64,000 nt of DNA from Terriglobia bacterium (GCA_020072565.1 JAIQGI010000045.1:1-64000); one strand, 5' to 3'; shown: positions 1-64,000, counted from the stretch's first letter. Made by a program: numbers and translations. Notes: generated from the sequence alone by a model not told the origin.

Positions 1-116
1 GCAAAAAGCAGCGAGACTTTCCCACATTTCCCACAGGCCCTACTGGTCTTTCTTTTTCTGATGTCAAGACAAAAACACCCGGTAGCGAAAGCACCTTAAG
101 AAGATCGATTTTCTGT

Positions 117-1859
117 CTAGACAATGGGGTACACCTTACTATGTTCGTCCACAACCTCCCAAACGGTTGCCCACATCCGCTTACCGCGCTCATCCTCATA
201 TCGATCGGGAAAGTGAATCAGCTTTGCCTCTGATCGGAGTTCAAATCCGCCCAGGACGGCTGCACTCGCTCCTGCCATTGATTTCTGAGCGACTTCCACG
301 GCAGATTGCAGGGTATCCAGTGGTGCCTCAATCAAGATGGCGTCATGAACGGGGGCACAGATTTGAATTCCACACCCAATTGCATAGCTGCAGGCCAGGC
401 GCAGCATTTCCGCCCCATTGGCCTGCATGGGAAAATTCCGCAGGGAACGTGAATTGCTCTCCGACCCAATATGGAGCGTCCACCCAAAAGCGGTTGAGAT
501 GCGACTTTGGAGCATCGCGTAGTCGACCGCGGCATCGGACCATCGCCAGAATCTGCGGTACGTTTTATGGTGGAGCTGAAGGAGGTCGCGTGCAACGACG
601 GGGGGCTGCGCGATCCGTGCGGCTAGTGACTCAGCCCCCATCCCATACTGGACTGCAAGCACGCAGGCCTTGAATTGCTCCCGCAACGATCCGTGAGTCT
701 GCTTTGTCCCATCCGTCGGAATAGCGCCGGCCTGTTTCCCAAATGCCAGGTAAGGGTCACCAGAACAATAGGCTTCGATCATCGCATCGTCGCCGGATAG
801 CGCGGCAGCAATTCCGAATTCTTGCTGTGCCCAGTCTATGTACGCCAGCCCGTGGCCCGGCTCCGGCCGGATCAATCCTCTTAGCCACACAGCAGGTCCG
901 AAGATGAATTTGCTATTGCTGGGCTGGTTTCGTCCTGTGCGAGAGCTGAAGGCAGACAATAGACATCGATTCCGGCCATCCTTGCCAACCGTCAAATCAG
1001 ACAGCCGCATCTGTGACAACGAGACACGTAGCTCTCGCATTGGCGCGACCGCCGGATACACGCGCGCCATTTCACGGAAAGTATCATCATCAAGCGCAAG
1101 TGCTCCGGATGTAAGAAGTGGCCATGGAATCTTCTGTCTGGAAAGCCAACTTGCCCACCGATCACTCTTAAATGTTTGGCCCTCAAAGACTTGATAATCC
1201 CGGTCGATCCGATCGATAAGACCGGCCTGTATTGCCGTCCAGTTATCCCGCAAAGTCGCCAGCGCCGACATGTCAATGGGAACGCCAACATCCTCCATTT
1301 TCGCCGCCGCAACCATATAGCGCCCGCGGAGGAGGGCGCGCGGGACATCAAGTAGAGGCAGCATACGGGTAAAGAGCTGCGACAGGGCAGAGACGTCCGA
1401 CTCGCAATAGTCCAGGAGTGCGTCACGTTCCGCTTGGGTCCAGGGACCGCCGCGAAGTGCAAGCTGACGCATGCTCTCCTTTTCTACGGCAGCGATGCTG
1501 TCAAGCCCGAACCAGGCGAGTGCACCTAGCAGACCGCGGCCGCGGGGTGTCTCGCGGCCGTTGGTCGTGCACCGAAACTCAACATAGAGGTCCAAAATGT
1601 TTATGGGTGCAGCCCAACCTAACGCCAAGTGGCATCCAATCTCTGCACTGGCATAGTAAGCAACCATCAGACAGTCTCCAGTGATCGGGTAAGGCGGCGC
1701 CTCAAGCTTTTCAAGGTCGTCTTGCCACAGCCGTATCTTCCTGCCGGAAACGATATCCCAGGCCACCATGCAGATTGGGGCCGGCCGCTCTCCGGCGGGC
1801 GCCGCGAACTCGAAATCCACGATCCAGACTTCCCGGTAGTCCATAGTTCCAATAAACAT
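117..1859 (-). CDS. Family A DNA polymerase with 3'-5' exonuclease domain (plasmid/ICE type)
   Basis: A 580-residue protein with an N-terminal DnaQ-like exonuclease and a C-terminal PolA palm. The exonuclease shows D15 and E17 in VDFEF and a late YCESD motif near residue 150. The polymerase part shows motif A (YIDWAQQEFG, near 340), motif B (REQFKACVLAVQYGMG, near 400; R, K and Y present) and motif C as VHDAILIE near 510. Bacterial Pol I has HDE in motif C; here Glu is replaced by Ala. There is no 5' nuclease domain, and at 580 residues it is much shorter than the roughly 930 of Pol I. This architecture is known from plasmids, phages and integrative elements, which fits the island context. 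The start overlaps the stop of the upstream 198-residue gene, so the two are probably cotranslated. The role in replication or repair of the element is inferred. Confidence 0.87.
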   Translation of the reverse strand: MFIGTMDYREVWIVDFEFAAPAGERPAPICMVAWDIVSGRKIRLWQDDLEKLEAPPYPITGDCLMVAYYASAEIGCHLALGWAAPINILDLYVEFRCTTNGRETPRGRGLLGALAWFGLDSIAAVEKESMRQLALRGGPWTQAERDALLDYCESDVSALSQLFTRMLPLLDVPRALLRGRYMVAAAKMEDVGVPIDMSALATLRDNWTAIQAGLIDRIDRDYQVFEGQTFKSDRWASWLSRQKIPWPLLTSGALALDDDTFREMARVYPAVAPMRELRVSLSQMRLSDLTVGKDGRNRCLLSAFSSRTGRNQPSNSKFIFGPAVWLRGLIRPEPGHGLAYIDWAQQEFGIAAALSGDDAMIEAYCSGDPYLAFGKQAGAIPTDGTKQTHGSLREQFKACVLAVQYGMGAESLAARIAQPPVVARDLLQLHHKTYRRFWRWSDAAVDYAMLQSRISTAFGWTLHIGSESNSRSLRNFPMQANGAEMLRLACSYAIGCGIQICAPVHDAILIEAPLDTLQSAVEVAQKSMAGASAAVLGGFELRSEAKLIHFPDRYEDERGKRMWATVWEVVDEHSKVYPIV

Positions 1860-2455
1860 CAGATTTTCCCCTGCAGCCTTCGGATGACAGGATGCTCAGG
1901 TGTGCGAATGAAGCGGTCCTTAAAGGCGATCTCCAGCAGGCCCTTGAAGGTAGTTTCCGGCCACACCGGTTCGGGCAAATCGGCGGTTGATAAAAACACT
2001 TCATAGGCGCCGAGCGACATATTTGCCGCGACCCTGGTCCACTCCTTCATGGCCTCCTGTGCCGCCTCCATTGAAGAGCGGCTCCATTCATCATGGCGGC
2101 CATCTGCCCCAGCCAGTCGAACCGGCCATAGAAAAACAACGCCTTGGCGATTTACTGCCGTAAAGAGTACCTTCGGGACAATCTCGCCCTGTACCAATTG
2201 CCAGAGTGACGGATCAACGAGGTAGGTTTCTCGATCTTCTTTTACTTCGATTACTGCGGTTTCTAACCGCCACGCCGTGTCCGGGTGAACACGCACAAAC
2301 CATTGGCGGTCGGGCTTGCGAACGGGGACCGTTATTAGCGCTTTCTTCACCCCAACCATTGAGCAGAAGTCCTGCGATAATCGCAGCCTTGCCGGATCGA
2401 ACGGATCTGCTAGTGATACGACGTTTTCGCTTTGATCTTTATTCACCTCATCCAT
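1859..2455 (-). CDS. Conserved hypothetical protein upstream of the polymerase
   Basis: A 198-residue soluble protein with no signal peptide or membrane segment. I recognise no family. It contains VPVRKPDRQWFVRVHPD near residue 45 and an acidic N-terminus, and lacks metal-binding cysteines. Its stop touches the start of the polymerase gene, which suggests translational coupling and a related job in the element. Codon use looks ordinary. Proteins of this size are often found next to such polymerases in integrative elements, but that is recollection rather than a search. Confidence 0.75.
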   Translation of the reverse strand: MDEVNKDQSENVVSLADPFDPARLRLSQDFCSMVGVKKALITVPVRKPDRQWFVRVHPDTAWRLETAVIEVKEDRETYLVDPSLWQLVQGEIVPKVLFTAVNRQGVVFLWPVRLAGADGRHDEWSRSSMEAAQEAMKEWTRVAANMSLGAYEVFLSTADLPEPVWPETTFKGLLEIAFKDRFIRTPEHPVIRRLQGKI

Positions 2456-2580
2456 TGCCTTTCCTCCCAGTTTCCAAATTCAAATCTGTTTCTCAGCCCT
2501 AAACGTGCTTCTGCTGAGATAGGCGTGAAGATGGCTTGAACAATGTTCCTTCTAACTGAACATGCAGAAATGGAAGGGAT

Positions 2581-4158
2581 TTAGAGATTCCAGGTAATTG
2601 AGGTGCCTGGCAAAGGGCTGTATTGGCAAGCGTATCCGGTCTTGATGGTCGAGGCCAGGTACGAGCCGAGAGCGGGATTATCCTTTTCGATTTTCTTTAT
2701 TGCAGACTTGATCTGGCGCGTTATGTTGACCCTTGCTCGCTCAGTTTGTGAATTGGCCCTGCGCGATCTGCCACCCAGTCTGGTCGCCGCATCGAGCACA
2801 TCTTGGATTTGCAGAGTTTCTTCGTCTATGGCGGAAAGCCGGGCGTTGTCGTAGTCTCTTTCAGCGCTGGCACGCTCCTGGGCAAGTTCCTGCAGACGAG
2901 CTTGGTACTCCCTCTTTGACCGCAAGTCCAGAATCTCGTCATTCGGCGAGCTTGCCTCGTCCAGATTACTAGCGTTGCCTATTTCGTGGTGCCGTACAGC
3001 GGCATCCAATTCAAAAATGGGAAACGGGCGGTCAGGAAATGCCAGAAGAAAGGCTATGTAGTGCGCTCCAGCGATGTCCCTTAGCAGCGTCCGCTTTCCT
3101 TGGTAGGAGGTTTCCCAGTAGTCGCCAACGTTTTTGAAGGTGTTTTCCTCTTCCAGGTCGTTGGTCGATCTGCCGATGCGTATCGGCTGCACATCACCTT
3201 CCTGCAAAATGCTTCTATGACCACTGAGCACGATCATCAACTCCTTCCGCATGCTCGCCAAGAATCGTTCCTGAAGGCTGTCCGCAAACTCTTTGAGCTG
3301 CGTCGGATCGATGAGTACTGGCATCGCTCCCGATGAACTCAATGATTCTATAGGCTGATACTTCAAGGCCGATAGAAGAGAGTCAATGGGAGAGGCAGCA
3401 CCATACTGTTTACCTGCCCATGAATCCAGCCGGTAAAAAACCTCTCCCCACTCATTTCGAGATCGATCGGCGATGCGTGGCAATTGACCGATGATATCGT
3501 GCTTTTCAAAGAAAGGAACAACTTCCACTTCCACGGGGAAGTAGGCACGTAGCGCCACGCTGTCCAAGATCAGCGGGAGGAAACGAAAAGCCAAGCCCCC
3601 TATGCTTCCCAATTCCCAGTCATACAACAGGAAGACTGGTGGAATGCCGATATCCTCAACAAACCGGAGAACGGGGTCGCCGCTATCGTGAACTAGAGAT
3701 TCACTCGTCCGTTTCGAGCCTGACCTCATGCGGGCATTAAGATTGTTGCCTCCACATTTGGCTGGAAAGCCGATCCAGTACTCATTCGACTGCGACAACA
3801 ATTCAAGTATGGTCCGGTTTGCCTGACGGATAATGTATTGATCTGATCTCTGCAAAAGTGTTGTTCTGTCAAGGATGTCCGATTCGGAGACTTCAAGACC
3901 GGTGCATTGCGTTTCTCCGTTTCCTGACTGCCGGTTCCAATCCACTAGATGTCTGTAGGTAACAAATGCACCGCCCCAAAAGACGCCGCGGTCTGATTTT
4001 TCCAGGGAGTCGAGAAGAGAAACCGCCGCTTTTCCAAAGATCGAGAGCGCTGCAAGCATCCATCGATGCTGATCGCCCGCAAACTCATTGAGATTGGTTT
4101 GAAGAATGTCTTCCAGTTTTCTTGAGGCAATCATGCCCCGCGTAGCCTCGTCAGTCAC
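2581..4158 (-). CDS. Protein of unknown function with a C-terminal domain found in bacterial signalling ATPases
   Basis: A 525-residue soluble protein. The first 320 residues resemble nothing I know. The last 200 look like a module I associate with the C-termini of AAA/LuxR-type signalling proteins in Myxobacteria and Actinobacteria: an IAFLLAFPDRPFPIFEL-like segment near 370, a helical coiled-coil stretch near 405 to 450, then a basic block (LGGRSRRANSQTERARVN) and a terminal GSYLASTIKTGYACQYSP stretch. No Walker motifs are visible, so this may be a sensor or adaptor without the ATPase. It is separated by about 125 bases from the polymerase pair downstream. The relation to that C-terminal module is from memory and should be tested by profile search. 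Confidence 0.7.
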   Translation of the reverse strand: MTDEATRGMIASRKLEDILQTNLNEFAGDQHRWMLAALSIFGKAAVSLLDSLEKSDRGVFWGGAFVTYRHLVDWNRQSGNGETQCTGLEVSESDILDRTTLLQRSDQYIIRQANRTILELLSQSNEYWIGFPAKCGGNNLNARMRSGSKRTSESLVHDSGDPVLRFVEDIGIPPVFLLYDWELGSIGGLAFRFLPLILDSVALRAYFPVEVEVVPFFEKHDIIGQLPRIADRSRNEWGEVFYRLDSWAGKQYGAASPIDSLLSALKYQPIESLSSSGAMPVLIDPTQLKEFADSLQERFLASMRKELMIVLSGHRSILQEGDVQPIRIGRSTNDLEEENTFKNVGDYWETSYQGKRTLLRDIAGAHYIAFLLAFPDRPFPIFELDAAVRHHEIGNASNLDEASSPNDEILDLRSKREYQARLQELAQERASAERDYDNARLSAIDEETLQIQDVLDAATRLGGRSRRANSQTERARVNITRQIKSAIKKIEKDNPALGSYLASTIKTGYACQYSPLPGTSITWNL

Positions 4159-4412
4159 TTTTTTCTCTCGTGGAATCCTGTCTTGAGAACCACAAGTCCC
4201 TAGTACTTAGAGCGGTTCGGGCCCCCTTTGATCCAACCCCATCCCTACTAATCGGACAACCGCCTCTGAAGGTGCAGCATTGCCTTCATGCTATTGGGGG
4301 GGACCGACAGACGACGATGCAGGAAAATTCGGGTGAGGTGAATCGGGGGGGGCGGTCGGTCGTAGGCCCCGGAATGATGAAATTATGCGTTCGCCGGGCC
4401 AAAAAGAATGAT
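4159..4412. other. Intergenic stretch without a recognisable gene
   Basis: About 250 bases between the unknown 525-residue gene and the zinc-ribbon gene. It contains G-runs on the plus strand but no supported reading frame, and no clear terminator was found. Confidence 0.4.
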
Positions 4413-5090
4413 TTACCGCGATTCTAGCAAGCTGATTTCACGGTAGGGCCGCTTAACGCGCAAGGCGTGGCCGGGGTCCACGTCGGCATTCCGGTGTTTT
4501 GAACGGGTTTTCGGTCGCGCACGTTGGCGAAGGAGGTTAATTGATTGATCCAGCAGGTTCATCTGTGCCGCGATTTTCGCGCTCGGGTTTCTGGCAATGA
4601 GTCGTTCTCGCCGCCGAACTAATCGCTTGAGCGGTCTGGCGATCTCGCGCCACCACCGGTTGCCTCCGCAATTCTGGCTCATGTAGGTGAGGCCATGGCA
4701 GCTACGGCATTGAGCCATCAGAAGGACGCTCGATCCTGGGAATTTGTGGTAGGTATACAGCTTCCGTACCTTGCGGCGGCACCCCATGCAGACGAGCCAA
4801 AGCCGGGTAACTTCCCTGTCGGACACACCCCGGTTCTGCCTGGGAAGCCGATGCGGTTCCGCCAGTAGGTAAACCGAGAAGGCATTTCGTTGGATCTGGA
4901 AACTAACAGGCCGCGCATCCTCTGCGGCCTTAAACAGCTCTTTGCGGCCATACAATCGCCGCAGGTCGGCCAGGGAAATTGAAATGCACTCCTCCACCAG
5001 CGGGCGGGGAATACCAGGGCATCCACGTCCATCCCCGTCCACACTTGGCTGGACCGCCGAATTGCCATTAAAGATTCGATTATCGTTCAT
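4413..5090 (-). CDS. Zinc-ribbon protein of unknown function
   Basis: A 225-residue protein when started at the ATG at 5090, which overlaps the end of the ribbon-helix-helix gene by 11 bases; the frame extends further upstream only inside that gene. Two cysteine pairs, CMGC near residue 100 and CRSCHG near 127, form a likely zinc ribbon. They are followed by a very basic helical region (PLKRLVRRRERLIARNP) that could bind nucleic acid. The pairing with a DNA-binding ribbon-helix-helix protein suggests a two-gene operon of the mobile element, perhaps in partition or gene control. The specific function is unknown. Confidence 0.7.
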   Translation of the reverse strand: MNDNRIFNGNSAVQPSVDGDGRGCPGIPRPLVEECISISLADLRRLYGRKELFKAAEDARPVSFQIQRNAFSVYLLAEPHRLPRQNRGVSDREVTRLWLVCMGCRRKVRKLYTYHKFPGSSVLLMAQCRSCHGLTYMSQNCGGNRWWREIARPLKRLVRRRERLIARNPSAKIAAQMNLLDQSINLLRQRARPKTRSKHRNADVDPGHALRVKRPYREISLLESR

Positions 5091-5460
5091 GTCCGACACC
5101 ATTGAGCAGATAGTAAGCATCAAGGACAGCGATGTAGACTTCGCGGACACCCTTGGTCCGAGGAAATTGCTCCGCCGTGGCATACGAGAGGGCAAGCATC
5201 TCCAGAAGCCGTTTCCTCAGCTCCGCCCTGAGATCCCCGCTCCAGGCCCTGTAGGGTCCCAGGCGCTCGAATCCCTCGGCAGGCATGACCTGACTGGTGC
5301 TGGCGGGCTTGGCCTCTTGGGACGTGGTGCCGCTGTCCGAGAAGTACCTGCCCAGTGCCTCCTTAACCACGAAGCTGGTATCGAGGTTCATAGCCTGACA
5401 CCGGTTCTGGAGCTTCGCATAGTCTTCATCGCCAAGCCGTATGGTAACCCTCCTGCTCAT
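5080..5460 (-). CDS. Ribbon-helix-helix (CopG-like) DNA-binding protein
   Basis: A 126-residue protein from MSRRVTIRL, preceded by GGGAGGAAAC, a strong ribosome binding site; this decides the start over an upstream in-frame ATG. The N-terminal 45 residues match a ribbon-helix-helix fold: a short beta strand (RRVTIRLGDED), then two helices. The remaining 80 residues are helical with no known domain. Proteins of this kind usually act as operon repressors or antitoxins. No partner toxin is visible; the downstream partner is the zinc-ribbon protein, which overlaps it. Confidence 0.75.
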   Translation of the reverse strand: MSRRVTIRLGDEDYAKLQNRCQAMNLDTSFVVKEALGRYFSDSGTTSQEAKPASTSQVMPAEGFERLGPYRAWSGDLRAELRKRLLEMLALSYATAEQFPRTKGVREVYIAVLDAYYLLNGVGHER

Positions 5461-5739
5461 GTTTCCTCCCAGCCCTGCGGCTTCTTTCCTTGCACTTGGT
5501 TGCGCCCAGGGCATGCGGCGTTATGCTGTCTGACACCCCGCAAAACCAGGATATCATGATCGAGTCAACCCCCCCCGGCTCGGGGGGATGCGGATCATTC
5601 TCGTTTTCCTGTTCTGGCCCCCTGGATTATTCCTGTCCTGCGGTGCAGGATGATGGATGCCGCTCGTGGAAACACCCACCCCAGGAAGGTGCAATGCTAT
5701 CGTCCAACGGGTTGTACAAAGTAGGCTTGGTTGCTGCGT

Positions 5740-6186
5740 TCAAAGGTGATGGTTCGACTGATCGGCGTGCAGCGTCAGGTAGGGCAGCTTCTCTGGATTG
5801 ATACTGCTCAGCTTGACCGGGCGGCGGCAAGGGATTGCGCGGCAGGGCCCGTATAACCAGGGGCATCATGCTTTCGCAGGGGGAATGATGGCGGCAGCGA
5901 CCTTGTCGGCGGCAATGCTATCAAAGGTATACATAACCGGGGACAGGCCGCTGCCACCGGACGCCCCCGTGGATTTCTCTGATGCCCCCTCGGTCTCCGC
6001 TTTGGCGATACGCTGCTCCAGGCGCAAGCCGGGGTGGATTTCGACTGGTCCCCGGTTATCGCCGGGCCACAGCTATCCAGGCCATCGTATAACCTGTTGG
6101 AATTGTCTCGCGCTGTATACGGATTGGAAGGCTTGCACAAGCCGCACGAGCGTCAGGATCAGAATCAGGACTGGGAAGCCCTTCAT
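5740..6186 (-). pseudogene. Decayed reading frame with a signal-peptide-like N-terminus and two internal stops
   Basis: One continuous frame of 149 codons starts with MKGFPVLILILTLVRLVQAF, a good hydrophobic leader. It is broken by TAG after 37 codons and by TGA at about 5867. Between and after the stops the translation remains protein-like (for example GPVEIHPGLRLEQRIAKAE and LSSINPEKLPYLTLHADQS), which is unlikely in random DNA. I read it as a decayed exported protein or lipoprotein of unknown family. It is possible that only the first short peptide is expressed. Confidence 0.45.
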
Positions 6187-6282
6187 CTTCGCCCTGGCAG
6201 CGGAGGCGTTATCAAAGCGGGGTACTCAAGAGCGCCCAGCTCGGATCGGAGGCTGAGCGTAGAGAACACAGATTGGGCTGGT

Positions 6283-6620
6283 CTATTTGCTGGTCGCCTC
6301 AACCAAGCGCAAGCGGATTGGACCTCGCACTCTGTCCTTGTGAATATCGATCTGATTGGGATTCTCTCTCAATTCAGGAACCAGTCATCTTGCCGCCAGG
6401 CGTAGATCAGATAGTTACCTGCAGGCAGGTCATTGATTTTGAAGGCACCATCGAGGCTTATGAAATTGAGATTCCTTTATCCAATATCCCTTGCATCCTG
6501 CGATAGGATAGGGACGGTGGATGCATAGGTGGGCGCACCTGAGGAGTCAGTAACCTTGTCATAAACACCTCCGCTGACATCAGGTGGTCTCTCTGCAGGC
6601 TCCAGGGCAATATAAGCGGC
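6283..6620 (-). pseudogene. Fossil of an acidobacterial carboxypeptidase-regulatory-like (CnaB-type) domain protein
   Basis: The frame reads SGGVYDKVTDSSGAPTYA, then after an in-frame TAA (near 6480) LDGAFKINDLPAGNYLIYAW. After a one-base shift near 6370 it continues as RENPNQIDIHKDRVRGPIRL and ends with a TAG at 6283. The order (domain entry with a VTDxSGAP strand, a DG-F-I-LPAG-Y turn, a C-terminal strand) is that of the regulatory-like domains attached to many acidobacterial outer-membrane and secreted proteins. One stop and one frameshift make it a pseudogene. Its presence inside the island suggests the island has captured DNA from its acidobacterial host or a relative. Confidence 0.6.
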
Positions 6621-6693
6621 TTAATAAAGAGGCCAGGATCGAGTGTAAACTCCACGCTCGCCTATCGGGCAGTTGGCAAATGTTCCCTGAGTG

Positions 6694-8037
6694 TTATGCC
6701 GGCGTTTCCTCGTTCCGCACTTCCTTATTGGAATTCGTCTGTTGACCCTGACCCGGTGCCGTTGTGGGAGCGTCTTTGTTTGGCGCGTCCCCTTGAACCT
6801 TAGGCCCGTCGGACAGCGGATCAAGGAGGGGTTCCGTGGGAGAGGGCAGGTTAAACTCTCGGAGTTGAACGTTCATGGTCTTCTCTAGGATCTGCTTCAT
6901 AGCAGTGTACTGCCCGCCGAGGAACGCACCATTTGCGTAGAGGGCGCGAAGTTCGGTCATTATGGTAGTTGCATATCGCACTCTCTCCTTCTCTAGGTCA
7001 AAGGACTGCTGAGGATAGAGAACTCGGAGGCCCTCGGGTGTGCGAGCGAGTTCGGCCTTCAGTTTGGCAATCTTGACCCGCTGCTCCTCAATGAGCCCCT
7101 CAGCGTCAACGGCAGCCGCCGTTTTGATCCGATCGCGTCCAGCCTCGGCAGTTGCGGTGAGTTCCAGGATCTTTGGCGCGGCAGTCGCCTTGAGCTGATC
7201 ACGCTCGATCGCTGCTTCGGCCTCAGAGATCATTTTCCTAAGCTCGAAAACGCGTTGCATGTCGGCTCGTTGCAGCTCGGCCTCTTTCTCCTTTCGTTCG
7301 TTTTCAAGTTGGCGAGCCCTTGCGAGGGCTTCGCGTTCCGCGCGTTCAAAAGCCTGCTTGCTACGCTCGGCTTCCAGTAGGGCTTCGGAGCGCAGGCGCT
7401 GCCGTTCAAGGGAGGTCATGGCGACTTCCGGATCGGTCGGGCGACATGATTCAACACGAGGCTCCAAAACACTAAACGGAAGATCGACTGCGCTGAGGCT
7501 CTCTTCGACTGCGTGTTGGATGCGGGTGAACACATCGGAGAGGGAAGCCAAGGCCATGTCTGCATCCATTTCAACGAGAACGCTCTGAGTGGCCTTTTGC
7601 AGAATGTTTACTACGCGTTTCTCTTCTTCTGAACCGCCGCAGGCGAGCCGAGCAATTGCCGCGGTCTTATCTAGCGGGGTGAGAACGAAGGAGAACGTGG
7701 CCGTGAACTCGATGCCATCCAGGGACCAGATGGAGGCCACTGGGAGTTCCCGCACAGAAGGCGTCATCGCTACCCAGCCGATTCGAAAGATGGGTCGTCT
7801 TCGTGTCGATTGAGGCCGTGCTAGTGCCTCCGAGAGTGGAAGAAGAAATCTGCCCACTGGACGCACCTGAGCCGTAGCGCCGCGGTAGAACACAAGTCGT
7901 CGTTCGGACGTGGAGTGGAACCAGCCGAAGGGCCAGGCGAGAATGCTCCAGAAGGATCGGTGCACGTCAGGAGGCAATGGATCGAGTCCGACCCATGGGT
8001 TACTCTGAGTGCCCGTTGACTGTGAGGACTCGCTCAT
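6694..8037 (-). CDS. SPFH/band-7 domain protein (flotillin-like)
   Basis: A 447-residue protein. An SPFH-like domain covers residues 40 to 200, after a short hydrophobic stretch (SFWSILAWPFGWFH near 29 to 42) that may bind the membrane. Residues 210 to 330 are a long charged coiled coil (repeated E-R-A-E and K-E-A-E-L patterns), as in flotillins and stomatins. The C-terminus is polar and disordered, rich in Gln, Asn, Thr and Pro. Family members form membrane-associated scaffolds. It lies downstream of the TPR and 148-residue genes on the same strand, 360 bases apart, so it may have its own promoter. Its role in the island is unknown. Confidence 0.75.
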   Translation of the reverse strand: MSESSQSTGTQSNPWVGLDPLPPDVHRSFWSILAWPFGWFHSTSERRLVFYRGATAQVRPVGRFLLPLSEALARPQSTRRRPIFRIGWVAMTPSVRELPVASIWSLDGIEFTATFSFVLTPLDKTAAIARLACGGSEEEKRVVNILQKATQSVLVEMDADMALASLSDVFTRIQHAVEESLSAVDLPFSVLEPRVESCRPTDPEVAMTSLERQRLRSEALLEAERSKQAFERAEREALARARQLENERKEKEAELQRADMQRVFELRKMISEAEAAIERDQLKATAAPKILELTATAEAGRDRIKTAAAVDAEGLIEEQRVKIAKLKAELARTPEGLRVLYPQQSFDLEKERVRYATTIMTELRALYANGAFLGGQYTAMKQILEKTMNVQLREFNLPSPTEPLLDPLSDGPKVQGDAPNKDAPTTAPGQGQQTNSNKEVRNEETPA

Positions 8038-8118
8038 TGATTAACTCCTACGGATAGTCCAAATGAGTTGCGACTTTGGGGATTGGAGTCTAGTTGGAGT
8101 CCATCGGTGAGGGCTGGC

Positions 8119-8343
8119 TCAGCTTTCGGTATGGGGCGTTATGACAACCTCGCCAGTCTTCTGCAACTGCTCCAGAGCCCAAGTTCGATCACAAACGGGA
8201 TCTTACTCCCAAACGATATTGCCGGATAGGAAATTTTCAAATTCGTCTGCTACCTGCAGCAGATAGAAATGAGCTGCAAAATCAACCCGATGCCACCCCC
8301 CTTCCGAAGGCAGGCAGCTTCCGATACGTGGTAATATGTTCAC
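8119..8343 (-). pseudogene. Small reading frame interrupted by a TAA codon
   Basis: A GTG-initiated frame (8343) codes for 46 residues including WHRVDFAAHFYLLQVADEFE, stops at TAA (8203 to 8205), and continues in the same frame for 27 protein-like residues (RTWALEQLQKTGEVVITPH) to TGA at 8119. It fills most of the 360-base gap between the TPR and band-7 genes, on the same strand. Either it is a 46-residue protein with unrelated DNA after it, or a 74-residue protein broken by a stop mutation. No family was recognised and no strong ribosome binding site is seen. Confidence 0.35.
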
Positions 8344-8398
8344 TTGTTGCGATTAATCCCAAGCCCTCGTAACCCCGGTCGTTTGAGCCCAGTCAAGG

Positions 8399-9430
8399 CT
8401 ACTGAAGGCTGGGTTTTCCTCTTGTAGATCCGGCTACCTCATGGCATCCCCGCCGCAGGTCCAATAGGCCCGGCTCCTGCTCCAGAATTTCCCCGTGAGC
8501 AGCGACAAGATCCTCCAGATGCCCAAGGGCGCGATGATCTTCTGGACACGCCACCATCGCAGTAATGAAACTCCTCGCAGCATCGCAGTATCTTCCCAGG
8601 CCCTGGAGAGCAATACCGAGGTTCTTGTGCGCGTTATGACGCTCGGAATCGATCTCGATTGCAGCACGGCAGTGCGCCTCAGCTTCCTGATACCGGCTTT
8701 CCAGATTGAGGCAGTATGCATAGTTGTTATGCAGGAAATACCAGACAAGGTCCGGTTCCTGGGGCAATTCAGCCGCCCTGGAATACACGTCCAACGCAGC
8801 TTTGTGGTCACCTGATTGCTCACGAGCCTGCCCCATGGCCAACAGGCACTCGGCCTTTTCACCAGTGGTATCCACCAAGACGAGAATCTTCTGGTAATAA
8901 CCGTAGGCAGCGGCGAACCGGCCCACAGCGGCGCACTCCCCGGCGAGGCCCCAAAGCGCTTGCACGATCTCGTCCGTGTTTTCCGTGCGCTGAGATAAAT
9001 CCGAGAGCATTTGGTCCACGTCCTCAATCGAGACCAGCTCGCCGTCCGGTGTTATAAACCCATCGAAATTCCCAGGTTGGTTCATGAGGATATCCCTCCT
9101 TTCGGATCGTCTGGTTCCGTGCCGGGCTGCGATTCCTGTGGTGACGGCCGGGATTTCTGTTTGGAGCGCGGCACGAAGTTGATCGACCAGCCCTGTTGGT
9201 AGATCGGATCGTCCGGTGGCACGGGCTTGATCCCATAAAACCGGCAGTCCGCCCCAAAACACCACGTTCGATTCTTCCTTGGTCAGGGGCGAGTTAGGGA
9301 CAAGCCGTCTGGAAGGCGACAGAGACTCAAGCGGCGGTTTGTCTGATTCCTGCTTCCTGCCGAAGACCTGGAACATTTCTTGAAGCCGTATCTCGCTTTT
9401 ATCCTCTGGACCTTTGTTGTCGTCTGACAT
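8399..9430 (-). CDS. Tetratricopeptide repeat protein
   Basis: A 343-residue soluble protein. The C-terminal 200 residues form about five TPR-like helical pairs, with typical patterns such as AYGYYQKILVLVD, ALDVYSRAAELPQEPDL, YCLNLESRYQEAEAHCRAAI and AHKNLGIALQGLGRYCDAA. The N-terminal 130 residues are polar and of unknown fold. TPRs act in protein interaction, so this is probably a scaffold. It starts 13 bases after the 148-residue gene, in one operon with that gene and the radC homologue. Confidence 0.75.
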   Translation of the reverse strand: MSDDNKGPEDKSEIRLQEMFQVFGRKQESDKPPLESLSPSRRLVPNSPLTKEESNVVFWGGLPVLWDQARATGRSDLPTGLVDQLRAALQTEIPAVTTGIAARHGTRRSERRDILMNQPGNFDGFITPDGELVSIEDVDQMLSDLSQRTENTDEIVQALWGLAGECAAVGRFAAAYGYYQKILVLVDTTGEKAECLLAMGQAREQSGDHKAALDVYSRAAELPQEPDLVWYFLHNNYAYCLNLESRYQEAEAHCRAAIEIDSERHNAHKNLGIALQGLGRYCDAARSFITAMVACPEDHRALGHLEDLVAAHGEILEQEPGLLDLRRGCHEVAGSTRGKPSLQ

Positions 9431-9442
9431 TCTTTGCTCCTG

Positions 9443-9889
9443 TCATGAACCGGTTCGAACTTCGAGGATTGGCCGCAGTTCATTGGCAACTATTTTCTTT
9501 CCAGAATCGAGCAGAAGCCAGCACCCGTAGAAGTTGTGTCGACAAAATGTGGCAGCTTGCCACGGTTTGGCCTTTACTCCCAGGACGACTCCCTGGATGA
9601 TTCGGCCCTCTGAGAGGCCTGCTACCCGAGTGCCAACCCTGGGACGCCAATTTCGTGGCGCATGTTTACTAATGAGCTGCGGCACCTTCCGCCTGGCGAC
9701 AGCACAAGGCGGCGGCCCGAGGCGGTTGAGTTGCAGGATGGCATGTTCGTCAGTTGGACCTGGTCGTTTAAAGACCAACAATGTCCCCGGCAGGCGTTGT
9801 GCATCAGGCTCGGATAAACCATTGCGTGCGTTGCCGCCTATGCCCTGCCCTGACGCAAGAGTTCGATCATCGAGATCCTGGTTATCCAT
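9443..9889 (-). CDS. Hypothetical protein in the radC operon
   Basis: A 148-residue protein. No family recognised. The start lies 3 bases from the stop of the radC 3' part, and the stop is 13 bases before the TPR gene, so all three look like one operon. The C-terminal half includes GVVLGVKAKPWQAATFCRHN and YGCWLLLDSGKKIVANELRP, which suggests a small beta-rich domain. Confidence 0.6.
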   Translation of the reverse strand: MDNQDLDDRTLASGQGIGGNARNGLSEPDAQRLPGTLLVFKRPGPTDEHAILQLNRLGPPPCAVARRKVPQLISKHAPRNWRPRVGTRVAGLSEGRIIQGVVLGVKAKPWQAATFCRHNFYGCWLLLDSGKKIVANELRPILEVRTGS

Positions 9890-9891
9890 GA

Positions 9892-10188
9892 TCAGCCTCC
9901 CAAGAGCCCACTGTCCGCGAATGAGAAGAATGCCTCCTGGCCAACAACAACGTGGTCCAGAACTCGGATGCCCAAAACCTTCCCAGCCTCACAGAGCCTC
10001 GACGTGCAGTTGCGATCTTCATGGCTCGGCTCAGGACACCCCGAAGGATGGTTGTGCGTGAAGATTACGGCGGCGCTGTTGGCGAGTATCGCTGCTTTGT
10101 AAACCTCGCGTGGGCATACCACCGAACTGCTGAGAGAGCCCTGACTCACGAGGTTGATGCCGATGAGTCTGTTTTTGCTGTCAAGCAT
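9892..10188 (-). pseudogene. radC: 3' part of a RadC/JAB-domain gene split by the RIT element
   Basis: Ninety-eight codons covering the core of the RadC-like JAB (MPN) domain: LDSKNRLIGINLVSQGSLSS, then PREVYKAAILA, the metal-binding HNHPSG with a downstream Asp in SHEDRN, and VLDHVVVG. The usual sequence before LDSKNRL (strand with E-x-F-x-V-L) is missing here and is found at 13.6 to 13.8 kb on the same strand, across the recombinase element. An ATG at the junction has AAGGAG 8 bases upstream, supplied by the element's inverted repeat, so this part could still be translated. Small RadC-like proteins are common on integrative elements; their biochemical role is unsettled. Confidence 0.8.
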
Positions 10189-10214
10189 AACTATGTCTCC
10201 TTCCAGACTATGTC
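10189..10214. repeat. Left terminal inverted repeat of the RIT element
   Basis: AACTATGTC and GACTATGTC boxes separated by TCCTTCCA. It matches the reverse complement of 13576 to 13601 with two mismatches. A third, inverted box (GATATAGTC) is at 10266 to 10274. On the minus strand this repeat provides an AAGGAG sequence just before the ATG of the radC 3' part. Confidence 0.8.
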
Positions 10215-10318
10215 TTCAACATTTGTTGCAGCCTGACTGAGCTTGCAGACTCCGTAGCTCGACTCGATATAGTCTTGGCTCCTTAAACCAGTTCAATTCC
10301 AGGCGAAAGGAGCCAACC

Positions 10319-11560
10319 ATGAAATACAGATACATCCCCAACGAACCAGTATTCATAATCCAGCCACCAAGAGGTCCGCTTGCCGCTTACGTCCAGCCGT
10401 TTTGCGCATGGGCGTTTGATCAAGGATATGAGCGGCATAGCGTGCGCCGCCGAGTTGCCCTGGCGGCGGACTTTAGTCAATGGCTTCAGCGGAAAGATGT
10501 CAGCGTCACAGAGGTCAGCTCGGAACATCCGGCGGAATACCTGCGACATCTCTGGCGTCAAAGGCCGATCCACGGTGGCGACAGCCCCTCTCTGAAGCAG
10601 TTTATGGAGTTTTTGAGACACCAAGGAATCATCGCCGTAGATCAACCGAATCCGGAACCTACCACGCCGGTCGAGCAGTGCCTGCGGGAGTTCGAGACTT
10701 ATCTGCAAGATCAACGTGGACTGGCCGTGACCACGGTATCGCAATACACGTTGTACGTCCGTTTGTTTCTGAGAAAATGTTTCGGTGACGATCCGATAGT
10801 ACTGACAGACCTGCGGGCCGATGATGTTACCGGATTTATACAGCAAGAATCGTCGCCTACCCATTTCGTGCGACCCAAGGCTATCGCAATATCGCTGCGA
10901 TCGTTCTTTCGGTTTGCTCACTACCGTGGTGCGATTACCGCGGACCTGGCTGCCTCTGTCCCGAAGGTCGCCAGCTGGTCGATGAGCGGCATTCCAAGGG
11001 CGATCTCCGAGGATCAGACCCGCAAGTTGCTATCCAGCATCGAGCGAGGACATGGCAAAGGCCTTCGCAATTATGCGATCCTGCTCCTGCTTGCAAGACT
11101 AGGGTTGCGATCGGGCGAAATCGCATCCCTCGAGATTGAAGACATTGACTGGATTTCCGGATCACTCAAGGTGCGCGGCAAAGGACGGGAAGCCCTGTAC
11201 CCATTGCCGCAAGACGTGGGCGAGGCGATTGTCGCATACCTGCGTCACGGGCGACCGCCCTCGACAAGCCGACGTTTGTTTTTGCGGTGCATGGCTCCTT
11301 TTCGCGGTTTTCGAGGTTCGCCGGCCATTGGCGGCATAGTCCACTATGCCATTAAACGCGCAGGCGTCGAGGCGCCGACCCGGGGATCTCATCAGTTCCG
11401 CCACGGCCTCGCTTCTCAGATGCTCCATCATGGCAGCTCTCTAAAAGAAATCGGCGAACTGCTGGGCCATCGGAGTATTGAAGTCACGAAGATCTACGCC
11501 AAGGTGGATATCGATGCATTACGCAAGCTCGCGTTGTCCTGGCCAGGAGGTGTGCAATGA
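10319..11560 (+). CDS. Tyrosine recombinase A of the RIT element
   Basis: A 413-residue integrase with a SAM-like core-binding domain (about residues 115 to 210) and a catalytic domain. The catalytic residues are present: Arg in GLRSGEIASL, Lys in VRGKGREALYP, HQFRHG box, LGHRSIEVT with His, and Tyr in KIYAKVD. AAAGGAG precedes the ATG by 6 bases. The stop overlaps the start of the second recombinase by 4 bases (ATGA). It presumably binds the terminal boxes and cuts or exchanges strands jointly with the other two proteins. The 110-residue N-terminal extension is longer than in XerC/D. Confidence 0.88.
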   Translation: MKYRYIPNEPVFIIQPPRGPLAAYVQPFCAWAFDQGYERHSVRRRVALAADFSQWLQRKDVSVTEVSSEHPAEYLRHLWRQRPIHGGDSPSLKQFMEFLRHQGIIAVDQPNPEPTTPVEQCLREFETYLQDQRGLAVTTVSQYTLYVRLFLRKCFGDDPIVLTDLRADDVTGFIQQESSPTHFVRPKAIAISLRSFFRFAHYRGAITADLAASVPKVASWSMSGIPRAISEDQTRKLLSSIERGHGKGLRNYAILLLLARLGLRSGEIASLEIEDIDWISGSLKVRGKGREALYPLPQDVGEAIVAYLRHGRPPSTSRRLFLRCMAPFRGFRGSPAIGGIVHYAIKRAGVEAPTRGSHQFRHGLASQMLHHGSSLKEIGELLGHRSIEVTKIYAKVDIDALRKLALSWPGGVQ

Positions 11561-12489
11561 ACACACTTCGAGAGGCCCTGCAGCAGTATTTGAGCCTGCG
11601 CCGCAGCCTGGGATTCAAACTGCGCGAGGATGGCGCAAGGCTGTTGGACTTTGTTACGTTCATGGAGCAACGCAATGCGTCCTACATTACCCACGAATTA
11701 GCTCTCAGTTGGGCGCAGGCCCCCACCGCTCTACCTACCGAGTGGGCGCGGAGGCTGGGTTTTGTCCGGGTCTTCGCGCGTCACCGGAGCGCGACCGACC
11801 CTCGAACACAGATTCCACCCAATGGGCTGTTGCCGCAGCCGTCCACGCGCATCCGGCCGTATATCTATTCGGATGCTGAAATCCAGGCCTTGCTCAATGC
11901 CGCGCTCAAGATGCGTCCCCTGACGCCATTGCAGCCGTGGACCTACTATTGCCTGATAGGTCTGCTGAGCGTTTCAGGCATGCGTGTTGGGGAAACCCTC
12001 AACCTTGAACTTCAAGACGTCGACCTCGACGCGGCTGTGCTAACGATTCGCAGCGGTAAGTTTGGCAAGTCTCGGCTCGTGCCTTTGCACGCTTCAACTT
12101 GCGAAGCACTTGCTGATTACATCGCGCGGCGCGACCGTTTTGCGGCGGGAAGATCAACATCGCCTCATCTGTTCTTATCCCGTCTCGGCACCCGATTAAA
12201 TGACAGGACGGTTCATGTAACATTTATCGCGCTATCCCGGCAGGCTGGATTGCGCGGCCCGTCAGATAGCAAGGGCCCGCGCTTTCATGATTTCCGTCAC
12301 CGATTTGCTCTGCTGATCTTGCTGAACTGGTACCGCAGGGGAGAGGATGCCGAGCGGCTTTTACCCGTCTTATCCACCTATCTCGGCCATGTGCACCTGA
12401 ACGAGACCTATTGGTATCTACAGAGTTGGCCTGAACTGATGCATGAGGCGATGGCCCGCCTCGAGCACCGATGGGAGGAAAAACCATGA
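11557..12489 (+). CDS. Tyrosine recombinase B of the RIT element
   Basis: A 310-residue integrase. Catalytic motifs: GMRVGETLNLEL (Arg), SGKFGKSRLVPL (Lys), FHDFRHRFA (His, Arg), YLGHVHLNETYWYL (His and Tyr). It starts inside the stop of recombinase A and ends inside the start of recombinase C, which indicates obligate coupled translation and a roughly equal supply of the three proteins. It belongs to a different subfamily from A and C, as expected for RIT elements. Confidence 0.88.
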   Translation: MNTLREALQQYLSLRRSLGFKLREDGARLLDFVTFMEQRNASYITHELALSWAQAPTALPTEWARRLGFVRVFARHRSATDPRTQIPPNGLLPQPSTRIRPYIYSDAEIQALLNAALKMRPLTPLQPWTYYCLIGLLSVSGMRVGETLNLELQDVDLDAAVLTIRSGKFGKSRLVPLHASTCEALADYIARRDRFAAGRSTSPHLFLSRLGTRLNDRTVHVTFIALSRQAGLRGPSDSKGPRFHDFRHRFALLILLNWYRRGEDAERLLPVLSTYLGHVHLNETYWYLQSWPELMHEAMARLEHRWEEKP

Positions 12490-13484
12490 CGACTCCTTCC
12501 AGTCTTGCGCCGCTTTTGGAACACTTCTTCACCCAGCGTTTGACGCAACAGCGTCAGGCAAGTCCCCACACGATCAGTTCTTATCGCGACACCTTTCGTC
12601 AATTGCTCAAGTTCACCGAACAGCGACTTCATAAGGCGCCATCAAACCTGATGTTCGAACAACTCGATGCCCCCTTGATTGCAACATTCCTCGATCACCT
12701 GGAGAAGAATCAGGGGCTGAGCGTGCGGAGTCGGAATTTGCGGCTGACTGCGATTCACTCGTTCTTTCGTTACGCAGCCCTTGAAGCGCCGCATCATTCC
12801 GCGCAGATCCAGCGCGTGCTTGCCATTCCCAGCAAACGATTCACCCGGACCTTGGTCCGCTTTCTATCGAGGCCGGAAGTGGACGCTCTGCTCGCAGTTC
12901 CCGACCAGAGAACTTGGCGTGGGCGCCGCGATCACGCATTTATCCTCATGGCGGCACAAACGGGTCTACGGCTCTCGGAAATGACCGGACTCAAACGCCC
13001 GGATCTTTTGCTGGAAGCTGGAGCTCATGTCCGGGTGATCGGAAAAGGCCGCAAGGAACGATGCACACCATTGGCGAAACCGACAGTGTCAGTGCTGAAA
13101 GCCTGGATGCGAGAACCGCAAAGAGGCAGCCAGCAGTTGCTGTTTCCCAATGCCAGGGGCGAACGTCTCACCGTCCACGGTGTTCAGTACATGTTATCCA
13201 AGCATTGTGCGGCGGCCGCGAAGGTGTGCCCGTCGCTAATACAGAAACGCGTAACCGTCCATGTATTCCGACACACCGTTGCCATGGATCTTCTTCAAGA
13301 AGGCGTGGATCTGGCTGTGATCGCTCTCTGGCTCGGTCACGAATCCGTGGAAACAACCCAAATCTACGTGGAGGCAACACTGGCCATGAAGGAGAAGGCG
13401 CTCGCCAAGACGGCGCCGCCGGATGGCAGGGTAAGCCGATTTCGACCCGACGATGCGCTCCTTCACTTTCTTAACAGCCTCTAG
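12486..13484 (+). CDS. Tyrosine recombinase C of the RIT element (XerD-like)
   Basis: A 332-residue integrase if begun at the ATG overlapping the previous stop (ATGA); an in-frame ATG 15 bases upstream is possible. It has a SAM-like domain (about 15 to 105) and catalytic motifs GLRLSEMTGLK, IGKGRKERCTPL, VHVFRHTVA and LGHESVETTQIYVEA. All catalytic residues are in place. It is followed 10 bases later by the first palindromic box (GACTATGTCG at 13494), so the gene lies close to the element end. Confidence 0.88.
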   Translation: MTTPSSLAPLLEHFFTQRLTQQRQASPHTISSYRDTFRQLLKFTEQRLHKAPSNLMFEQLDAPLIATFLDHLEKNQGLSVRSRNLRLTAIHSFFRYAALEAPHHSAQIQRVLAIPSKRFTRTLVRFLSRPEVDALLAVPDQRTWRGRRDHAFILMAAQTGLRLSEMTGLKRPDLLLEAGAHVRVIGKGRKERCTPLAKPTVSVLKAWMREPQRGSQQLLFPNARGERLTVHGVQYMLSKHCAAAAKVCPSLIQKRVTVHVFRHTVAMDLLQEGVDLAVIALWLGHESVETTQIYVEATLAMKEKALAKTAPPDGRVSRFRPDDALLHFLNSL

Positions 13485-13493
13485 TCCTTACCA

Positions 13494-13625
13494 GACTATG
13501 TCGTGCGATCGGGCGCCTTCACATCGAGTACTGCTTGTGTCTGGCCCTGACTGCCAATGGGCTCTCGAATCGCGCGACATAGTCCGGAAGGAGACATAGT
13601 ACCTACTATGTCGTCCACGACATAG
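13494..13625. repeat. Right end of the RIT element: inverted repeat and palindromic boxes
   Basis: An inner pair, GACTATGTCG at 13494 and CGACATAGTC ending at 13584, forms a long imperfect inverted repeat. The region 13576 to 13601 is the counterpart of the left terminal repeat. Just outside, 13606 to 13625 is a perfect palindrome of two 9-base arms (CTATGTCGT and ACGACATAG) around CC. Such box arrays are expected binding sites for the three recombinases. Confidence 0.75.
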
Positions 13626-13818
13626 GTGTGAGGACGTGAAATTGCTCGCGATCGGCATCGGCGTAAAGTTTCTCCTGTGCGAAGGTAAATACTTCGTGAG
13701 AGCCGCTGAAGCGCTTCCAGGTACTCTGGAGAGAGCCATCACGAATCAGAGATAGTCGTTGTCGGGGGATTCGGTAGGATGTTGCAGATAGTTGCTGTGG
13801 ATTCTGACGATCATTCAT
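13606..13818 (-). pseudogene. radC: 5' part of the RadC-like gene split by the RIT element
   Basis: The frame from ATG 13818 (AAAGGAG about 15 bases upstream) encodes a segment ending in LYADADREQFHVL, the strand that in RadC-like proteins leads directly into LDSKNRLIG. Here it runs instead into the element's palindrome (TPMSWTT) and stops. Joined with 9892 to 10188 it gives about 161 residues, a normal length for the short mobile-element RadC-like family. This confirms that the recombinase cassette inserted in the middle of the gene. Confidence 0.8.
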
Positions 13819-14405
13819 GATGATGCATGCTCCTTTTGGTCGAGGTCACATGCACCAGGAGCCGAAAATAGAAAAGCCGCGCATCAGCGCGGCTCATTTT
13901 TCGGGGGAGACTTTGTTCGGAACTTCTTCCGCGCATCGAGCGCTTCAGCGCTCAAGGCACCGTGCGTCTCCTGACCGGTTGCCGGGTCCGACAACTCTCG
14001 GACCACTCCTGATGCTATCTGATATTATCCACGATTCGCGCTCTTGGTCAACAAGGAACCGTGTCTTGCCCTGCATGCCTGTTTTTCCCCGCACCCTGGT
14101 TTTAGCGCGGACTCGACTGTTTCTTACCGGTTTCGCAGGTCTACCGTAGGACTGGAATCCCTGGCAAGCATGAGCGGCTGGAAGTTTGCACCGCAGCATG
14201 GGATTGCCTGGAGCCCATCTCGATACCCTTTGATGCCGGGGTCAATGACGTGCATTGCCCACGGCCATCCGCACGTTGAATTTGGACTTATGATCAGAAC
14301 GTGGGCGGGGCGGATCGCGCCGTCATGCGGGAGATCAATTGGTAACTGTACGCCGCGTTCCAATTGGCGAAGCGCCGCAACTTAGATGCGAGAATTGTGA
14401 GGGCC
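13819..14405. other. Gene-poor stretch with one terminator
   Basis: About 590 bases without a gene I can support. It contains the hairpin at 13875 to 13901. A minus-strand frame of 79 codons (14124 to 14363) gives partly protein-like sequence but has no ribosome binding site and no recognisable family. Confidence 0.4.
13875..13901 (+). terminator. Rho-independent terminator, possibly bidirectional
   Basis: AGCCGCGC, loop ATCA, GCGCGGCT, then CATTTTT. The eight-base stem is perfect. On the minus strand it is followed by TTTTCTATTTT, so it may stop transcription from both sides between the radC operon start and the nuclease region. Confidence 0.7.
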
Positions 14406-15452
14406 CTATCCCCCACGTTGCTTTTTTGACAGTATGGCAGGGATCAACAGCCTCAGCTCGATAACGGGAATGGGACAGTCTTTCCAGTCGTGCTCCCAGC
14501 AGATCACATAGTGGCACTGGCGCTTGGATTTCAGATGGGCCTTGAAACCACTGGATTTGAACTCGAACTCGATATACCTGCGCACGTAGCCCTTGGATGC
14601 ATCCTCAAATACAGCCGCATCTGGGAATCTGGTTCTGATGACCTCAACGAGAGGGAAACCGAGCTCTCTGCGAAACTCAATGAACAGGGCAACTACTCCC
14701 ATCTCGTTCGTCGGCGTCCAGCGCATAACTTGAAGTTCCATTGGCTGGCCGACAACATCATCAAGGTCCGACTCATCATCGACAGTAAGCGCCACATCTT
14801 TCGTGTCCAGGGCGTCCTCGCTAATAAGGAAGTGGTTATCCTCAGCATCGAGATATGTGCCGATGTAGGTAAGCACCCAGTCCACTTCCTGCGGTTGGAA
14901 ACTGTACTGCGTCCTGAAATCAATAGCCGCCTTGTTAAACTGAGTGTAATTCTTACCCCAATCATTCCCTTTGAACTCACCGATGCGGCTCAAGACGTTC
15001 AAACCTTCTTGCGTTGCGTTGACCCAAATGCTGAACTTGTGCGGGTCAGACAGATAGAGCAACAGCGTAGCCAAACCCTTGCTGGCACCTTTGATCTTCA
15101 TCCTTTTCAAACAAGAGTCCAAGGCTGCTTCTGGCCCGGCACCTGCAAACAGGAGATTCCCCAACCACTGATTGATAGTCTCTGGCTCGGTGGCCAGGAT
15201 CAGGTTTCGATTGGGGGTCGCCAGAAGCATTCCGAACCAGCGCTTGTTGTTGTCGTCAAGGTCAACGGTATCGAAAATCTTGTTCAAGGTGTCCCTGGTG
15301 TGATGCCCCTTATGCTCTTCAAGAAGCATCCACGCTCGTTTTTCACGATCGATTTTTGGCTGCAAATGCTTCTGCTTGAATTCCGTATACGCCTTGCTCT
15401 GCATTAGCTCAGCAATGAGTTCTTTCTCGGTATCAAATCGAATGTCAGGCAT
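14406..15452 (-). CDS. Putative nuclease of restriction-endonuclease type
   Basis: A 348-residue protein. The C-terminal third reads RRYIEFEFKSSGFKAHL followed by HYVICWEHDWKDCP and VIELRLL. The E-F-K and downstream C-W-E-H-D-W strand resemble a PD-(D/E)xK-type predicted nuclease domain seen in defence regions, where an acidic-x-K pair binds the metal. The N-terminal two thirds are helical and unrecognised. It lies on the same strand downstream of brxL and of an Mrr remnant, in the defence island, so a restriction role is plausible but inferred. ATG at 15452 follows GGAGGGAATAG, a good ribosome binding site. Confidence 0.6.
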   Translation of the reverse strand: MPDIRFDTEKELIAELMQSKAYTEFKQKHLQPKIDREKRAWMLLEEHKGHHTRDTLNKIFDTVDLDDNNKRWFGMLLATPNRNLILATEPETINQWLGNLLFAGAGPEAALDSCLKRMKIKGASKGLATLLLYLSDPHKFSIWVNATQEGLNVLSRIGEFKGNDWGKNYTQFNKAAIDFRTQYSFQPQEVDWVLTYIGTYLDAEDNHFLISEDALDTKDVALTVDDESDLDDVVGQPMELQVMRWTPTNEMGVVALFIEFRRELGFPLVEVIRTRFPDAAVFEDASKGYVRRYIEFEFKSSGFKAHLKSKRQCHYVICWEHDWKDCPIPVIELRLLIPAILSKKQRGG

Positions 15453-15553
15453 AGACTATTCCCTCCGGTTTGCACTCGGCACTCCACATGCTTGGATGTC
15501 CGAGATCATCCAGGTTCTGGCGCACCCCGCTTGCCAGGGACTGGTCTATCGTG

Positions 15554-15772
15554 TCATTCTTCCGCCGGTGCTAGGAAGAACACCTTGACAAGGGGCAAGA
15601 GCATCTTTCCCGCCTGACTCAGCTTATCGTAATGTTCCTGCCAGAGCGTGATCACCCGCTCAAGGTCCATTATCTCGATGTGCTTGTTCGATGACCGGAT
15701 CTCGCACTCCGCTTCTGACGTAAAGCCTGCAGGTGATACGATCAGCCCGATGTCACCTTCCCTGTTAGCACC
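15554..15772 (-). pseudogene. C-terminal remnant of an Mrr-type restriction endonuclease
   Basis: A 72-codon open stretch with no start, directly after and in frame with the brxL stop codon. It reads GDIGLIVSPAGFTSEAECE, then HIEIMDLERVITLW and LLPLVKVFFLAPAEE. This is the end of the Mrr catalytic domain, where the segment G-L-(F/I)-V-(T/S)-xx-GFT-x-A precedes the last helix, and the usual terminal tail. The catalytic D and E-x-K part is missing. It is a deletion scar: a restriction gene once lay downstream of brxL or was brought in by recombination. Confidence 0.65.
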
Positions 15773-17821
15773 TTATTCGAGGATTGCTTTCATGAAGGCG
15801 TCCGCCGGGTCCGCATAGAACACGATGTTCACCTTGGTCGCCATTTCGTCCGGCAGGTCTAGGAGTTGCCTTCTTGCTGATATTGGCATTAGAAGCTGGG
15901 CAGCGCCTTTCTCGACCGCTAACTCGGCCACGGCGACCGGGTTAGGGATCATCTCTACCGAACCGCCCAAGTTGAGCGAACCCACAACGATCAGGCCGCC
16001 TTTCGTGCTTCGCTCCATCAGGCTTCCGCATAGCGCCAACAGTGCGGGCAAGCCCAGGCCATGCCCGGACCGGTCCGCATCCATCGCCCGCAACTGCACC
16101 GAAAACTCGTGGCCGCGTGGGTCGCGGTCTCCGACCAGTTCCTTGGCCTGTGAATAGAGGTTTTGCTCGCCGTACCGGACACTCTCGCGAAAGGCCGGCG
16201 GCACGGGCGCGTTTAGGATCTTGACACCGCTGCCCGGCCCGCAGGTAGATTCGATGCGGTAGAGGGAAGCAGGTGCCTCCCTGCCGCCTGGGCTGATTGC
16301 CCACACCTGTCCGGGAGGCAGCGGGTCGGCTTCAATGGTTTCGTCGCTGTGCAACTCTGGCGTCGAAACAAATTGTTCCACGCCGTCTACGCCCAAGAAG
16401 TAGCTGAAATGAGTGTTGCGAAATTCAGTCTTCAAGCACCGCTTCTGCTGTTCTTTCACCCGCCGCCGCGCCTCAAGGGCGATCCGTACGACCGCCTCCA
16501 GCTCCTCGTCGGGAATCGCGGCGTCAGGATCTGGGAACAACAGCTTGAGCAAACCGCTCATGGTCTTGTTCACCGCTTCAATGTCGCGACCGCTCAGCGC
16601 CCCACCCCAGTGCACCCGGTTTTGCAATGCCGATATCCGAGTGCCCTCGCGTAGGTTCGTCCAACATTCGGACAGGAAATCGGTCACCAATCCGAAGTGG
16701 TCGGTGAGGTGGTCGTCGGCCTTGAGCTTCGGGAAGTCCCAGCCGGGTGCATAGGCGTGAATGCGGTCCATGAAGGCCGTGTCGTTGCGCATTTCAGGCG
16801 GCAAGGTGCTGAGCAAGTGGCCGATCCGCTGCTGTTGCGCCACGTCCACATCAAAGTTACCCACCATGACGATGCTGCCGGAAGCCCGGATGCTGTCCTT
16901 GCCGCGGGAGAACTCGCCGGCGGCCATATAACCTTTCATGATGTTCACGCCGTCCTTCTGGTCGAACGAAATGCCTGACACCTCATCGAAGCACACCACA
17001 TCATACAGGCACACCAGACCGCGCTGCCCGTTGGACATGTTCACGAACATTTTGGCAACTGTCGCCTTGCCGCCTGATATCAGGTGAGAATAGGGCGAAA
17101 TCTGCTGGAATAGGTGGCTCTTGCCGGTCCCGCGCGGGCCGAGTTCGACGAGGTTGCAGTTCCGCTCCACGAAAGGAACCATTCGCAGCAGCACGACCAT
17201 CTTCGCGCGGTCCGTCATTGCCGCGGGCTCCAGGCCGATCGAGCGAAGCAGGAAGTCCTTCCACTCGGCCGTGGTAAACTGTCCGCGGCCCTTCCTGAGC
17301 CTTTCCAGCACATCCAACTTCGATAGCTGGATTGCCCGCAGGCTCTGGATGGCGAACGGTCGGCCATGTGTCTCCTCCGCAATCGCAGCATCGTAAGTCA
17401 GCGTCACCTCTGCATAGAAGCCGTCGCTCAGCATCCGCTCGTGCTCCTGAACGAGCGTATCTGCAATCCGCACGTCCCGCAATCCCAGGCTCGGCAGTTC
17501 CACCAGGAATGAATCGGTCTTCGCGTCCAGCCGAGCCTTGACGATGTCGATCAACTTCACAGAACCTTTATCGCGAGCCTTTGCCTTGAAGAGCTCCTGA
17601 TCGGTTGTGCGGACCGTGCGATCCTGTAACTGCCGCTCGACGATCTTTAGCCCTTCTTCGATCTCCTGCTCGTCAACCGTTGCGCAGTATCGCCCGAGCA
17701 GAAATTCCACGACGTACGTAGGCACCGGATACTGCCGGCTGTACCGCCGCACCAGGTCCTTGCGAACGAGGAAGCCATCGAAGGCCGAAGCAGCAAGTCG
17801 ATCCAGATGGTCGAGTTCCAT
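15773..17821 (-). CDS. brxL: BREX protein BrxL (AAA ATPase with Lon-like C-terminal domain)
   Basis: A 682-residue protein from ATG 17821, preceded by GGAGGTAACA inside the end of pglZ; a start 19 codons upstream would lie within pglZ. The AAA core has Walker A in LGPRGTGKSHLFQ and Walker B in DVVCFDEVSG. The C-terminal 200 residues resemble the Lon protease fold (SGHGLGLPALLALCG, LIVVGSLNLGGSVE, KGAAQLLMP), but the Ser of the Lon Ser-Lys pair is not where expected, as I recall for BrxL in general. It is the last gene of the BREX operon. In BREX type 1, BrxL is a DNA-binding AAA ring needed for phage exclusion. Confidence 0.9.
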   Translation of the reverse strand: MELDHLDRLAASAFDGFLVRKDLVRRYSRQYPVPTYVVEFLLGRYCATVDEQEIEEGLKIVERQLQDRTVRTTDQELFKAKARDKGSVKLIDIVKARLDAKTDSFLVELPSLGLRDVRIADTLVQEHERMLSDGFYAEVTLTYDAAIAEETHGRPFAIQSLRAIQLSKLDVLERLRKGRGQFTTAEWKDFLLRSIGLEPAAMTDRAKMVVLLRMVPFVERNCNLVELGPRGTGKSHLFQQISPYSHLISGGKATVAKMFVNMSNGQRGLVCLYDVVCFDEVSGISFDQKDGVNIMKGYMAAGEFSRGKDSIRASGSIVMVGNFDVDVAQQQRIGHLLSTLPPEMRNDTAFMDRIHAYAPGWDFPKLKADDHLTDHFGLVTDFLSECWTNLREGTRISALQNRVHWGGALSGRDIEAVNKTMSGLLKLLFPDPDAAIPDEELEAVVRIALEARRRVKEQQKRCLKTEFRNTHFSYFLGVDGVEQFVSTPELHSDETIEADPLPPGQVWAISPGGREAPASLYRIESTCGPGSGVKILNAPVPPAFRESVRYGEQNLYSQAKELVGDRDPRGHEFSVQLRAMDADRSGHGLGLPALLALCGSLMERSTKGGLIVVGSLNLGGSVEMIPNPVAVAELAVEKGAAQLLMPISARRQLLDLPDEMATKVNIVFYADPADAFMKAILE

Positions 17822-17822
17822 G

Positions 17823-20171
17823 TTATTTGTTACCTCCAACGGTGGTGGCTTGTTTACAGACCACGCGCCCGAACGCATCGATAATCACCAGGCTAGCCAT
17901 CGTCCCATCGAGAGAATCGTCAGCAACCAGCAGTGCCGCCTTCCCGTTGGCATCCAGGGCTTTGGGATTGGTGATGCTTGAACTGGAAACGTTGGGCTTC
18001 GTTCGCAGGTCGGCGACTAGTCCTTCCGCCGCAGGTTCAACACTTACCCGGCACCGCAGACCTACCCACTGGACTTCGCTCATCGTAACAGCCACGCCGG
18101 CCGGAGCGCCCGTCGATGCAAACGTCAGGACGGGAACCAGGCACTCCTGCAGGCTCACGCCGCCGTGGGCGTATTCCTGCCCGGCCACGAAACAGTGCAC
18201 CCCTGGCGCGTAGGCAAACTGCTCCTGCGGATTCCATGACCAGCCGGCGACAGGCACCTCGACGTGAGAACCATCCTTGATCGACGCACATCGCGACCAG
18301 CGGCTCTCGGCCAGGTACTTCGGCAGTTGCACTTTCGGCATTCCGCCGGGTACTAGCAACCATCCGTGATCGGTCACAACGCGCACTCGCTTCCAGCCGG
18401 CTTCCAGCAGTCCTTGTACCCGTTCGAGCAGAAGCTCCAAATGATCGTTGACTCGCGTTGCCAGTTTCGCCTGAAAATCGTGTCCGAGCTTGTCGAACTC
18501 GCCGTACTCCGTCCAGCCACGGGCGTCCTTCGCCATCGGATTGCCTGACTCAGCCGAGCCGAGTACCTGGTAGCCCGCTGCTGAAAGGAGCTTGCGGAAA
18601 CGGTCAGCGGTCAGCCCCTCGTCGTTGTCGGTTAGTTTCGGGCAGAAATCGGTCCCCAGGTGCCCGCCGTGCGTTTTCTCCGCAACTGGCGATGCCGCCG
18701 GTTTGGCCGTCGCCGTGACCGTGGGCAGCGCCGCCCAGCGCCAACCTGCGGACACCTCCAGCTTTGCTTCAGTAGCCATCACCATGAGCCGCTGGCCGAT
18801 ATCGAACCGCAGCCCGTCCACGAAAAGGATGCACTCACCCGTTTCGCCCACGACGCCTTTTTGCTGCGCCACCGTGGGCAAGGCTTTCATCGCTAGGCAT
18901 TGCTGGAAGTGACGGGCAGTGTCTTCCAGCCATGGCAGATAGACGGATCGCACGGCCGCTTGGACGGCTGCGGCGTCTTCCGCCCTCTTAATGCACGCCA
19001 GCGCCCTAATCGCCCCATCATCGGCAAGATGCCCTCCCTCGGTGTACAGCATGGCCATTGCTTCGGCCGACTCGCCGCCTAGCGTTGCTGCGGTACGCTT
19101 GGCCAGCACCGCCAGGTGCCCCAGCGCGTTCGCCAGAGGGCACATGCCCAGCCGCGCCCATACCCAGCTGCGGCGTGAGCTGTGCTCGGTTTCCAACTGC
19201 TGCAGGCGCTGCCGTGCGTCGGCCGGCTTCATCGAGCCTACTTCTACCAGTGCCGCCCGCAGCGCATTCTCCATCGCGTCGTTTTCATCGGGCCAAGGGT
19301 CCTTATCGAAGATCAACTGTCCCTTCGGTTTCGCCCGCCGTAGCAGATCCGGTATTCCCGGATACAATGCTGGCGACTCGGTAAACCGTTGCCACACGCC
19401 GTACCACGCGTCCAAACGCTCCCCGAGCTTTTCGCCGCCACCGATCTCGCCGTCCTCCTCGGGATTGAAGTTGTAATCCTGCGAACAGCGGCTGCGGAAC
19501 GCCAACCACTTCGCCTCGTCCCACTGCCCGCGCATGCCTTCCGGGTCACCTAGCCAAAGGAGCAGATCACGCGGCGTGTCGCCGATCATCAGCTTGTCGA
19601 AATCGTCCGCCTCCAGCCGTCGGTCCTGCAGCCGCGCAACCGGCGTCACCGCCAAGTGCGAAAGAGCGCCCTTCATCGCCTGAAGGGTGAGCTTGTCTTC
19701 GGCCACGTCCAGCCCCAGACCATCCTCGTCATTCACAAGGAATGCGCGGACCGTCCAGTCCTTGCCGTTCTTCTGCGTCCAGACCGTCCCGCGGTACTGA
19801 AGCTCGACCAGCGGCTTGAACGCATCGCGACATTCCTCGACCGCTCGGAGCGTCTGGCGGCTGACGCCCGGCATGTAGATTACCGGCACGGTGTCAGGCC
19901 AGACGAGGTTGGGAAACTTGTCCGCCCGCACTGCTGGCTCGATTACACACCGCAGCCAAATTGCCGGTCCGGTCCGCGTCGCCGGCTCGAAGTCTCCCAG
20001 CGTCAGCAGTTCGGGCATAAGCCCGCGCAGTTGCTCCACAACCAGCCGCCACTGACCATCTGCGTCCGTCCATAGCACCGCCACTGGAGCAACCACGTCG
20101 CCGGGGTTGTATCGGGCGGCGTGGGAGAGGGAGGCGCGAACCGCCTCAAGGAGTACCGTTTTATCCTTCAT
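17823..20171 (-). CDS. pglZ: BREX protein PglZ (alkaline phosphatase superfamily)
   Basis: A 782-residue protein. The phosphatase-like domain in the second half has ECILFVDGLRFD (first metal-binding Asp), VRVVTDHGWLLVPGG and YAHGGVSLQECLVPVL, all typical of PglZ. A C-terminal 100-residue domain follows. The ATG at 20171 overlaps the stop of the AlbA gene by 4 bases. PglZ is the signature protein of BREX systems and contacts the BREX methyltransferase complex. From motif spacing it seems closer to the so-called type B PglZ, but that assignment is tentative. Confidence 0.9.
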   Translation of the reverse strand: MKDKTVLLEAVRASLSHAARYNPGDVVAPVAVLWTDADGQWRLVVEQLRGLMPELLTLGDFEPATRTGPAIWLRCVIEPAVRADKFPNLVWPDTVPVIYMPGVSRQTLRAVEECRDAFKPLVELQYRGTVWTQKNGKDWTVRAFLVNDEDGLGLDVAEDKLTLQAMKGALSHLAVTPVARLQDRRLEADDFDKLMIGDTPRDLLLWLGDPEGMRGQWDEAKWLAFRSRCSQDYNFNPEEDGEIGGGEKLGERLDAWYGVWQRFTESPALYPGIPDLLRRAKPKGQLIFDKDPWPDENDAMENALRAALVEVGSMKPADARQRLQQLETEHSSRRSWVWARLGMCPLANALGHLAVLAKRTAATLGGESAEAMAMLYTEGGHLADDGAIRALACIKRAEDAAAVQAAVRSVYLPWLEDTARHFQQCLAMKALPTVAQQKGVVGETGECILFVDGLRFDIGQRLMVMATEAKLEVSAGWRWAALPTVTATAKPAASPVAEKTHGGHLGTDFCPKLTDNDEGLTADRFRKLLSAAGYQVLGSAESGNPMAKDARGWTEYGEFDKLGHDFQAKLATRVNDHLELLLERVQGLLEAGWKRVRVVTDHGWLLVPGGMPKVQLPKYLAESRWSRCASIKDGSHVEVPVAGWSWNPQEQFAYAPGVHCFVAGQEYAHGGVSLQECLVPVLTFASTGAPAGVAVTMSEVQWVGLRCRVSVEPAAEGLVADLRTKPNVSSSSITNPKALDANGKAALLVADDSLDGTMASLVIIDAFGRVVCKQATTVGGNK

Positions 20172-21409
20172 ATGATGGCTCCGGCTGCAGGCACGATGGT
20201 CCTCAGGTAGTCGTCTGTCTCTTCGAAGATTGGGTCGCGACCGGTCATTGCACGAACGAGTGGGATTACCTTACTACGAATGCCCATCCCTCGCGCCTCG
20301 ACGTATCCATAGTCCCGGAGGATATCCACAAGATGAGGATTTCGTGGTGACCGCTGCCCTGCGATCATCTTCTCAATCGTCATCATGTTGGGCAATGGCC
20401 CAGGGCTGGTCACTTCAAACCTGTCGGAATAGACGACGAACTCAATATCGGCAAATCGCGTCCAGTCCCGGTGGGCGACTGCATTCAGCAGGACCTCTCT
20501 GATGACTTCAGGAGAAAAACGGGGCGCTGCCTCTCTGCGAAAGCCCTCGCCGATTTCACCGCTCTGGTTCGTAACAAAGGGCATCAGGATTGAATCAGCC
20601 ATGTCGAGAAGTCCGTCACCCGCGCGGACACGCCTGTTTTCGCCGGACGTAGTCCATAGAGGAAGAATTGGACCGTCAAGAACCCTGTCATAGCGCGCGT
20701 CATAAGACTTCTCTTTCCCCTCAAAGATCATCATTCGAATGCCGGCCTGACGCAGAAACCGTCGTGGGGACTGACCAAAGAGCAGCATCCCCGCAATCGT
20801 ACAGACGGGTACGCCTCCGGGGCTATCGGCCAAGAAGCCGAGAGCGGACAGACGGCGGCACCATTCGGCGTCTGACTGCGGCAGCGAGGGATCTCGCGTG
20901 ATGTGTTGCAGGAAATCGGAAAGACGTTGTCGGTCAAGCGCGTCCAGTCCAGCGCCAGAGACCGGTAGCAATTCGGTGTGCAACATGCCGCCGATTTCAT
21001 GCAAGCGCGCCTGTTGTTCGCGGGTTGCCCGACGAGAGGTGGTGCCCACCCGAATGTAGATCTCTTCTCGTCCCTCATGCCTGAGAACGTAAGGTTTACT
21101 TGGTCCCTCAGCAAAGGTCACCACGGCCACGCGCTTTCCATCGTCCATCGCCACCTCTTCGTAGAAGGGCAGCAGCATAGGGTGGATTTTGGAAGCGAAG
21201 ATGTTCATCACCCATTCCTCGGTGTCCGGGCGCTGAATCCCACTGATCGTCCCGTCGTCCTCGACGCCAAGCAGAAGTCGCCCCCCCTTGAAGTTGGCCA
21301 TCGCAACAACCTCTTTCCCGATCTGTTCGGGGCGCACGTCGTCCCGCTTAAACTCGACGCCTGAGCTCTCGCCCGACGCTATGATTTCCAGGAGTTCGGC
21401 TTTGAGCAT
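20168..21409 (-). CDS. AlbA_2/Schlafen-type DNA-binding protein with a GHKL-like ATPase domain
   Basis: A 413-residue protein. Residues 10 to 130 form an AlbA_2 domain (SSGVEFKRDD, VVAMANFKGGRLLLGVEDDG, EEIYIRVGTTSRRAT). Residues 290 to 400 match the ATP-binding domain of the same COG2865-type family (VIREVLLNAVAHRDW, VVYSDRFEVTSPGPLP, GMGIRSKVI). Family members are usually called transcriptional regulators, though evidence is thin. GGAGGTGACAG precedes the ATG. It lies between the PHP/SMC ATPase and pglZ. In BREX loci such proteins are recurrent accessories, and it may control or modulate the system. Confidence 0.8.
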   Translation of the reverse strand: MLKAELLEIIASGESSGVEFKRDDVRPEQIGKEVVAMANFKGGRLLLGVEDDGTISGIQRPDTEEWVMNIFASKIHPMLLPFYEEVAMDDGKRVAVVTFAEGPSKPYVLRHEGREEIYIRVGTTSRRATREQQARLHEIGGMLHTELLPVSGAGLDALDRQRLSDFLQHITRDPSLPQSDAEWCRRLSALGFLADSPGGVPVCTIAGMLLFGQSPRRFLRQAGIRMMIFEGKEKSYDARYDRVLDGPILPLWTTSGENRRVRAGDGLLDMADSILMPFVTNQSGEIGEGFRREAAPRFSPEVIREVLLNAVAHRDWTRFADIEFVVYSDRFEVTSPGPLPNMMTIEKMIAGQRSPRNPHLVDILRDYGYVEARGMGIRSKVIPLVRAMTGRDPIFEETDDYLRTIVPAAGAII

Positions 21410-21423
21410 CTGTCACCTCCGCT

Positions 21424-24069
21424 TTAGAAACCGTATTTCTCTTTGCGCTGAATGAACGCCTCGCGTCCTCCCTCCAGGATGGATGCGGCCTGCCCTCGGA
21501 TCTCAGGAACGTCCACCGCACCCTGGAAGTCATCTGGCATGCTGGCCTGGTCTTCGCCCGCTTGCAGTACGCCAATCCACTCGGCATCGCCGAACACCGG
21601 GATGTTCGCATTGTGTGTCGCGAAGATGAACTGCCGGCCAAGTTTTGTGGTTCGGAGTTCACTGACGATGCGTTCTGCAATGAACGCGTTGTCCAGATTG
21701 TCTTCGGGCTGATCGACGATCAGGGGGTCTCGATTGTCGAGCAGGAGCAAGTGAAGCACAGCCGTGCATTGTTGACCGGTCGAGAGCTTCCCAATCGGGC
21801 GGTAGTCCTCTTTGTCGCCATGTGAAATGTTCAGATCCAGCCGGATGATGTCCGGCAACTCCAAAGCTTCGAGTTCCAGCAGCTTGGATTCCGGCAGTTT
21901 CGCCAGCGCCTCTGCAACGCCGGGCGTGATCCCCCAGCCCGCGCTCTTTAGTGCTTCCGGCCCTTGTCGGATCGTCTGCGCGAGCTTGATGGGCGAAAAA
22001 TCATCCGCCTCATCAAGCCACAGCAATCTCTTTTCACCCACGCCTTCCAGATCACATGCCAAGAGGAAGTCCTTCAGTGCTCTGCGGTTGGCAGCGTGAT
22101 CGACATGCGGCTTGAGTTTGCCCACCAACTTCTTGCGCAGCGACTTCAGTTCAACGTCAATCTCCGCGGCCATGTCGGCAACTGCCTTTGAGAGGTCAGC
22201 TAAAAGGTTTTCGCGTTCCCTGCGCAGCGCGCCGACCAGCTTCTGTCGGGTGTCACGACCGGACTTCAACGGCCTAATCCGTTCGATGTCTTTAAGCACT
22301 TGCTGGTACGCTGAGCCGATCTCTCGACCGGAACGGCCCTCAAGTGCCGGAATCTCGGCAAACTGCTTCTCCAGGGCAGCTTCATCCCCGGCAATCGCCT
22401 TGCTCAAAACAGCCAGCCTCTCATTGACTGCAGTATTGGAGGAGTTAATTTTCTGCCTGACATCGGCAATCAGGCTTTCGAATTCGGTGCGTAGCGCTGT
22501 GAGGAGCTCTCGAATTCCCCTGAGTTCTTCAGCGTGCGGCAAGCTCTTTGTGGCTTCGTCCCCGAGAAAAGTCGTATCGGGCAAGGCATCTTGCAGGCCG
22601 GTGAGGGCTTCCTCCAAGTTGCGTTGCTCTTCCCTAACGCGCAATGCCAGCTGTTTCTCTTTCTCCAACTTCGGAACAAGCGCCAGTTTCTCCCCGAGAC
22701 CAATGTCCCGGAACTGCTTGGCCTGCTCCTCCAACTTTGGCAGACGTTCAACCTGGTCCTCGATCTCAGCGAGTTTGCCCCGAGCGTCCATTAAGTGCTT
22801 CGCATTATCCCGCAACTTGTTCCGTATCTCGGTCGGTCGCTGGTCGGTTGCATCCCCGCTGGAAAGAAAGCGCCGCAGAAGGAGCGTCAGCCCGCCCTCG
22901 TCTTGAGCAATGTCAAAGATCTCGTTCTGCCCGAAGATCTCCAGTCTCGGAAGCAGGTCCAATGGCCTGAATGTAGAGGTATTTCCTGATTCGTCGCATA
23001 CAATCGCGGCCTCGCCATAGCGACGTGAGATGGTGAACTTGCGCCCTTGCATTGCGAAGGAGCGGATGTCGATCTCGACACGTCCGGGGCCGAGGTTCTG
23101 CTTCACAATCTCTCGGTGTGTCCGTTTCGCTCGGTCACTGATGGGTTCTAGCTCCAGCGCATAGCGAATGCATTCCAGAAGCGTCGTCTTGCCTGTTCCG
23201 CGCCCGCCAATGATGGTGTCCAGATGCCCCGACCATTGGATATCTACACCGGATAAATAACCACCGGTGAACCGGACACCCTCCAGCCGGGAAAAGAACC
23301 GTTCTTCCCGATCACTCAACAGTCGTACACGTGATTCGGGGTCAAGGAAGGCCTGCTTAAAGGCCTCGAAGCCCGGCTGGGTCATGCGCACAAGGCAGCA
23401 TGTCTGCGGCATACGAAGATCGCTGGGCTCAGCGACATCCCGCGCGTTGATAATTCCGAGTGGGCGATCACGCCGATAATTGGGATCCTTATTGAGAAGA
23501 ATCTGACGGTGAGAATTCCCTTCGTCGGTCTTCAGCTCGTCGAGGGTGCCAGGAATCTGAGCGGCCTGGAGGTGTGGATTCTGCCAGACATGGTTCAGCT
23601 TAAGGCGCAAAATCCCGCTGTCGTCCGTGCAGTGTGCGGCGTAGGCTAAACCTCCCAGCTTATGGACCTCCTCCAAGAGTTGCTCGGCACTTAGCGAGGA
23701 CGGCCGCACACCCTCCTTCGGGTCCAGAAGCTTCAAGTTCCCCAAATACCGTTCGAGTTGTTGAACAGTAGTGTCTTCTGGAAACAGGCATACGAAATGA
23801 GCCTTCTCTGAAGAGGCGATCTCAAATCCGGGAAACACCGTGATGCCGCTGCTGGCCAAAACTCGCCGGAGCGCACCCAGTGCATCCACGCACCCATGGT
23901 CGGCAATACCTACCACGCGGATGTCCTCCGACTGACACACCTGCAACACCTCTGCATTGTAGGCGGATTCATTCAATCCGTGGGCTTTGCCACGGAATTT
24001 CGCTGCATAGTCCCAGGGATTGAGTTGCAGCGCACATTTCCAGAACCGTGCGTATCTGATGGTGCTCAT
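21424..24069 (-). CDS. PHP-domain SMC-like ATPase (TrlF-type) in the BREX operon
   Basis: An 881-residue protein. Residues 20 to 190 are a PHP-like phosphoesterase domain (IRVVGIADHGCVDALGA, FPGFEIASSEKAHFVCLF, YAAHCTDDSG). Then comes an SMC/RecN-like ATPase: Walker A GGRGTGKTTLLE near 289, a long coiled coil (about 420 to 660), signature LSTGQQ, Walker B LIVDQPEDNLDN and a His loop FATHNAN. It looks complete. The ATG overlaps the pglX stop by 4 bases. Nuclease-SMC fusions are typical of anti-phage or anti-plasmid systems, so the protein could be a second defence factor carried in BREX. I am sure of the domains, not of the function. Confidence 0.85.
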   Translation of the reverse strand: MSTIRYARFWKCALQLNPWDYAAKFRGKAHGLNESAYNAEVLQVCQSEDIRVVGIADHGCVDALGALRRVLASSGITVFPGFEIASSEKAHFVCLFPEDTTVQQLERYLGNLKLLDPKEGVRPSSLSAEQLLEEVHKLGGLAYAAHCTDDSGILRLKLNHVWQNPHLQAAQIPGTLDELKTDEGNSHRQILLNKDPNYRRDRPLGIINARDVAEPSDLRMPQTCCLVRMTQPGFEAFKQAFLDPESRVRLLSDREERFFSRLEGVRFTGGYLSGVDIQWSGHLDTIIGGRGTGKTTLLECIRYALELEPISDRAKRTHREIVKQNLGPGRVEIDIRSFAMQGRKFTISRRYGEAAIVCDESGNTSTFRPLDLLPRLEIFGQNEIFDIAQDEGGLTLLLRRFLSSGDATDQRPTEIRNKLRDNAKHLMDARGKLAEIEDQVERLPKLEEQAKQFRDIGLGEKLALVPKLEKEKQLALRVREEQRNLEEALTGLQDALPDTTFLGDEATKSLPHAEELRGIRELLTALRTEFESLIADVRQKINSSNTAVNERLAVLSKAIAGDEAALEKQFAEIPALEGRSGREIGSAYQQVLKDIERIRPLKSGRDTRQKLVGALRRERENLLADLSKAVADMAAEIDVELKSLRKKLVGKLKPHVDHAANRRALKDFLLACDLEGVGEKRLLWLDEADDFSPIKLAQTIRQGPEALKSAGWGITPGVAEALAKLPESKLLELEALELPDIIRLDLNISHGDKEDYRPIGKLSTGQQCTAVLHLLLLDNRDPLIVDQPEDNLDNAFIAERIVSELRTTKLGRQFIFATHNANIPVFGDAEWIGVLQAGEDQASMPDDFQGAVDVPEIRGQAASILEGGREAFIQRKEKYGF

Positions 24070-27000
24070 GGCGTTCTAGATCTCCTGTTCTCCGCACCCT
24101 CTGCGGCGAGCTTCTCCCGGGCTTGCTGTTTGGTTTTGTTCGTGTAGTGGCAATCATTCCAGCGGTTGCCGTCGAAGGTCTTGCTGCCCATGAAGTCATC
24201 GGTCTTCTCGTCCCAGCCCCAGAACCACGGGTACTCGGCCTTGGGGCGTTCAGGCTCCTTGCCACGGTCCTTGGTCCATTTGATGTTGGGCTTCCAGCGG
24301 AGCACGCCTGCGCCGGTCCGGCCAGCGGGCAGGTCAGATGCCAGGAAGGGGCGGATGTTCACCCGCACCCCGTCGTTGATGTCAGGCTCCCAGCCGATGG
24401 GTTGATCGGCCAGCGGCTTCCAGCGGACGAAGATATCGAATGGCGGCTCGCCTGCAAGGATCGCTTCCAGCCGCTTCTGGATTTCCAGTGCTGCGGCTAG
24501 GCGGTCTTCCGCGCCGCCTTCGCCGCGTTTGACGCCGTCCTTCTGACGGGTGATCCACTCGCCGAGATAGGAGTAGGTCATCGATTCGAGCAGCTTCCGC
24601 CCCTTGCCGCCGCCTTCGCAGAGCTTGTGATAGTTCACCAGGGCATGGAAGCCGTCGCGCTTGCGGCCGTCCCAGATGTGCCACACGAACGGCCGATCTT
24701 GGAACAGCTTGCAGTGTTCGGCGAAGAAGCCGTCGCGGAGCCAATCGTCGAGGTCGGCCTTGCCGGCCAGTTCGCGCACTTTCTCCGGTTTGACGCCCGC
24801 CACGGTCAGCAACGCCAGTAGCCGCTCAGCCGCGGGTTCCTCGCCGCGTACCGACGGCACGCAGACGATCCCGTCGTCGTCCGCGAACTTGGCCAGTTCC
24901 TCGCACCGCTCGACCAGCGCCCGCGTCCGCTTGCTCAGGCGCATCTTGTCGTCGAGTTCTGCCGGCCAGCGGTAACCCAGCAGCCGTGCGACCGCTACTT
25001 GAAGGGGGGTCGTCGATTCCTCCGGCCAGCCGTGGAAAAGCCACTGCGTCGGGTTCTCGCTCTCCGGTTCGGGCAGGCCATTCGGGAAACTGTCCGCCGC
25101 GGTCTGCATCCATTTTGCACGGTCGTATGGGACATTCAGGAAGGTAGCATTGGTTACACCGAGTTTTTCGTCGTATTTTCGAACCTCATCGACGAATCCC
25201 GAGGATGAAGCGTAACACCATACACTGGCCAGTTCATCTAAGTTCTTGACAACCAGTGCCGCCACATTGTTGTCATAGAGATGTCCAGTGAACAGCGTTG
25301 ATTGCAAACTTCGAGTTTGCGTTATCGCGACGCCTTGCTTTCCTAGTGCACCAAGTCCTTGGATTCTGGCAGCCGAACTCGCAGTCAAAGCCCCAGATCC
25401 CTGCTCCCACCAAAGGATGTTTTCGCGCCCGGCGTACAGCTCCGAACGGCTAACGGTGCTTTGCTGATACTCCCAATCAGCACTCGGTATGACCAACTCC
25501 CAGAACTTCCGACCGAAACGCGAGTAATCTGCTGTTGCTATGCCTTGGAAAGAGTCTGCCACATCCCCAAGCTTAAGTGCCTTCGGTTCATAGCCAAACA
25601 CTAAACGATAATCAGGGACAGACAACAGCCGGCTGGTATCCGATGACTGGGGGGGGTTAACGGTCATTTCGACCGCTCGTGACGCCTCCTCCGCGGATGG
25701 CGCTTCGACACTGGTTACTCTGTCGACAGGATTCGATCGTTCGTTTGAAATCACTGCCAGCGCACGTAGCACGTCCCAGCTTGCCTTGGCTTGAACGGCC
25801 GAACCCACCTTGGCGATCAGTCGAATCCTCGAACTGACGAGCAGATCGCGCCTCAGCTCACGATACGACCTGATGAAGACCCAGTTTAGTGGCGTCACTG
25901 ACGCATGAACGCCATGAAGGCTGAGGAAACTTCGGAGGCGTTTGAAGAACACGGTGGCCAAGTCAGTTTCGCCTAACCCATAGTAGGAGCTACAGAACTT
26001 CCTGAGAAGCTCGCACTGTTTGCCACGGGCTAAGTATGGCACGTTCGTAATGACGAGCGTATACTCACCGGCCAACAGCTCGGCAGCCTTGATAATGCCG
26101 GCAGCGGCGATGGCTCGCTCGCGGGTTTCGTTATCCGTTTCGGCTTTGAATACCTCCGCAAGCAACGGGACAATCGCCTCATAGCCGGCCGTGTATAGAT
26201 CTCTTGAGAGGCGCCTCGGGTCTATCAGCGATCCCAGCGTCGGAGCCTGAGAGAACAGGTCATAAAGCGACTCCAGAGTGTTTGCGACAGTTCGCGATAA
26301 TAATGATTCCTCTTTGCTGAAGAGGTCACGTCTAGCTGGCATGTTTCCTTTAGCCGCAGCTTTTTCGGCAAGCTCCAGCCACTGTAGTTTGGATGCCTGT
26401 GGCCCGATTCCCGTGCAGGCAATGTGCAAGTCAGGCAAAAGTCTATATCCGCCTGCCCCAGGCCAAGTCCAAGCGGCAAACGCCAGTGCGAATGCGGCGA
26501 TCTGGCAACAGCGTTCGTCGATTTCCAGGCCGTGCAGGTTGTCGCGGAGTACCGCATCGACAGCTTGGGCGGCCGAAAAGCCCTCTTCAGCCATGCGAAT
26601 CGGCACGAGGTGATGCAAGCCAGCAACTAGAAAATGCCCGGACCCGCAACAAGGGTCGAGCACCTTCAGTTCCGCCGCGGTCCTTGGCCAGCCGTCGAAA
26701 GTGCCTGCGGCAGGACACCACGTCCCCCCTCCACCATCCGGGCCACGAACGAAGCGCAAGTATTCCCAGCCAATGCCCGGCAGTGCCAACTTCCTGCATA
26801 GGTCTTTTTCTGTCTCCGCGGCTTCCGCGTCTGCTGCGGTGAGATTCTTTCCGGCCCACCACGCGCCAAGAGTGTTGTGAAGCAGGAACTCGACCATATA
26901 CGGTTCGGTAAAGAGTTGCGTTACCGCCGATATCTCATCCGCGCCAATCTTGACCCCAGAGCGGTTGATCTCATCCTTCTTCTTGCTCTGCCAGAACTGG

Positions 27001-27551
27001 TAGACCCACCCCAGAGCATCGGGTGCTGTAAATACCGCCTGCGGCAACGAGGTCAGCAGCTTTTCGAGCTTGAGCATGTGCTCGGTTGCGAAGGACACCT
27101 GAAGCAGCGGGTCGTCCGGCCGGAAGATTTGCGGAAGCATCCGTTGGGCGCAGCGGGATGCGAAGACCCATGTGTCCACACTATCTTCTTTTGCAAGTTC
27201 CTCGGCCTCGGCCAAGCTGATGGCCATGTTTACCTCCGGCTCGATTAGCAAGCCGTTCTCTGCTAGGAACCGGGCGAAGAGCATCCGATGCCAGTGCTCG
27301 TAAGCACACTCGCCGGCCAAGTGCTCGATAGCGAGCCGGCCAGACGCGTCCTGCAGGTCCCCGAGCTGCCGCGCCCGCGCACGGAGGTGGTTGCGCAGCT
27401 CGCGCTGCGCTGGCTTCATGTGCGCATACGGCTCGTGGTGCTGGACGGCGAGGTTTTCCAGCGCGGCGCGAGCGCCGAACTCGGCTGCGTCACGGGCCTC
27501 GATGACCGCGCGCTCCAGCTTATTGCGCAGATCGGTGGATAACGTAGCCAT
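24066..27551 (-). CDS. pglX: BREX adenine-specific DNA methyltransferase PglX
   Basis: A 1161-residue protein. Motif I is VLDPCCGSGHF near residue 297. Motif IV is TNVPYLARGKQ near 502, in place of the usual NPPY; NVPY variants occur in this family as far as I recall. A target-recognition-like region follows, and the last 100 residues are rich in Trp and basic residues. PglX methylates a non-palindromic adenine site on host DNA and serves as the BREX discriminator. GAGGAACA lies before the ATG. It is preceded by the TIR/membrane pair with a 38-base gap. Confidence 0.9.
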   Translation of the reverse strand: MATLSTDLRNKLERAVIEARDAAEFGARAALENLAVQHHEPYAHMKPAQRELRNHLRARARQLGDLQDASGRLAIEHLAGECAYEHWHRMLFARFLAENGLLIEPEVNMAISLAEAEELAKEDSVDTWVFASRCAQRMLPQIFRPDDPLLQVSFATEHMLKLEKLLTSLPQAVFTAPDALGWVYQFWQSKKKDEINRSGVKIGADEISAVTQLFTEPYMVEFLLHNTLGAWWAGKNLTAADAEAAETEKDLCRKLALPGIGWEYLRFVRGPDGGGGTWCPAAGTFDGWPRTAAELKVLDPCCGSGHFLVAGLHHLVPIRMAEEGFSAAQAVDAVLRDNLHGLEIDERCCQIAAFALAFAAWTWPGAGGYRLLPDLHIACTGIGPQASKLQWLELAEKAAAKGNMPARRDLFSKEESLLSRTVANTLESLYDLFSQAPTLGSLIDPRRLSRDLYTAGYEAIVPLLAEVFKAETDNETRERAIAAAGIIKAAELLAGEYTLVITNVPYLARGKQCELLRKFCSSYYGLGETDLATVFFKRLRSFLSLHGVHASVTPLNWVFIRSYRELRRDLLVSSRIRLIAKVGSAVQAKASWDVLRALAVISNERSNPVDRVTSVEAPSAEEASRAVEMTVNPPQSSDTSRLLSVPDYRLVFGYEPKALKLGDVADSFQGIATADYSRFGRKFWELVIPSADWEYQQSTVSRSELYAGRENILWWEQGSGALTASSAARIQGLGALGKQGVAITQTRSLQSTLFTGHLYDNNVAALVVKNLDELASVWCYASSSGFVDEVRKYDEKLGVTNATFLNVPYDRAKWMQTAADSFPNGLPEPESENPTQWLFHGWPEESTTPLQVAVARLLGYRWPAELDDKMRLSKRTRALVERCEELAKFADDDGIVCVPSVRGEEPAAERLLALLTVAGVKPEKVRELAGKADLDDWLRDGFFAEHCKLFQDRPFVWHIWDGRKRDGFHALVNYHKLCEGGGKGRKLLESMTYSYLGEWITRQKDGVKRGEGGAEDRLAAALEIQKRLEAILAGEPPFDIFVRWKPLADQPIGWEPDINDGVRVNIRPFLASDLPAGRTGAGVLRWKPNIKWTKDRGKEPERPKAEYPWFWGWDEKTDDFMGSKTFDGNRWNDCHYTNKTKQQAREKLAAEGAENRRSRTP

Positions 27552-27589
27552 TGTTCCTCAGCCCTCTCCTGTATGCCGCATCAGAATCA

Positions 27590-28303
27590 TCACTTCCCAT
27601 CCTTCACAACCTTTTCCAATGAATCGGCGAACCTGACAAAATCCTCATTCACCTTGCGAAGATCCGCCACCAGTTCATCGTATTGGGGATACCGCCGCTG
27701 GATGTCCTGTGGAGACACGCCTCTGTTCTCGTCCTTCGCAAGTTCGGCGTCATACCAGCGGCGCAACCTGGCCTGCCATCTCGTGAGATGTGGCCTGAGA
27801 CCCTCGTTGAGTGCTTTCATCAGCAATGTCACCACGTTGCGGGTGTCTTCACACTCCAGAAGTTGGTCCGCGGGGATGCCCTTCGCTAGATCGCGCAGAA
27901 CGCCGAATAGCTGATACCAGGAGTCATAGATCTCGACGATTACATCGAGTTCCTCTTCAAAGGGCAGACCGACCTTGCGGCTTTTGATCTCCACCCATGC
28001 TTGATAGGCGATGCGCCGGGTCTCGGTGTCGGGGCAGATTTCCCACTCAACTCCTTTGAAGGTCAGCTTCACTGCCCTGGTCCGATAGCCCTTAAGCCAT
28101 TTGCGCCGAATCCACGGAATAAACCACCAGACGGCTACTACAACCACGACCGCCAGCAACAGCCAGAGGACGCCTACTCGTATCTCAAAGCCCCAGCCTT
28201 TCCAGTGAAGTAGGCTCAGTTCGGTGGGATCAACGAGCGAACCCGCTGATTGGGTAGTGGTAACCGGTGCCGTTGTGGCGGCCTGAGCAATGACAAAAGT
28301 CAT
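27590..28303 (-). CDS. Single-pass membrane protein coupled to a TIR-domain gene
   Basis: A 237-residue protein. A hydrophobic segment (VGVLWLLLAVVVVVAVWWFI) near residues 43 to 63 is followed by basic residues (RRKWLKGYR), which suggests a cytoplasmic C-terminus. The C-terminal 165 residues are predicted helical with many charges (EEELDVIVEIYDSWYQLFGV, LRPHLTRWQARLRRWYDAEL). No macro, SIR2 or other known Thoeris effector domain is visible. It overlaps the TIR gene by 4 bases (ATGA), so it is translationally coupled. I infer a membrane effector or anchor for the TIR protein. It is unlike any named BREX component. Confidence 0.75.
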   Translation of the reverse strand: MTFVIAQAATTAPVTTTQSAGSLVDPTELSLLHWKGWGFEIRVGVLWLLLAVVVVVAVWWFIPWIRRKWLKGYRTRAVKLTFKGVEWEICPDTETRRIAYQAWVEIKSRKVGLPFEEELDVIVEIYDSWYQLFGVLRDLAKGIPADQLLECEDTRNVVTLLMKALNEGLRPHLTRWQARLRRWYDAELAKDENRGVSPQDIQRRYPQYDELVADLRKVNEDFVRFADSLEKVVKDGK

Positions 28304-28857
28304 GATCGGCTCCTCTCCATCCGCGGCGCGGAGTTGTCGATGTTTCGGATCTGACGTGCTTTGTTCTTTGCCGCATCAATTGCGATTCGCATCAGGTTTG
28401 GATCTTCTGTCCAGTCGATGAAATGGGCATAGTCGGTCACGATGTTCGCGTGCAGGCGGTCAGGCACGGTCACTTTGCCGTTGATGTCCCTCGGATTTGT
28501 CGGAAGAGAGATGCCAAGGAGTGCGTGCTGCTTGTTAAGTGTCATGTGGATTTCCCAATCAACCCACCGACGTTTCCACGTCTCCGCCCCACACAGGACA
28601 ATCGTAACCGAGCTGCCGGTGATGTGCTGCTCGCGAATGACCTGCTGTTGGTAGTTCACGTCATCGCTGCCGAAACGCCGCTCGATCGACGTGTCGGTAA
28701 TTATGTCGTAGCCGTCCGCGAAGAGCCTCGTGAACAGGTCGTAGTATCCCTGATCACGCTGATGGTGGTAGCTCACGAACACTTTGGGTTTCGTCGTCGC
28801 CAAAGGGCGAAGACCAAAAGGGTGTTGTCCGAGACCAAAGTTGCCGAAGCCGCCCAT
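28300..28857 (-). CDS. TIR-domain protein of the Thoeris ThsB type
   Basis: A 185-residue protein that is nearly all one TIR-like (TIR_2, PF08937) domain: KVFVSYHHQRDQGYYDL near residue 26, DDVNYQQQVIREQHITGSSV, then TIVLCGAETWKRRWVDWEI with the WxxWE that carries the likely catalytic Glu. TIR proteins of this group in Thoeris make cyclic or modified ADP-ribose signals on phage infection. AAGGAGATAGAACC precedes the ATG, giving it a strong start, 22 bases after brxC. It is cotranscribed with the BREX genes and coupled to the membrane protein. Confidence 0.82.
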   Translation of the reverse strand: MGGFGNFGLGQHPFGLRPLATTKPKVFVSYHHQRDQGYYDLFTRLFADGYDIITDTSIERRFGSDDVNYQQQVIREQHITGSSVTIVLCGAETWKRRWVDWEIHMTLNKQHALLGISLPTNPRDINGKVTVPDRLHANIVTDYAHFIDWTEDPNLMRIAIDAAKNKARQIRNIDNSAPRMERSRS

Positions 28858-28878
28858 GGTTCTATCTCCTTGAATCGT

Positions 28879-31800
28879 TTAGGAAATCACGATCGGACCG
28901 TTCTTGAGCTTGGCCAGGAGGTCTTCCTCTGCGCCGGCCAGCCATCCCTTGACTTCCTGCTCGGTCTTGAGTGTTCCGCTGGACAGATGAACGCGCTGAA
29001 TCTTGGGTTCCAGTAACTTAGCCGCGGCCATCGCAGCGCGGGCAAACTGCTGGGGCAGCGCGTCGGTCCGCGTCTTCCACGCCGGTAGCGCGGTCTGCTC
29101 CATTGTGCGGGTCAGGTCGGCCTCGGAGCCGACGGCCAGGACCGGCGAGCTATCGATGCCTTCGTCGGCGAGTATCTGTTTATGCTGGTCGGCCCTGAGC
29201 TTCTTCCAGTTGTCGCTGATGGTCAGGTCGGTCATCTCCTCGTTGTAGGTCTTTTTGTACTCAGCATGAGCCGCAGTGACGGCGGCGCGGAGCGCATCGA
29301 CCGCCGCCTTGCGGATGTCAGGCACTGGGTCGCTCGCGTCGAGCAGCCGGCGCTCGGAATTTACCGCGTCGGCCTGTTTGCGGAGTTCGTCGGCTCCGGG
29401 CATGGCATCGGCGTGCTTGAGCAGAGTGTAGAGCGTCTCCCAGGCCGGCTTGCGCTTGCCGGCGAGTTCGGCCAGTTTGCCCCAGTCCTTTGCCTGCTGG
29501 GCAAGCGCGTCGTGCTGCTTGAGGATTTCGGCCAGTTGTTCAGCTCCACCGAAGCCGAGGAGCGTGTCGATGTGGGCCGTGGCAGGCCGAGCCGGCATGG
29601 GTGGCTCGCCGCCAGCGTGATCGGCCAGTTCAGCCAGGTGTGCTAGAAAGACGTGGGCCTTGGCGGTCTCCTCGTTGGGCTTGCAGTCCACGCCGGCGTC
29701 GTGGAAGAGCTTGCGGAGCTTCATCTTCTCGCGAGCGTTGAGCGTGGCTGTCTCAGTGCGGAAGTCGGTCACAGAAATCTTCGCCTGGTCAAGCTGGCCC
29801 TGTGAGAGCGTCATGCCCTTGTGGGTAGCGCGGAGGTGGCTGGTGGTGTGTAACGTGATAAGCGCCGCGTCCACGGCATCGCGCGACCAGCCATAGGGGC
29901 TGGCCTCGAAGGCATCACGGACTTCCTTGCCGCGCTTGCCCGAGGCGACCTCGGAGAGAACGGCTGCACAGACTGGATGCTTTTCGGGCGAGTCGGTCCA
30001 GTCCACGGCGGTTAAGGCCGCTTCGTCGCCATTCTTGGCGCGGTTGATGACGTTGGCCCAACGGTTGTCGTCGGCATTCTTGAAACTGGGGAACAGCCGA
30101 TCGAGCGATATCTGCGCCGCAGCTTCGACCTTGGCCACGAGCTTCAGTTCAAACCGCTCCCCGCCTCCGCCCTGGAGGACCTTCGCGCGATCGATCACAT
30201 CCTGAATAATTTGGTTGCGGGCAGTTTCGGCAGTGGCCATCCGTGTGGCCATGGCGTCGCGGGCTTCGCGGCCTTCGGGCGTGGTGGGCGTGCCCTTGGA
30301 GTCCAGCGTGGACTTGGCGGCCTCGTACTCGACCATGGTTTTCTGTAAATCGTCGGCGCTGGCCTTTGGGATGTAAACGTAGATGATTCCACTGTCACAC
30401 CCGGCCGCACGCGCATCGTTGATTACAGTGCTTTCCTTTTCACCCCAACCATCGCGAACCCAGATGGGTATGTCGCTGCCACCGGGCGGCGGGGCTTCAG
30501 TGCCGAAATGGACCAGCAGTTTCCGCGGCTCCTTGCACTTGCCCTGTGTTAGCTTGATGCCCTTGAGAGCTTCGCCGCACGCGGCGCTGATGAGCGAACC
30601 GCGCTTGCCGGACAGCATGGTCAGGTCGCTATTGAGGCGGGTCTGGCGGTTGCGGTACTCGCGCTCCCACTCACTGCTCTCGCGCGTCTGCAGGCTGTAT
30701 TCCTCATCCAGTTTGATGAGGGTTCCAGCGTCCACCAGCTTCTTGAGGATGCGCGGGATATCCTTGCGAAGCTGCGTGCCGTCGCTAGACAGGTCGGACA
30801 CCAGCAGGTCGGCCAGCATCTCCGGTGTTGCTCGGACGCCGATATCGGCCACGGCCTCGCGCGGGAGCTTGCGGGTCAGGAAAATCAGGCCACAAAGCCG
30901 CTGGGCGAGCCGGCCGTCGTCGGTCTTGTCGTCGAGGCCGCGTATCGTCTCGTCGATTTCGCGGAGCAGGATGCCGCTGCGGAGCAGGTCAGGGTGAAGC
31001 TGGCTGAAGATGAAGTCCGCTGGGACCACGGTGCCGAGCGCAGCCTCAGCCGTCTGGCGGACGGCCTCGTGCACGATCTTGAGTTGCGTGCGAAGCTGGC
31101 TGGCCGTGCCAGGTACGTCCACCGCGCGGAGTGTATGCTCCCAGAAACGCCGACGGACCGGTAGCAGCGGGTAGTCGTCCACGATGATGTTGCGGTCTTC
31201 CGCGCACGCGGCGATGCGCGAACCCGCAAGCTGGCGGTCGATCTCGCCGGCATGGGTGTCGAGGGTGCCTTCAATGACCTTGCGCTTATCAGCCTTCTTG
31301 GCCAGCACAACGCGGCGGGTGACCGTCTCCACGTCGGAGTCGGAGAGTTCCACTGGAATGGTGAACCGACCGGTGAGGCGCTGGAGCTGCGGGATATTGC
31401 CGGCCAGTGCCGTCTGGCCCGCGCCGATTAGCAGCGCGCGACTGTCAAGCTGCTTGCAGAGGGCCTCGGCAACTTCCTGCACGTCGGTCGAGCGGCCGGG
31501 ATCATTACCGATGAAAAGCTGGATTTCGTCCAGCACGATCACGGTACAGGGGATTTGCCCATCGACCGACAGCACCTCGCGAACAAGGCGGATGAACTCA
31601 TTGGTGGAGATGTCTTCGACCACGGGGAACTGCGCCCGCAGCGCAGCGCGGGCTTGCTTGAGATCGGAGGCGAAGTCGGGATCGGCGTCGAGGACGGCCT
31701 TGGCGAGGATGGGGCTGACGTACAGGTCGTGGAGTTCGTCGAAGAACTCCTTACCTGCCGCTTCAACCGCGGCCTTCACCCGGTCGAGGATGGCGTTCTT

Positions 31801-32322
31801 CTGGAGCCACATACAGAACTGCGCCTGCGGCAGCGCCTCGGGCAGTCCCTTGGACGTGAGGATGATGCTCAACACGGCCAGGCGGACGCTCTCTCCGCCG
31901 CCCGAAGGCAGTGTTCCAGCCGCGGCGTGCAGGCCGCCGCTGCGTTTACCCAGCGTATCAAGTTCGCGCAAAAGGTCTTGCACCGCCTCCGGAAGCCGGG
32001 CAAGGCCGCGGGTGGTCGCACCGTCCGTGAAAGGTGTATCCACCCATAGATGGCGAAACATCTTCAGCAGATGTGATTTACCGCTGCCGTAGAAGCCGCT
32101 CACCCATGCCGCCGGCTGCGTCGTCGAGTTGACGTTGCCGAGGAAGGACTCCAGAATGCGGATCAAGCCGTCCTCATACTGGCCCTCGCATACGAAGTGC
32201 TCAAGCTCATACCGGAGGGTCTCAATTTCCTTGTCGCTTGCGGCCTCGCGCACGGCAGCCACACCGTCGTTCAGCAGCTTGGATACAGCGGGATCACGTT
32301 GGAAGAGTTCTCGGTTTTTCAT
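28879..32322 (-). CDS. brxC: BREX P-loop protein BrxC
   Basis: A 1147-residue ATPase. Walker A is in GFYGSGKSHLLKMF near residue 80, and Walker B is CTVIVLDEIQLFIG near 268. The remainder is a large helical region typical of BrxC/PglY. Length and N-terminus (about 1,100 to 1,200) fit the family. It starts one base into the end of brxB. BrxC is a core component needed for both methylation and exclusion in type 1 BREX. Confidence 0.9.
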   Translation of the reverse strand: MKNRELFQRDPAVSKLLNDGVAAVREAASDKEIETLRYELEHFVCEGQYEDGLIRILESFLGNVNSTTQPAAWVSGFYGSGKSHLLKMFRHLWVDTPFTDGATTRGLARLPEAVQDLLRELDTLGKRSGGLHAAAGTLPSGGGESVRLAVLSIILTSKGLPEALPQAQFCMWLQKNAILDRVKAAVEAAGKEFFDELHDLYVSPILAKAVLDADPDFASDLKQARAALRAQFPVVEDISTNEFIRLVREVLSVDGQIPCTVIVLDEIQLFIGNDPGRSTDVQEVAEALCKQLDSRALLIGAGQTALAGNIPQLQRLTGRFTIPVELSDSDVETVTRRVVLAKKADKRKVIEGTLDTHAGEIDRQLAGSRIAACAEDRNIIVDDYPLLPVRRRFWEHTLRAVDVPGTASQLRTQLKIVHEAVRQTAEAALGTVVPADFIFSQLHPDLLRSGILLREIDETIRGLDDKTDDGRLAQRLCGLIFLTRKLPREAVADIGVRATPEMLADLLVSDLSSDGTQLRKDIPRILKKLVDAGTLIKLDEEYSLQTRESSEWEREYRNRQTRLNSDLTMLSGKRGSLISAACGEALKGIKLTQGKCKEPRKLLVHFGTEAPPPGGSDIPIWVRDGWGEKESTVINDARAAGCDSGIIYVYIPKASADDLQKTMVEYEAAKSTLDSKGTPTTPEGREARDAMATRMATAETARNQIIQDVIDRAKVLQGGGGERFELKLVAKVEAAAQISLDRLFPSFKNADDNRWANVINRAKNGDEAALTAVDWTDSPEKHPVCAAVLSEVASGKRGKEVRDAFEASPYGWSRDAVDAALITLHTTSHLRATHKGMTLSQGQLDQAKISVTDFRTETATLNAREKMKLRKLFHDAGVDCKPNEETAKAHVFLAHLAELADHAGGEPPMPARPATAHIDTLLGFGGAEQLAEILKQHDALAQQAKDWGKLAELAGKRKPAWETLYTLLKHADAMPGADELRKQADAVNSERRLLDASDPVPDIRKAAVDALRAAVTAAHAEYKKTYNEEMTDLTISDNWKKLRADQHKQILADEGIDSSPVLAVGSEADLTRTMEQTALPAWKTRTDALPQQFARAAMAAAKLLEPKIQRVHLSSGTLKTEQEVKGWLAGAEEDLLAKLKNGPIVIS

Positions 32323-32882
32323 TAGTCGTTTACCCCGTTATGGAGCGTGATCGGCACGGCCAGATAGTTCCAGCCATCCCTTGCGTCCAAGAGTCTGTAG
32401 TTGTTGTCTTCATACTCGCCGGGGAAGAAGACCACCAGCCGGCCATGGATGTCTTTGACCACTTCCTTGAGCACCAGCGAAACACGGGTGAAGCCGAACA
32501 GGCACGCGACGCCCTGGACGGCGACCACGGTGTCTTCGTCCGCTCCTTCGGCCATGAGCACTTCTCGGAGCCGGCCGGCCGCGTACTGCACGAAGTCGCT
32601 CCGGAGCTTCATCACCAGCGTTTCCGGTTCCTCGAAGTAAACATCGCGATAGTCGGTGTTCGCCATCCACCGCGCGAAGGTGTCGGTCAAGTCAAGCAGC
32701 CGCCATCGGTGCCCGGCTGAGGTAGTGGCCATCTCGAAAAGTTCCATCCGCGCCCGCAGCTTCCGCTCATCGGTTTTGGGATAGACCACGAAGATCGTCT
32801 TCTGGTCGCCGGCGAGGTTTCTTTGCCACGGTGCGGCGATGTGGCTGCGATATCTAGTCGCCAGTTCGTCGATCCTTCCCAT
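32322..32882 (-). CDS. brxB: BREX protein BrxB (DUF1788)
   Basis: A 186-residue protein with the DUF1788 pattern: KTIFVVYPKTDERKLRARME, HRWRLLDLTDTFARWM, and a C-terminal GRLVVFFPGEYEDNNYRLLD with AVPIT near the end. The normal length is about 200. It shares one base with brxC and lies 4 bases after brxA. BrxB is a small essential BREX protein; its biochemical role is unclear. Confidence 0.88.
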   Translation of the reverse strand: MGRIDELATRYRSHIAAPWQRNLAGDQKTIFVVYPKTDERKLRARMELFEMATTSAGHRWRLLDLTDTFARWMANTDYRDVYFEEPETLVMKLRSDFVQYAAGRLREVLMAEGADEDTVVAVQGVACLFGFTRVSLVLKEVVKDIHGRLVVFFPGEYEDNNYRLLDARDGWNYLAVPITLHNGVND

Positions 32883-32886
32883 GGGT

Positions 32887-33678
32887 CTACCGCCTTTCGT
32901 CTTGCACCAGGAGCCGCGAGAAAGATACTTCGATCACACCGCCCGACTGGCTCATGTCCAGGAAACCCAGTCTTCGGGCGTCTGTGGCGTGGTTTATTAG
33001 TTCGCCGACTGGAGCGTCGAGCACCTGAGCCCATAGTGACTCAAAGAGTGCTACGCCGCGCGTGCCCGTGAGGTAGCCCAGCAGGAGGGCATATGCCGTC
33101 GTTATTGCCGTTGGGGTGACGCTTTGCCGAACTTTGCGGCTGCGCCCTCTGAGGTGTCCCGATTGCGTCCAGGAAGAGGCGGCGTTCCGTACGACCTTGT
33201 CGAGGGTGCTCTCCTTGAAGCGGTTGCCGACAGCTCGGCTGAGTGCGTCGGTGATCTGCTGTCTTGCAAGTTCTTCGCCGGGCCGCATCCGCAGCACAGG
33301 TGGTGCACTGATCCTCAACAACGGGTCGCGTGCGAGGGCCAGCAGCAACGCGAGGACTGATTGCCCATCACGGTCCGCATACCAGCATCGTCGCAAGACC
33401 CGGAACAGCGGCACCTTCGGGTCGAGGGCATACAGCTCAGAGAGCCGCTGACTGGAGAGCTTCCGCGTCGCTGCGGTGCGCTTGCCCAGACAGTTGTTTT
33501 CGTGGATCGCCGAGAGATATTCGTCACGCGCGGCGTTGGGCGGGCAATTGACAAGCACCGCCCGAAGCTCGTCGAGCATGATCGTCCGGCTGGTGTGCGT
33601 GCCTTTTTCGCCCCACCGAAAACCGGCCTCGCGCAGCCGCCTTTCATCAGTATTACCGCGGAGTGGAAAGTCCTGCAT
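32887..33678 (-). CDS. brxA: BREX protein BrxA (DUF1819)
   Basis: A 263-residue protein. The ATG at 33678 has GGAAGGA about 9 bases upstream; an ATG 6 codons earlier (33696) would sit too close to the -10 element. The sequence has the DUF1819 pattern (helical, with TIMLDELRAVL, WTQSGHLRGRSRKVR and TAYALLLGYLTG), which forms a DNA-binding fold in characterised BrxA. It is somewhat longer than the typical 200 to 210. It is the first gene of the BREX operon, downstream of the palindrome-bearing promoter. Confidence 0.85.
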   Translation of the reverse strand: MQDFPLRGNTDERRLREAGFRWGEKGTHTSRTIMLDELRAVLVNCPPNAARDEYLSAIHENNCLGKRTAATRKLSSQRLSELYALDPKVPLFRVLRRCWYADRDGQSVLALLLALARDPLLRISAPPVLRMRPGEELARQQITDALSRAVGNRFKESTLDKVVRNAASSWTQSGHLRGRSRKVRQSVTPTAITTAYALLLGYLTGTRGVALFESLWAQVLDAPVGELINHATDARRLGFLDMSQSGGVIEVSFSRLLVQDERR

Positions 33679-33696
33679 TGGCAGTATTCCTTCCAT

Positions 33697-34006
33697 AACG
33701 GGATACTATACACTCTCGCCGGCAAATTAGCCGGCGAAAAATTCTGGGAATTTTAGCTAGAGGTGCGTTGTCATCTATAGGTTGCAGCGTGCTCCATGCC
33801 GGGAAGAATATACGGAACCTCGACGCAGGAAAAGGAGTTAGCCTGGGTCGTCCTGGAGTGCGAGGACGTACCCTGGATTACTTTCAGAACCTGCCCTGGA
33901 TTACTTTCAGAACCTGCCCGGTTGTAAGCCAGAAGTGGCTCTCAGCGATGCAAAACCGCGGGCGCCGGATTGGTAGGTGTTCGCGCCGTATGACACGAGG
34001 ATTCCG
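33697..34006. promoter_or_regulatory. Divergent promoter region between brxA and the AlpA-like regulator
   Basis: On the minus strand a TATAGT (33705 to 33710) suits a -10 box for brxA. Just upstream is a perfect inverted repeat, CGCCGGC with a six-base spacer and GCCGGCG (33717 to 33736), covering the expected -35 position; this is where a repressor would bind. A 23-base segment starting CCCTGGATTACTTTCAG is duplicated in tandem at 33871 to 33916. The regulator gene starts at 34007 in the opposite direction. Control of BREX by that regulator is inferred. Confidence 0.55.
33871..33916. repeat. Two tandem copies of a 23-bp sequence
   Basis: Two exact 23-base copies beginning CCCTGGATTACTTTCAGAA, directly adjacent, in the region between brxA and the divergent regulator. 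They could be operator sites or a recent slippage duplication. Confidence 0.8.
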
Positions 34007-34420
34007 ATGAAGCTGATTGATGTTCTCGGTTCGACCCGGCAAGTGGCACGCATCCCGAAATCGGAGATTCCAGTGCTGCTCGGAGAGCTTGAAACCCTGA
34101 AGGCTCGACTGTGGGTCAGGCTCGCCGAATGGGAGGAGGTCGAACCCGTCGTTGTTCTTGTCAAGACCGTGAGAAGCCAGCCGCATAGCACCGAGGACCG
34201 ATCCCATCACATGCCGCGAAACCAAACTCCTGGACCCGAGGGATGCATCCTTCGGGCGAAAAAGGTGATCGAGCTGACGGGTCTCAGCCGATCCACCCTC
34301 TGGCGTCTACAGCGTCATGGTAAGTTCCCGAGGAGTCGGCGGATTGGCGACGTGGCGGTCGGGTGGCTGGACGCCGAGGTTCGCGGTTGGATCAATGGGC
34401 GTTTCAGCAATGAAGACTGA
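34007..34420 (+). CDS. AlpA-like helix-turn-helix regulator
   Basis: A 137-residue protein. The C-terminal 55 residues form an AlpA/MerR-type winged helix (ILRAKKVIELTGLSRSTLWR, then GKFPRSRRIGD and VRGWINGR), as in phage and integrative-element regulators. The first 60 residues (MKLIDVLGSTRQVARIPKS) are an extra helical domain I do not recognise. ACGAGG lies before the ATG; an upstream in-frame ATG at 33977 has no ribosome binding site. Its position divergent to brxA makes it a candidate controller of the BREX operon or of element excision. Confidence 0.75.
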   Translation: MKLIDVLGSTRQVARIPKSEIPVLLGELETLKARLWVRLAEWEEVEPVVVLVKTVRSQPHSTEDRSHHMPRNQTPGPEGCILRAKKVIELTGLSRSTLWRLQRHGKFPRSRRIGDVAVGWLDAEVRGWINGRFSNED

Positions 34421-34644
34421 CAGTCGAATGGCTATTTGGGATTCCGCTTCCATCACAAGCGGGGAATAGGGCCAATTTTTCGTGCAGAAACGGCGGGAGG
34501 CATCGGGTCCCATATTTCGACCCCCACCATGGCCAAGGGTCGCACCCACCCCCCCCCGCCTGACTGTGCCCGTGACTGTGCCTGCCGATACCAGAAACAG
34601 CCCTGTTTAACAAACAATAACCAACGTAGCGAAAAATAGAAAGT

Positions 34645-34679
34645 CCCTGCAATCTCAATTATTTATTGAGTTTGCAGGG
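34645..34679 (-). terminator. Long hairpin followed by a T-rich tail, next to the island junction
   Basis: CCCTGCAA and CTCAAT pair with ATTGAG and TTGCAGGG around a five-base AT loop with one mismatch. On the minus strand it is followed by ACTTTCTATTTTT. It may be a terminator for the tRNA operon entering the island, or part of the element's recombination region. Confidence 0.55.
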
Positions 34680-34690
34680 ATTTGATTGAA

Positions 34691-34732
34691 GGATTCGAAG
34701 TCCGACGCTCTATCCAACTGAGCTACGGGTGC
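34691..34732 (-). pseudogene. 5' part of tRNA-Arg (anticodon TCG), broken in the anticodon arm
   Basis: The 42 bases start GCACCCGTAGCTCAGTTGG and run through the D arm to the anticodon loop CTTCGAA and TCC. The rest of the anticodon stem, variable loop, T arm and acceptor 3' strand are missing, replaced by unrelated sequence. It lies 10 bases after the tRNA-His gene body. A cut at this point, with mobile DNA downstream of the tRNA, is what integration at a tRNA gene leaves. The 3' half should be at the far end of the island, outside this window. Confidence 0.72.
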
Positions 34733-34742
34733 GAATGTATGG

Positions 34743-34816
34743 GGTGAGCGAGGGGATTCGAACCCCCGGCCGCTGGAGCCACAATCCAGAGCTCTACCAG
34801 CTGAGCTACGCTCACC
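34743..34816 (-). tRNA. tRNA-His (GTG)
   Basis: A full cloverleaf: the 5' G acts as G-1 against C73, the acceptor is GTGAGCG/CGCTCAC, the D arm is GCTC AGCTGGTA GAGC, and the anticodon stem CTGGA/TCCAG flanks loop TTGTGGC with anticodon GTG. The T arm is GGGGG TTCGAAT CCCC. Genomic CCA follows at 34740 to 34742. The sequence belongs to the core chromosome side of the island junction. Confidence 0.95.
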
Positions 34817-35023
34817 AGAAAATCCGCTGAACTCTAAAACAACCCCTTGCACACCCGGACAGTGGCTGCGAAACCGGGTGCGCAATCAGCCGAAATCATA
34901 ACATTTTCTGCGCCCTGCCCGCAGCCTAATTTTGGTATCCCGCCGACTCAACAACACACCGATCGCCGCGCGCAAACCCCGATGGAAATCAGTGCTTGGC
35001 TGAGGCGTTCCGGGCTCGAATTG

Positions 35024-38000
35024 TCACCGGCCGGTCCGGATCGAGGTTGGGGGAACGCCGGCAATCTGCATCGGCGGATTTCCACCCCGGCCGCGGCCCG
35101 TGGGGGTCGGCGGGGGGGCTCCCGTCGTCTGAAGCTGCGGGATTCCGCTTCCTTCAATCGACTTGTTGAAAGCAGGCAGCTCCTTCTCGATCAGGGCGGT
35201 ATACAGTCCCTTCGCAGTCTGAATCTGCTTTTCGAAGTCGGTCACCAGCGCCTTGGCCTGGTCCGTCGGGCCGTAGTCCGCGATGCCGGCGACATCGCCG
35301 CCGCCGGGGCCGATCACCTGATAGGTCCAGATCAGGTTGAGGTAGAGCTTGTACTGCTCGACGTAGTACTTGTCGTCGCTGAGCGCTTCCGACCTCGAAA
35401 TAAAATGCGTGTACTCGATGTCCTGCATCTTCTTGTCGAACGCGTCCAGGTTTTTGATCAGAGCGTCCTTTCCGCTCTGGCCCGCGAGCGACTTGCGCGC
35501 GTTCTCGATCTGCCGGCGCAGCCACTCGATGGTGTTGGTCATGTCGGCGACCGCGCTGATGTCGTCGCGAACGCGCAGCTGCAGCTTGACCGCCTCCTGA
35601 ACTTCGGCTTCCGTGCCGTGGGCGTCAGGCGGCAGCAGAATCTGGAGAGGCTGGGTGTAGGACTGGCCGTCCACGGTCAGGCGCACGCTGTATTTCCCCG
35701 GAGCGGCGGTCGGACCCGGAACCTGGCCCACGCCCCAGTGCGTGATCGGCCGTGTCTGCGCACCCTGGAACCGCGGCTCTTCCCAGATGTGCGGGTTTTC
35801 CGGAGGCGTCGTCCTGAGCGCAATCAACCGCGCACCCTCTTCGTAGCGCAGATCCCAGAACACGCGGTTCAGCCCCGGGCGCCCCGCGGCCTGCGGGATC
35901 CTGCGGATGACATTTCCAGCCGCATCGAGGATTTCGAGCTGCGGCGCATTGCCCGGCGCGGCCTTCAACACGTAACTGAGTTGCGCGCGACCACCGCGCC
36001 CCTGCCGGTAGGCAGGACGAGGAGCGACGAACTGCACGGCCGGCGCGGAGACGGCCCCCTCCATCGCCCCCTGCTCGAGCGGTGTGATGTCTTCCAGAAT
36101 GTAGAGTCCGCGGCCGTAGGTGGAAACCACGAGATCGTGGGCCTGTTTCTGCACCACGATCCAGGAGACCGAAGCCGGCGGCAGCCCCTCCTTGAACTGT
36201 TTCCAATTGGCGCCGTCATCCAGTGAATAGTAGAGCGCGTGACCGGTGCCGGCGAACAGCATCCCTTTGCGGTTGGGATTCTCGGCGATCACGCGGGCAT
36301 AGTCGAGCGGGTGTCCCTTGGGAAGATTGCCGGTGACCTTTGTCCAGGTCTGGCCGAAGTCGGTTGTCTTGTAGAGCCAGGGATCGCGATTGTCCATCAG
36401 GTGAAAATCGACCGCGATGTAGGCCGTGGCGGCGTCAAAGTGCGACGGTTCGATCTTGGAGATCGTGCCCATGGGGGGCAGGCCTTTGATGTTTTGCGTG
36501 ACGTCATTCCACCGCCCGCCGCCATCCCTCGTGTTCCAGACTTTGCCGTCGTTGGTGCCGGCCCAGATCAACCCCTTCTGGATCTGCGAAGGCGCGATCG
36601 CGAACACGACCTCGCCGTAGAACTGGCCGAGATTGTCTCCCACGATTCCTCCCGAGGAGACGATGTACTTGGGGTTCTGGGTGGAGAGATCCGGGCTGAT
36701 GACGGACCAGGTTGTGCCTTGATTGGAGGTCTTGAAGATGACCTGGGCGCCGAAGTAGACCGTGTTGTGGTCGAACGGATCGATGGCCAGAGGCGGAGTC
36801 CAGTGCGCGCGATACTTGAGCTTATTCGGCTCCGAATCGAGCGTGTGCATCCATGGGCTCACGGAACGGGCCAGTTTGGTCCGGTAATCATAGATGGTCA
36901 CTTCGTTGCCGTAGCAGGAAGCCCAGATGATGTTGGTGTTGGTAAGGTCCGGAAGCGTGAAGCCGGATTCGCAACCACCGAGGCCGTGATCCCAGACTCC
37001 ACCGCCGGCGCCGCCGCGGCCGCCGCCACCGCCCATTCCTCCACCACCGCCGCCTCCCCCCGCGCCGCCCGGCGGAGTCGGAGCGGCTTCCGGCGTTGTG
37101 CTGAGGCCGCGCATGGTGCCGTCATCCTGCATGTTGCTGTAAATCCGGTAGGGAACGTCGTTGTCCACGGCTACGTGATACATCTGCCCGATCGGAAGGC
37201 TTACACGCGTGCTGGTCTTGCCGTGATCGTTGGTGACGTTCATGCCGCCGTCGTGGGTGACGATGATGCGGTCGGCATTGGTGGGGTCGATCCAGATGTC
37301 ATGGTTGTCGCCGCCGCCGATGCCGCGCCCCGATCCGAAGGATTTGCCGCCGTCCGTTGAAAGCCAGAAACTGCTGTTGGAGATCAGCACTTCATCCGGA
37401 TTGGCAGGAGAAACCGCGATGCGGATGTAGTAGCCGGCGCGCCCGATCAGCGCGCGCTGCCAGCTGCCGACGGCCCAGTTCTCGCCCCCGTCATCGGAGC
37501 GCCAGAGGGAACCCTGGTCGGCGGTCTGAATCAGCGCATACATGCGCCTGGAGTCCTTGGCCGCGATCGCCACGTCGATCTTGCCGACCGGAGGCTTGGG
37601 CAGGCCGTGACCCTCGATGCGGCTCCATTTGGAACCGCCGTCGCGCGAGATGTAGACGCCGCTGCCCGGGCCGCCGCTGAACATGGCGTAGGTATGCATC
37701 TCCACCTGCCACATCCCGGCGACCAGCACCTGGGGATTGTTGGGATCCATAGCGAGGCCGGAGCAGCCGGTGTTCGGATCGGCGAAGAGCACCCGCTGCC
37801 AGTTCTTGCCGCCGTCGGTGGTGCGATAGACGCCGCGTTCCTGCTGCGGGCCGGTGACACGGCCGAGCGCGGCGACAAAGACGATGTCGGGATTGGTGGG
37901 GTGGATGATGATGCGGCCGATGCGCCCGGTCTCATCGAGACCCATGTGCGTCCAGGTCTTTCCGGCATCGGTGGACTTATAGACCCCGTCTCCCATCATG

Positions 38001-38380
38001 TCGCTGTCGCGAATGGCCCAGGCTTCTCCCGTTCCGGCCCAGACGACATTGTGATCGGACGAGGATACCGCCAAGGCACCGATCGCGGCGACCGGCTGAT
38101 CATCGAAAATGGGTGTCCAGGTCCTGGCCCCGTCCGTGGATTTCCAGATGCCCCCCGAAGCCGCGCCGGCGTAATAGGTGTTCAGGTCTCCCGGAACGCC
38201 CGAGGCTGCGGCAATGCGATTTCCTACCGCCGGTCCCATGAAGCGGAAGCGCAAGCCCTCCGGCGTGCCACCCCCGGCGCCTGGGAATCCCCGCTGCGCG
38301 GATCCCGGCGCGCTCCACAACAGCACGATGCCAAGCAAACCCAATAACAGGTTCCGACGCCAACGATGGTACGACTCCAT
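35024..38380 (-). CDS. Secreted sortilin/VPS10-type beta-propeller protein
   Basis: A 1118-residue protein from ATG 38380 (GAGGAGG upstream; a farther ATG is weaker). It starts with a signal peptide (RRNLLLGLLGIVLLWSAPGSAQ). Many Asp-box/BNR-like repeats follow, such as GIWKSTDGARTW, GVYKSTDAGKTW, GVYRTTDGGKNW and GGSKWSRIEGHG, which build a large sortilin-like propeller. A very Gly-rich insert of about 35 residues lies near 450. After the propeller comes a C-terminal region with Ig-like and helical parts (about 830 to 1,100). Such proteins are abundant in Acidobacteriota and are exported; enzymatic activity is not established. It is paralogous to the protein at 61,196. Confidence 0.88.
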   Translation of the reverse strand: MESYHRWRRNLLLGLLGIVLLWSAPGSAQRGFPGAGGGTPEGLRFRFMGPAVGNRIAAASGVPGDLNTYYAGAASGGIWKSTDGARTWTPIFDDQPVAAIGALAVSSSDHNVVWAGTGEAWAIRDSDMMGDGVYKSTDAGKTWTHMGLDETGRIGRIIIHPTNPDIVFVAALGRVTGPQQERGVYRTTDGGKNWQRVLFADPNTGCSGLAMDPNNPQVLVAGMWQVEMHTYAMFSGGPGSGVYISRDGGSKWSRIEGHGLPKPPVGKIDVAIAAKDSRRMYALIQTADQGSLWRSDDGGENWAVGSWQRALIGRAGYYIRIAVSPANPDEVLISNSSFWLSTDGGKSFGSGRGIGGGDNHDIWIDPTNADRIIVTHDGGMNVTNDHGKTSTRVSLPIGQMYHVAVDNDVPYRIYSNMQDDGTMRGLSTTPEAAPTPPGGAGGGGGGGGMGGGGGRGGAGGGVWDHGLGGCESGFTLPDLTNTNIIWASCYGNEVTIYDYRTKLARSVSPWMHTLDSEPNKLKYRAHWTPPLAIDPFDHNTVYFGAQVIFKTSNQGTTWSVISPDLSTQNPKYIVSSGGIVGDNLGQFYGEVVFAIAPSQIQKGLIWAGTNDGKVWNTRDGGGRWNDVTQNIKGLPPMGTISKIEPSHFDAATAYIAVDFHLMDNRDPWLYKTTDFGQTWTKVTGNLPKGHPLDYARVIAENPNRKGMLFAGTGHALYYSLDDGANWKQFKEGLPPASVSWIVVQKQAHDLVVSTYGRGLYILEDITPLEQGAMEGAVSAPAVQFVAPRPAYRQGRGGRAQLSYVLKAAPGNAPQLEILDAAGNVIRRIPQAAGRPGLNRVFWDLRYEEGARLIALRTTPPENPHIWEEPRFQGAQTRPITHWGVGQVPGPTAAPGKYSVRLTVDGQSYTQPLQILLPPDAHGTEAEVQEAVKLQLRVRDDISAVADMTNTIEWLRRQIENARKSLAGQSGKDALIKNLDAFDKKMQDIEYTHFISRSEALSDDKYYVEQYKLYLNLIWTYQVIGPGGGDVAGIADYGPTDQAKALVTDFEKQIQTAKGLYTALIEKELPAFNKSIEGSGIPQLQTTGAPPPTPTGRGRGGNPPMQIAGVPPTSIRTGR

Positions 38381-38826
38381 GGTTCCTCCTCGTGTGTGGT
38401 AATCGGATGAAGCCCCGTCGCCGCCCTGCAACGCCCAGCCTCAGGCATGAGCTGGAAAGGCTCCCAGGGCATCGTCACAGGAGCTGCCTCTCACCCAATT
38501 TTTGGGCAAGTCTGGACTCGCCCTCCGCGAATGTCAAGAGATCATAAAGCAAGGAGTAATAGATGCGGCAGGATTTGAAGCCGCGGCCTGCGTGGTTGTG
38601 TCTGCGGTTTATCGATAAGGGCCGCTCATCCCCCCTCACCTCTTTGATGAACGGCCCCATCGTGTTGAATGCAGCCCCGAGAGTATTGCTTTAGGCGCTG
38701 AAGCGGAACTCGGATGATCCCCAGTATTTTAAGAAAATCTTCCTAGGTAGGGTGAACTGGGATTGAAAACCGACACCCATCACGGCCCTGATTGGCATGC
38801 GCGCTGGAGAAATTGTGGGAGAGTAG
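38381..38826. other. Intergenic region upstream of the sortilin-like gene
   Basis: About 445 bases. It includes the ribosome binding site and presumably the promoter of the minus-strand sortilin-like gene. I see no supported gene; a plus-strand frame here reads into the tRNA fragment and is an artefact. Confidence 0.45.
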
Positions 38827-38872
38827 TGGTACGCCCAGCAGGACTCGAACCTGCGACCCTCTGCTTAGAAGG
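38827..38872 (-). repeat. Detached 3' half of tRNA-Arg(TCT), including CCA (att-like site)
   Basis: Forty-six bases identical to 43300 to 43345, from the anticodon loop to the CCA end of the tRNA-Arg(TCT) gene. There is no 5' half here. A 3' tRNA fragment as a direct repeat of the end of an intact tRNA on the same strand is the usual trace of site-specific integration at that tRNA. Confidence 0.82.
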
Positions 38873-38883
38873 AACGCAAGCCG

Positions 38884-39201
38884 TCAATCCTGGGGTGGTA
38901 CGAGCGGCGCTTTTCCATCGGCGGATACGACACGTCTGTTTCTCCAGACCACCTTGCCTGCCTTCTTTTGTATGCTCTCCTGGGTGAAACGGTCGATCCG
39001 CTTCAGTGAGATCGTGTCAGAGTCAGCACCGCCTGTAAGGGGGTAGCCTTTTCCATCGAGGTTGGCGGAGAACTGAGAGAGAGTTGGTTTTCCTGCAGCA
39101 TCGAGTCCCTTCGAGGTGTACGTGATCCGGTCTCCAAAAACTTCAATCGTGCGCGTCTGGCTCCTGGGTGTCAGACCCGAGGCGAACTTTGATTTGGCCA
39201 A
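38884..39201 (-). pseudogene. Fragment of a small acidobacterial secreted protein gene
   Basis: The frame reads AKSKFASGLTPRSQT, YTSKGLDAAGKPTLSQFSA and DSDTISLKRID..KAGKVVWRNRRVV, typical of the middle of a widespread acidobacterial exported protein family in which WKLNxAKSKF opens and K-T-(L/V)-T-V-T closes the domain. Here the signal peptide and WKLN are absent at the start. The C-terminus runs out (ADGKAPLVPPQD) at the tRNA fragment. It appears truncated at both ends, probably by the integration event next to it. Confidence 0.5.
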
Positions 39202-39283
39202 CAGGATCGCAATAACCGTCTGAGCGGTTCGCGCATCAAGCCTCCGGCTTTGCGGAGATCACCGACTCTGCTCGACCGCGAGG

Positions 39284-39892
39284 ATGGTGAAATCCCTCCA
39301 ATCAGGATGCCCACGACCATCAGTGCAATCAAGGCGGCGATTGCGATTGGATCACTGTTTGACCTTCTACTTCGTGCGGACGCTGGCGGGTTCGATTCAG
39401 ATTGTGCTTGTCGTTCTCGGCTTTGGTTTTCTCCTCCACTTCATGCTGGACTTCCCGAAGCCAAAGGCGTTCCTCAACAAGAAGCACGCTCTCAAGATCA
39501 TTTACGGACCCGCTGTTCTTATCGCACTCTATTTGTTGCTCCTCATCATCGTCCAGCCGCGGGCGACGAGCGGCCTGAACCAGGTCAGCAACATCTTGGT
39601 GGGGCTCTTTATTGTGGTGTACTTCGGCTGGGCAACGATCGCCATGATTCAAACTTACGCGAAGGCCACCTCGCAGGAGCGCTTCGACTACGGCCTCAAC
39701 ATGATGCTGGCTGGGGTCATCGTGGGGTTTTTGCCCGTTACGATTTCGGCGCTCGTCGGCATCTTCGCGCCGAAACTGATTTTGCCCGGTAGCGACTTTT
39801 ACTTCCTCACGCTGATACTGATCCCGATTGCCCTGGCGTGGGCAGTACTACATCAGAAACCAGCGGCCAAGGTGGCGAGCGCTCAGGCGTAG
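39284..39892 (+). pseudogene. Membrane-region fragment of a larger acidobacterial membrane protein
   Basis: A 202-codon frame with about five transmembrane helices (SIQIVLVVLGFGFLLHF, IIYGPAVLIALYLLLLIIV, NILVGLFIVVYFGW, MMLAGVIVGFLPVTI, FYFLTLILIPIALAWAV). The motif LHFMLDFPKPKAFL is usual in the membrane part of acidobacterial PDZ/7TM sensor proteins of the kind seen at 55,845. The N-terminal 30 residues look non-native and there is no ribosome binding site, so the gene has probably lost its 5' end (and any cytoplasmic domain). It may also be expressed as a short membrane protein. Confidence 0.5.
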
Positions 39893-40437
39893 TCTTGCTG
39901 TGCCTCTCGCGACTTTCTTCATGGCCCGTTGGGGATAGCCGAAGTTAGCTGGATTTTTATGCTTGGGCTTTCGGCTCCGAGGGATGGCTCAGCTTGCGAG
40001 AGGGGGTGATTATATCAACTTCCACCGTCTCTCGGATCCCTTGACGTCATCATAACTCATGACGATGCCCAGGACGCAGGATTTTGGCACACTTCTGGCA
40101 GTCGGTACTGGCGGCCTCCGCTTCTGTTGGGTAGCTGGGGCGATTCCCATAATTTTTTTATTTTTTGGGGTCACACTAGAGGAGGCAAACATGCTTCCGG
40201 TTCGCCACGCCACGTGATACGACAATTCGACACCGCTACCTTGAACGGCGACGCGCACCTCAATTCCTGAATCCTCATGCGCCTTTGGCTGGACTGTTCG
40301 ACATGGGATCTCACACACCGACGCCGCGCATGTGACCGCAGACGAGGGGCTGCCATCTCCCTTTCGCGCAGGAGCACAATCCCTTATAATGACCCCACCC
40401 GAAGTATCACACCTGACGTGCCGTACCTGAGGCCCAC
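39893..40437. other. Intergenic region with a possible promoter for the kinase gene
   Basis: A TATAAT sits at 40385 to 40390, 48 bases before the kinase start, with a weak TTTCGC 17 bases upstream. On the minus strand a short stretch (TDCQKCAKILRPGHRHEL before a stop at about 40050) reads like the end of a small CxxC protein, but it has no start. Nothing else is supported. Confidence 0.4.
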
Positions 40438-43125
40438 ATGCCCGAGATCGGCCAGACCGTTTCGCATTACAGGATTCTCCAGAAACTGGGCGAAGGAGGC
40501 ATGGGCGTGGTCTACCGCGCCCTCGACACGCGGCTCAACCGCGAAGTTGCCATCAAACTGCTTGCGCCGGACCTGGCCGGCGATCGGAAATTCCGAGAAC
40601 GTTTCGACCGAGAGGCCAAGGTCATCTCCAGCCTCGACCACCCGCACATCTGTGCGCTGCACGACGTAGGCGAACACGAAGGCGTCCACTTCCTCGTCAT
40701 GCAGTACCTGGAGGGGGAGACCCTGGCCGAGCGCCTGAAGCGCGGGCCACTGCCGCTCGATCAGGCGCTCCGGCATGCCATCGAGATCGCCGAGGCACTC
40801 GACGCAGCTCACCGGAAGGGCATCGTGCATCGCGATCTCAAGCCGGGCAACGTCATGCTGACGAAGGCGGGCGCCAAGCTCCTTGATTTCGGGCTTGCCA
40901 AGGCGGCCCCGGCGGCCGGTGGGACGGCGGCAACGATGCTGCCGACGGCCGAGGCGCCGATCACGGCGGAAGGGACGGTGCTGGGAACATTCCAGTACAT
41001 GGCGCCGGAACAGCTGGAAGCCGGCGAGACCGACGCCCGCACCGACATCTTCGCGCTCGGTGCGATGCTTTACGAGATGGTCACGGGCAAACGGGCTTTT
41101 GAGGGAAAGAGCCAGGCGAGCCTGATCGCCGCCATTCTGGAGCACGATCCGGCGCCGGTCATGTCGCTTCAGCCGACGGCGCCTGCGGCGCTCGACCGCC
41201 TGATTCATCAGTGCCTCGCCAAATCTCCTGACCAGCGCCGCCAATCGGCGCACGACTTGGCTGTGGAGCTCAAGTGGATCAAGGAAACCAGAGGCCAGGC
41301 GGATGTGGTTGAATTGCCGCCAAAGCCGGCTTGGTTGCGCAAGGTGTCGATGGGTGCTGCTTTGCTGGTATTGGGCGCGTTGGGCGCGATCCTGGTGATG
41401 CAGCTGTTCACAGGCGCAGCCGCGCGGGCGCCGGATCATATCGTGCGCGCGGCGATAAATCTCGCCCCTGGGGACGCAGTTGCTAAACCCGGGAATTACC
41501 CCTTAGTTGCCATCTCTCCCGATGGCACCAAGATCGTTTTCGAGGGCCTCCACGCAGGCACAGAGCAACTCTTTATAAGGGGTGTCGACGAAGAAACGCC
41601 CAGGCCGATCCCAGGCACCGAGGGAGGGAAATGCCCATTCTTTTCACCTGACAACCGTTGGCTTGGATTCTGGGCCGGAGGCATGATTCGGAAAATGGAC
41701 CTCAGCAGCAATGCATCCCAGGCGATCACAGCTGTGCAGCAACTGCGCAGTGCGCTCTGGACAGTCGATGATACCATCATCTTTCCTCCATTGTTCTTCA
41801 CGGGTCTCGCTCAGGCTTCTGCCATTCCCGGCGCATGGGAAATGCTGACCCAGCCAAACACCGAGCAGAAAGAGAAGAGCCACAGGTTTCCGGCGATGCT
41901 GCCAGGGGGCAAGGAGATACTCTTCACCATTCTTCCAGGCGACGTCACGTCGCACGACGATGCACTGATCGCAGTGCTCTCACTTAAAACGAGGCAATGG
42001 AAGGTAGTACTCCGAGGCGGCCGATGCCCGCGATATGCGCCGACGGGCCACCTTGTCTACGCGCGGTTTGGTTCCATTTGGGCTGCGCCATTCGACCTTG
42101 GCAGCCTCAAGGTTACGGGTGAATCCGTCGTGATTGTGAATGACGTTTCCATGTCATCCGGTGTCGGCGCTGCACACTTCGACTTCTCATCCAATGGATC
42201 ACTGGTCTATGTGCCGGCAATTAAGGATCCCCTTCCCTCCAGGATCGTTCTGGTGGATCGCCGGGGCAATGTCGAAACGCTTTACGAATCAAACGAACAT
42301 CCGAATTTCGTCAGCGCCAGCTCCGACGGAACCAGACTTGCGCTTGAAATGGCCAATGCAAATGAGGCTATCTGGCTCTATGATATCCGCCGCAAGATGC
42401 CGACTAAGTTGAGTAACGTTTTCGGCGATGCTCTTCAGCCCGCTTGGACTCCCGACAATGCATGGGTCACGTTTGCCACCGTCCTTCCCCCGGGCTTGAT
42501 CTCTGTGGCGGCAGACTTCAGCGGCAAGGAAGCCAGGTTATTTACTGCTGCGCTCAAGGATCAGTCTGCGGCTGGCATGATCCGCTTACCTTCCTGGTCA
42601 AGAGATGGCAGGCATGTAGCGTTCGATAAGTGGAGCATAGGGACACGCACTGATGTTGTGTACCTTACGGTTGGCGGTGATCCCAATCCGGTTGCTTTCT
42701 TGAAAACCCCCGCAGACGAAACTAATGCACGATTTTCGCCGGCCGGCCCATGGCTGGCTTATGAATCGGATGAAAATAAACCGGGGAGATCCGAGATCTA
42801 TGTGACGGCCTTCCCCAACAAGGGGGGAAGGGTGCAGATATCCACCGGCGGCGGAACCTACCCGCGCTGGTCGCGCGACGGTCGCGAGCTGTTTTACCGG
42901 CAGGGCAACAAAGTCATGGCGGTGCCTCTGGAGATCGGCTCGACAATCATTCCCGGGAAGCCGCAAATGATCACCGACGGCCCATACGAGCTAGCCTATG
43001 ACGTCATGCCGGATGGCCGGCTGGTGCTGATCCAGAATCCGGAAATCCCACCGACGACACATCTGAAGCTGGTCCTCAACTGGTTCGAGGAACTCAAGCG
43101 CCTCGTCCCCGCCGGAAAGAAGTAA
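40438..43125 (+). CDS. Receptor-like Ser/Thr protein kinase with TolB-type propeller sensor domain
   Basis: An 895-residue protein. The kinase domain (about 10 to 280) is complete: [11 protein letters not shown] glycine loop (18 to 23), AIKLL with the Lys, HRDLKPGN (Asp 133), LLDFGLAK (Asp 150) and [11 protein letters not shown]. One membrane helix ([20 protein letters not shown]) follows near 303 to 324. The external 560 residues form a TolB/WD40-like propeller, with repeats like [24 protein letters not shown] and [12 protein letters not shown]. This architecture is very frequent in Acidobacteriota. The gene lies inside the segment bounded by tRNA-Arg repeats. Its substrate and ligand are unknown. 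Confidence 0.92.
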
Positions 43126-43302
43126 GCACGCTTGAACCGCACCAGCGGAACCGTTGCTCCTCGTCAGCAAGACGCTCTCCCATTGCGGAGCCTTAGCATG
43201 TTCCTGGGCTATGGTGGCCACGGAGGAACTGTCGGATATGGGATTGGTCATGGAGCATGCCTTGAGGGGATTTGGACCCGCCTAAGTTATTGAAAATATT
43301 GG

Positions 43303-43376
43303 TACGCCCAGCAGGACTCGAACCTGCGACCCTCTGCTTAGAAGGCAGATGCTCTATCCATCTGAGCTATGGGCGC
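43303..43376 (-). tRNA. tRNA-Arg (TCT)
   Basis: Cloverleaf: acceptor GCGCCCA with TGGGCGT, D arm GCTC AGATGGATA GAGC, anticodon stem TCTGC/GCAGA with loop CTTCTAA (anticodon TCT), T arm CAGG TTCGAGT CCTG. Genomic CCA at 43300 to 43302. Its last 46 bases are repeated exactly at 38827. Confidence 0.95.
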
Positions 43377-43716
43377 ACATAGTTTGTTTTCAAAGAGTTA
43401 GCGGAACCGTAGGATACCATGATTCCGCCCGTGGTGTCCATATGGTATCCATCACTTTGCAGCGCAACCTCTGAATCACGCTGTTGTGACTGGTCCGAAT
43501 TGGTGTCCACAAAGATGCCGGACCGGGCCAAGCTTCAGCGCCAAAACGATCGGCATCGGCGAGCGCACATTGAAATTTCCGCTCAAATCATGTGCCGGAT
43601 AGTTGGATAGGTAGCGGCCTGCCGGTCGCAGGAGCCTGATTCATGGGAGTAGTCTACCCATTCCATTTTCTGTCGTCCATCCCCCGGAGAAAAATCTGCC
43701 GGGGAATTGCCCTTTC
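43377..43716. other. Intergenic stretch without a recognised gene
   Basis: About 340 bases between tRNA-Arg and the IS91-like remnant. I see no supported reading frame. A repeated GGTATCC/GGTGTCC motif occurs (43417 to 43512) but nothing recognisable. Confidence 0.35.
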
Positions 43717-44325
43717 ATGATCGCTGAAGCGGCATTCACCGTCTGCGAGAATCTTGAAACCTATGTCCCCCGCAATCCCGAAGCGACGGTTCTTTACGGC
43801 GTTGTTTCGGGCCATCTGGAAACCTTTCTGGCCCGGCAAGGGCAGCGCGACCGGGTGGTGCCGCGCTTCGTGGAACAGTAACTGCGCGCATTTCTTGACT
43901 GCGGTATTTTGGCCCGAGGTTTTTTGCGGGTTCACTGCGATGCCTGCAGACTGGATCGGATTGTCCCTTATTCCTGCAAGCGCAGGGGCTTTTGTCCATC
44001 GTGTGGGGGGCGACGCATGGCAGATGCGGCGGCGCATCTGGTGGATCACGTTTTTCCCGAAGTGCCGGTCGGGCAGTGGGTGCTTTCTCTCCCGTTTGCC
44101 CTGCGCTATCGTCTCGCTTACGACTCATCCCTGATGAGAGACGTATTGCAGATTTTTGTACGCACCATCTTTGCCTCGATCCGCCGCAGGGCGGGCATGT
44201 CTGCCTCGAACCGTCAGGCTCGCTGCGGCGCCGTCGCCTTCATTCAACACTTCAGCGATGCGCTTAACCTTGACCCGCATCCGAATTCGAAGGCAAGGAT
44301 AGGGCACCAGAATCCACATGTCTGA
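43717..44325 (+). pseudogene. IS91-family transposase remnant
   Basis: From ATG 43717 the frame gives the N-terminal part of an IS91-type transposase, with a TAA in place of one codon (RFVEQ, stop, LRAFLDCGILARGF). It continues with the zinc-binding motif VHCDACRLDRIVPYSCKRRG, FCPSCGGRRMADAAAHLVDH and WVLSLPFALRYRLAYD. It ends at about residue 200 after FSDALNLDPH, before the catalytic His-hydrophobe-His and Tyr region. It is therefore stop-broken and truncated; no IS91 terminus was identified. Confidence 0.8.
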
Positions 44326-44413
44326 GAAAGCGTTTAACCACCCCGGATGAACCATGTTCTGAGGAGATGCATCTCAAAACATGAGACATTTCTAAACGTT
44401 CGAGGAGAAGACT

Positions 44414-45259
44414 ATGCGAATTCGCCCTGAGCGCCGCCATAGAGTGTATTTGCTCGGCTTTCTGCTTTTTGCATCTTCGACCGTGGCTCAGATAAAACGA
44501 TATCACCCCGATATCCAGAACATCGGCAAGCGCGATCTCACCCCGAATATTTGGGGAGTGTTCCCTGTCAGTTCGGAGCGTGAGAATGCCTTGGGAGCGG
44601 AACTGTCAAAGCAATTCGAAACAACAGTAAAGTTGCTCAACGACACACTTGTCGCCGATTACGTGACTCGCCTTGGCGGCAAACTCGTTCAGCACTCGGA
44701 CGCAAAATCCGCCGTCGAATTCAAAATTATCGATTCCGAGCAGGCCGACTTTACAGTCCTTCCGGCAGGACACATTTTTGTGAACACCGGCCTGATTGTT
44801 GGGGCCTCCCACGAGGCCGAGCTTGCCGCCGTACTATCGAACGCAATCGCTCACGTCGCCGCACGCCATGTGATGCGAGAGCTGTCAGAGGCACAGATAC
44901 TTCAACTCCCGGCAATCCCGGGGGTAGCAACGGCATGGCACTGGTCCAGGCTGGAACGCCAGCGAAATCTCGAATTGCCGGGGATAAATCTCGAATTGGA
45001 GGGGATCAAATCAACGCACGAAAAAGAGGCCGATCAGCTGGCGATCCAGTATCTCTGGAACACCGGCTATGATCCCGCTGCGTACATCACGGTACTCGAG
45101 AAGCTGGCGCCGCAGAAGCTGCCACCGCTGCAGTTGAAAATTCAGGATCGCCTCCGGTCAGCAATGGTGGGGCAGCAAAGCCTTCCTGACAAGCTCCCCT
45201 ATCTAATGAATTCACCGGAATTTGACGCGGTAAAATCGCACCTTCTCAAGCGTCAGTAG
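44414..45259 (+). CDS. Exported M48-like peptidase homologue lacking the HExxH motif
   Basis: A 281-residue protein with a signal-like N-terminus (VYLLGFLLFASSTVA). The body follows the M48 layout: FTVLPAGHIFVNTGLI, then LAAVLSNAIAHVAARH where active family members have H-E-x-x-H, and THEKEADQLAIQYL carrying the third zinc ligand region (ExxAD). Here the first His and the Glu are Asn and Ala, so only the second His remains and zinc catalysis is not expected. Either it is a pseudoenzyme kept for another role or a gene in decay. The frame is otherwise intact. Confidence 0.72.
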   Translation: MRIRPERRHRVYLLGFLLFASSTVAQIKRYHPDIQNIGKRDLTPNIWGVFPVSSERENALGAELSKQFETTVKLLNDTLVADYVTRLGGKLVQHSDAKSAVEFKIIDSEQADFTVLPAGHIFVNTGLIVGASHEAELAAVLSNAIAHVAARHVMRELSEAQILQLPAIPGVATAWHWSRLERQRNLELPGINLELEGIKSTHEKEADQLAIQYLWNTGYDPAAYITVLEKLAPQKLPPLQLKIQDRLRSAMVGQQSLPDKLPYLMNSPEFDAVKSHLLKRQ

Positions 45260-45929
45260 GAAAATCCAAACATCGGTAGCGGACATTGCTTCATTATTTT
45301 GGCGGACGCGGAAGAACGCTGCCTTCGGACGCGGCAGAAAGAGCATTTGTCAGTGTGCGGGAGCCGGCGTTCTTCGGCGTCCTACCCTGCGCTTTTCATC
45401 AGAGTCCAAATCCGTTTCATGAACAATGCGGAACGCCAACTCAGTGCGAGCGGGAGTGTGGCTTCATCGTCGACTTCGGAGGAGGCATTGGCTCCTTTCC
45501 CATTGATGACCGATACACGGATCGGACCTTCCTGAACAGGCCTCTGATCAGTCGTGGCAGTATTTCCCAAAAAAGTTGGATCAGCAGGTCAATCACACAA
45601 GGCTCCAGATTTCGATCACTGCGATTATAGAACAGCTAATTCTACTGCCGTTTTGATCTGCAAATAGGTGTGCGTGTGCTCAAATGACTGACCGGGGATG
45701 CTAATCTGCCCTGCACCAAGAGGTAGGTGAGCCAGAAAACTGGATCCGGGAACACAGGTTGGCTATAAAATGCTGCTTAGCTGGGGCCGAAGCCCCGAAG
45801 TTCAATTGTCTTTTATCGGAAGCTGGACAAGTGGACTGAAGCGGCGCAACCCGCGAAGGAACCGCCGCAAAAGGCAGCCAATTTTACCTATCCTTCAGCG
45901 CGGACGGCAGCTGACCTGCCACTTCTTTG
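45260..45929. other. Intergenic region with a dispersed repeat
   Basis: About 670 bases. 45657 to 45802 is the longest copy of a dispersed repeat. The stretch before it (45300 to 45640) contains no supported gene; a 62-codon minus-strand frame (45382 to 45570) looks partly protein-like but is not recognised. Confidence 0.4.
45657..45802. repeat. Dispersed repeat, copy A (full-length, 146 bp)
   Basis: It begins TCTGCAAATAGGTGTGCGTG and ends with a GGGGCCGAAGCCCC hairpin and GAAGTT. The last 92 bases recur at 51717 to 51808 and the first 81 at 55052 to 55132, each with one or two differences. The origin is unknown: an insertion sequence end, a MITE, or a shared gene remnant. Confidence 0.75.
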
Positions 45930-45959
45930 TTGACATTCGAAGTGTTCTGCTTCTAATAT
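45930..45959 (+). promoter_or_regulatory. Strong sigma-70-type promoter of padR
   Basis: TTGACA (45930 to 45935), 18-base spacer, TAATAT (45954 to 45959). Transcription should begin at about 45966, within one or two bases of the ATG at 45967, so the padR message may be leaderless or use the second ATG at 45973. Confidence 0.7.
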
Positions 45960-45966
45960 ACATAGT

Positions 45967-46317
45967 ATGGCTATGCAAAGAGAATCAAAGTCAGCCCGGA
46001 CCGAAATCCATCCCGGCACGCTTTACATGCTGATCCTCAAGACTCTGGCGCGCGGTCCGCTGCACGGATACGCGATCGCCCAGCATATCAAATGCACGTC
46101 CGCGGACGTGCTCAAGGTCGAGGAAGGCTCGCTCTACCCGGCCCTGCAGCGGATGCTCCTGAAAGGGTGGGTCACGGCTGAGTGGGTGGCGGCGGGGCCG
46201 AAGCGCCGGGCGCGTGTGTATCGCCTTACCGCGGCGGGCCGCAAACAGCTGGCCGCCGAGATTTCCGACTTCACGCGGGTGCTGCAGGCCATCGTGCGTG
46301 TGATCGAACCCGCCTGA
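45967..46317 (+). CDS. PadR-family transcriptional regulator
   Basis: A 116-residue protein with the PadR winged helix: YMLILKTLARGPLHGYAIAQ, then EEGSLYPALQRMLLKGWV and RRARVYRLTAAGRKQL, followed by a short helical dimerisation tail (FTRVLQAIVRVIE). PadR proteins act as repressors. It is 12 bases upstream of the ADOP permease, the usual acidobacterial pair, so it probably controls that gene together with itself. Confidence 0.92.
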   Translation: MAMQRESKSARTEIHPGTLYMLILKTLARGPLHGYAIAQHIKCTSADVLKVEEGSLYPALQRMLLKGWVTAEWVAAGPKRRARVYRLTAAGRKQLAAEISDFTRVLQAIVRVIEPA

Positions 46318-46329
46318 GAGGAGCCGCTC

Positions 46330-49005
46330 ATGGAAAGGCTGCGCGAATTCTTGCGGAGGATGTCGGTCCTGTTGCACCTGGAGAGGTTTGATCGCGAGCT
46401 CGAGGAGGAAATGCGCTTCCACGTCGAGCTGCAGGCCGCGGAAAATCGCGAGGACGGCATGGATGCTGAAGACGCCCGACAGGCCGCCGTGCGCCGGTTC
46501 GGAAATGCTGCGCTTCTGAAGGAAACCAGCCGGCAGGTGTGGCGCTGGTCCTGGATCGAAGCGCTGGGACGTGATGTGTCTTTTGCGCTGCGGCTCATGC
46601 ACCGCGGCCCGCTGTTTGCAGTCGTAACGGTCCTGACTCTGGCCTTGGGACTCGGCGCAAATATGGCCATCTTCACGATGGTTTACCACGTGGTTTTGCG
46701 CCCTGTCCGCTACCGCGACCCCGACCGTCTGATGGACATTCACCTGATCATGACTGAACAGCGGCGCGGCACAATCCCGATGTCTTGGTCTTATCCGAAG
46801 CTCGAAGAACTGCGCCAGTGGACTCAGAGCTTCGAATCCGTAGCCGCCTGGCAGTCGCGGGACATGACCCTCGGCGGGATCGAGCGTCCGGAACGGTTGA
46901 CGGGAGCCATTGTCTCGGCGCGCTACTTCCGGATCATTGGCGCGGATGCTGCCCGTGGACGGCTTTTTTCGGACGACGAGGACACCCTCAAATGGCAGCG
47001 CCCCGTAATGCTCATATCCGACGGACTCTGGCACCGCGACTTCGGCGGGGACCCAGGAGCGGTGGGGCGCACCGTGCGTCTGGACGAAACGCCCTTTACG
47101 ATCGTGGGTGTGCTGCCGGCGGGATTCCTCGGCGAGAGCGGCGTCACGGATGTCTGGGTGCCTATGGCAGCTTATCTGATGCGTTATCCGCAGGCGCCCA
47201 CTGCACGCAATGCTCACAACCTGAACGCAATCGGTCGTCTCAAGGCGGGTGTAAGCCCGCAACAGGCAAATGAAGAGGTGCGTCGGCTCGTGGCCCGGAT
47301 GGAACGTGAGCACCCGAGCGTCATGGACGACACCACATGGTCTGGTGGGGCGCGGACTATGACGGACGCGCTGGTCGATCCGCTGGTCCGGAACGCACTC
47401 TGGATTCTGCAGGCTGCGACCGCGGCGCTTCTGTTGATCGCGTGCCTGAATCTTGCCGGCCTGCTGCTGGGCCGCAGCGTGGCGCGCCGCCGCGAGATCG
47501 CGATCCGGCTGGCGCTGGGAGTGAGCCGGCGCGCTTTGATGAGGCAGTTGCTGGTGGAACCGGTCATGCTCGCGGTCCTGGGAGGCGCGGCCGGCCTGCT
47601 GTTTGCGCGCTGGGGAGCGTCATGGCTCGGGCGTACGCTGCCGGCAACGGAGTCTTCCGTCTGGTTCACTACCATGCGCGCGATTCGTCCGGAGACCCTC
47701 GGCTTCGAACTGCCGCTGATAGTGCTGTTCACGCTTGTTTCGCTGATCACAGGACTTCTGTTTGGATTCCTGCCTGCGTGGCGCGCCGTGCATTGGGACG
47801 TGAATGATGTACTCAAGAGCGGAGGCGCGACCACGGGGAACCCGCCTCACCTGCGGATGCGAAACGTGCTTGTGATCGCCCAAACCGTGATCACGCTTGT
47901 CATGCTGACCGGCGCGGGCCTGATGACCCGGAATCTGGCGGCGCGGCTGGCGACGGACGTGGGCGCCGAGACCCGCGGCATCGTTACGATCCGGGTCGCG
48001 ACCCCGCGACGCTATCGGCAGGCAGAGAGTCTCGCCTTTTATGAGGAGCTAAGGCGGCGCGCTGCCGCGCTTCCCAGGGCTGAGGCCGCGGCAATATCGA
48101 ACAGCATTCCTCTAAACGATAGCGGCTTCTCAGTGACTGGTATTAGGATCCCGGGTGTGCGTGGTGACTTTGAAGCTGGGATCCATTCGGTTTCACCCGA
48201 ATTCTTTACGCTCTTTCGCATTCCGCTCCTGAAGGGAAGGTCGTTTACCGACCAGGATCGCGCCGGCAGCCCTCTGGTTGTGCTCCTCAATGAGACGGCT
48301 GCCCGACAGTTCTTTCCGATCGATAATCCCATCGGCCGGCATATCGCCTACCCGCAAATGATCCTGCACCAGGCGGAGATCATCGGGGTGGTCGGCGACG
48401 TCAAGTATGATGTTCCGGAAAAACCGGTGATGGCAGATGTCTATCTCTCGATGATGCAGAGCGCCGAGGGCGGGATGCTGGCGGTGAGAACCACCGGCGA
48501 CCCGCTTGCGCTTGTGCCCGCGCTGCGCGCGCACGTGCGCGCTTTGGATCCCGAACTGCCCATCTACGATGCCATGACGATGGGCGAGCGCCTGGCTTCC
48601 GCGACCTGGCGTGCGCGCCTGGGCACCGTGCTTCTGAGCGCGATGTCGGCTCTGGCGCTTCTGCTCGCGGCGATCGGGATCTACGGTGTGTTTACCTACC
48701 GCGTCGCCGCCCGCACCCGCGACATCGGCCTCCGGTTGGCGCTTGGCGCCGGCCGCCGGGATATTCTGCGCATGATTCTGCGTGAAGGCGTTTTCTTGTG
48801 CGCCATCTCATTGGCCTTGGGATTGCCGGCTGCCCTGGCCCTCTCGCGCCTTCTAACGCGCCAGCTCTACGGCGTGACGCCTTACGATCCGCTCACATTT
48901 CTTTTTGTGGCCGTGCTCCTTGCCGTTCTCGCTTTGACGGCAACCTACCTTCCTGCGCGCCGCGCCACGAGAATCGATCCCATGGAGATTCTGCGGCATG
49001 AGTGA
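46330..49005 (+). CDS. ADOP-type (acidobacterial duplicated orphan) permease, MacB/FtsX family
   Basis: An 891-residue protein. The N-terminal 80 residues are the ADOP-specific lead region (RFDRELEEEMRFHVELQA, QAAVRRFGN). Then follow one MacB-like periplasmic domain and FtsX membrane region (about 100 to 480), and a second copy (about 510 to 890), with eight or so membrane helices. GVLPAGFLGESG and the conserved end PARRATRIDPMEILRHE are present. No ATPase gene is nearby, as in the orphan family. GAGAGGAG lies before the ATG. It presumably exports or senses a compound under PadR control. Confidence 0.9.
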   Translation: MERLREFLRRMSVLLHLERFDRELEEEMRFHVELQAAENREDGMDAEDARQAAVRRFGNAALLKETSRQVWRWSWIEALGRDVSFALRLMHRGPLFAVVTVLTLALGLGANMAIFTMVYHVVLRPVRYRDPDRLMDIHLIMTEQRRGTIPMSWSYPKLEELRQWTQSFESVAAWQSRDMTLGGIERPERLTGAIVSARYFRIIGADAARGRLFSDDEDTLKWQRPVMLISDGLWHRDFGGDPGAVGRTVRLDETPFTIVGVLPAGFLGESGVTDVWVPMAAYLMRYPQAPTARNAHNLNAIGRLKAGVSPQQANEEVRRLVARMEREHPSVMDDTTWSGGARTMTDALVDPLVRNALWILQAATAALLLIACLNLAGLLLGRSVARRREIAIRLALGVSRRALMRQLLVEPVMLAVLGGAAGLLFARWGASWLGRTLPATESSVWFTTMRAIRPETLGFELPLIVLFTLVSLITGLLFGFLPAWRAVHWDVNDVLKSGGATTGNPPHLRMRNVLVIAQTVITLVMLTGAGLMTRNLAARLATDVGAETRGIVTIRVATPRRYRQAESLAFYEELRRRAAALPRAEAAAISNSIPLNDSGFSVTGIRIPGVRGDFEAGIHSVSPEFFTLFRIPLLKGRSFTDQDRAGSPLVVLLNETAARQFFPIDNPIGRHIAYPQMILHQAEIIGVVGDVKYDVPEKPVMADVYLSMMQSAEGGMLAVRTTGDPLALVPALRAHVRALDPELPIYDAMTMGERLASATWRARLGTVLLSAMSALALLLAAIGIYGVFTYRVAARTRDIGLRLALGAGRRDILRMILREGVFLCAISLALGLPAALALSRLLTRQLYGVTPYDPLTFLFVAVLLAVLALTATYLPARRATRIDPMEILRHE

Positions 49006-49060
49006 GTGCTGAGTGCGAGACTGGATCAGGGGAAGAGTTACACCACTTAAAGCTCGAAAC

Positions 49061-49159
49061 GGTAACATCAGGTGCAGCCGACGACCGGCGCAAGAATGAT
49101 GGTGTAGGGTCCGAATGCATGGGTGACCGCGCCAGTCGCAGCTGACCATTACGTTAGGC
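49061..49159. repeat. attC-like site 1 (upstream of the DinB-like cassette)
   Basis: The right end is GTTAGGC (49153 to 49159). The left end is a degenerate GGTAAC. The arms pair in an imperfect inverted repeat (left CAGGTGCAGCCGACGACCGG, right GTCGCAGCTGACC). The left boundary is less certain than in the next sites. Confidence 0.5.
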
Positions 49160-49179
49160 GCCACGCTCAGGGGACTATT

Positions 49180-49701
49180 ATGAAGAACGTCGACTTGCAC
49201 GCACCAGAAGACCGTGACGGCACGATATCCCGATATCGAGAAGGGCCGACATTACTCGAACGTGCTGTGAGGGGTTTGGGGGACGCCGATTTGGATGCGA
49301 TGCCATCGGAAGGCGGCTGGACGATTCGACAGTCCGTTCATCATGTTGTCGATGGGGATGACATTTGGAAGATGTGCATCAAAATGGCGATCGGCAATGA
49401 ACAGAGTGAGTTTTCATTGGGATGGTACTCGGCGCAACCACAGGAAATATGGGGAGATCGTTGGGCGTACAGCCAGCGATCAGTTGATGCTTCGTTGTCT
49501 TTGTTCAAGGCCATCAGGAACCATATCCTGCAACTGCTGGGAAACGTGCCAGACGCGTGGAATCGTTCTGTGGCTGTACGTACGCGAGACGGGGAGATCG
49601 AGCGAGTTCCAGTGGGGTTTGTGATCAAGATGCAGGCGGACCATGTGTTCCATCATATCGACCGAATCCATGGGATCTTACGGGATCGGCGTGGCGCCTA
49701 A
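49180..49701 (+). CDS. DinB/YfiT-like four-helix protein (cassette 1)
   Basis: A 173-residue protein from ATG 49180. The DinB-like pattern is MPSEGGWTIRQSVHHVVDGD with a His pair at residues 60 to 61, and DHVFHHIDRIHGI with a second set of His residues near the end, which would bind a metal. The family includes thiol transferases and uncharacterised proteins. The stop codon (TAA) is part of the GCCTAAC of the next attC-like site, typical for cassette genes. Confidence 0.75.
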   Translation: MKNVDLHAPEDRDGTISRYREGPTLLERAVRGLGDADLDAMPSEGGWTIRQSVHHVVDGDDIWKMCIKMAIGNEQSEFSLGWYSAQPQEIWGDRWAYSQRSVDASLSLFKAIRNHILQLLGNVPDAWNRSVAVRTRDGEIERVPVGFVIKMQADHVFHHIDRIHGILRDRRGA

Positions 49702-49793
49702 CAAGCGCATGCAGCTGACGCGCTGCGGCGTCACGCGGCTTGCGGGGCAACCCGCGCACCGCCTCGCGTGCAGCTGATGCGCAGACGTTAGAC
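49696..49793. repeat. attC-like site 2
   Basis: It begins GCCTAAC (49696 to 49702) and ends GTTAGAC (49787 to 49793). The inner arms GCGCATGCAGCTGACGCG and GCGTGCAGCTGATGCG pair except for an extra-helical base, as in integron attC sites. Length 98 bases. Confidence 0.75.
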
Positions 49794-49811
49794 CGATTGA
49801 CGAAGGAGAGC

Positions 49812-50330
49812 ATGCACAGTTCTGAGGCTAGGACCTGGTTGGAGAACGAAGACCGGGAGGGCCGTGAGGATCGTCTTTCGCGGCTCGACTGGCTCGCCGG
49901 TTTGATGCAGGAGGGCAACTATCTCACCTTCCCAGGCGGCTGGATGGCGAAGCATCTGTTCGAGGAAGGTCGGTACAGCTTCGTGTACGGTCAGTTTCTT
50001 GCAGCGATCGTGCTCGGCATGGCCTACGTCGAGCACACGCTTGCGGCGCTGCTCTACGGTGCCGGGCGATCCGACTTAGAACGGGCAAACATCTCAGTGC
50101 TTCTCCGCGAGGCGGTAAAGCTCGGATGGCTCAGCGAAGCTGAGTTCAAGAACCTCGAGAATGCGAGGGCCCTCCGCAACCCGGAGGCACACTTCCGCCA
50201 GCCGCTGAGCGGTGACACCATGGAGTATCGGTCGGTAACACTCAACGAGCCACCATACTCGATCCTCGAAGAGGACGCGCGTCATGTCATGCAGGTTGTT
50301 TGCCGCCTGCTCGCAAGACAGACGGTCTAA
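49812..50330 (+). CDS. HEPN-like protein of unknown function (cassette 2)
   Basis: A 172-residue helical protein with GAAGGAGAGC before the ATG. ARALRNPEAHF carries an R-x4-H motif (RNPEAH) of the kind found in HEPN ribonuclease domains, in the right context of a late helix. No partner nucleotidyltransferase is present. It may be a toxin-like or defence cassette gene. The family call rests on one motif plus overall helical character. Confidence 0.5.
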   Translation: MHSSEARTWLENEDREGREDRLSRLDWLAGLMQEGNYLTFPGGWMAKHLFEEGRYSFVYGQFLAAIVLGMAYVEHTLAALLYGAGRSDLERANISVLLREAVKLGWLSEAEFKNLENARALRNPEAHFRQPLSGDTMEYRSVTLNEPPYSILEEDARHVMQVVCRLLARQTV

Positions 50331-50398
50331 CAGCGCGCTGGAGCAGACCGCCGGCTCTCGCATGCGCTCGCCGCGGCTGCTCACTGCGAGCGTTAGAG
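50325..50398. repeat. attC-like site 3
   Basis: It begins GTCTAAC (50325 to 50331) and ends GTTAGAG (50392 to 50398), with arms CAGCGCGCTGGAGCAG and GCTGCTCACTGCGAGC that pair imperfectly. Length 74 bases. The stop codon of the preceding gene lies in the first box. Confidence 0.75.
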
Positions 50399-50429
50399 GT
50401 CTAAGCCCCCTTCGTCACCTGGTAGAAAG

Positions 50430-50449
50430 AGCCATATTAACGTATGGCT
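50430..50449. promoter_or_regulatory. Perfect inverted repeat upstream of brnT
   Basis: AGCCATA, six-base spacer TTAACG, TATGGCT, followed by TTTTT. It lies 31 bases before the brnT start. It could be an operator for autoregulation by BrnA/BrnT, or a short terminator of the previous cassette. Confidence 0.5.
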
Positions 50450-50479
50450 TTTTACCCCGATCCGTGCTAGTCTAATCAA

Positions 50480-50770
50480 GTGCCAAAGACCAAGTTCGAG
50501 TGGAATCCGAAGAAGGATCGGGAGAATCAGAAAAAGCATGGCATCTCTTTTGCCAGTGCCCAGTTTGCCTTTACCGATCCGCACCGTGTAATCGCAGAAG
50601 ATCTGTCCCATAGTTCAAGTGAGAAACGATACTACTGCTTTGGCTGGGTTCGAGGCGGGATTCTGACGGTCCGGTTTACGCATCGTGGCGACATAATCCG
50701 GATTTTCGGAGCCGGGTATTGGCGGAAGGGGAAGGTGATCTATGAACGAGAAAATCAGGTACACGAATGA
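50480..50770 (+). CDS. brnT: BrnT-type ribonuclease toxin (cassette 3)
   Basis: A 96-residue protein from GTG 50480. It has the BrnT pattern: FEWNPKKDRENQKKHGISFA at the N-terminus, RVIAEDLSHSSSEKRYYCFG, TVRFTHRGDIIRIFGA and a basic tail. BrnT is a RelE-like ribonuclease. The antitoxin gene brnA overlaps its end by 29 bases. No clear ribosome binding site is seen before GTG, so translation may be leaderless. Confidence 0.85.
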   Translation: MPKTKFEWNPKKDRENQKKHGISFASAQFAFTDPHRVIAEDLSHSSSEKRYYCFGWVRGGILTVRFTHRGDIIRIFGAGYWRKGKVIYERENQVHE

Positions 50771-51020
50771 ACCTTTGGGAGATTTGAAAGTGATTCCTGA
50801 CTTCCTTCCTCGCCCTGAGGATTTGGTCATGCGGGATGAAGGAATCAAGGTTACAATCTCCTTAAGCAAACGAAGCGTCGATTTCTTTAAGAGTGAGGCG
50901 AGGAAATACAACACGCAATACCAAAGGATGATTCGTCGACTTCTCGATGCTTATGCGGAACGTTACTCGCGACCTCTAACCAAACGCTCCAGCGGATCCG
51001 CAAAAAGTGCGGACCGCTGA
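50742..51020 (+). CDS. brnA: BrnA-type ribbon-helix-helix antitoxin (cassette 3)
   Basis: A 92-residue protein. The C-terminal half has the BrnA helix-turn pattern (DEGIKVTISLSKRSVDFFKS, YNTQYQRMIRRLLDAYAE). The N-terminal 28 residues would wrap the toxin. The order toxin-antitoxin with overlap is standard for brnTA. The last 15 codons are coded within the attC-like site 4, a known feature of cassettes with short untranslated ends. Confidence 0.82.
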   Translation: MNEKIRYTNEPLGDLKVIPDFLPRPEDLVMRDEGIKVTISLSKRSVDFFKSEARKYNTQYQRMIRRLLDAYAERYSRPLTKRSSGSAKSADR

Positions 51021-51035
51021 GCGTTGGCGTTGGGC
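50974..51035. repeat. attC-like site 4
   Basis: CTCTAAC (50974 to 50980) to GTTGGGC (51029 to 51035). Arms CAAACGCTCCAGCGGATCCGC (left) and GCGGACCGCTGAGCGTTGG (right) pair nearly perfectly with single unpaired bases in the left arm, as in attC. Length 62 bases. Confidence 0.78.
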
Positions 51036-51067
51036 CAATTAGTGAATCGGCATGGGCACAAAGGACT

Positions 51068-51689
51068 ATGAACTCCAAATTAATCGTCGATTCCGCGACA
51101 ACGGCGGTGATCCAGTTCATAATACTGGCTGGTCTGCCATTCCTCGGATATTTCATTTACCAGAGGCGGCAATACTATCGTTCGTTCTCCGACACTCTGA
51201 AAAGAGCCGGCCTGCAACGTTGCCCCGGCCGATATCTAGCCTATAGCATTGCGTTCGCAGTGGTGGGAGTCATCATTGGCGTGAGCTGGCCACCGCCGCC
51301 GGAGCCATTGACGCGTCGAGGGTCAATGTATCGCGAGTTTGCGGGACTCGGCCTCACCATGCGCGCCATCGTGGCGGCGATCCTATACGGAGCCGTGCAG
51401 ACGGGCTTGACCGAGGAAATCCTGTTTCGCGGGTTGATCGCCGGGCGCCTCTCGCGGCGGCTTCCGATCGCATGGGCGAACTTTTGGCAGGCGGTTATCT
51501 TTTTTCTCCCACACTGCTTGATACTGCTTGTAGCGCCGGAAATGTGGGGGCCGCTGCCCCTCGTGTTCGCCGTTATGCTTTTTTGGCTGGGTGCGGATCA
51601 AGTCCGGTTCGATCATTGGACCGTGGCTGATGCATGCGTCCGGGAACGTGGCGATGGCCTTGAGCGTTGCCATTCGCACCGCGGCTTGA
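51068..51689 (+). pseudogene. CPBP (CAAX-like) intramembrane protease gene with a one-base frameshift (cassette 4)
   Basis: The first 170 codons give a CPBP-family protein with TEEILFRGLIAGRL (Glu-Glu and Arg motif) and FWQAVIFFLPHCL (His motif). At the run of six T (51580 to 51585) the frame shifts: deleting one T gives MLFGWVRIKSGSIIGPWLMH, then the normal final helix ending IRTAA at TGA 51687. As written the frame instead runs on into the repeat and stops at 51736. It is either a real mutation in a homopolymer or a sequencing error. Confidence 0.75.
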
Positions 51690-51700
51690 TCATGCAGGTG

Positions 51701-51808
51701 GCCCAACAAGGCGCTGCTGCAACAAGAGGTAGGTGAGCAAGAAAACTGGATCCGGGAACACAGGTTGGCTATAAAATGCTGCTTAGCTGGGGCCGAAGCC
51801 CCGAAGTT
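51701..51808. repeat. Half attC-like site joined to dispersed repeat copy B
   Basis: GCCCAACAAGGCGCTGCTG (51701 to 51719) looks like the left arm of an attC site for the protease cassette. Its right arm is absent because copy B of the dispersed repeat (51717 to 51808, equal to the second part of copy A) follows directly. Confidence 0.6.
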
Positions 51809-51963
51809 AACATGGCCCACGTATCGGAACCTGAAAGTGAGCACCCAGGAAAGCCGGAGGTCACCGACTCGGCAAGCTATTTTGACTATTCATCCATCAG
51901 GCAAATGTGATGAGTACTGTGTCCCCAGGCCTGACCTGGCGCCGCTCGGAACGAAGACCGCCA

Positions 51964-54327
51964 ATGGCGCATCTGTCAAGGTCGAAAGTCGGCAGATCGT
52001 TGACGTTGGCCATGTTGATTTGGGCGCTGGCTGCAACGCCCCAGGCCGCCAAGTCCCAATTTGCTCCCCCCGGCGCACGCCCTTGGTCTGACAATTCGCC
52101 TTTGGTCTCAAAGATCACGTTTTCGCGAGACGGCAAGTTGGGAGCTCTGGTTTACAGACATGGGGTTACAGTATTGGATCTTGAGAATTGGCGGGAGAAG
52201 TGCTTGATTCACGCAGAGGGGGTCACCGCACTCGCCTTCACCCACGACGGTGCCGAACTGGCAATCGCTGCGAAAGATGCCAATGCCAATTCACCGATCG
52301 GCGAGCCCTCTCGGTCTGTTGAGATTCAGATCGTTGATGTGCGCACTGGCGCCGTAAAGAAAAAAGTCCCAGACGTCAGAGTCACAAACGTCATGGAAAT
52401 GGCGTTCACGTCCGCGGGAACGTTGTTTGCAGTGGTAACAAACACTGACCCCGTTCTGGCCGGGCGGTACTATCTTCCCCAACTCGACGGATTGTTTCTC
52501 TGGGATGTGGTTGCCGGCAAACTGACTCCCCTGTTGACCGGAGACCAGGCGCCAACGGTCATGTATCGCCTCGCCGAGTTCACTCCCGACGGCGAAGCTT
52601 TCGTCTTGTCGCTTGGCAATGGACGCAAGGATGAGATCTGGATGTATTCTACCGCCGCCCCTTCCGTCGCTCACAAGATTGCAGGTTTGGCAGACTATTG
52701 GGGCTCTCCCTTCAGCATCGCAGCTCTGGCATTTTCCGACGACGGAAGGATGTTAGCATATTGCGCCAGTCAATTTGGTCGTGCTGGTCGCGGGATCGGT
52801 GCCGATGTAATTGGGATTTACGACCTTGCCAAGAGGAAGGATGTGCGAAGAATCCAAAACTTCCCAGCTAACGGGATGTCCCTCGTGTTTCTGGCCAATG
52901 GAAGGCTTGCGGCGATTCCCTCGATTCCATCGCAGGCACGGATGCAGTTGAGCGACTTTCCGTCCGCTATGCCAGCGCAGGGAATGCAGGCCCTCCGCGC
53001 TGTTACGATCTGGAACCCGGCGAACGGGAAAGTCGAGCAGAGAATGGATCTCCCGAGCGACACTACCGTAAACCTGCTCCTCCCGAAACAAAATGCTCTG
53101 GCCTCAATGGCCGGCGGCACGTGGTCATTTCGGGACCTGCAGTCTGCCGAAGTCAAGGCCAGCATCGCGGCTGCGGGTCCCCAGTGCCTTCCGGCCGGCG
53201 CTGCACTGCTGAACCAGGAAATGCAAAAGGCTCGGCAGTCGTTCAGCATACATAGAATCCTGGCCGTGTCATTCTTCCCCGGCGAGCCCGGCGTGCTTAT
53301 GGGCGTCAACGATGACGGCGTAGCCTATTTCTGGAACATGGCAACGGGAAATGAGCTGCGAAGGGACCGGTTTGCGTCTTTCGAAGACTGTATAGCCATA
53401 TCGGAGAACGGCCGGACTGTCGCCGTGGCCGGAGGGGATGGGAATTCGGTTTTTGCTTTGGAGGATAACGGCAGCCTGAGAAGGATTCCATCGACGGGCC
53501 TCGATCGTCGGGCAGGCGCCCTCGCGGCGTCACCGGGCGGAGAAATGCTGGCGTTCGGCGAAACGGATGGGACGATCGTCATCTGGGATGTGACAAAACG
53601 TGCGGTAGTCCGGCAATGGAAGGGCCACGGCGGGGCGGTGCGCTCACTGGCGTTTTCCCGCGATGGCACGATGTTGGCAAGCAGCGCAAATGACATGACG
53701 GTGAATTTATGGAGCGTGGGTACAGGCGCCTCGGTGCAATCCTTGGAGGCGCGCAAGAAGAAGGTAAATGCAGTGACCTTCGCGGCGGGCCCGAATGCGC
53801 TCCTTGCGAGTGGCGGGGATGACTCGAAAATCACTTTATGGGATGTGAAAAACCGAAAGAGCGTAAGAACGCTTGACGGGCATCAGGGTCCGGTACGCAG
53901 CATCTCCTTCTCGCCCGACGGCTCGATTCTCATCAGCGGGGCTGATGACGGCTTGATCGTGTGGGATGTCAAGACGGGCAAAAGGATCAAGGTCCTGTTG
54001 GGAAACTCGGCGGAATGGCCCGGAGGCCGCGGCGCAACGATAGGGAAGCCGGCGGTCCCCGGAGGCAATTACATCACCATCATGTCCATCCGTTTTTCGA
54101 CCGACGGCAAACTTGTTGCCTGCGGAGGGACCAACAACACGGCTATGGTCTGGGACACCAAAACCTGGGGAAAAAGGGTGTTCAAGCCAACGCTTCCAGC
54201 AGGCCCCGGCCGCCGGATGAAGCCTGAAGTTTCCTTGCCCGCCGGGCGCCATAGGGCATTCGGCGGCGACCTGCCGAGTGCACAATTATTGTGCTATACT
54301 TTTTATGTGCAAGGGAGGATCTCATGA
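51964..54327 (+). CDS. Exported WD40-repeat protein
   Basis: A 787-residue protein from ATG 51964, which gives a signal peptide (SLTLAMLIWALAATPQAAKS); the farther upstream ATG does not. The second half holds clear WD40 repeats: VRSLAFSRDGTMLASSANDM, VNAVTFAAGPNALLASGGDD, VRSISFSPDGSILISGADD, plus looser ones before. It would fold into one or two propellers outside the cytoplasm. The C-terminal 35 residues (after KPTLPAG) read through the upstream region of the next gene and look non-native, so the true end may have been changed. Function unknown. Confidence 0.8.
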   Translation: MAHLSRSKVGRSLTLAMLIWALAATPQAAKSQFAPPGARPWSDNSPLVSKITFSRDGKLGALVYRHGVTVLDLENWREKCLIHAEGVTALAFTHDGAELAIAAKDANANSPIGEPSRSVEIQIVDVRTGAVKKKVPDVRVTNVMEMAFTSAGTLFAVVTNTDPVLAGRYYLPQLDGLFLWDVVAGKLTPLLTGDQAPTVMYRLAEFTPDGEAFVLSLGNGRKDEIWMYSTAAPSVAHKIAGLADYWGSPFSIAALAFSDDGRMLAYCASQFGRAGRGIGADVIGIYDLAKRKDVRRIQNFPANGMSLVFLANGRLAAIPSIPSQARMQLSDFPSAMPAQGMQALRAVTIWNPANGKVEQRMDLPSDTTVNLLLPKQNALASMAGGTWSFRDLQSAEVKASIAAAGPQCLPAGAALLNQEMQKARQSFSIHRILAVSFFPGEPGVLMGVNDDGVAYFWNMATGNELRRDRFASFEDCIAISENGRTVAVAGGDGNSVFALEDNGSLRRIPSTGLDRRAGALAASPGGEMLAFGETDGTIVIWDVTKRAVVRQWKGHGGAVRSLAFSRDGTMLASSANDMTVNLWSVGTGASVQSLEARKKKVNAVTFAAGPNALLASGGDDSKITLWDVKNRKSVRTLDGHQGPVRSISFSPDGSILISGADDGLIVWDVKTGKRIKVLLGNSAEWPGGRGATIGKPAVPGGNYITIMSIRFSTDGKLVACGGTNNTAMVWDTKTWGKRVFKPTLPAGPGRRMKPEVSLPAGRHRAFGGDLPSAQLLCYTFYVQGRIS

Positions 54328-54554
54328 GCAAGAACGTCACATTGCGCCTGGATGATGCTGTCTTGCGCAAGGCAAGACACGCCGCGGTCGAACAGGACCA
54401 GTCCCTGTCGGAATGGGTGGCAGGTCTTGTCACCCGCGCCACCTCCGAAACGGATCGCAATCAGAGTGCCCGGGCCAGCGCTCTCCTTCGAATGCGCAAG
54501 GGCTTGCATCTGGGCGGCACGCCTCTATCGAGGGAAGATGCCCATGGGCGTTGA
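54324..54554 (+). CDS. Ribbon-helix-helix antitoxin of a VapBC-like pair
   Basis: A 76-residue protein from MSKNVTLRLDDAVLRKARHA, a typical short strand followed by helices, with WVAGLVTRATSE. AGGGAGG precedes the ATG. It overlaps the end of the WD40 gene by 4 bases and the PIN-domain toxin by 17. It should bind the toxin with its C-terminal end and repress the operon. Confidence 0.8.
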   Translation: MSKNVTLRLDDAVLRKARHAAVEQDQSLSEWVAGLVTRATSETDRNQSARASALLRMRKGLHLGGTPLSREDAHGR

Positions 54555-54963
54555 TCAGATCTTTGTCGACACCAACATCCTCGTGTACGCATACGACATC
54601 GACGCCGGCGAGAAACACCAAATCGCCAGGGACAAGATATCCGCCCTTTGGCACCGTGATCTCCTACCGAGCATCAGCGTCCAGGTTCTGCAGGAATTCT
54701 ATGTGAATCTCATCCGGAAGAAGATTGCCGCACCAGTTGCCCGTGAGACGGTGACCAACTACCTCGAGTGGGGTGTGATCGACAACGACCGTTTCCTCTT
54801 CATCGAAGGGCTCCGGTGGAAGGAGAAGTGGAACCTGTCTCATTGGGATGCTTTGATTCTTGCCGCGGCAAGGAAGGCCAAGGCGAAAGCGGTATGGAGC
54901 GAAGACCTGATCTCCGGCCACGAATACGATGGCATCGTGGTGGTAAACCCGCTGATTAAGTAG
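54538..54963 (+). CDS. PIN-domain ribonuclease toxin (VapC-like)
   Basis: A 141-residue protein. The PIN acidic residues are present: FVDTNILVYAYD (first Asp), VLQEFYVNLIR (Glu), WDALILAAA (Asp) and VWSEDLISG (Asp). It starts at ATG 54538, or at 54544 in the same frame, inside the antitoxin gene. Its expected activity is cleavage of RNA, held in check by the upstream protein. Confidence 0.88.
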   Translation: MPMGVDQIFVDTNILVYAYDIDAGEKHQIARDKISALWHRDLLPSISVQVLQEFYVNLIRKKIAAPVARETVTNYLEWGVIDNDRFLFIEGLRWKEKWNLSHWDALILAAARKAKAKAVWSEDLISGHEYDGIVVVNPLIK

Positions 54964-55051
54964 ATGACTACTGCTTTGAACAACCACGGTGGGGAGCGTG
55001 GCTGGACTCAGCTTTTGCTCAAGCCATGCAGCAGGCTCTGCAAGTTGAGGG

Positions 55052-55132
55052 TCTGCAAATAGGTGTGCGTGTGCTCAAATGACTGACCGGGGATGCTAAT
55101 CTGCCCTGCAACAAGAGGTAGGTGAGCCAGAA
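55052..55132. repeat. Dispersed repeat, copy C
   Basis: It equals the first 81 bases of copy A at 45657, with one difference. On the minus strand it follows directly the RES-domain fragment. Confidence 0.75.
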
Positions 55133-55256
55133 GTAGAGCGAGAGACTGATGCTCGGACGCGGAGCTGAGGCGGATCCCCGGGCTCGACCATCGGCCCCCA
55201 TACCGATACGCTCCTTCCCCGTCAAACGGCGCCCGGCCGTACCTCTTGCGAAGCAC
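55133..55256 (-). pseudogene. RES-domain toxin fragment
   Basis: The frame gives RYGRAPFDGEGAYRYGGRWS followed by SPGIRLSSASEHQSLALLLA. This is the opening of a RES domain (arginine in R-Y, G-x-GA-x-YGGRW, then a strand and helix), as in RES-Xre toxin-antitoxin toxins. The rest is missing and replaced by the dispersed repeat. No Xre partner is present. Confidence 0.6.
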
Positions 55257-55524
55257 CGGTGAGCCCGTCCCATATTTGTCGGAACCACACCTGATAGTTT
55301 TCGGTCGATATCACGCTTAATATGCGCGTTTCAACACTCGGCGTTCGGTACCCTCCCGGCTTTCGCTCCATCAGAATATATTCGATGTCGTTCTTGATGA
55401 CGGCGTTCGGCTCGTACGGCTTTCCGAGGAAGCTTGAACCGTTTTCGACTTCGTAGACTGCATTCGCTTGGTTGAAACTATTCCGGCATTCCGGTGGGAC
55501 TACGGAAACAGCTGAACTTCGCAC
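55250..55524 (-). pseudogene. Fragment of a site-specific DNA methyltransferase
   Basis: The frame reads SSFLGKPYEPNAVIKNDIEY, ILMERKPGGYRTPS, ILSVISTENYQVWFRQIWDG and LTGAS, which matches the mid-to-late part of DNA (N4/N6) methyltransferases of the beta class. The catalytic motifs (SPPY and the SAM-binding site) are not in this piece. It fuses at about 55250 to the RES fragment, and its 5' side ends in unrelated sequence. Confidence 0.6.
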
Positions 55525-55844
55525 GAGTTATGCCATCAGCGACAGTGACCGGTTTTGTTGTCCCGATTGTACTGAAACCTTTTGTGATCTTCGTAGTGGT
55601 GCGGCAAAAGAAAATCCTCAAGGCGTGATCCCAAACGAGTACAGCGCAGCGTGGTGATCATCCTGTGTAGCCACACAGGCCGGCGCGCGGAGACAGGGTG
55701 CCGCTTCTGCAAAATGAAGAATCCCAGTTCGATCTTGTATTTTGTAGATACGATACTCCACCTCGATCGGGTTATAGTCTTCACATGAACCGATTGGCGG
55801 CGCGGTCTAGGTAGTCACTGGACTGTGATCAGGATGAGGGAAAC

Positions 55845-58421
55845 ATGCGTGACGACCCGGCTCGCGAAAAGACTGGCTTCGGGCTCTACCTTTGCCTGGC
55901 GATTGTATTTGCGCTCGCACTGCTCGCGCAGGTCACATTCACGGTGGACGTAGTCCGCGATCTGGCGAACGATTATCCCCGAATCCCAATATCTCTCGGC
56001 CGCCCCTGGCCTACAATCACGGAGATTACTCCATCAGCCTCCGATGCCGGATTGCGCAAGGGCGATCGGGTGGTGACGATCGATGGCTTTGCGCCCTCGG
56101 GCTTGAAGGGTTTGCCCACATTAATTCGCAGCAAGAAACCGGGTGATGCGCTGACCATAGTCGTGGAGCGCGCCGGGGAAGTTTCGGAACATCGGGTAAT
56201 ACTCAAACCGATCGGGCAGGAGGGCTCGCATCTGGCCTTGCTCTACGCCGTCGTGGTCTGGATCGCACTTCCGTGGTTTTGCCTGACGGTGGGATTCTGG
56301 GTCGCCGCCGTTCGGATTTGCGATGCACGCGCCTGGATGGTGATGGGGATTCTGGTGGGCATGAGCCAACTGGCGCACTCCAACCTGCTCGATCCGCTCG
56401 GTTGGGGATCCTGGGGTGTGGTAACGGAAGCATTCAGCGAAATATCCAGTTATCTGTGGGCATTGTGCATGATGCTTTTCGGCATGTACTTCCCCGATCG
56501 CTGGCGATTCGATCAGCGATGGCCGTGGGTGAAATGGACGCTGACTGCCTCGACTGCCGCGCTCATGATTTGGAGTTCGATCACGACGATCGGGTACGGA
56601 GTGGCTTTCGCAGCGACAGACAACCTGCTCGGCTCCGTGACCTTGCCGGATTCGATCTCCTTCGTCGTGCTGATGGTAGTGATGTCGTTCTTCTTCATCG
56701 GGCTCAGGGACAAGTACCGGGATGCGTCACAGCCCCCAGACGCGCGCCGGCGGCTCCGAGTGCTCTACTTTGGCTGCAGCCTGGCGATGAGCCCGATGTT
56801 CGTGCTTTTCATCATCGACGCGGTCGTGTTTCGTCGGTCGCCGGGAAATACCGGTGGCACTTTGCTGGGCCTGGCGCTGGCATTCATGTTCCTGTTCCCG
56901 GTTACGCTGGCGTACGTCATCGTGGTGCAGCGTGCGCTCGATGTACGCGTGGTCATCCGGCAAGGCGTGCAGTACGCGCTCGCGCGGGGCGGAATCCGGA
57001 TCATCACTGCCTGCCTGATCATTGCGATCATCATCATTTCGATCAGCCTGATGGAAGGCCCGCACGTCTCGAGAATGCAGAAAGTGGGATTCCTCGGGTT
57101 CAGCATCGTGCTGGTGCTGAGGCTTCGCGATCTGGCCGAGCGTCTCCGGCGGTGGGTGGACCGCAAGTTTTTCCGCGAAGCCTACGACGCGGAGCGCATT
57201 CTGGGAGATTTGAGTGAACAGGTCCGGACCATCCTGGACAAGAATGCACTCATGGAAACCGTAACGCGGAAACTGGCGGAGTCGCTGCACGTGGAGCGCA
57301 TCCTGGTGATGCTGCAGGACGGACTGATTTTCCGCCCGGCGTATTCAGCCGGGTATGATGTCTTGCCTGAGATCGCCCTGCCATCGGATGCGGCGACAGT
57401 GGTCGAGATGCAGCGCACGCGCGAACCCGTTGCAGTCGACGGACGGAAAGGGGATCAAAGCGTAAGGGAACTGCAGCAGCTTGGGACGAAGCTCCTGTTG
57501 CCGCTGGCCACCAAGAAGGAATTGCTCGGCTTCATCAGCCTTGGGCCGAAGAAATCCGAAGAACCGTACTCGACCGGCGACAGGAACCTGCTGCGGACCG
57601 TGGCGGCTCAAACGGGTCTGGCACTGGAAAACAGCAGGCTTTCGGAGGCCATTGCTGCTGAAGTCACGCAGCGGGAATTGCTGAATCGAGAAATCGAGAT
57701 TGCGCGCGAGGTGCAGGAACGCCTGTTCCCGCAAAATCTGCCGGCGGTGGCTGCGCTGGAGTATTCCGGGCACTGCCGGCCTGCGCGCGGCGTCGGCGGC
57801 GATTACTACGATTTTCTGCCGCTTCCGGGCGGACGCCTCGGCCTGGTAATCGGAGATGTGTCGGGCAAAGGCGTGCCGGCCGCACTGCTGATGGCGAGCC
57901 TACAGGCATCGGTGCGCGGGCAGTCGCAGGCCGTGCGGCTCGACGGACATCCGGATCTGGCCGGGCTGATGGAAAATGTCAATCGGCTGGTGTTCGATGC
58001 TTCGCCCGCGAACCGATACGCTACTTTCTTTTACGCGCAGTTTGAACCGACCAGGCGCCGTCTGACATACACAAATGGCGGGCACAATGCCCCCATGCTG
58101 CTCCGCGACGAAAGACTGATCCGGCTGGAAACCGGCGGCCCGCCGGTGGGGCTGTTTGCCGCCTCCCGATATGAGCAAGGCGAAATCGAATTGATGACCG
58201 GCGACCTGCTGGTTCTCTATACCGATGGGGTCAGCGAAGCCGAGAATCCGCAGGAAGCGGAGTGGGGTGAAGAGGCGCTGCTGGCCACGGTCAGATCATG
58301 CTCCCGCTTGCCACCGAGTGAAATAATCGGCCACGTTCTGGATACTGCGGACAAATTCGCGGCGGGTGCACCGCAGCACGATGACATGACGCTGGTGGTG
58401 GCGCGCGTGCTGCCGGCGTGA
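55845..58421 (+). CDS. Membrane PDZ-GAF-SpoIIE (PP2C) phosphatase
   Basis: An 858-residue protein. One membrane helix (LYLCLAIVFALALLAQV) opens it, followed by a PDZ domain (about 50 to 120; ASDAGLRKGDRVVTIDG), a multi-helix membrane region (about 125 to 420), a GAF domain (about 440 to 600), and a SpoIIE/PP2C phosphatase (about 610 to 855). The phosphatase has VGGDYYDF (Asp 653), LVIGDVSGKGVPAALLM (Asp 671), YTDGVSEA and HDDMTLVV, all metal-binding residues present. It should dephosphorylate anti-anti-sigma factors in a partner-switching pathway in response to a membrane or periplasmic signal. No partner genes are adjacent. Confidence 0.92.
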   Translation: MRDDPAREKTGFGLYLCLAIVFALALLAQVTFTVDVVRDLANDYPRIPISLGRPWPTITEITPSASDAGLRKGDRVVTIDGFAPSGLKGLPTLIRSKKPGDALTIVVERAGEVSEHRVILKPIGQEGSHLALLYAVVVWIALPWFCLTVGFWVAAVRICDARAWMVMGILVGMSQLAHSNLLDPLGWGSWGVVTEAFSEISSYLWALCMMLFGMYFPDRWRFDQRWPWVKWTLTASTAALMIWSSITTIGYGVAFAATDNLLGSVTLPDSISFVVLMVVMSFFFIGLRDKYRDASQPPDARRRLRVLYFGCSLAMSPMFVLFIIDAVVFRRSPGNTGGTLLGLALAFMFLFPVTLAYVIVVQRALDVRVVIRQGVQYALARGGIRIITACLIIAIIIISISLMEGPHVSRMQKVGFLGFSIVLVLRLRDLAERLRRWVDRKFFREAYDAERILGDLSEQVRTILDKNALMETVTRKLAESLHVERILVMLQDGLIFRPAYSAGYDVLPEIALPSDAATVVEMQRTREPVAVDGRKGDQSVRELQQLGTKLLLPLATKKELLGFISLGPKKSEEPYSTGDRNLLRTVAAQTGLALENSRLSEAIAAEVTQRELLNREIEIAREVQERLFPQNLPAVAALEYSGHCRPARGVGGDYYDFLPLPGGRLGLVIGDVSGKGVPAALLMASLQASVRGQSQAVRLDGHPDLAGLMENVNRLVFDASPANRYATFFYAQFEPTRRRLTYTNGGHNAPMLLRDERLIRLETGGPPVGLFAASRYEQGEIELMTGDLLVLYTDGVSEAENPQEAEWGEEALLATVRSCSRLPPSEIIGHVLDTADKFAAGAPQHDDMTLVVARVLPA

Positions 58422-58700
58422 CGTTGAGTAAGTGAGACGCGACCGACTATTCAGTGTCAAAACCACGCCCTTTGGCCGCGCGATCCTGGAATCGCGGGCG
58501 TCCCATCCGACTCCCTGATCTAATTCCACGGTCGAAATTGAAAAGAATTGTCGCGGTAGACGTAAAGTCTGGCGAACGTGGGTCGCGGCTGCCAGACGCG
58601 ATCCCGGTGCCCATTAGCTGAAACAACCTACGAGAGGCACTTGAGTGCTATATCGCGACTGGCGCAGGGCGCCGGCGGCCCGACGGCGCCCACTTGTCTC
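58422..58700. other. Convergent intergenic region
   Basis: About 280 bases between the phosphatase and the GH127-type gene, which point toward each other. No perfect terminator was found. No gene is seen. Confidence 0.35.
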
Positions 58701-60575
58701 TTACCATATTCTGACAGGCAGGGATCGCTTGTCGAAATACATGAAATACGGGACGTCCTCTTCGATTGCATAGAACGGCCAGAACCTCGATGACACGCGG
58801 CTGCCCCAATAGTTCTCCTGCCTGCCGACTGTTTCGGGAGGAACGACCTGGAACACGCCGGGAATCTTGTCGGCAACGAGCCACGTCCCGAGATCAGCTT
58901 CGGCATCCGGCAGGTGAAATGCCGGTTCGTGGTAGTGCGCTTCGAAAGCCAGCACCACCGGGCCGCGCACGACCGCAACGCGATCTGGATGCTGTGGATC
59001 GATCGGCTGATACCGAGGCTGCAAGGGTATTTTGATTTCGACCCGGTCCCCGGATTTCCACGTCCGCTTGAACGAGGCCCAGTTCCCAGGCTTGCACGGA
59101 ACATTGGCATCGGAGCCGTTGACCTTCACCGATACATCGTGCGCCCATGCGGGGACACGGAACCTGAGGTCGAAGGCCGCTTCCCGCGCCATTTGCAGCG
59201 TGAGCGTCGACACTTCCGACTCCGGGTACTCGGTATCCTGCACCAACTTTATCTCACCCTCAGGACGAGTCCAGACAACCTCGGACGGGAAGAATAGGTT
59301 GACACAAATGCCGGCATCATCCTTGAAGTAGATCAAGTTGTGATAGTCGGCGAGCCCTTGAATCAGGGTGCCTGAACAGCACGTGAACTTGTCCCAGCGG
59401 TAGACCTTCATTCCACCGCCCAACCGGTAGTCGGAGTAGTAAAAGTTCTTGCCCCCCGCCGCCAGCGGGAGAGCCGCGCCGATGCCGTTGTACAGCAGCC
59501 TTTCAATCCAATCCCCGTATCGCGCTTCACCGGTGAATTGCATCAGGTAGCGGCTCAATTTGAACGCGGCCCAGGTGCCACAGATGGTCTCGAAGCTGTC
59601 GAACCGAAACTCGAGGGTCTTTCCAAGGCGCCCGTCCGGCACCATCAACCGTTCGTGCGGGCCGAATCCGCCGGTGGGGTAGCATTGAGTGTGCTGCAAA
59701 AAATCATAGGCGTTTTTGAGAATCTGCAGATAACGCGAATCTCCCGTCACGGCGTACGTCATGGCCGCGCTGCTGAACGTATTCACATGACTGTATGCGT
59801 GCAGCCCGAAAACACCGTCCGGTGAAGCGGTATTGGCGAACTTATCCCAGTAGGTGTGGTACAGCCAGACTTCGGCAAAGTCCTTGAACTTCGCGTTGCC
59901 CGAAATCTGGTAAGCGCGCCAGAGGTTTTCGGAGAGCGTGTACCATTCGGACGGATTCCCCATGTACGCGTTGGGCGTGGCGGGCGTGCGCGTGCGGTTG
60001 AACGTTTTGCTTGCCCAATCCGTCACGCTCTCGAGTAATGTCATGGCTTCCGGCCGTCCGCCGAACTCCTCCATGTCGACCAGCCCGCAGACGAGCTTTT
60101 CGAACGGATAGTGCTGCATGCCACAATTGCCGTCGGATTTTATCGTCTTTGCCCATTCGGTCATGAGGTACACGGCTTTGTCGTGCAGAGCCGCATCGCC
60201 GGTGGCCAGGCTCATCCGTGCCATGCCGCTCAGCCATTGACCGAAAACAGTGGCGCTGTTCGTCTGGCACCAGCTTGCGCGGCCCATCTTCGATGTCCAT
60301 TCGCTTCCGAGCGGTTTGCCAGGCGCGGGAAGCCCGGCAGCCGCCCTGAATCCCTGGAGAATGTCGTCGTTGGAGATGTTGAAATAGAAATCTCTAGCGG
60401 TTTGCACTTGAGATCGCCATCGGCTCTCGCGCAGCCGGACGCCGCGGTAATTGAACGGTTCGAGCTTGATTCGAGAACCCGCTGCCGATAATGGGGCCTG
60501 TCCTCTTGCTGCTTGTGCCAGAATCCACGCCCCTGCCGGAGCGCTCTTCAAAAAATCACGCCGCGCGATCTCCAT
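58701..60575 (-). CDS. GH127-type glycoside hydrolase (DUF1680, beta-L-arabinofuranosidase-like)
   Basis: A 624-residue protein with a twin-arginine leader (MEIARRDFLKSAPAGAWILA). The catalytic core has helical toroid features and the Cys pair in KFTCCSGTLIQGL near residue 390, with an upstream Glu and Cys in SFETICGTW. In the studied family the zinc is bound by one Glu and three Cys, and one of the paired Cys is the nucleophile. A C-terminal beta domain follows (DLRFRVPAWAHDVSVKVNG). Its substrate is probably beta-L-arabinofuranoside or a related plant sugar, but the family is broad. Confidence 0.85.
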   Translation of the reverse strand: MEIARRDFLKSAPAGAWILAQAARGQAPLSAAGSRIKLEPFNYRGVRLRESRWRSQVQTARDFYFNISNDDILQGFRAAAGLPAPGKPLGSEWTSKMGRASWCQTNSATVFGQWLSGMARMSLATGDAALHDKAVYLMTEWAKTIKSDGNCGMQHYPFEKLVCGLVDMEEFGGRPEAMTLLESVTDWASKTFNRTRTPATPNAYMGNPSEWYTLSENLWRAYQISGNAKFKDFAEVWLYHTYWDKFANTASPDGVFGLHAYSHVNTFSSAAMTYAVTGDSRYLQILKNAYDFLQHTQCYPTGGFGPHERLMVPDGRLGKTLEFRFDSFETICGTWAAFKLSRYLMQFTGEARYGDWIERLLYNGIGAALPLAAGGKNFYYSDYRLGGGMKVYRWDKFTCCSGTLIQGLADYHNLIYFKDDAGICVNLFFPSEVVWTRPEGEIKLVQDTEYPESEVSTLTLQMAREAAFDLRFRVPAWAHDVSVKVNGSDANVPCKPGNWASFKRTWKSGDRVEIKIPLQPRYQPIDPQHPDRVAVVRGPVVLAFEAHYHEPAFHLPDAEADLGTWLVADKIPGVFQVVPPETVGRQENYWGSRVSSRFWPFYAIEEDVPYFMYFDKRSLPVRIW

Positions 60576-61195
60576 TTCTCAACTCCTCCTTCAGAAGTGA
60601 TCAGCGTCGATATGCGGCTACATTATCCATGAATCAGGGCAGAATGGCAGACCTAGTTGTTCTCACCTGGCAAGCACGGCGTCCGGATGTGGACCATGCA
60701 GAACTCAGGAGTTATGCTTCAGCAGATTATCGCTCTCAAGCTTGCCGCAACGGCACGCTTGTCCTGATTCCGGAGCAGGTTCGGCTCTTCCTGATCCGGT
60801 GAGATTTAAAAGGTTTACGCTAAGTCATGGGTGACCGGATTGACACTCACGACAGATCTCATTCTTCGCGTCCACGCGATCGTAGCTTCGTTCAGGATTA
60901 CAAACAGCGGCGACTGGACGATACGGCGGATACGGAGAGCGATTCGCTTGAGTCCGTGTCGAAGCGCGAGCGACGCGGCAAGCGGCGTAAGTACCTGCGG
61001 GATATGTTCGCAGCAGTGGCTTCCTCTACTCGGAGGGAGTCGTCCGAGAATTCGGAGGGGGCGCGTTTCGGGCGCCGCGAAAGTCGAAATTGCTGCTCGA
61101 ATCTCCAGTTTCGAATTCACGTGGTGGTGAAAAGAACGGGATGATGATATTCTCCGGCCTGTCCGGTACAGCACTCTTTTGAGGAGGAATTCATA
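60576..61195. other. Divergent intergenic region
   Basis: About 620 bases between the minus-strand GH127-type gene and the plus-strand sortilin-like gene. It must hold both promoters. A plus-strand frame at 60827 (105 codons, highly charged, no hydrophobic core) lacks a ribosome binding site and resembles no family, so I do not call it. Confidence 0.4.
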
Positions 61196-64000
61196 ATGAA
61201 AAGAAGAGGCCTGTTTTTTGTTACTGTCGTGGGCCTTGCCATGGCCACCGTCCTGGCGCAGCAGAAGCCCGCACCGCTTTTCAACGAGGGCCTGCTCAAC
61301 GGTCTTACATACCGCAACATGGGACCTTACCGCGCCGGCGCCTGGTGCGTCGGCGTCGCGGTCCCGGAAACACCCGCGAAGGCGCACCGCAGCACGATCT
61401 ATGCCGCGATGCGGACGGGTGGGGTATGGAAATCGTCCAATGGCGGCGTGACGTTCGAGCCTGTGATGGACTCGCAGCAGATTTACTCGATGGGCGCGAT
61501 CGCCGTCGCGCCCTCCGACGAGAACGTAGTCTGGGCGGGAACCGGGGACAATTCGGCCACCCGCAGCGCCTACTGGGGCGACGGCGTATACAAGTCCACC
61601 AACGCAGGCAGGACCTGGCAGAACATGGGCTTGAAGGACACCCAGCACATCGCGCGCATCGTGATCCACCCGGCCAAGCCGGACACCGTATACGTCGCCG
61701 CGCTTGGGCACCTCGCGACCGAGAACGACGAGCGTGGCGTATTCAAGACCACCGACGGCGGCAAAACCTGGAAGAATGTCCTCTTTGTCAACAACCGTAC
61801 CGGCGCCGTTGAACTCGTGTGCGATCGTCAAAATCCGGAGGTCCTGTATGCCGCTACCTACGAACACATACGGTACGCCTGGGAAATCATCGACGGCGGC
61901 CCTGGCACAGGCATCTATAAGACCACAGATGGCGGCGCCCATTGGACCGAGCTGAAAAACGGACTGCCGAAGGGCCCGATGGGGCGCATCGGCATGGATA
62001 TCTGCCGCACGAAGCCGGACACGCTCTATGCCGTGTACGACAACCACAACCTGCGCCGCAACCCGCGGAACAACACCGATACCATTAACGGACAGGTATA
62101 TCGGACCGACGACGCCGGCGCGTCCTGGCGGCAGGTCACTCCTGAAGGAGTGGACCCCAGCGGCAAGGCTGCGTACTCGTTCAACCAGCTGGTCGTGGAT
62201 CCAAACAATCCCGACCGCATCTGGATCACCGGGTCGAGCTTCAATTACTCGACGGATGGCGGCAAGACCTGGCCTAACTTGCAGCGCGAGGTTCCCGGAC
62301 CCCGCGTTTTCGGGCGGGCATTCGGCGACTTCCGTTCGCTGTGGGTCGATCCGGAAGATTCCGACCGTATGATCGCGACCTCGGACGGCGGCGTGTTCCA
62401 GTCGTTCGACGGCGGCCGCACCTGCGAGCACTACCAGACGATCCGGGGCGGCGAGGTCTATGCGCTCGGCGTCGACATGGATACGCCGTACAATATTTAT
62501 GCCGGCCTGCAGGATCACGAGAGTTGGAAAGGCCCGAGCAACGGCTGGGCCGGCAGCATCGGAATCGATGACTGGACCACAGTCGGTACCGGGGACGGCA
62601 TGTACAACCGGGTCGACCCGACCGACAGCCGCTGGGTATACAACACGCAGGAATTCGGCGGGCTTGGCCGCTTCGACCAGAAGACGCACGAGCGCATCCG
62701 CATCCAGCCGACCCGCACCGGCACGCCCAACATCGTCAACCTTTCCCCTGAGAACTCAATTGTGCCGCTGCGCGTCAACTGGATCGCGCCTTTCATGCTG
62801 TCTCCGTACGACCCGAAGACCATCTACTCCGGCGCGCAGGTGGTCTTTAAGTCGACCGACCGCGGCGATCATTGGCAGGAGATCAGCCCGGACCTGACCA
62901 ACAACGATCCCGCCAAGATCGACAAAGGGAAATCCGGAAGCAATATCGTCTATTGCGACATCAGCACGATGGACGAGTCCCCGGCAGCCAAAGGCCTCCT
63001 GTGGATCGGCACCGATGACGGCAAGGTGTGGATAACCAGGGATGACGGCGCCCACTGGACCGACGTCACCAAAAACGTCGCGGCCGCGGGGGGACCGGAG
63101 GATGTCTGGGTGAGCCGCGTCTATGCCTCGCGCTTCGCTGCCGGCACGGCTTATGTGGCGAAAACCGGGCGGCGCCAGGATATCTTCAAACCATATCTGT
63201 TCAAGACGATGGATTTCGGCGCGACATGGAAGAACATTTCCTCGAATCTGCCGCAGTGGCCGGTGAATTCGATTGTTGAAGACCTGGCAATGCCATCCGT
63301 GCTCTTTGCCGGCACGGATATAGGCGTTTACGTGTCCATCGATGGCGGCATACGCTGGGTGGCGTTCAAGAGCAACATGCCGCCGGCGCCGGTCACCGAC
63401 ATGGTCATCCACCCCCGCGAACAGGATCTCGTGGTCGGGACCTATGGGCGCGGGATCTGGGTCAGCGACATCGCGCCCATCGCCGAAATGGCGGAAAAGA
63501 ACCTGGCCAAGGGAGTGCACCTCTTCTCGGTCAAGCCGAAGCCGATCCGCCGTGACGGTGCGGTGGGAAATTACAGGATGCTCGGAGATGCTTTCCCGAG
63601 CACACCCAATGATCCCAACGGCCTCCTCATCTATTACTATCTGGCACAGGATGCCTCACAGCCGGTTGCAATCACGATCACCGATCAGACCGGGAAGGTC
63701 GTTCGCACGGTAACCGGGTCCCAGAGGGCGGGCATCAACCGTGTGTCTTCCGAGGGAGGCTTCGGCGGCGGCCGCGGCGCCCCGGGTGCTGCGGCATTGG
63801 CTGCCGCCGGCGCTGCCGGTCGTGGCGGCCAGGGTGCTGCTGCTGCCGCAGGCCGTGGCGCCCAGGGCGCTGCTGCTGCCGGTCGTGGCGCTCAGGGTGC
63901 TGCAGCGGCACCTCCCGCCGGCGGCCGAGGCGGCCAGGCCGCGATGCCTCCGGGTGATTATGTCGTCACTCTTCAAGTGGGGGAAACAACGCTGACCCAG
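61196..64000 (+). CDS. Secreted sortilin/VPS10-type beta-propeller protein (partial, continues past the window)
   Basis: An open frame of 935 codons runs to the last base. GAGGAGG precedes the ATG at 61196, and a signal peptide follows (KRRGLFFVTVVGLAMATVLA). BNR/Asp-box repeats are clear (GVWKSSNGGVTF, GVYKSTNAGRTWQ, GVFKTTDGGKTW, GIYKTTDGGAHWTEL, KVWITRDDGAHW). It has about the same layout as the protein at 35 to 38 kb. A Gly-Arg-Gly-Ala-Gln-rich tandem repeat lies near residues 875 to 905. The C-terminus is outside the window. It is exported; catalytic activity is unproven. Confidence 0.9.
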   Translation, partial: MKRRGLFFVTVVGLAMATVLAQQKPAPLFNEGLLNGLTYRNMGPYRAGAWCVGVAVPETPAKAHRSTIYAAMRTGGVWKSSNGGVTFEPVMDSQQIYSMGAIAVAPSDENVVWAGTGDNSATRSAYWGDGVYKSTNAGRTWQNMGLKDTQHIARIVIHPAKPDTVYVAALGHLATENDERGVFKTTDGGKTWKNVLFVNNRTGAVELVCDRQNPEVLYAATYEHIRYAWEIIDGGPGTGIYKTTDGGAHWTELKNGLPKGPMGRIGMDICRTKPDTLYAVYDNHNLRRNPRNNTDTINGQVYRTDDAGASWRQVTPEGVDPSGKAAYSFNQLVVDPNNPDRIWITGSSFNYSTDGGKTWPNLQREVPGPRVFGRAFGDFRSLWVDPEDSDRMIATSDGGVFQSFDGGRTCEHYQTIRGGEVYALGVDMDTPYNIYAGLQDHESWKGPSNGWAGSIGIDDWTTVGTGDGMYNRVDPTDSRWVYNTQEFGGLGRFDQKTHERIRIQPTRTGTPNIVNLSPENSIVPLRVNWIAPFMLSPYDPKTIYSGAQVVFKSTDRGDHWQEISPDLTNNDPAKIDKGKSGSNIVYCDISTMDESPAAKGLLWIGTDDGKVWITRDDGAHWTDVTKNVAAAGGPEDVWVSRVYASRFAAGTAYVAKTGRRQDIFKPYLFKTMDFGATWKNISSNLPQWPVNSIVEDLAMPSVLFAGTDIGVYVSIDGGIRWVAFKSNMPPAPVTDMVIHPREQDLVVGTYGRGIWVSDIAPIAEMAEKNLAKGVHLFSVKPKPIRRDGAVGNYRMLGDAFPSTPNDPNGLLIYYYLAQDASQPVAITITDQTGKVVRTVTGSQRAGINRVSSEGGFGGGRGAPGAAALAAAGAAGRGGQGAAAAAGRGAQGAAAAGRGAQGAAAAPPAGGRGGQAAMPPGDYVVTLQVGETTLTQ
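63818..63910 (+). repeat. Tandem in-frame repeat coding GRG(A/G)QGAAAA units
   Basis: Three units of 33, 30 and 30 bases (63818, 63851, 63881), each starting GG-CGTGGCG and ending in GCTGC codons. They add a flexible Gly/Ala-rich linker to the sortilin-like protein and are prone to slippage. Confidence 0.75.

Follow-up and report, generated by a model that had tools for sequence, protein, structure and literature searches.

RIT elements have been described with terminal inverted repeats of ~28-34 bp, one of which is overlapped by a palindrome (PMC3414803, PMC10214605); as subgroup features, RitA is said to have two sequential core-binding domains and RitC an additional helix at its C terminus (PMC8138268). 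Insertions of RITs into radC have been published, namely RIT6 of Cupriavidus metallidurans CH34 CMGI-2/Tn6054 and the rit element of Bordetella petrii GI3 (PMC2864759, PMC3414803). The mobility of these elements was called undemonstrated, and an inverted repeat and a palindrome were seen without recombinase sites being convincingly recognised (PMC3414803); a table in another paper lists the target specificity and the empty sites of RITs as not tested (PMC10214605). In the part of the GInt account used here, GInts are described as having three recombinases and 6-nt staggered cuts, and experiments showed that 6 nt of attB are taken up in the joint of the circle (PMC5385486). A 6-bp fingerprint/footprint has been shown experimentally for SEs and is also reported for Tn554 (PMC10214605).

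In the present study we have analysed a stretch of 64,000 nucleotides from Terriglobia bacterium (GCA_020072565.1 JAIQGI010000045.1:1-64000), called the window throughout, in which a complete RIT element interrupts a short radC gene at an exactly defined 6-bp site.

A complete RIT element in radC and its empty site

The first-pass annotation had proposed that a RIT element splits a radC homologue whose halves can be rejoined, and both points are borne out by an unbroken RadC match and by an empty site in the same genome. On the minus strand a half-ORF running from 13818 to ~13630 ends in ADREQFHVL and a second one, from 10188 to 9892, starts with (M)LDSKNRLIG, at the coordinates given by the annotation. 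The three-recombinase cassette with inverted repeats that it had placed between them corresponds to three adjacent tyrosine recombinase ORFs and to repeats at 10190-10214 and 13576-13600. The features of the locus, in window coordinates, are as follows.

9443-9889, minus strand: 148-aa gene downstream of radC, duplicated with radC at the paralogous locus (57% aa)
9892-10184, minus strand: radC 3' half, from LDSKNRLIG to the stop, with HNHPSG..PSxxD (ORF, profile match, paralogue)
10185-10190, minus strand: S3 core on the non-palindrome side, TTATGC, the target's own; identical in the uninterrupted paralogue
10191-10214, plus strand: terminal inverted repeat on the ritA side, CTATGTCTCCTTCCAGACTATGTC
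10319-11560, plus strand: ritA, tyrosine recombinase; two core-binding helical bundles follow one another, the second (119-204) most out of line with relatives
11557-12489, plus strand: ritB, tyrosine recombinase (RVGE, K, HDFRH, LGH..Y), ATGA overlap with ritA
12486-13484, plus strand: ritC, tyrosine recombinase (RLSE, K, HVFRH, LGH..Y), ATGA overlap with ritB
13494-13503, plus strand: subterminal box ACTATGTCGT, downstream of ritC
13576-13599, minus strand: terminal inverted repeat on the ritC side, CTATGTCTCCTTCCGGACTATGTC
13600-13605, no strand assigned: S2 core TACCTA (plus-strand reading), between palindrome and terminal repeat
13606-13625, no strand assigned: 20-bp palindrome CTATGTCGTCCACGACATAG, two inverted recombinase boxes, at the same place in relatives
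13626-13631, minus strand: S1 core on the palindrome side, TCACAC (radC strand), not the target's own; the paralogue has TTATGC here
13632-13818, minus strand: radC 5' half, codons M1 to VL (ORF and paralogue alignment)

The rejoined radC is an open frame of 161 codons with no stop and no frameshift, and the joined protein gives an uninterrupted match to RadC PF04002 (profile positions 3-121 of 121, E 1.8e-41), the RadC/JAB domain running through the junction, whereas the C half alone covers only positions 27-121. Against NF000642 the joined protein gives an E value of 7e-41, yet it falls under the equivalog cut-off of that model. An intact radC paralogue with 83% aa identity, collinear with both flanks, is present in the same genome (G000:C106, L056/L028). 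Its nucleotide alignment with the window consists of two blocks, 9027-10190 and 13631-13917, and window positions 10190 and 13631 correspond to one and the same base of the paralogue; since the two blocks abut at this single base, the genome itself supplies the empty site. The inserted DNA measures 3,440 bp (10191-13630). The insertion site had been given to within a few bases; the deletion first proposed, 10189 to about 13626, would leave an extra codon. Nor are the two halves directly adjacent in RadC, as had been stated, one residue (VL-M-LD, Met here) separating them inside the 6-bp core TTATGC (minus-strand reading, 10185-10190). Comparison of window and paralogue revealed no target duplication (TTATGC vs TCACAC). 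A duplication of 5 bp, our first idea, was dropped because the two sites differ and 6 bp suits all relatives.

The dN/dS values against the paralogue, about 0.08 for the N half and 0.15 for the C half at a dS of ~1, together with the lack of stops and frameshifts, indicate that radC was under selection during most of its divergence. The insertion had been considered probably recent; the intact state of both halves is in keeping with this, but the sequences argue for recency only relative to the split of the paralogues, at a dS near saturation, and provide no date. The duplicated module comprises radC, the 148-aa gene and part of a TPR-protein gene (window 9027-10190 and 13631-13917 against G000:C106) at 72-79% DNA identity, and among the 40 genomes searched it occurs in this one only. 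At the nucleotide level the DNA neighbouring the split radC was not found in other genomes among these 40, and the radC relatives inspected are uninterrupted at the VL(M)LD position; thus the situation that the annotation had named as an argument against an insertion, all relatives carrying these recombinases at the site, was not encountered.

The element body contains ritA, ritB and ritC in the order A-B-C, with ATGA overlaps (ritA stop 11560 and ritB start 11557; ritB stop 12489 and ritC start 12486) within the 4-8 bp expected of RITs, encoding products of 413, 310 and 332 aa (from the ATGA start). The catalytic motif is kept in all three proteins, R, HxxRH and LGH..Y having been located and K read from the sequence. 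The AlphaFold model of RitA shows two sequential core-binding domains, with helices 22-34, 39-58, 69-81 and 88-101 followed by 117-132, 137-155, 167-177 and 186-202, and that of RitC an extra C-terminal helix (324-331, pLDDT ~82) past the helix of the catalytic tyrosine. No fourth gene was found between the ends (10191-13599). The inverted repeat of 25 nt (24-bp ends), 96% complementary, and the 20-bp palindrome agree in kind with published RIT ends and are slightly under their lengths. By all features examined the element is a RIT, and, to judge by identical copies of relatives at several sites, it is presumably mobile. A search of the genome for other copies of the end repeats, suggested by the first-pass annotation, yielded none when as many as 3 mismatches were allowed. 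In the window we count 6 occurrences of the box GACATAGT vs 0.58 expected, a number reached by no shuffle.

Along radC the junction reads target - TCACAC - palindrome CTATGTCGTGGACGACATAG - TAGGTA - end repeat ... end repeat - TTATGC - target. As the paralogue carries TTATGC, the core of the target is retained on the non-palindrome side and a foreign core stands on the palindrome side; this foreign S1 core, TCACAC, was probably imported from an earlier site. From the sequences compared, the exact insertion point, the in-genome empty site, the lack of duplication, the unequal cores, of which the native one lies away from the palindrome, and the intact operon are established for this locus.

Other observations concern the surroundings. 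A second, diverged RIT-like trio (L059, G000:C57:31000-35863, RitB 38%) lies near a contig end of the same genome. A BREX-type defence cluster (BrxL, PglZ, PglX, BrxC; PADLOC models) occupies 15773-32322 of the window on the minus strand, starting ~2 kb beyond the split radC, and includes at 20168-21409 (minus) a 413-aa gene with weak pAgo and SIR2-APAZ-type model matches (E 5e-15), unusual for a BREX locus. At 117-1859 (minus) a family A DNA polymerase-like protein matches the PADLOC RT-associated PolA model (E 1e-22).

Cores and target choice among relatives

The relatives, dozens in number, were gathered by RitB similarity, and the census of targets describes that neighbourhood rather than all RITs. 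In relatives of several phyla we find the fixed layout target-S1-palindrome-S2-end...end-S3-target, the palindrome lying at one end of the element in some and at the other end in others. The native core lies on the non-palindrome side at all four testable loci, the window, L017, L101 and L177. At L017, 4 of 5 uninterrupted alleles have the S3 core ACGTCA, and at L101 the S3 core GCGCCA is found in 3 of 6 empty alleles, S1 occurring in none of either set; at L177 the S3 core TTCGCA is shared by 3/3 close homologues and S1 is CGCCCA. For L105 and L172 the same empty-allele tests found no uninterrupted alleles. Four relatives (L006, L007, L012 and L013) show no palindrome on either visible side and are presumably rearranged; the flanks of L007 look on both sides like 5' halves of different recombinase genes, which suggests recombination between RIT copies.

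A comparable set of 16 was defined as elements of the window's clade with RitB at least 53% identical and a palindrome present. All 16 of these closest comparable relatives are inserted at an Arg-His codon pair of tyrosine recombinase genes, the full HxxRH being visible in 15, and 47 of their 48 cores (S1, S2 and S3) encode Arg-His, for which the chance is 0.6% each. Among these targets, whose identity as tyrosine recombinases was confirmed, are ritC genes of other RITs, integrases associated with IS91 and two integron integrases that score over the curated cut-off. In L155 and L157 the RIT sits at the exact Arg-His codons of integron integrase genes, insertions that would inactivate IntI. More distant RITs occupy a serine recombinase gene (L161), radC at HNHPSG (L177) and IS66 transposase genes, where one insertion falls precisely on the Glu-Arg codons of DNNVIER. 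L169 (G460:C1 near 893000) is found in the T6SS gene tssF, at GPQDWLF, which resembles GRKSWLF of IS66, and its stored cores are of IS66 type; it apparently landed off target, and these cores reveal its donor site.

The three cores of the window include none of Arg-His type. Furthermore, RitA is an outlier, with 51% identity to the recombinase-targeting relatives vs 65% among those relatives, and RitC in the same comparison is not (76 vs 77). The greatest difference falls in the second core-binding domain of RitA (119-204), which shows 40% to these relatives vs 62% among them, with no overlap. That the cores are not of Arg-His type and that this DNA-binding domain is divergent suggests that the window's lineage switched its target from recombinase Arg-His codons, and the core-binding domain of RitA probably picks the target, so that the switch would have gone through it. 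Read in the radC frame, TCACAC gives VLTLD, and TCACGC, the core in radC of a same-family genome, is one base away. Such closeness to one of four compared radC cores is met by chance in 1.6% of all hexamers and in 12% of T....C hexamers; TCACAC is a plausible radC core, the resemblance alone being weak. S2, TACCTA, is like neither target type.

The lineage is represented by one radC insertion, none further having been found among the relatives fetched, and its specificity for radC is read from this one target and the cores. A single case would also be expected if an Arg-His-targeting element had hit radC once through a chance resemblance, and L169, an IS66-type RIT in tssF, indicates that such off-target insertions seem to happen. 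We consider this explanation unlikely. A normal element would bring Arg-His cores at S1 and S2, as seen for 31 of 32 in the relatives, whereas those of the window are of another kind; the off-target L169 has retained its IS66-type cores; and the core-binding domain of RitA is outlying. A scan of viral contigs with RitA gave no match, and among plasmids no full-length match exceeded ~52%.

A proposed circle with two crossover cores

We propose that the RIT entered the 6-bp core TTATGC in radC, at codons VL(M)LD, by site-specific recombination of the tyrosine-recombinase type. Its mobile form would be a circle closed by the joint end_R - core - palindrome - core - end_L, in which two equivalent crossover cores, inverted to each other, flank the palindrome. 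On crossover at either core, one half of the target would meet an arm of the palindrome and the other half an end repeat, the core of the target thereby staying beside the end repeat and the used core of the circle ending up beside the palindrome. The unused core, S2, would be kept as a record of an earlier residence. With either core usable, the body would be found in both orientations and the palindrome fixed on one side of the target, and excision between the outer cores would leave radC with an open frame whichever core remained (VLMLD or VLTLD). Movement of the circle through this two-core joint is what we infer from the arrangement of the copies.

In one Burkholderia genome the bodies of L010 and L011 are 100% identical and of opposite orientation, with 4.9 kb of one flank 99.9% identical, and the palindrome of one is the exact reverse complement of that of the other, both lying on the same side of the target. 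This is exactly the pattern that the model gives, because the circle would integrate through one or the other core. In G402, L211 and L214 carry an identical RIT body in both orientations at the same IS66 Glu-Arg codons. The S2 core is of the target type and in inverted orientation in 15 of the 16 relatives, consistent with S2 being a record of earlier residence.

Copies in both orientations and inverted end repeats could also be obtained if the body simply inverted in place between its ends and integration through an alternative core did not occur. Plain inversion, however, would leave the palindrome and S2 unchanged, and in L010/L011, for which it was rejected, the palindrome is reversed too. 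In G460, L229 has S1 CGGCGG and S2 ACGAAA, and L169, with an identical body, has S1 TTTCGT and S2 CCGCCG, the reverse complements of S2 and S1 of L229, respectively. Such a swap of cores between S1 and S2 speaks against inversion in place, which we regard as quite improbable, and is what excision of an L229-like element followed by integration through the other core is expected to produce.

Ordinary transposition that duplicates its target site, with the palindrome as a terminator hairpin having nothing to do with the insertion, is very improbable: the palindrome is able to form a hairpin and adjoins a gene end, but TTATGC vs TCACAC is not a duplication, no DDE transposase gene is present, and the palindrome, found at one end of the element or at the other, stays constantly on one target side, with flanking cores that change as recombination predicts, for instance in the L229/L169 exchange. 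It is scarcely credible that the two ORFs do not derive from one gene or that the draft assembly (135 contigs, 3.8% contamination) has created a chimera, given the unbroken RadC match, flanks collinear with the paralogue on both sides up to a boundary at one base, and a recombination-site anatomy identical to that of relatives in complete genomes.

We consider the two-core reading as a whole, comprising a RIT at a radC core, a two-core circle, the Arg-His rule and a target switch in this lineage, to be very probable. To a broader proposal we would give an even chance: RITs would be targeted parasites of conserved, often active-site, codons of other mobile genes, using a palindrome-centred two-core attachment site whose stored cores record the last one or two host sites, and the window's lineage would have switched to radC via the core-binding domain of RitA.

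Comparison with known systems

The window provides a base-exact empty site, and the comparison a concrete model of the attachment site together with a target rule. The six-base cores offer a way to read the previous host sites of an element, RIT mobility and the role of the three recombinases become directly testable, and RITs are seen to disrupt other mobile-DNA enzymes, integron integrases included, at highly conserved codons. New from the comparison are the fixed layout, the native-core rule, the Arg-His target rule, the two-core circle and the target switch; some of the regularities of targets and palindromes may already stand in Ricker et al. 2013, which is said to be the main RIT survey.

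GInts also have three recombinases, and their 6-nt capture follows the same logic as the core rule of the RITs, but they need a fourth gene, ginD, and form large islands, and the part of their account used here describes no two-core palindrome (PMC5385486). In SEs and Tn554, as in the window, the 6 bp of the target are kept at one end and the 6 bp of the circle are left at the other; they differ in their gene sets, IntA/Tfp/IntB/Srap and TnpA/B/C, and in having one joint core (PMC10214605). The accessory genes of these systems (ginD, srap, tnpC) are absent between the element ends, 10191-13599.

The RITs in tyrosine recombinase genes (L004-L017, L101, L102, L105, L154, L155, L157, L172 and L176) share with the window the clade, the ends, the palindrome and the core length, and are unlike it in that their 16 comparable members stand at Arg-His codons and have a distinct second core-binding domain in RitA. 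With the RITs of CH34 and B. petrii the window has in common the A-B-C recombinase genes with ATGA overlaps, the inverted ends, the one-end palindrome and the insertion in radC. In a Cupriavidus genome, L177 lies in radC, with another RIT ~32 kb away inside a transposase gene of IS66; it has the same layout and core rule as the window and fits the description of the published CH34 CMGI-2 case. The window differs from it in lineage (RitB ~32% identical) and in position, VL(M)LD as opposed to the A/S-HNHPSG zinc-motif codons of L177. The insertion of a RIT in radC is thus a known kind of event, to which the window adds a different lineage at a different position of radC.
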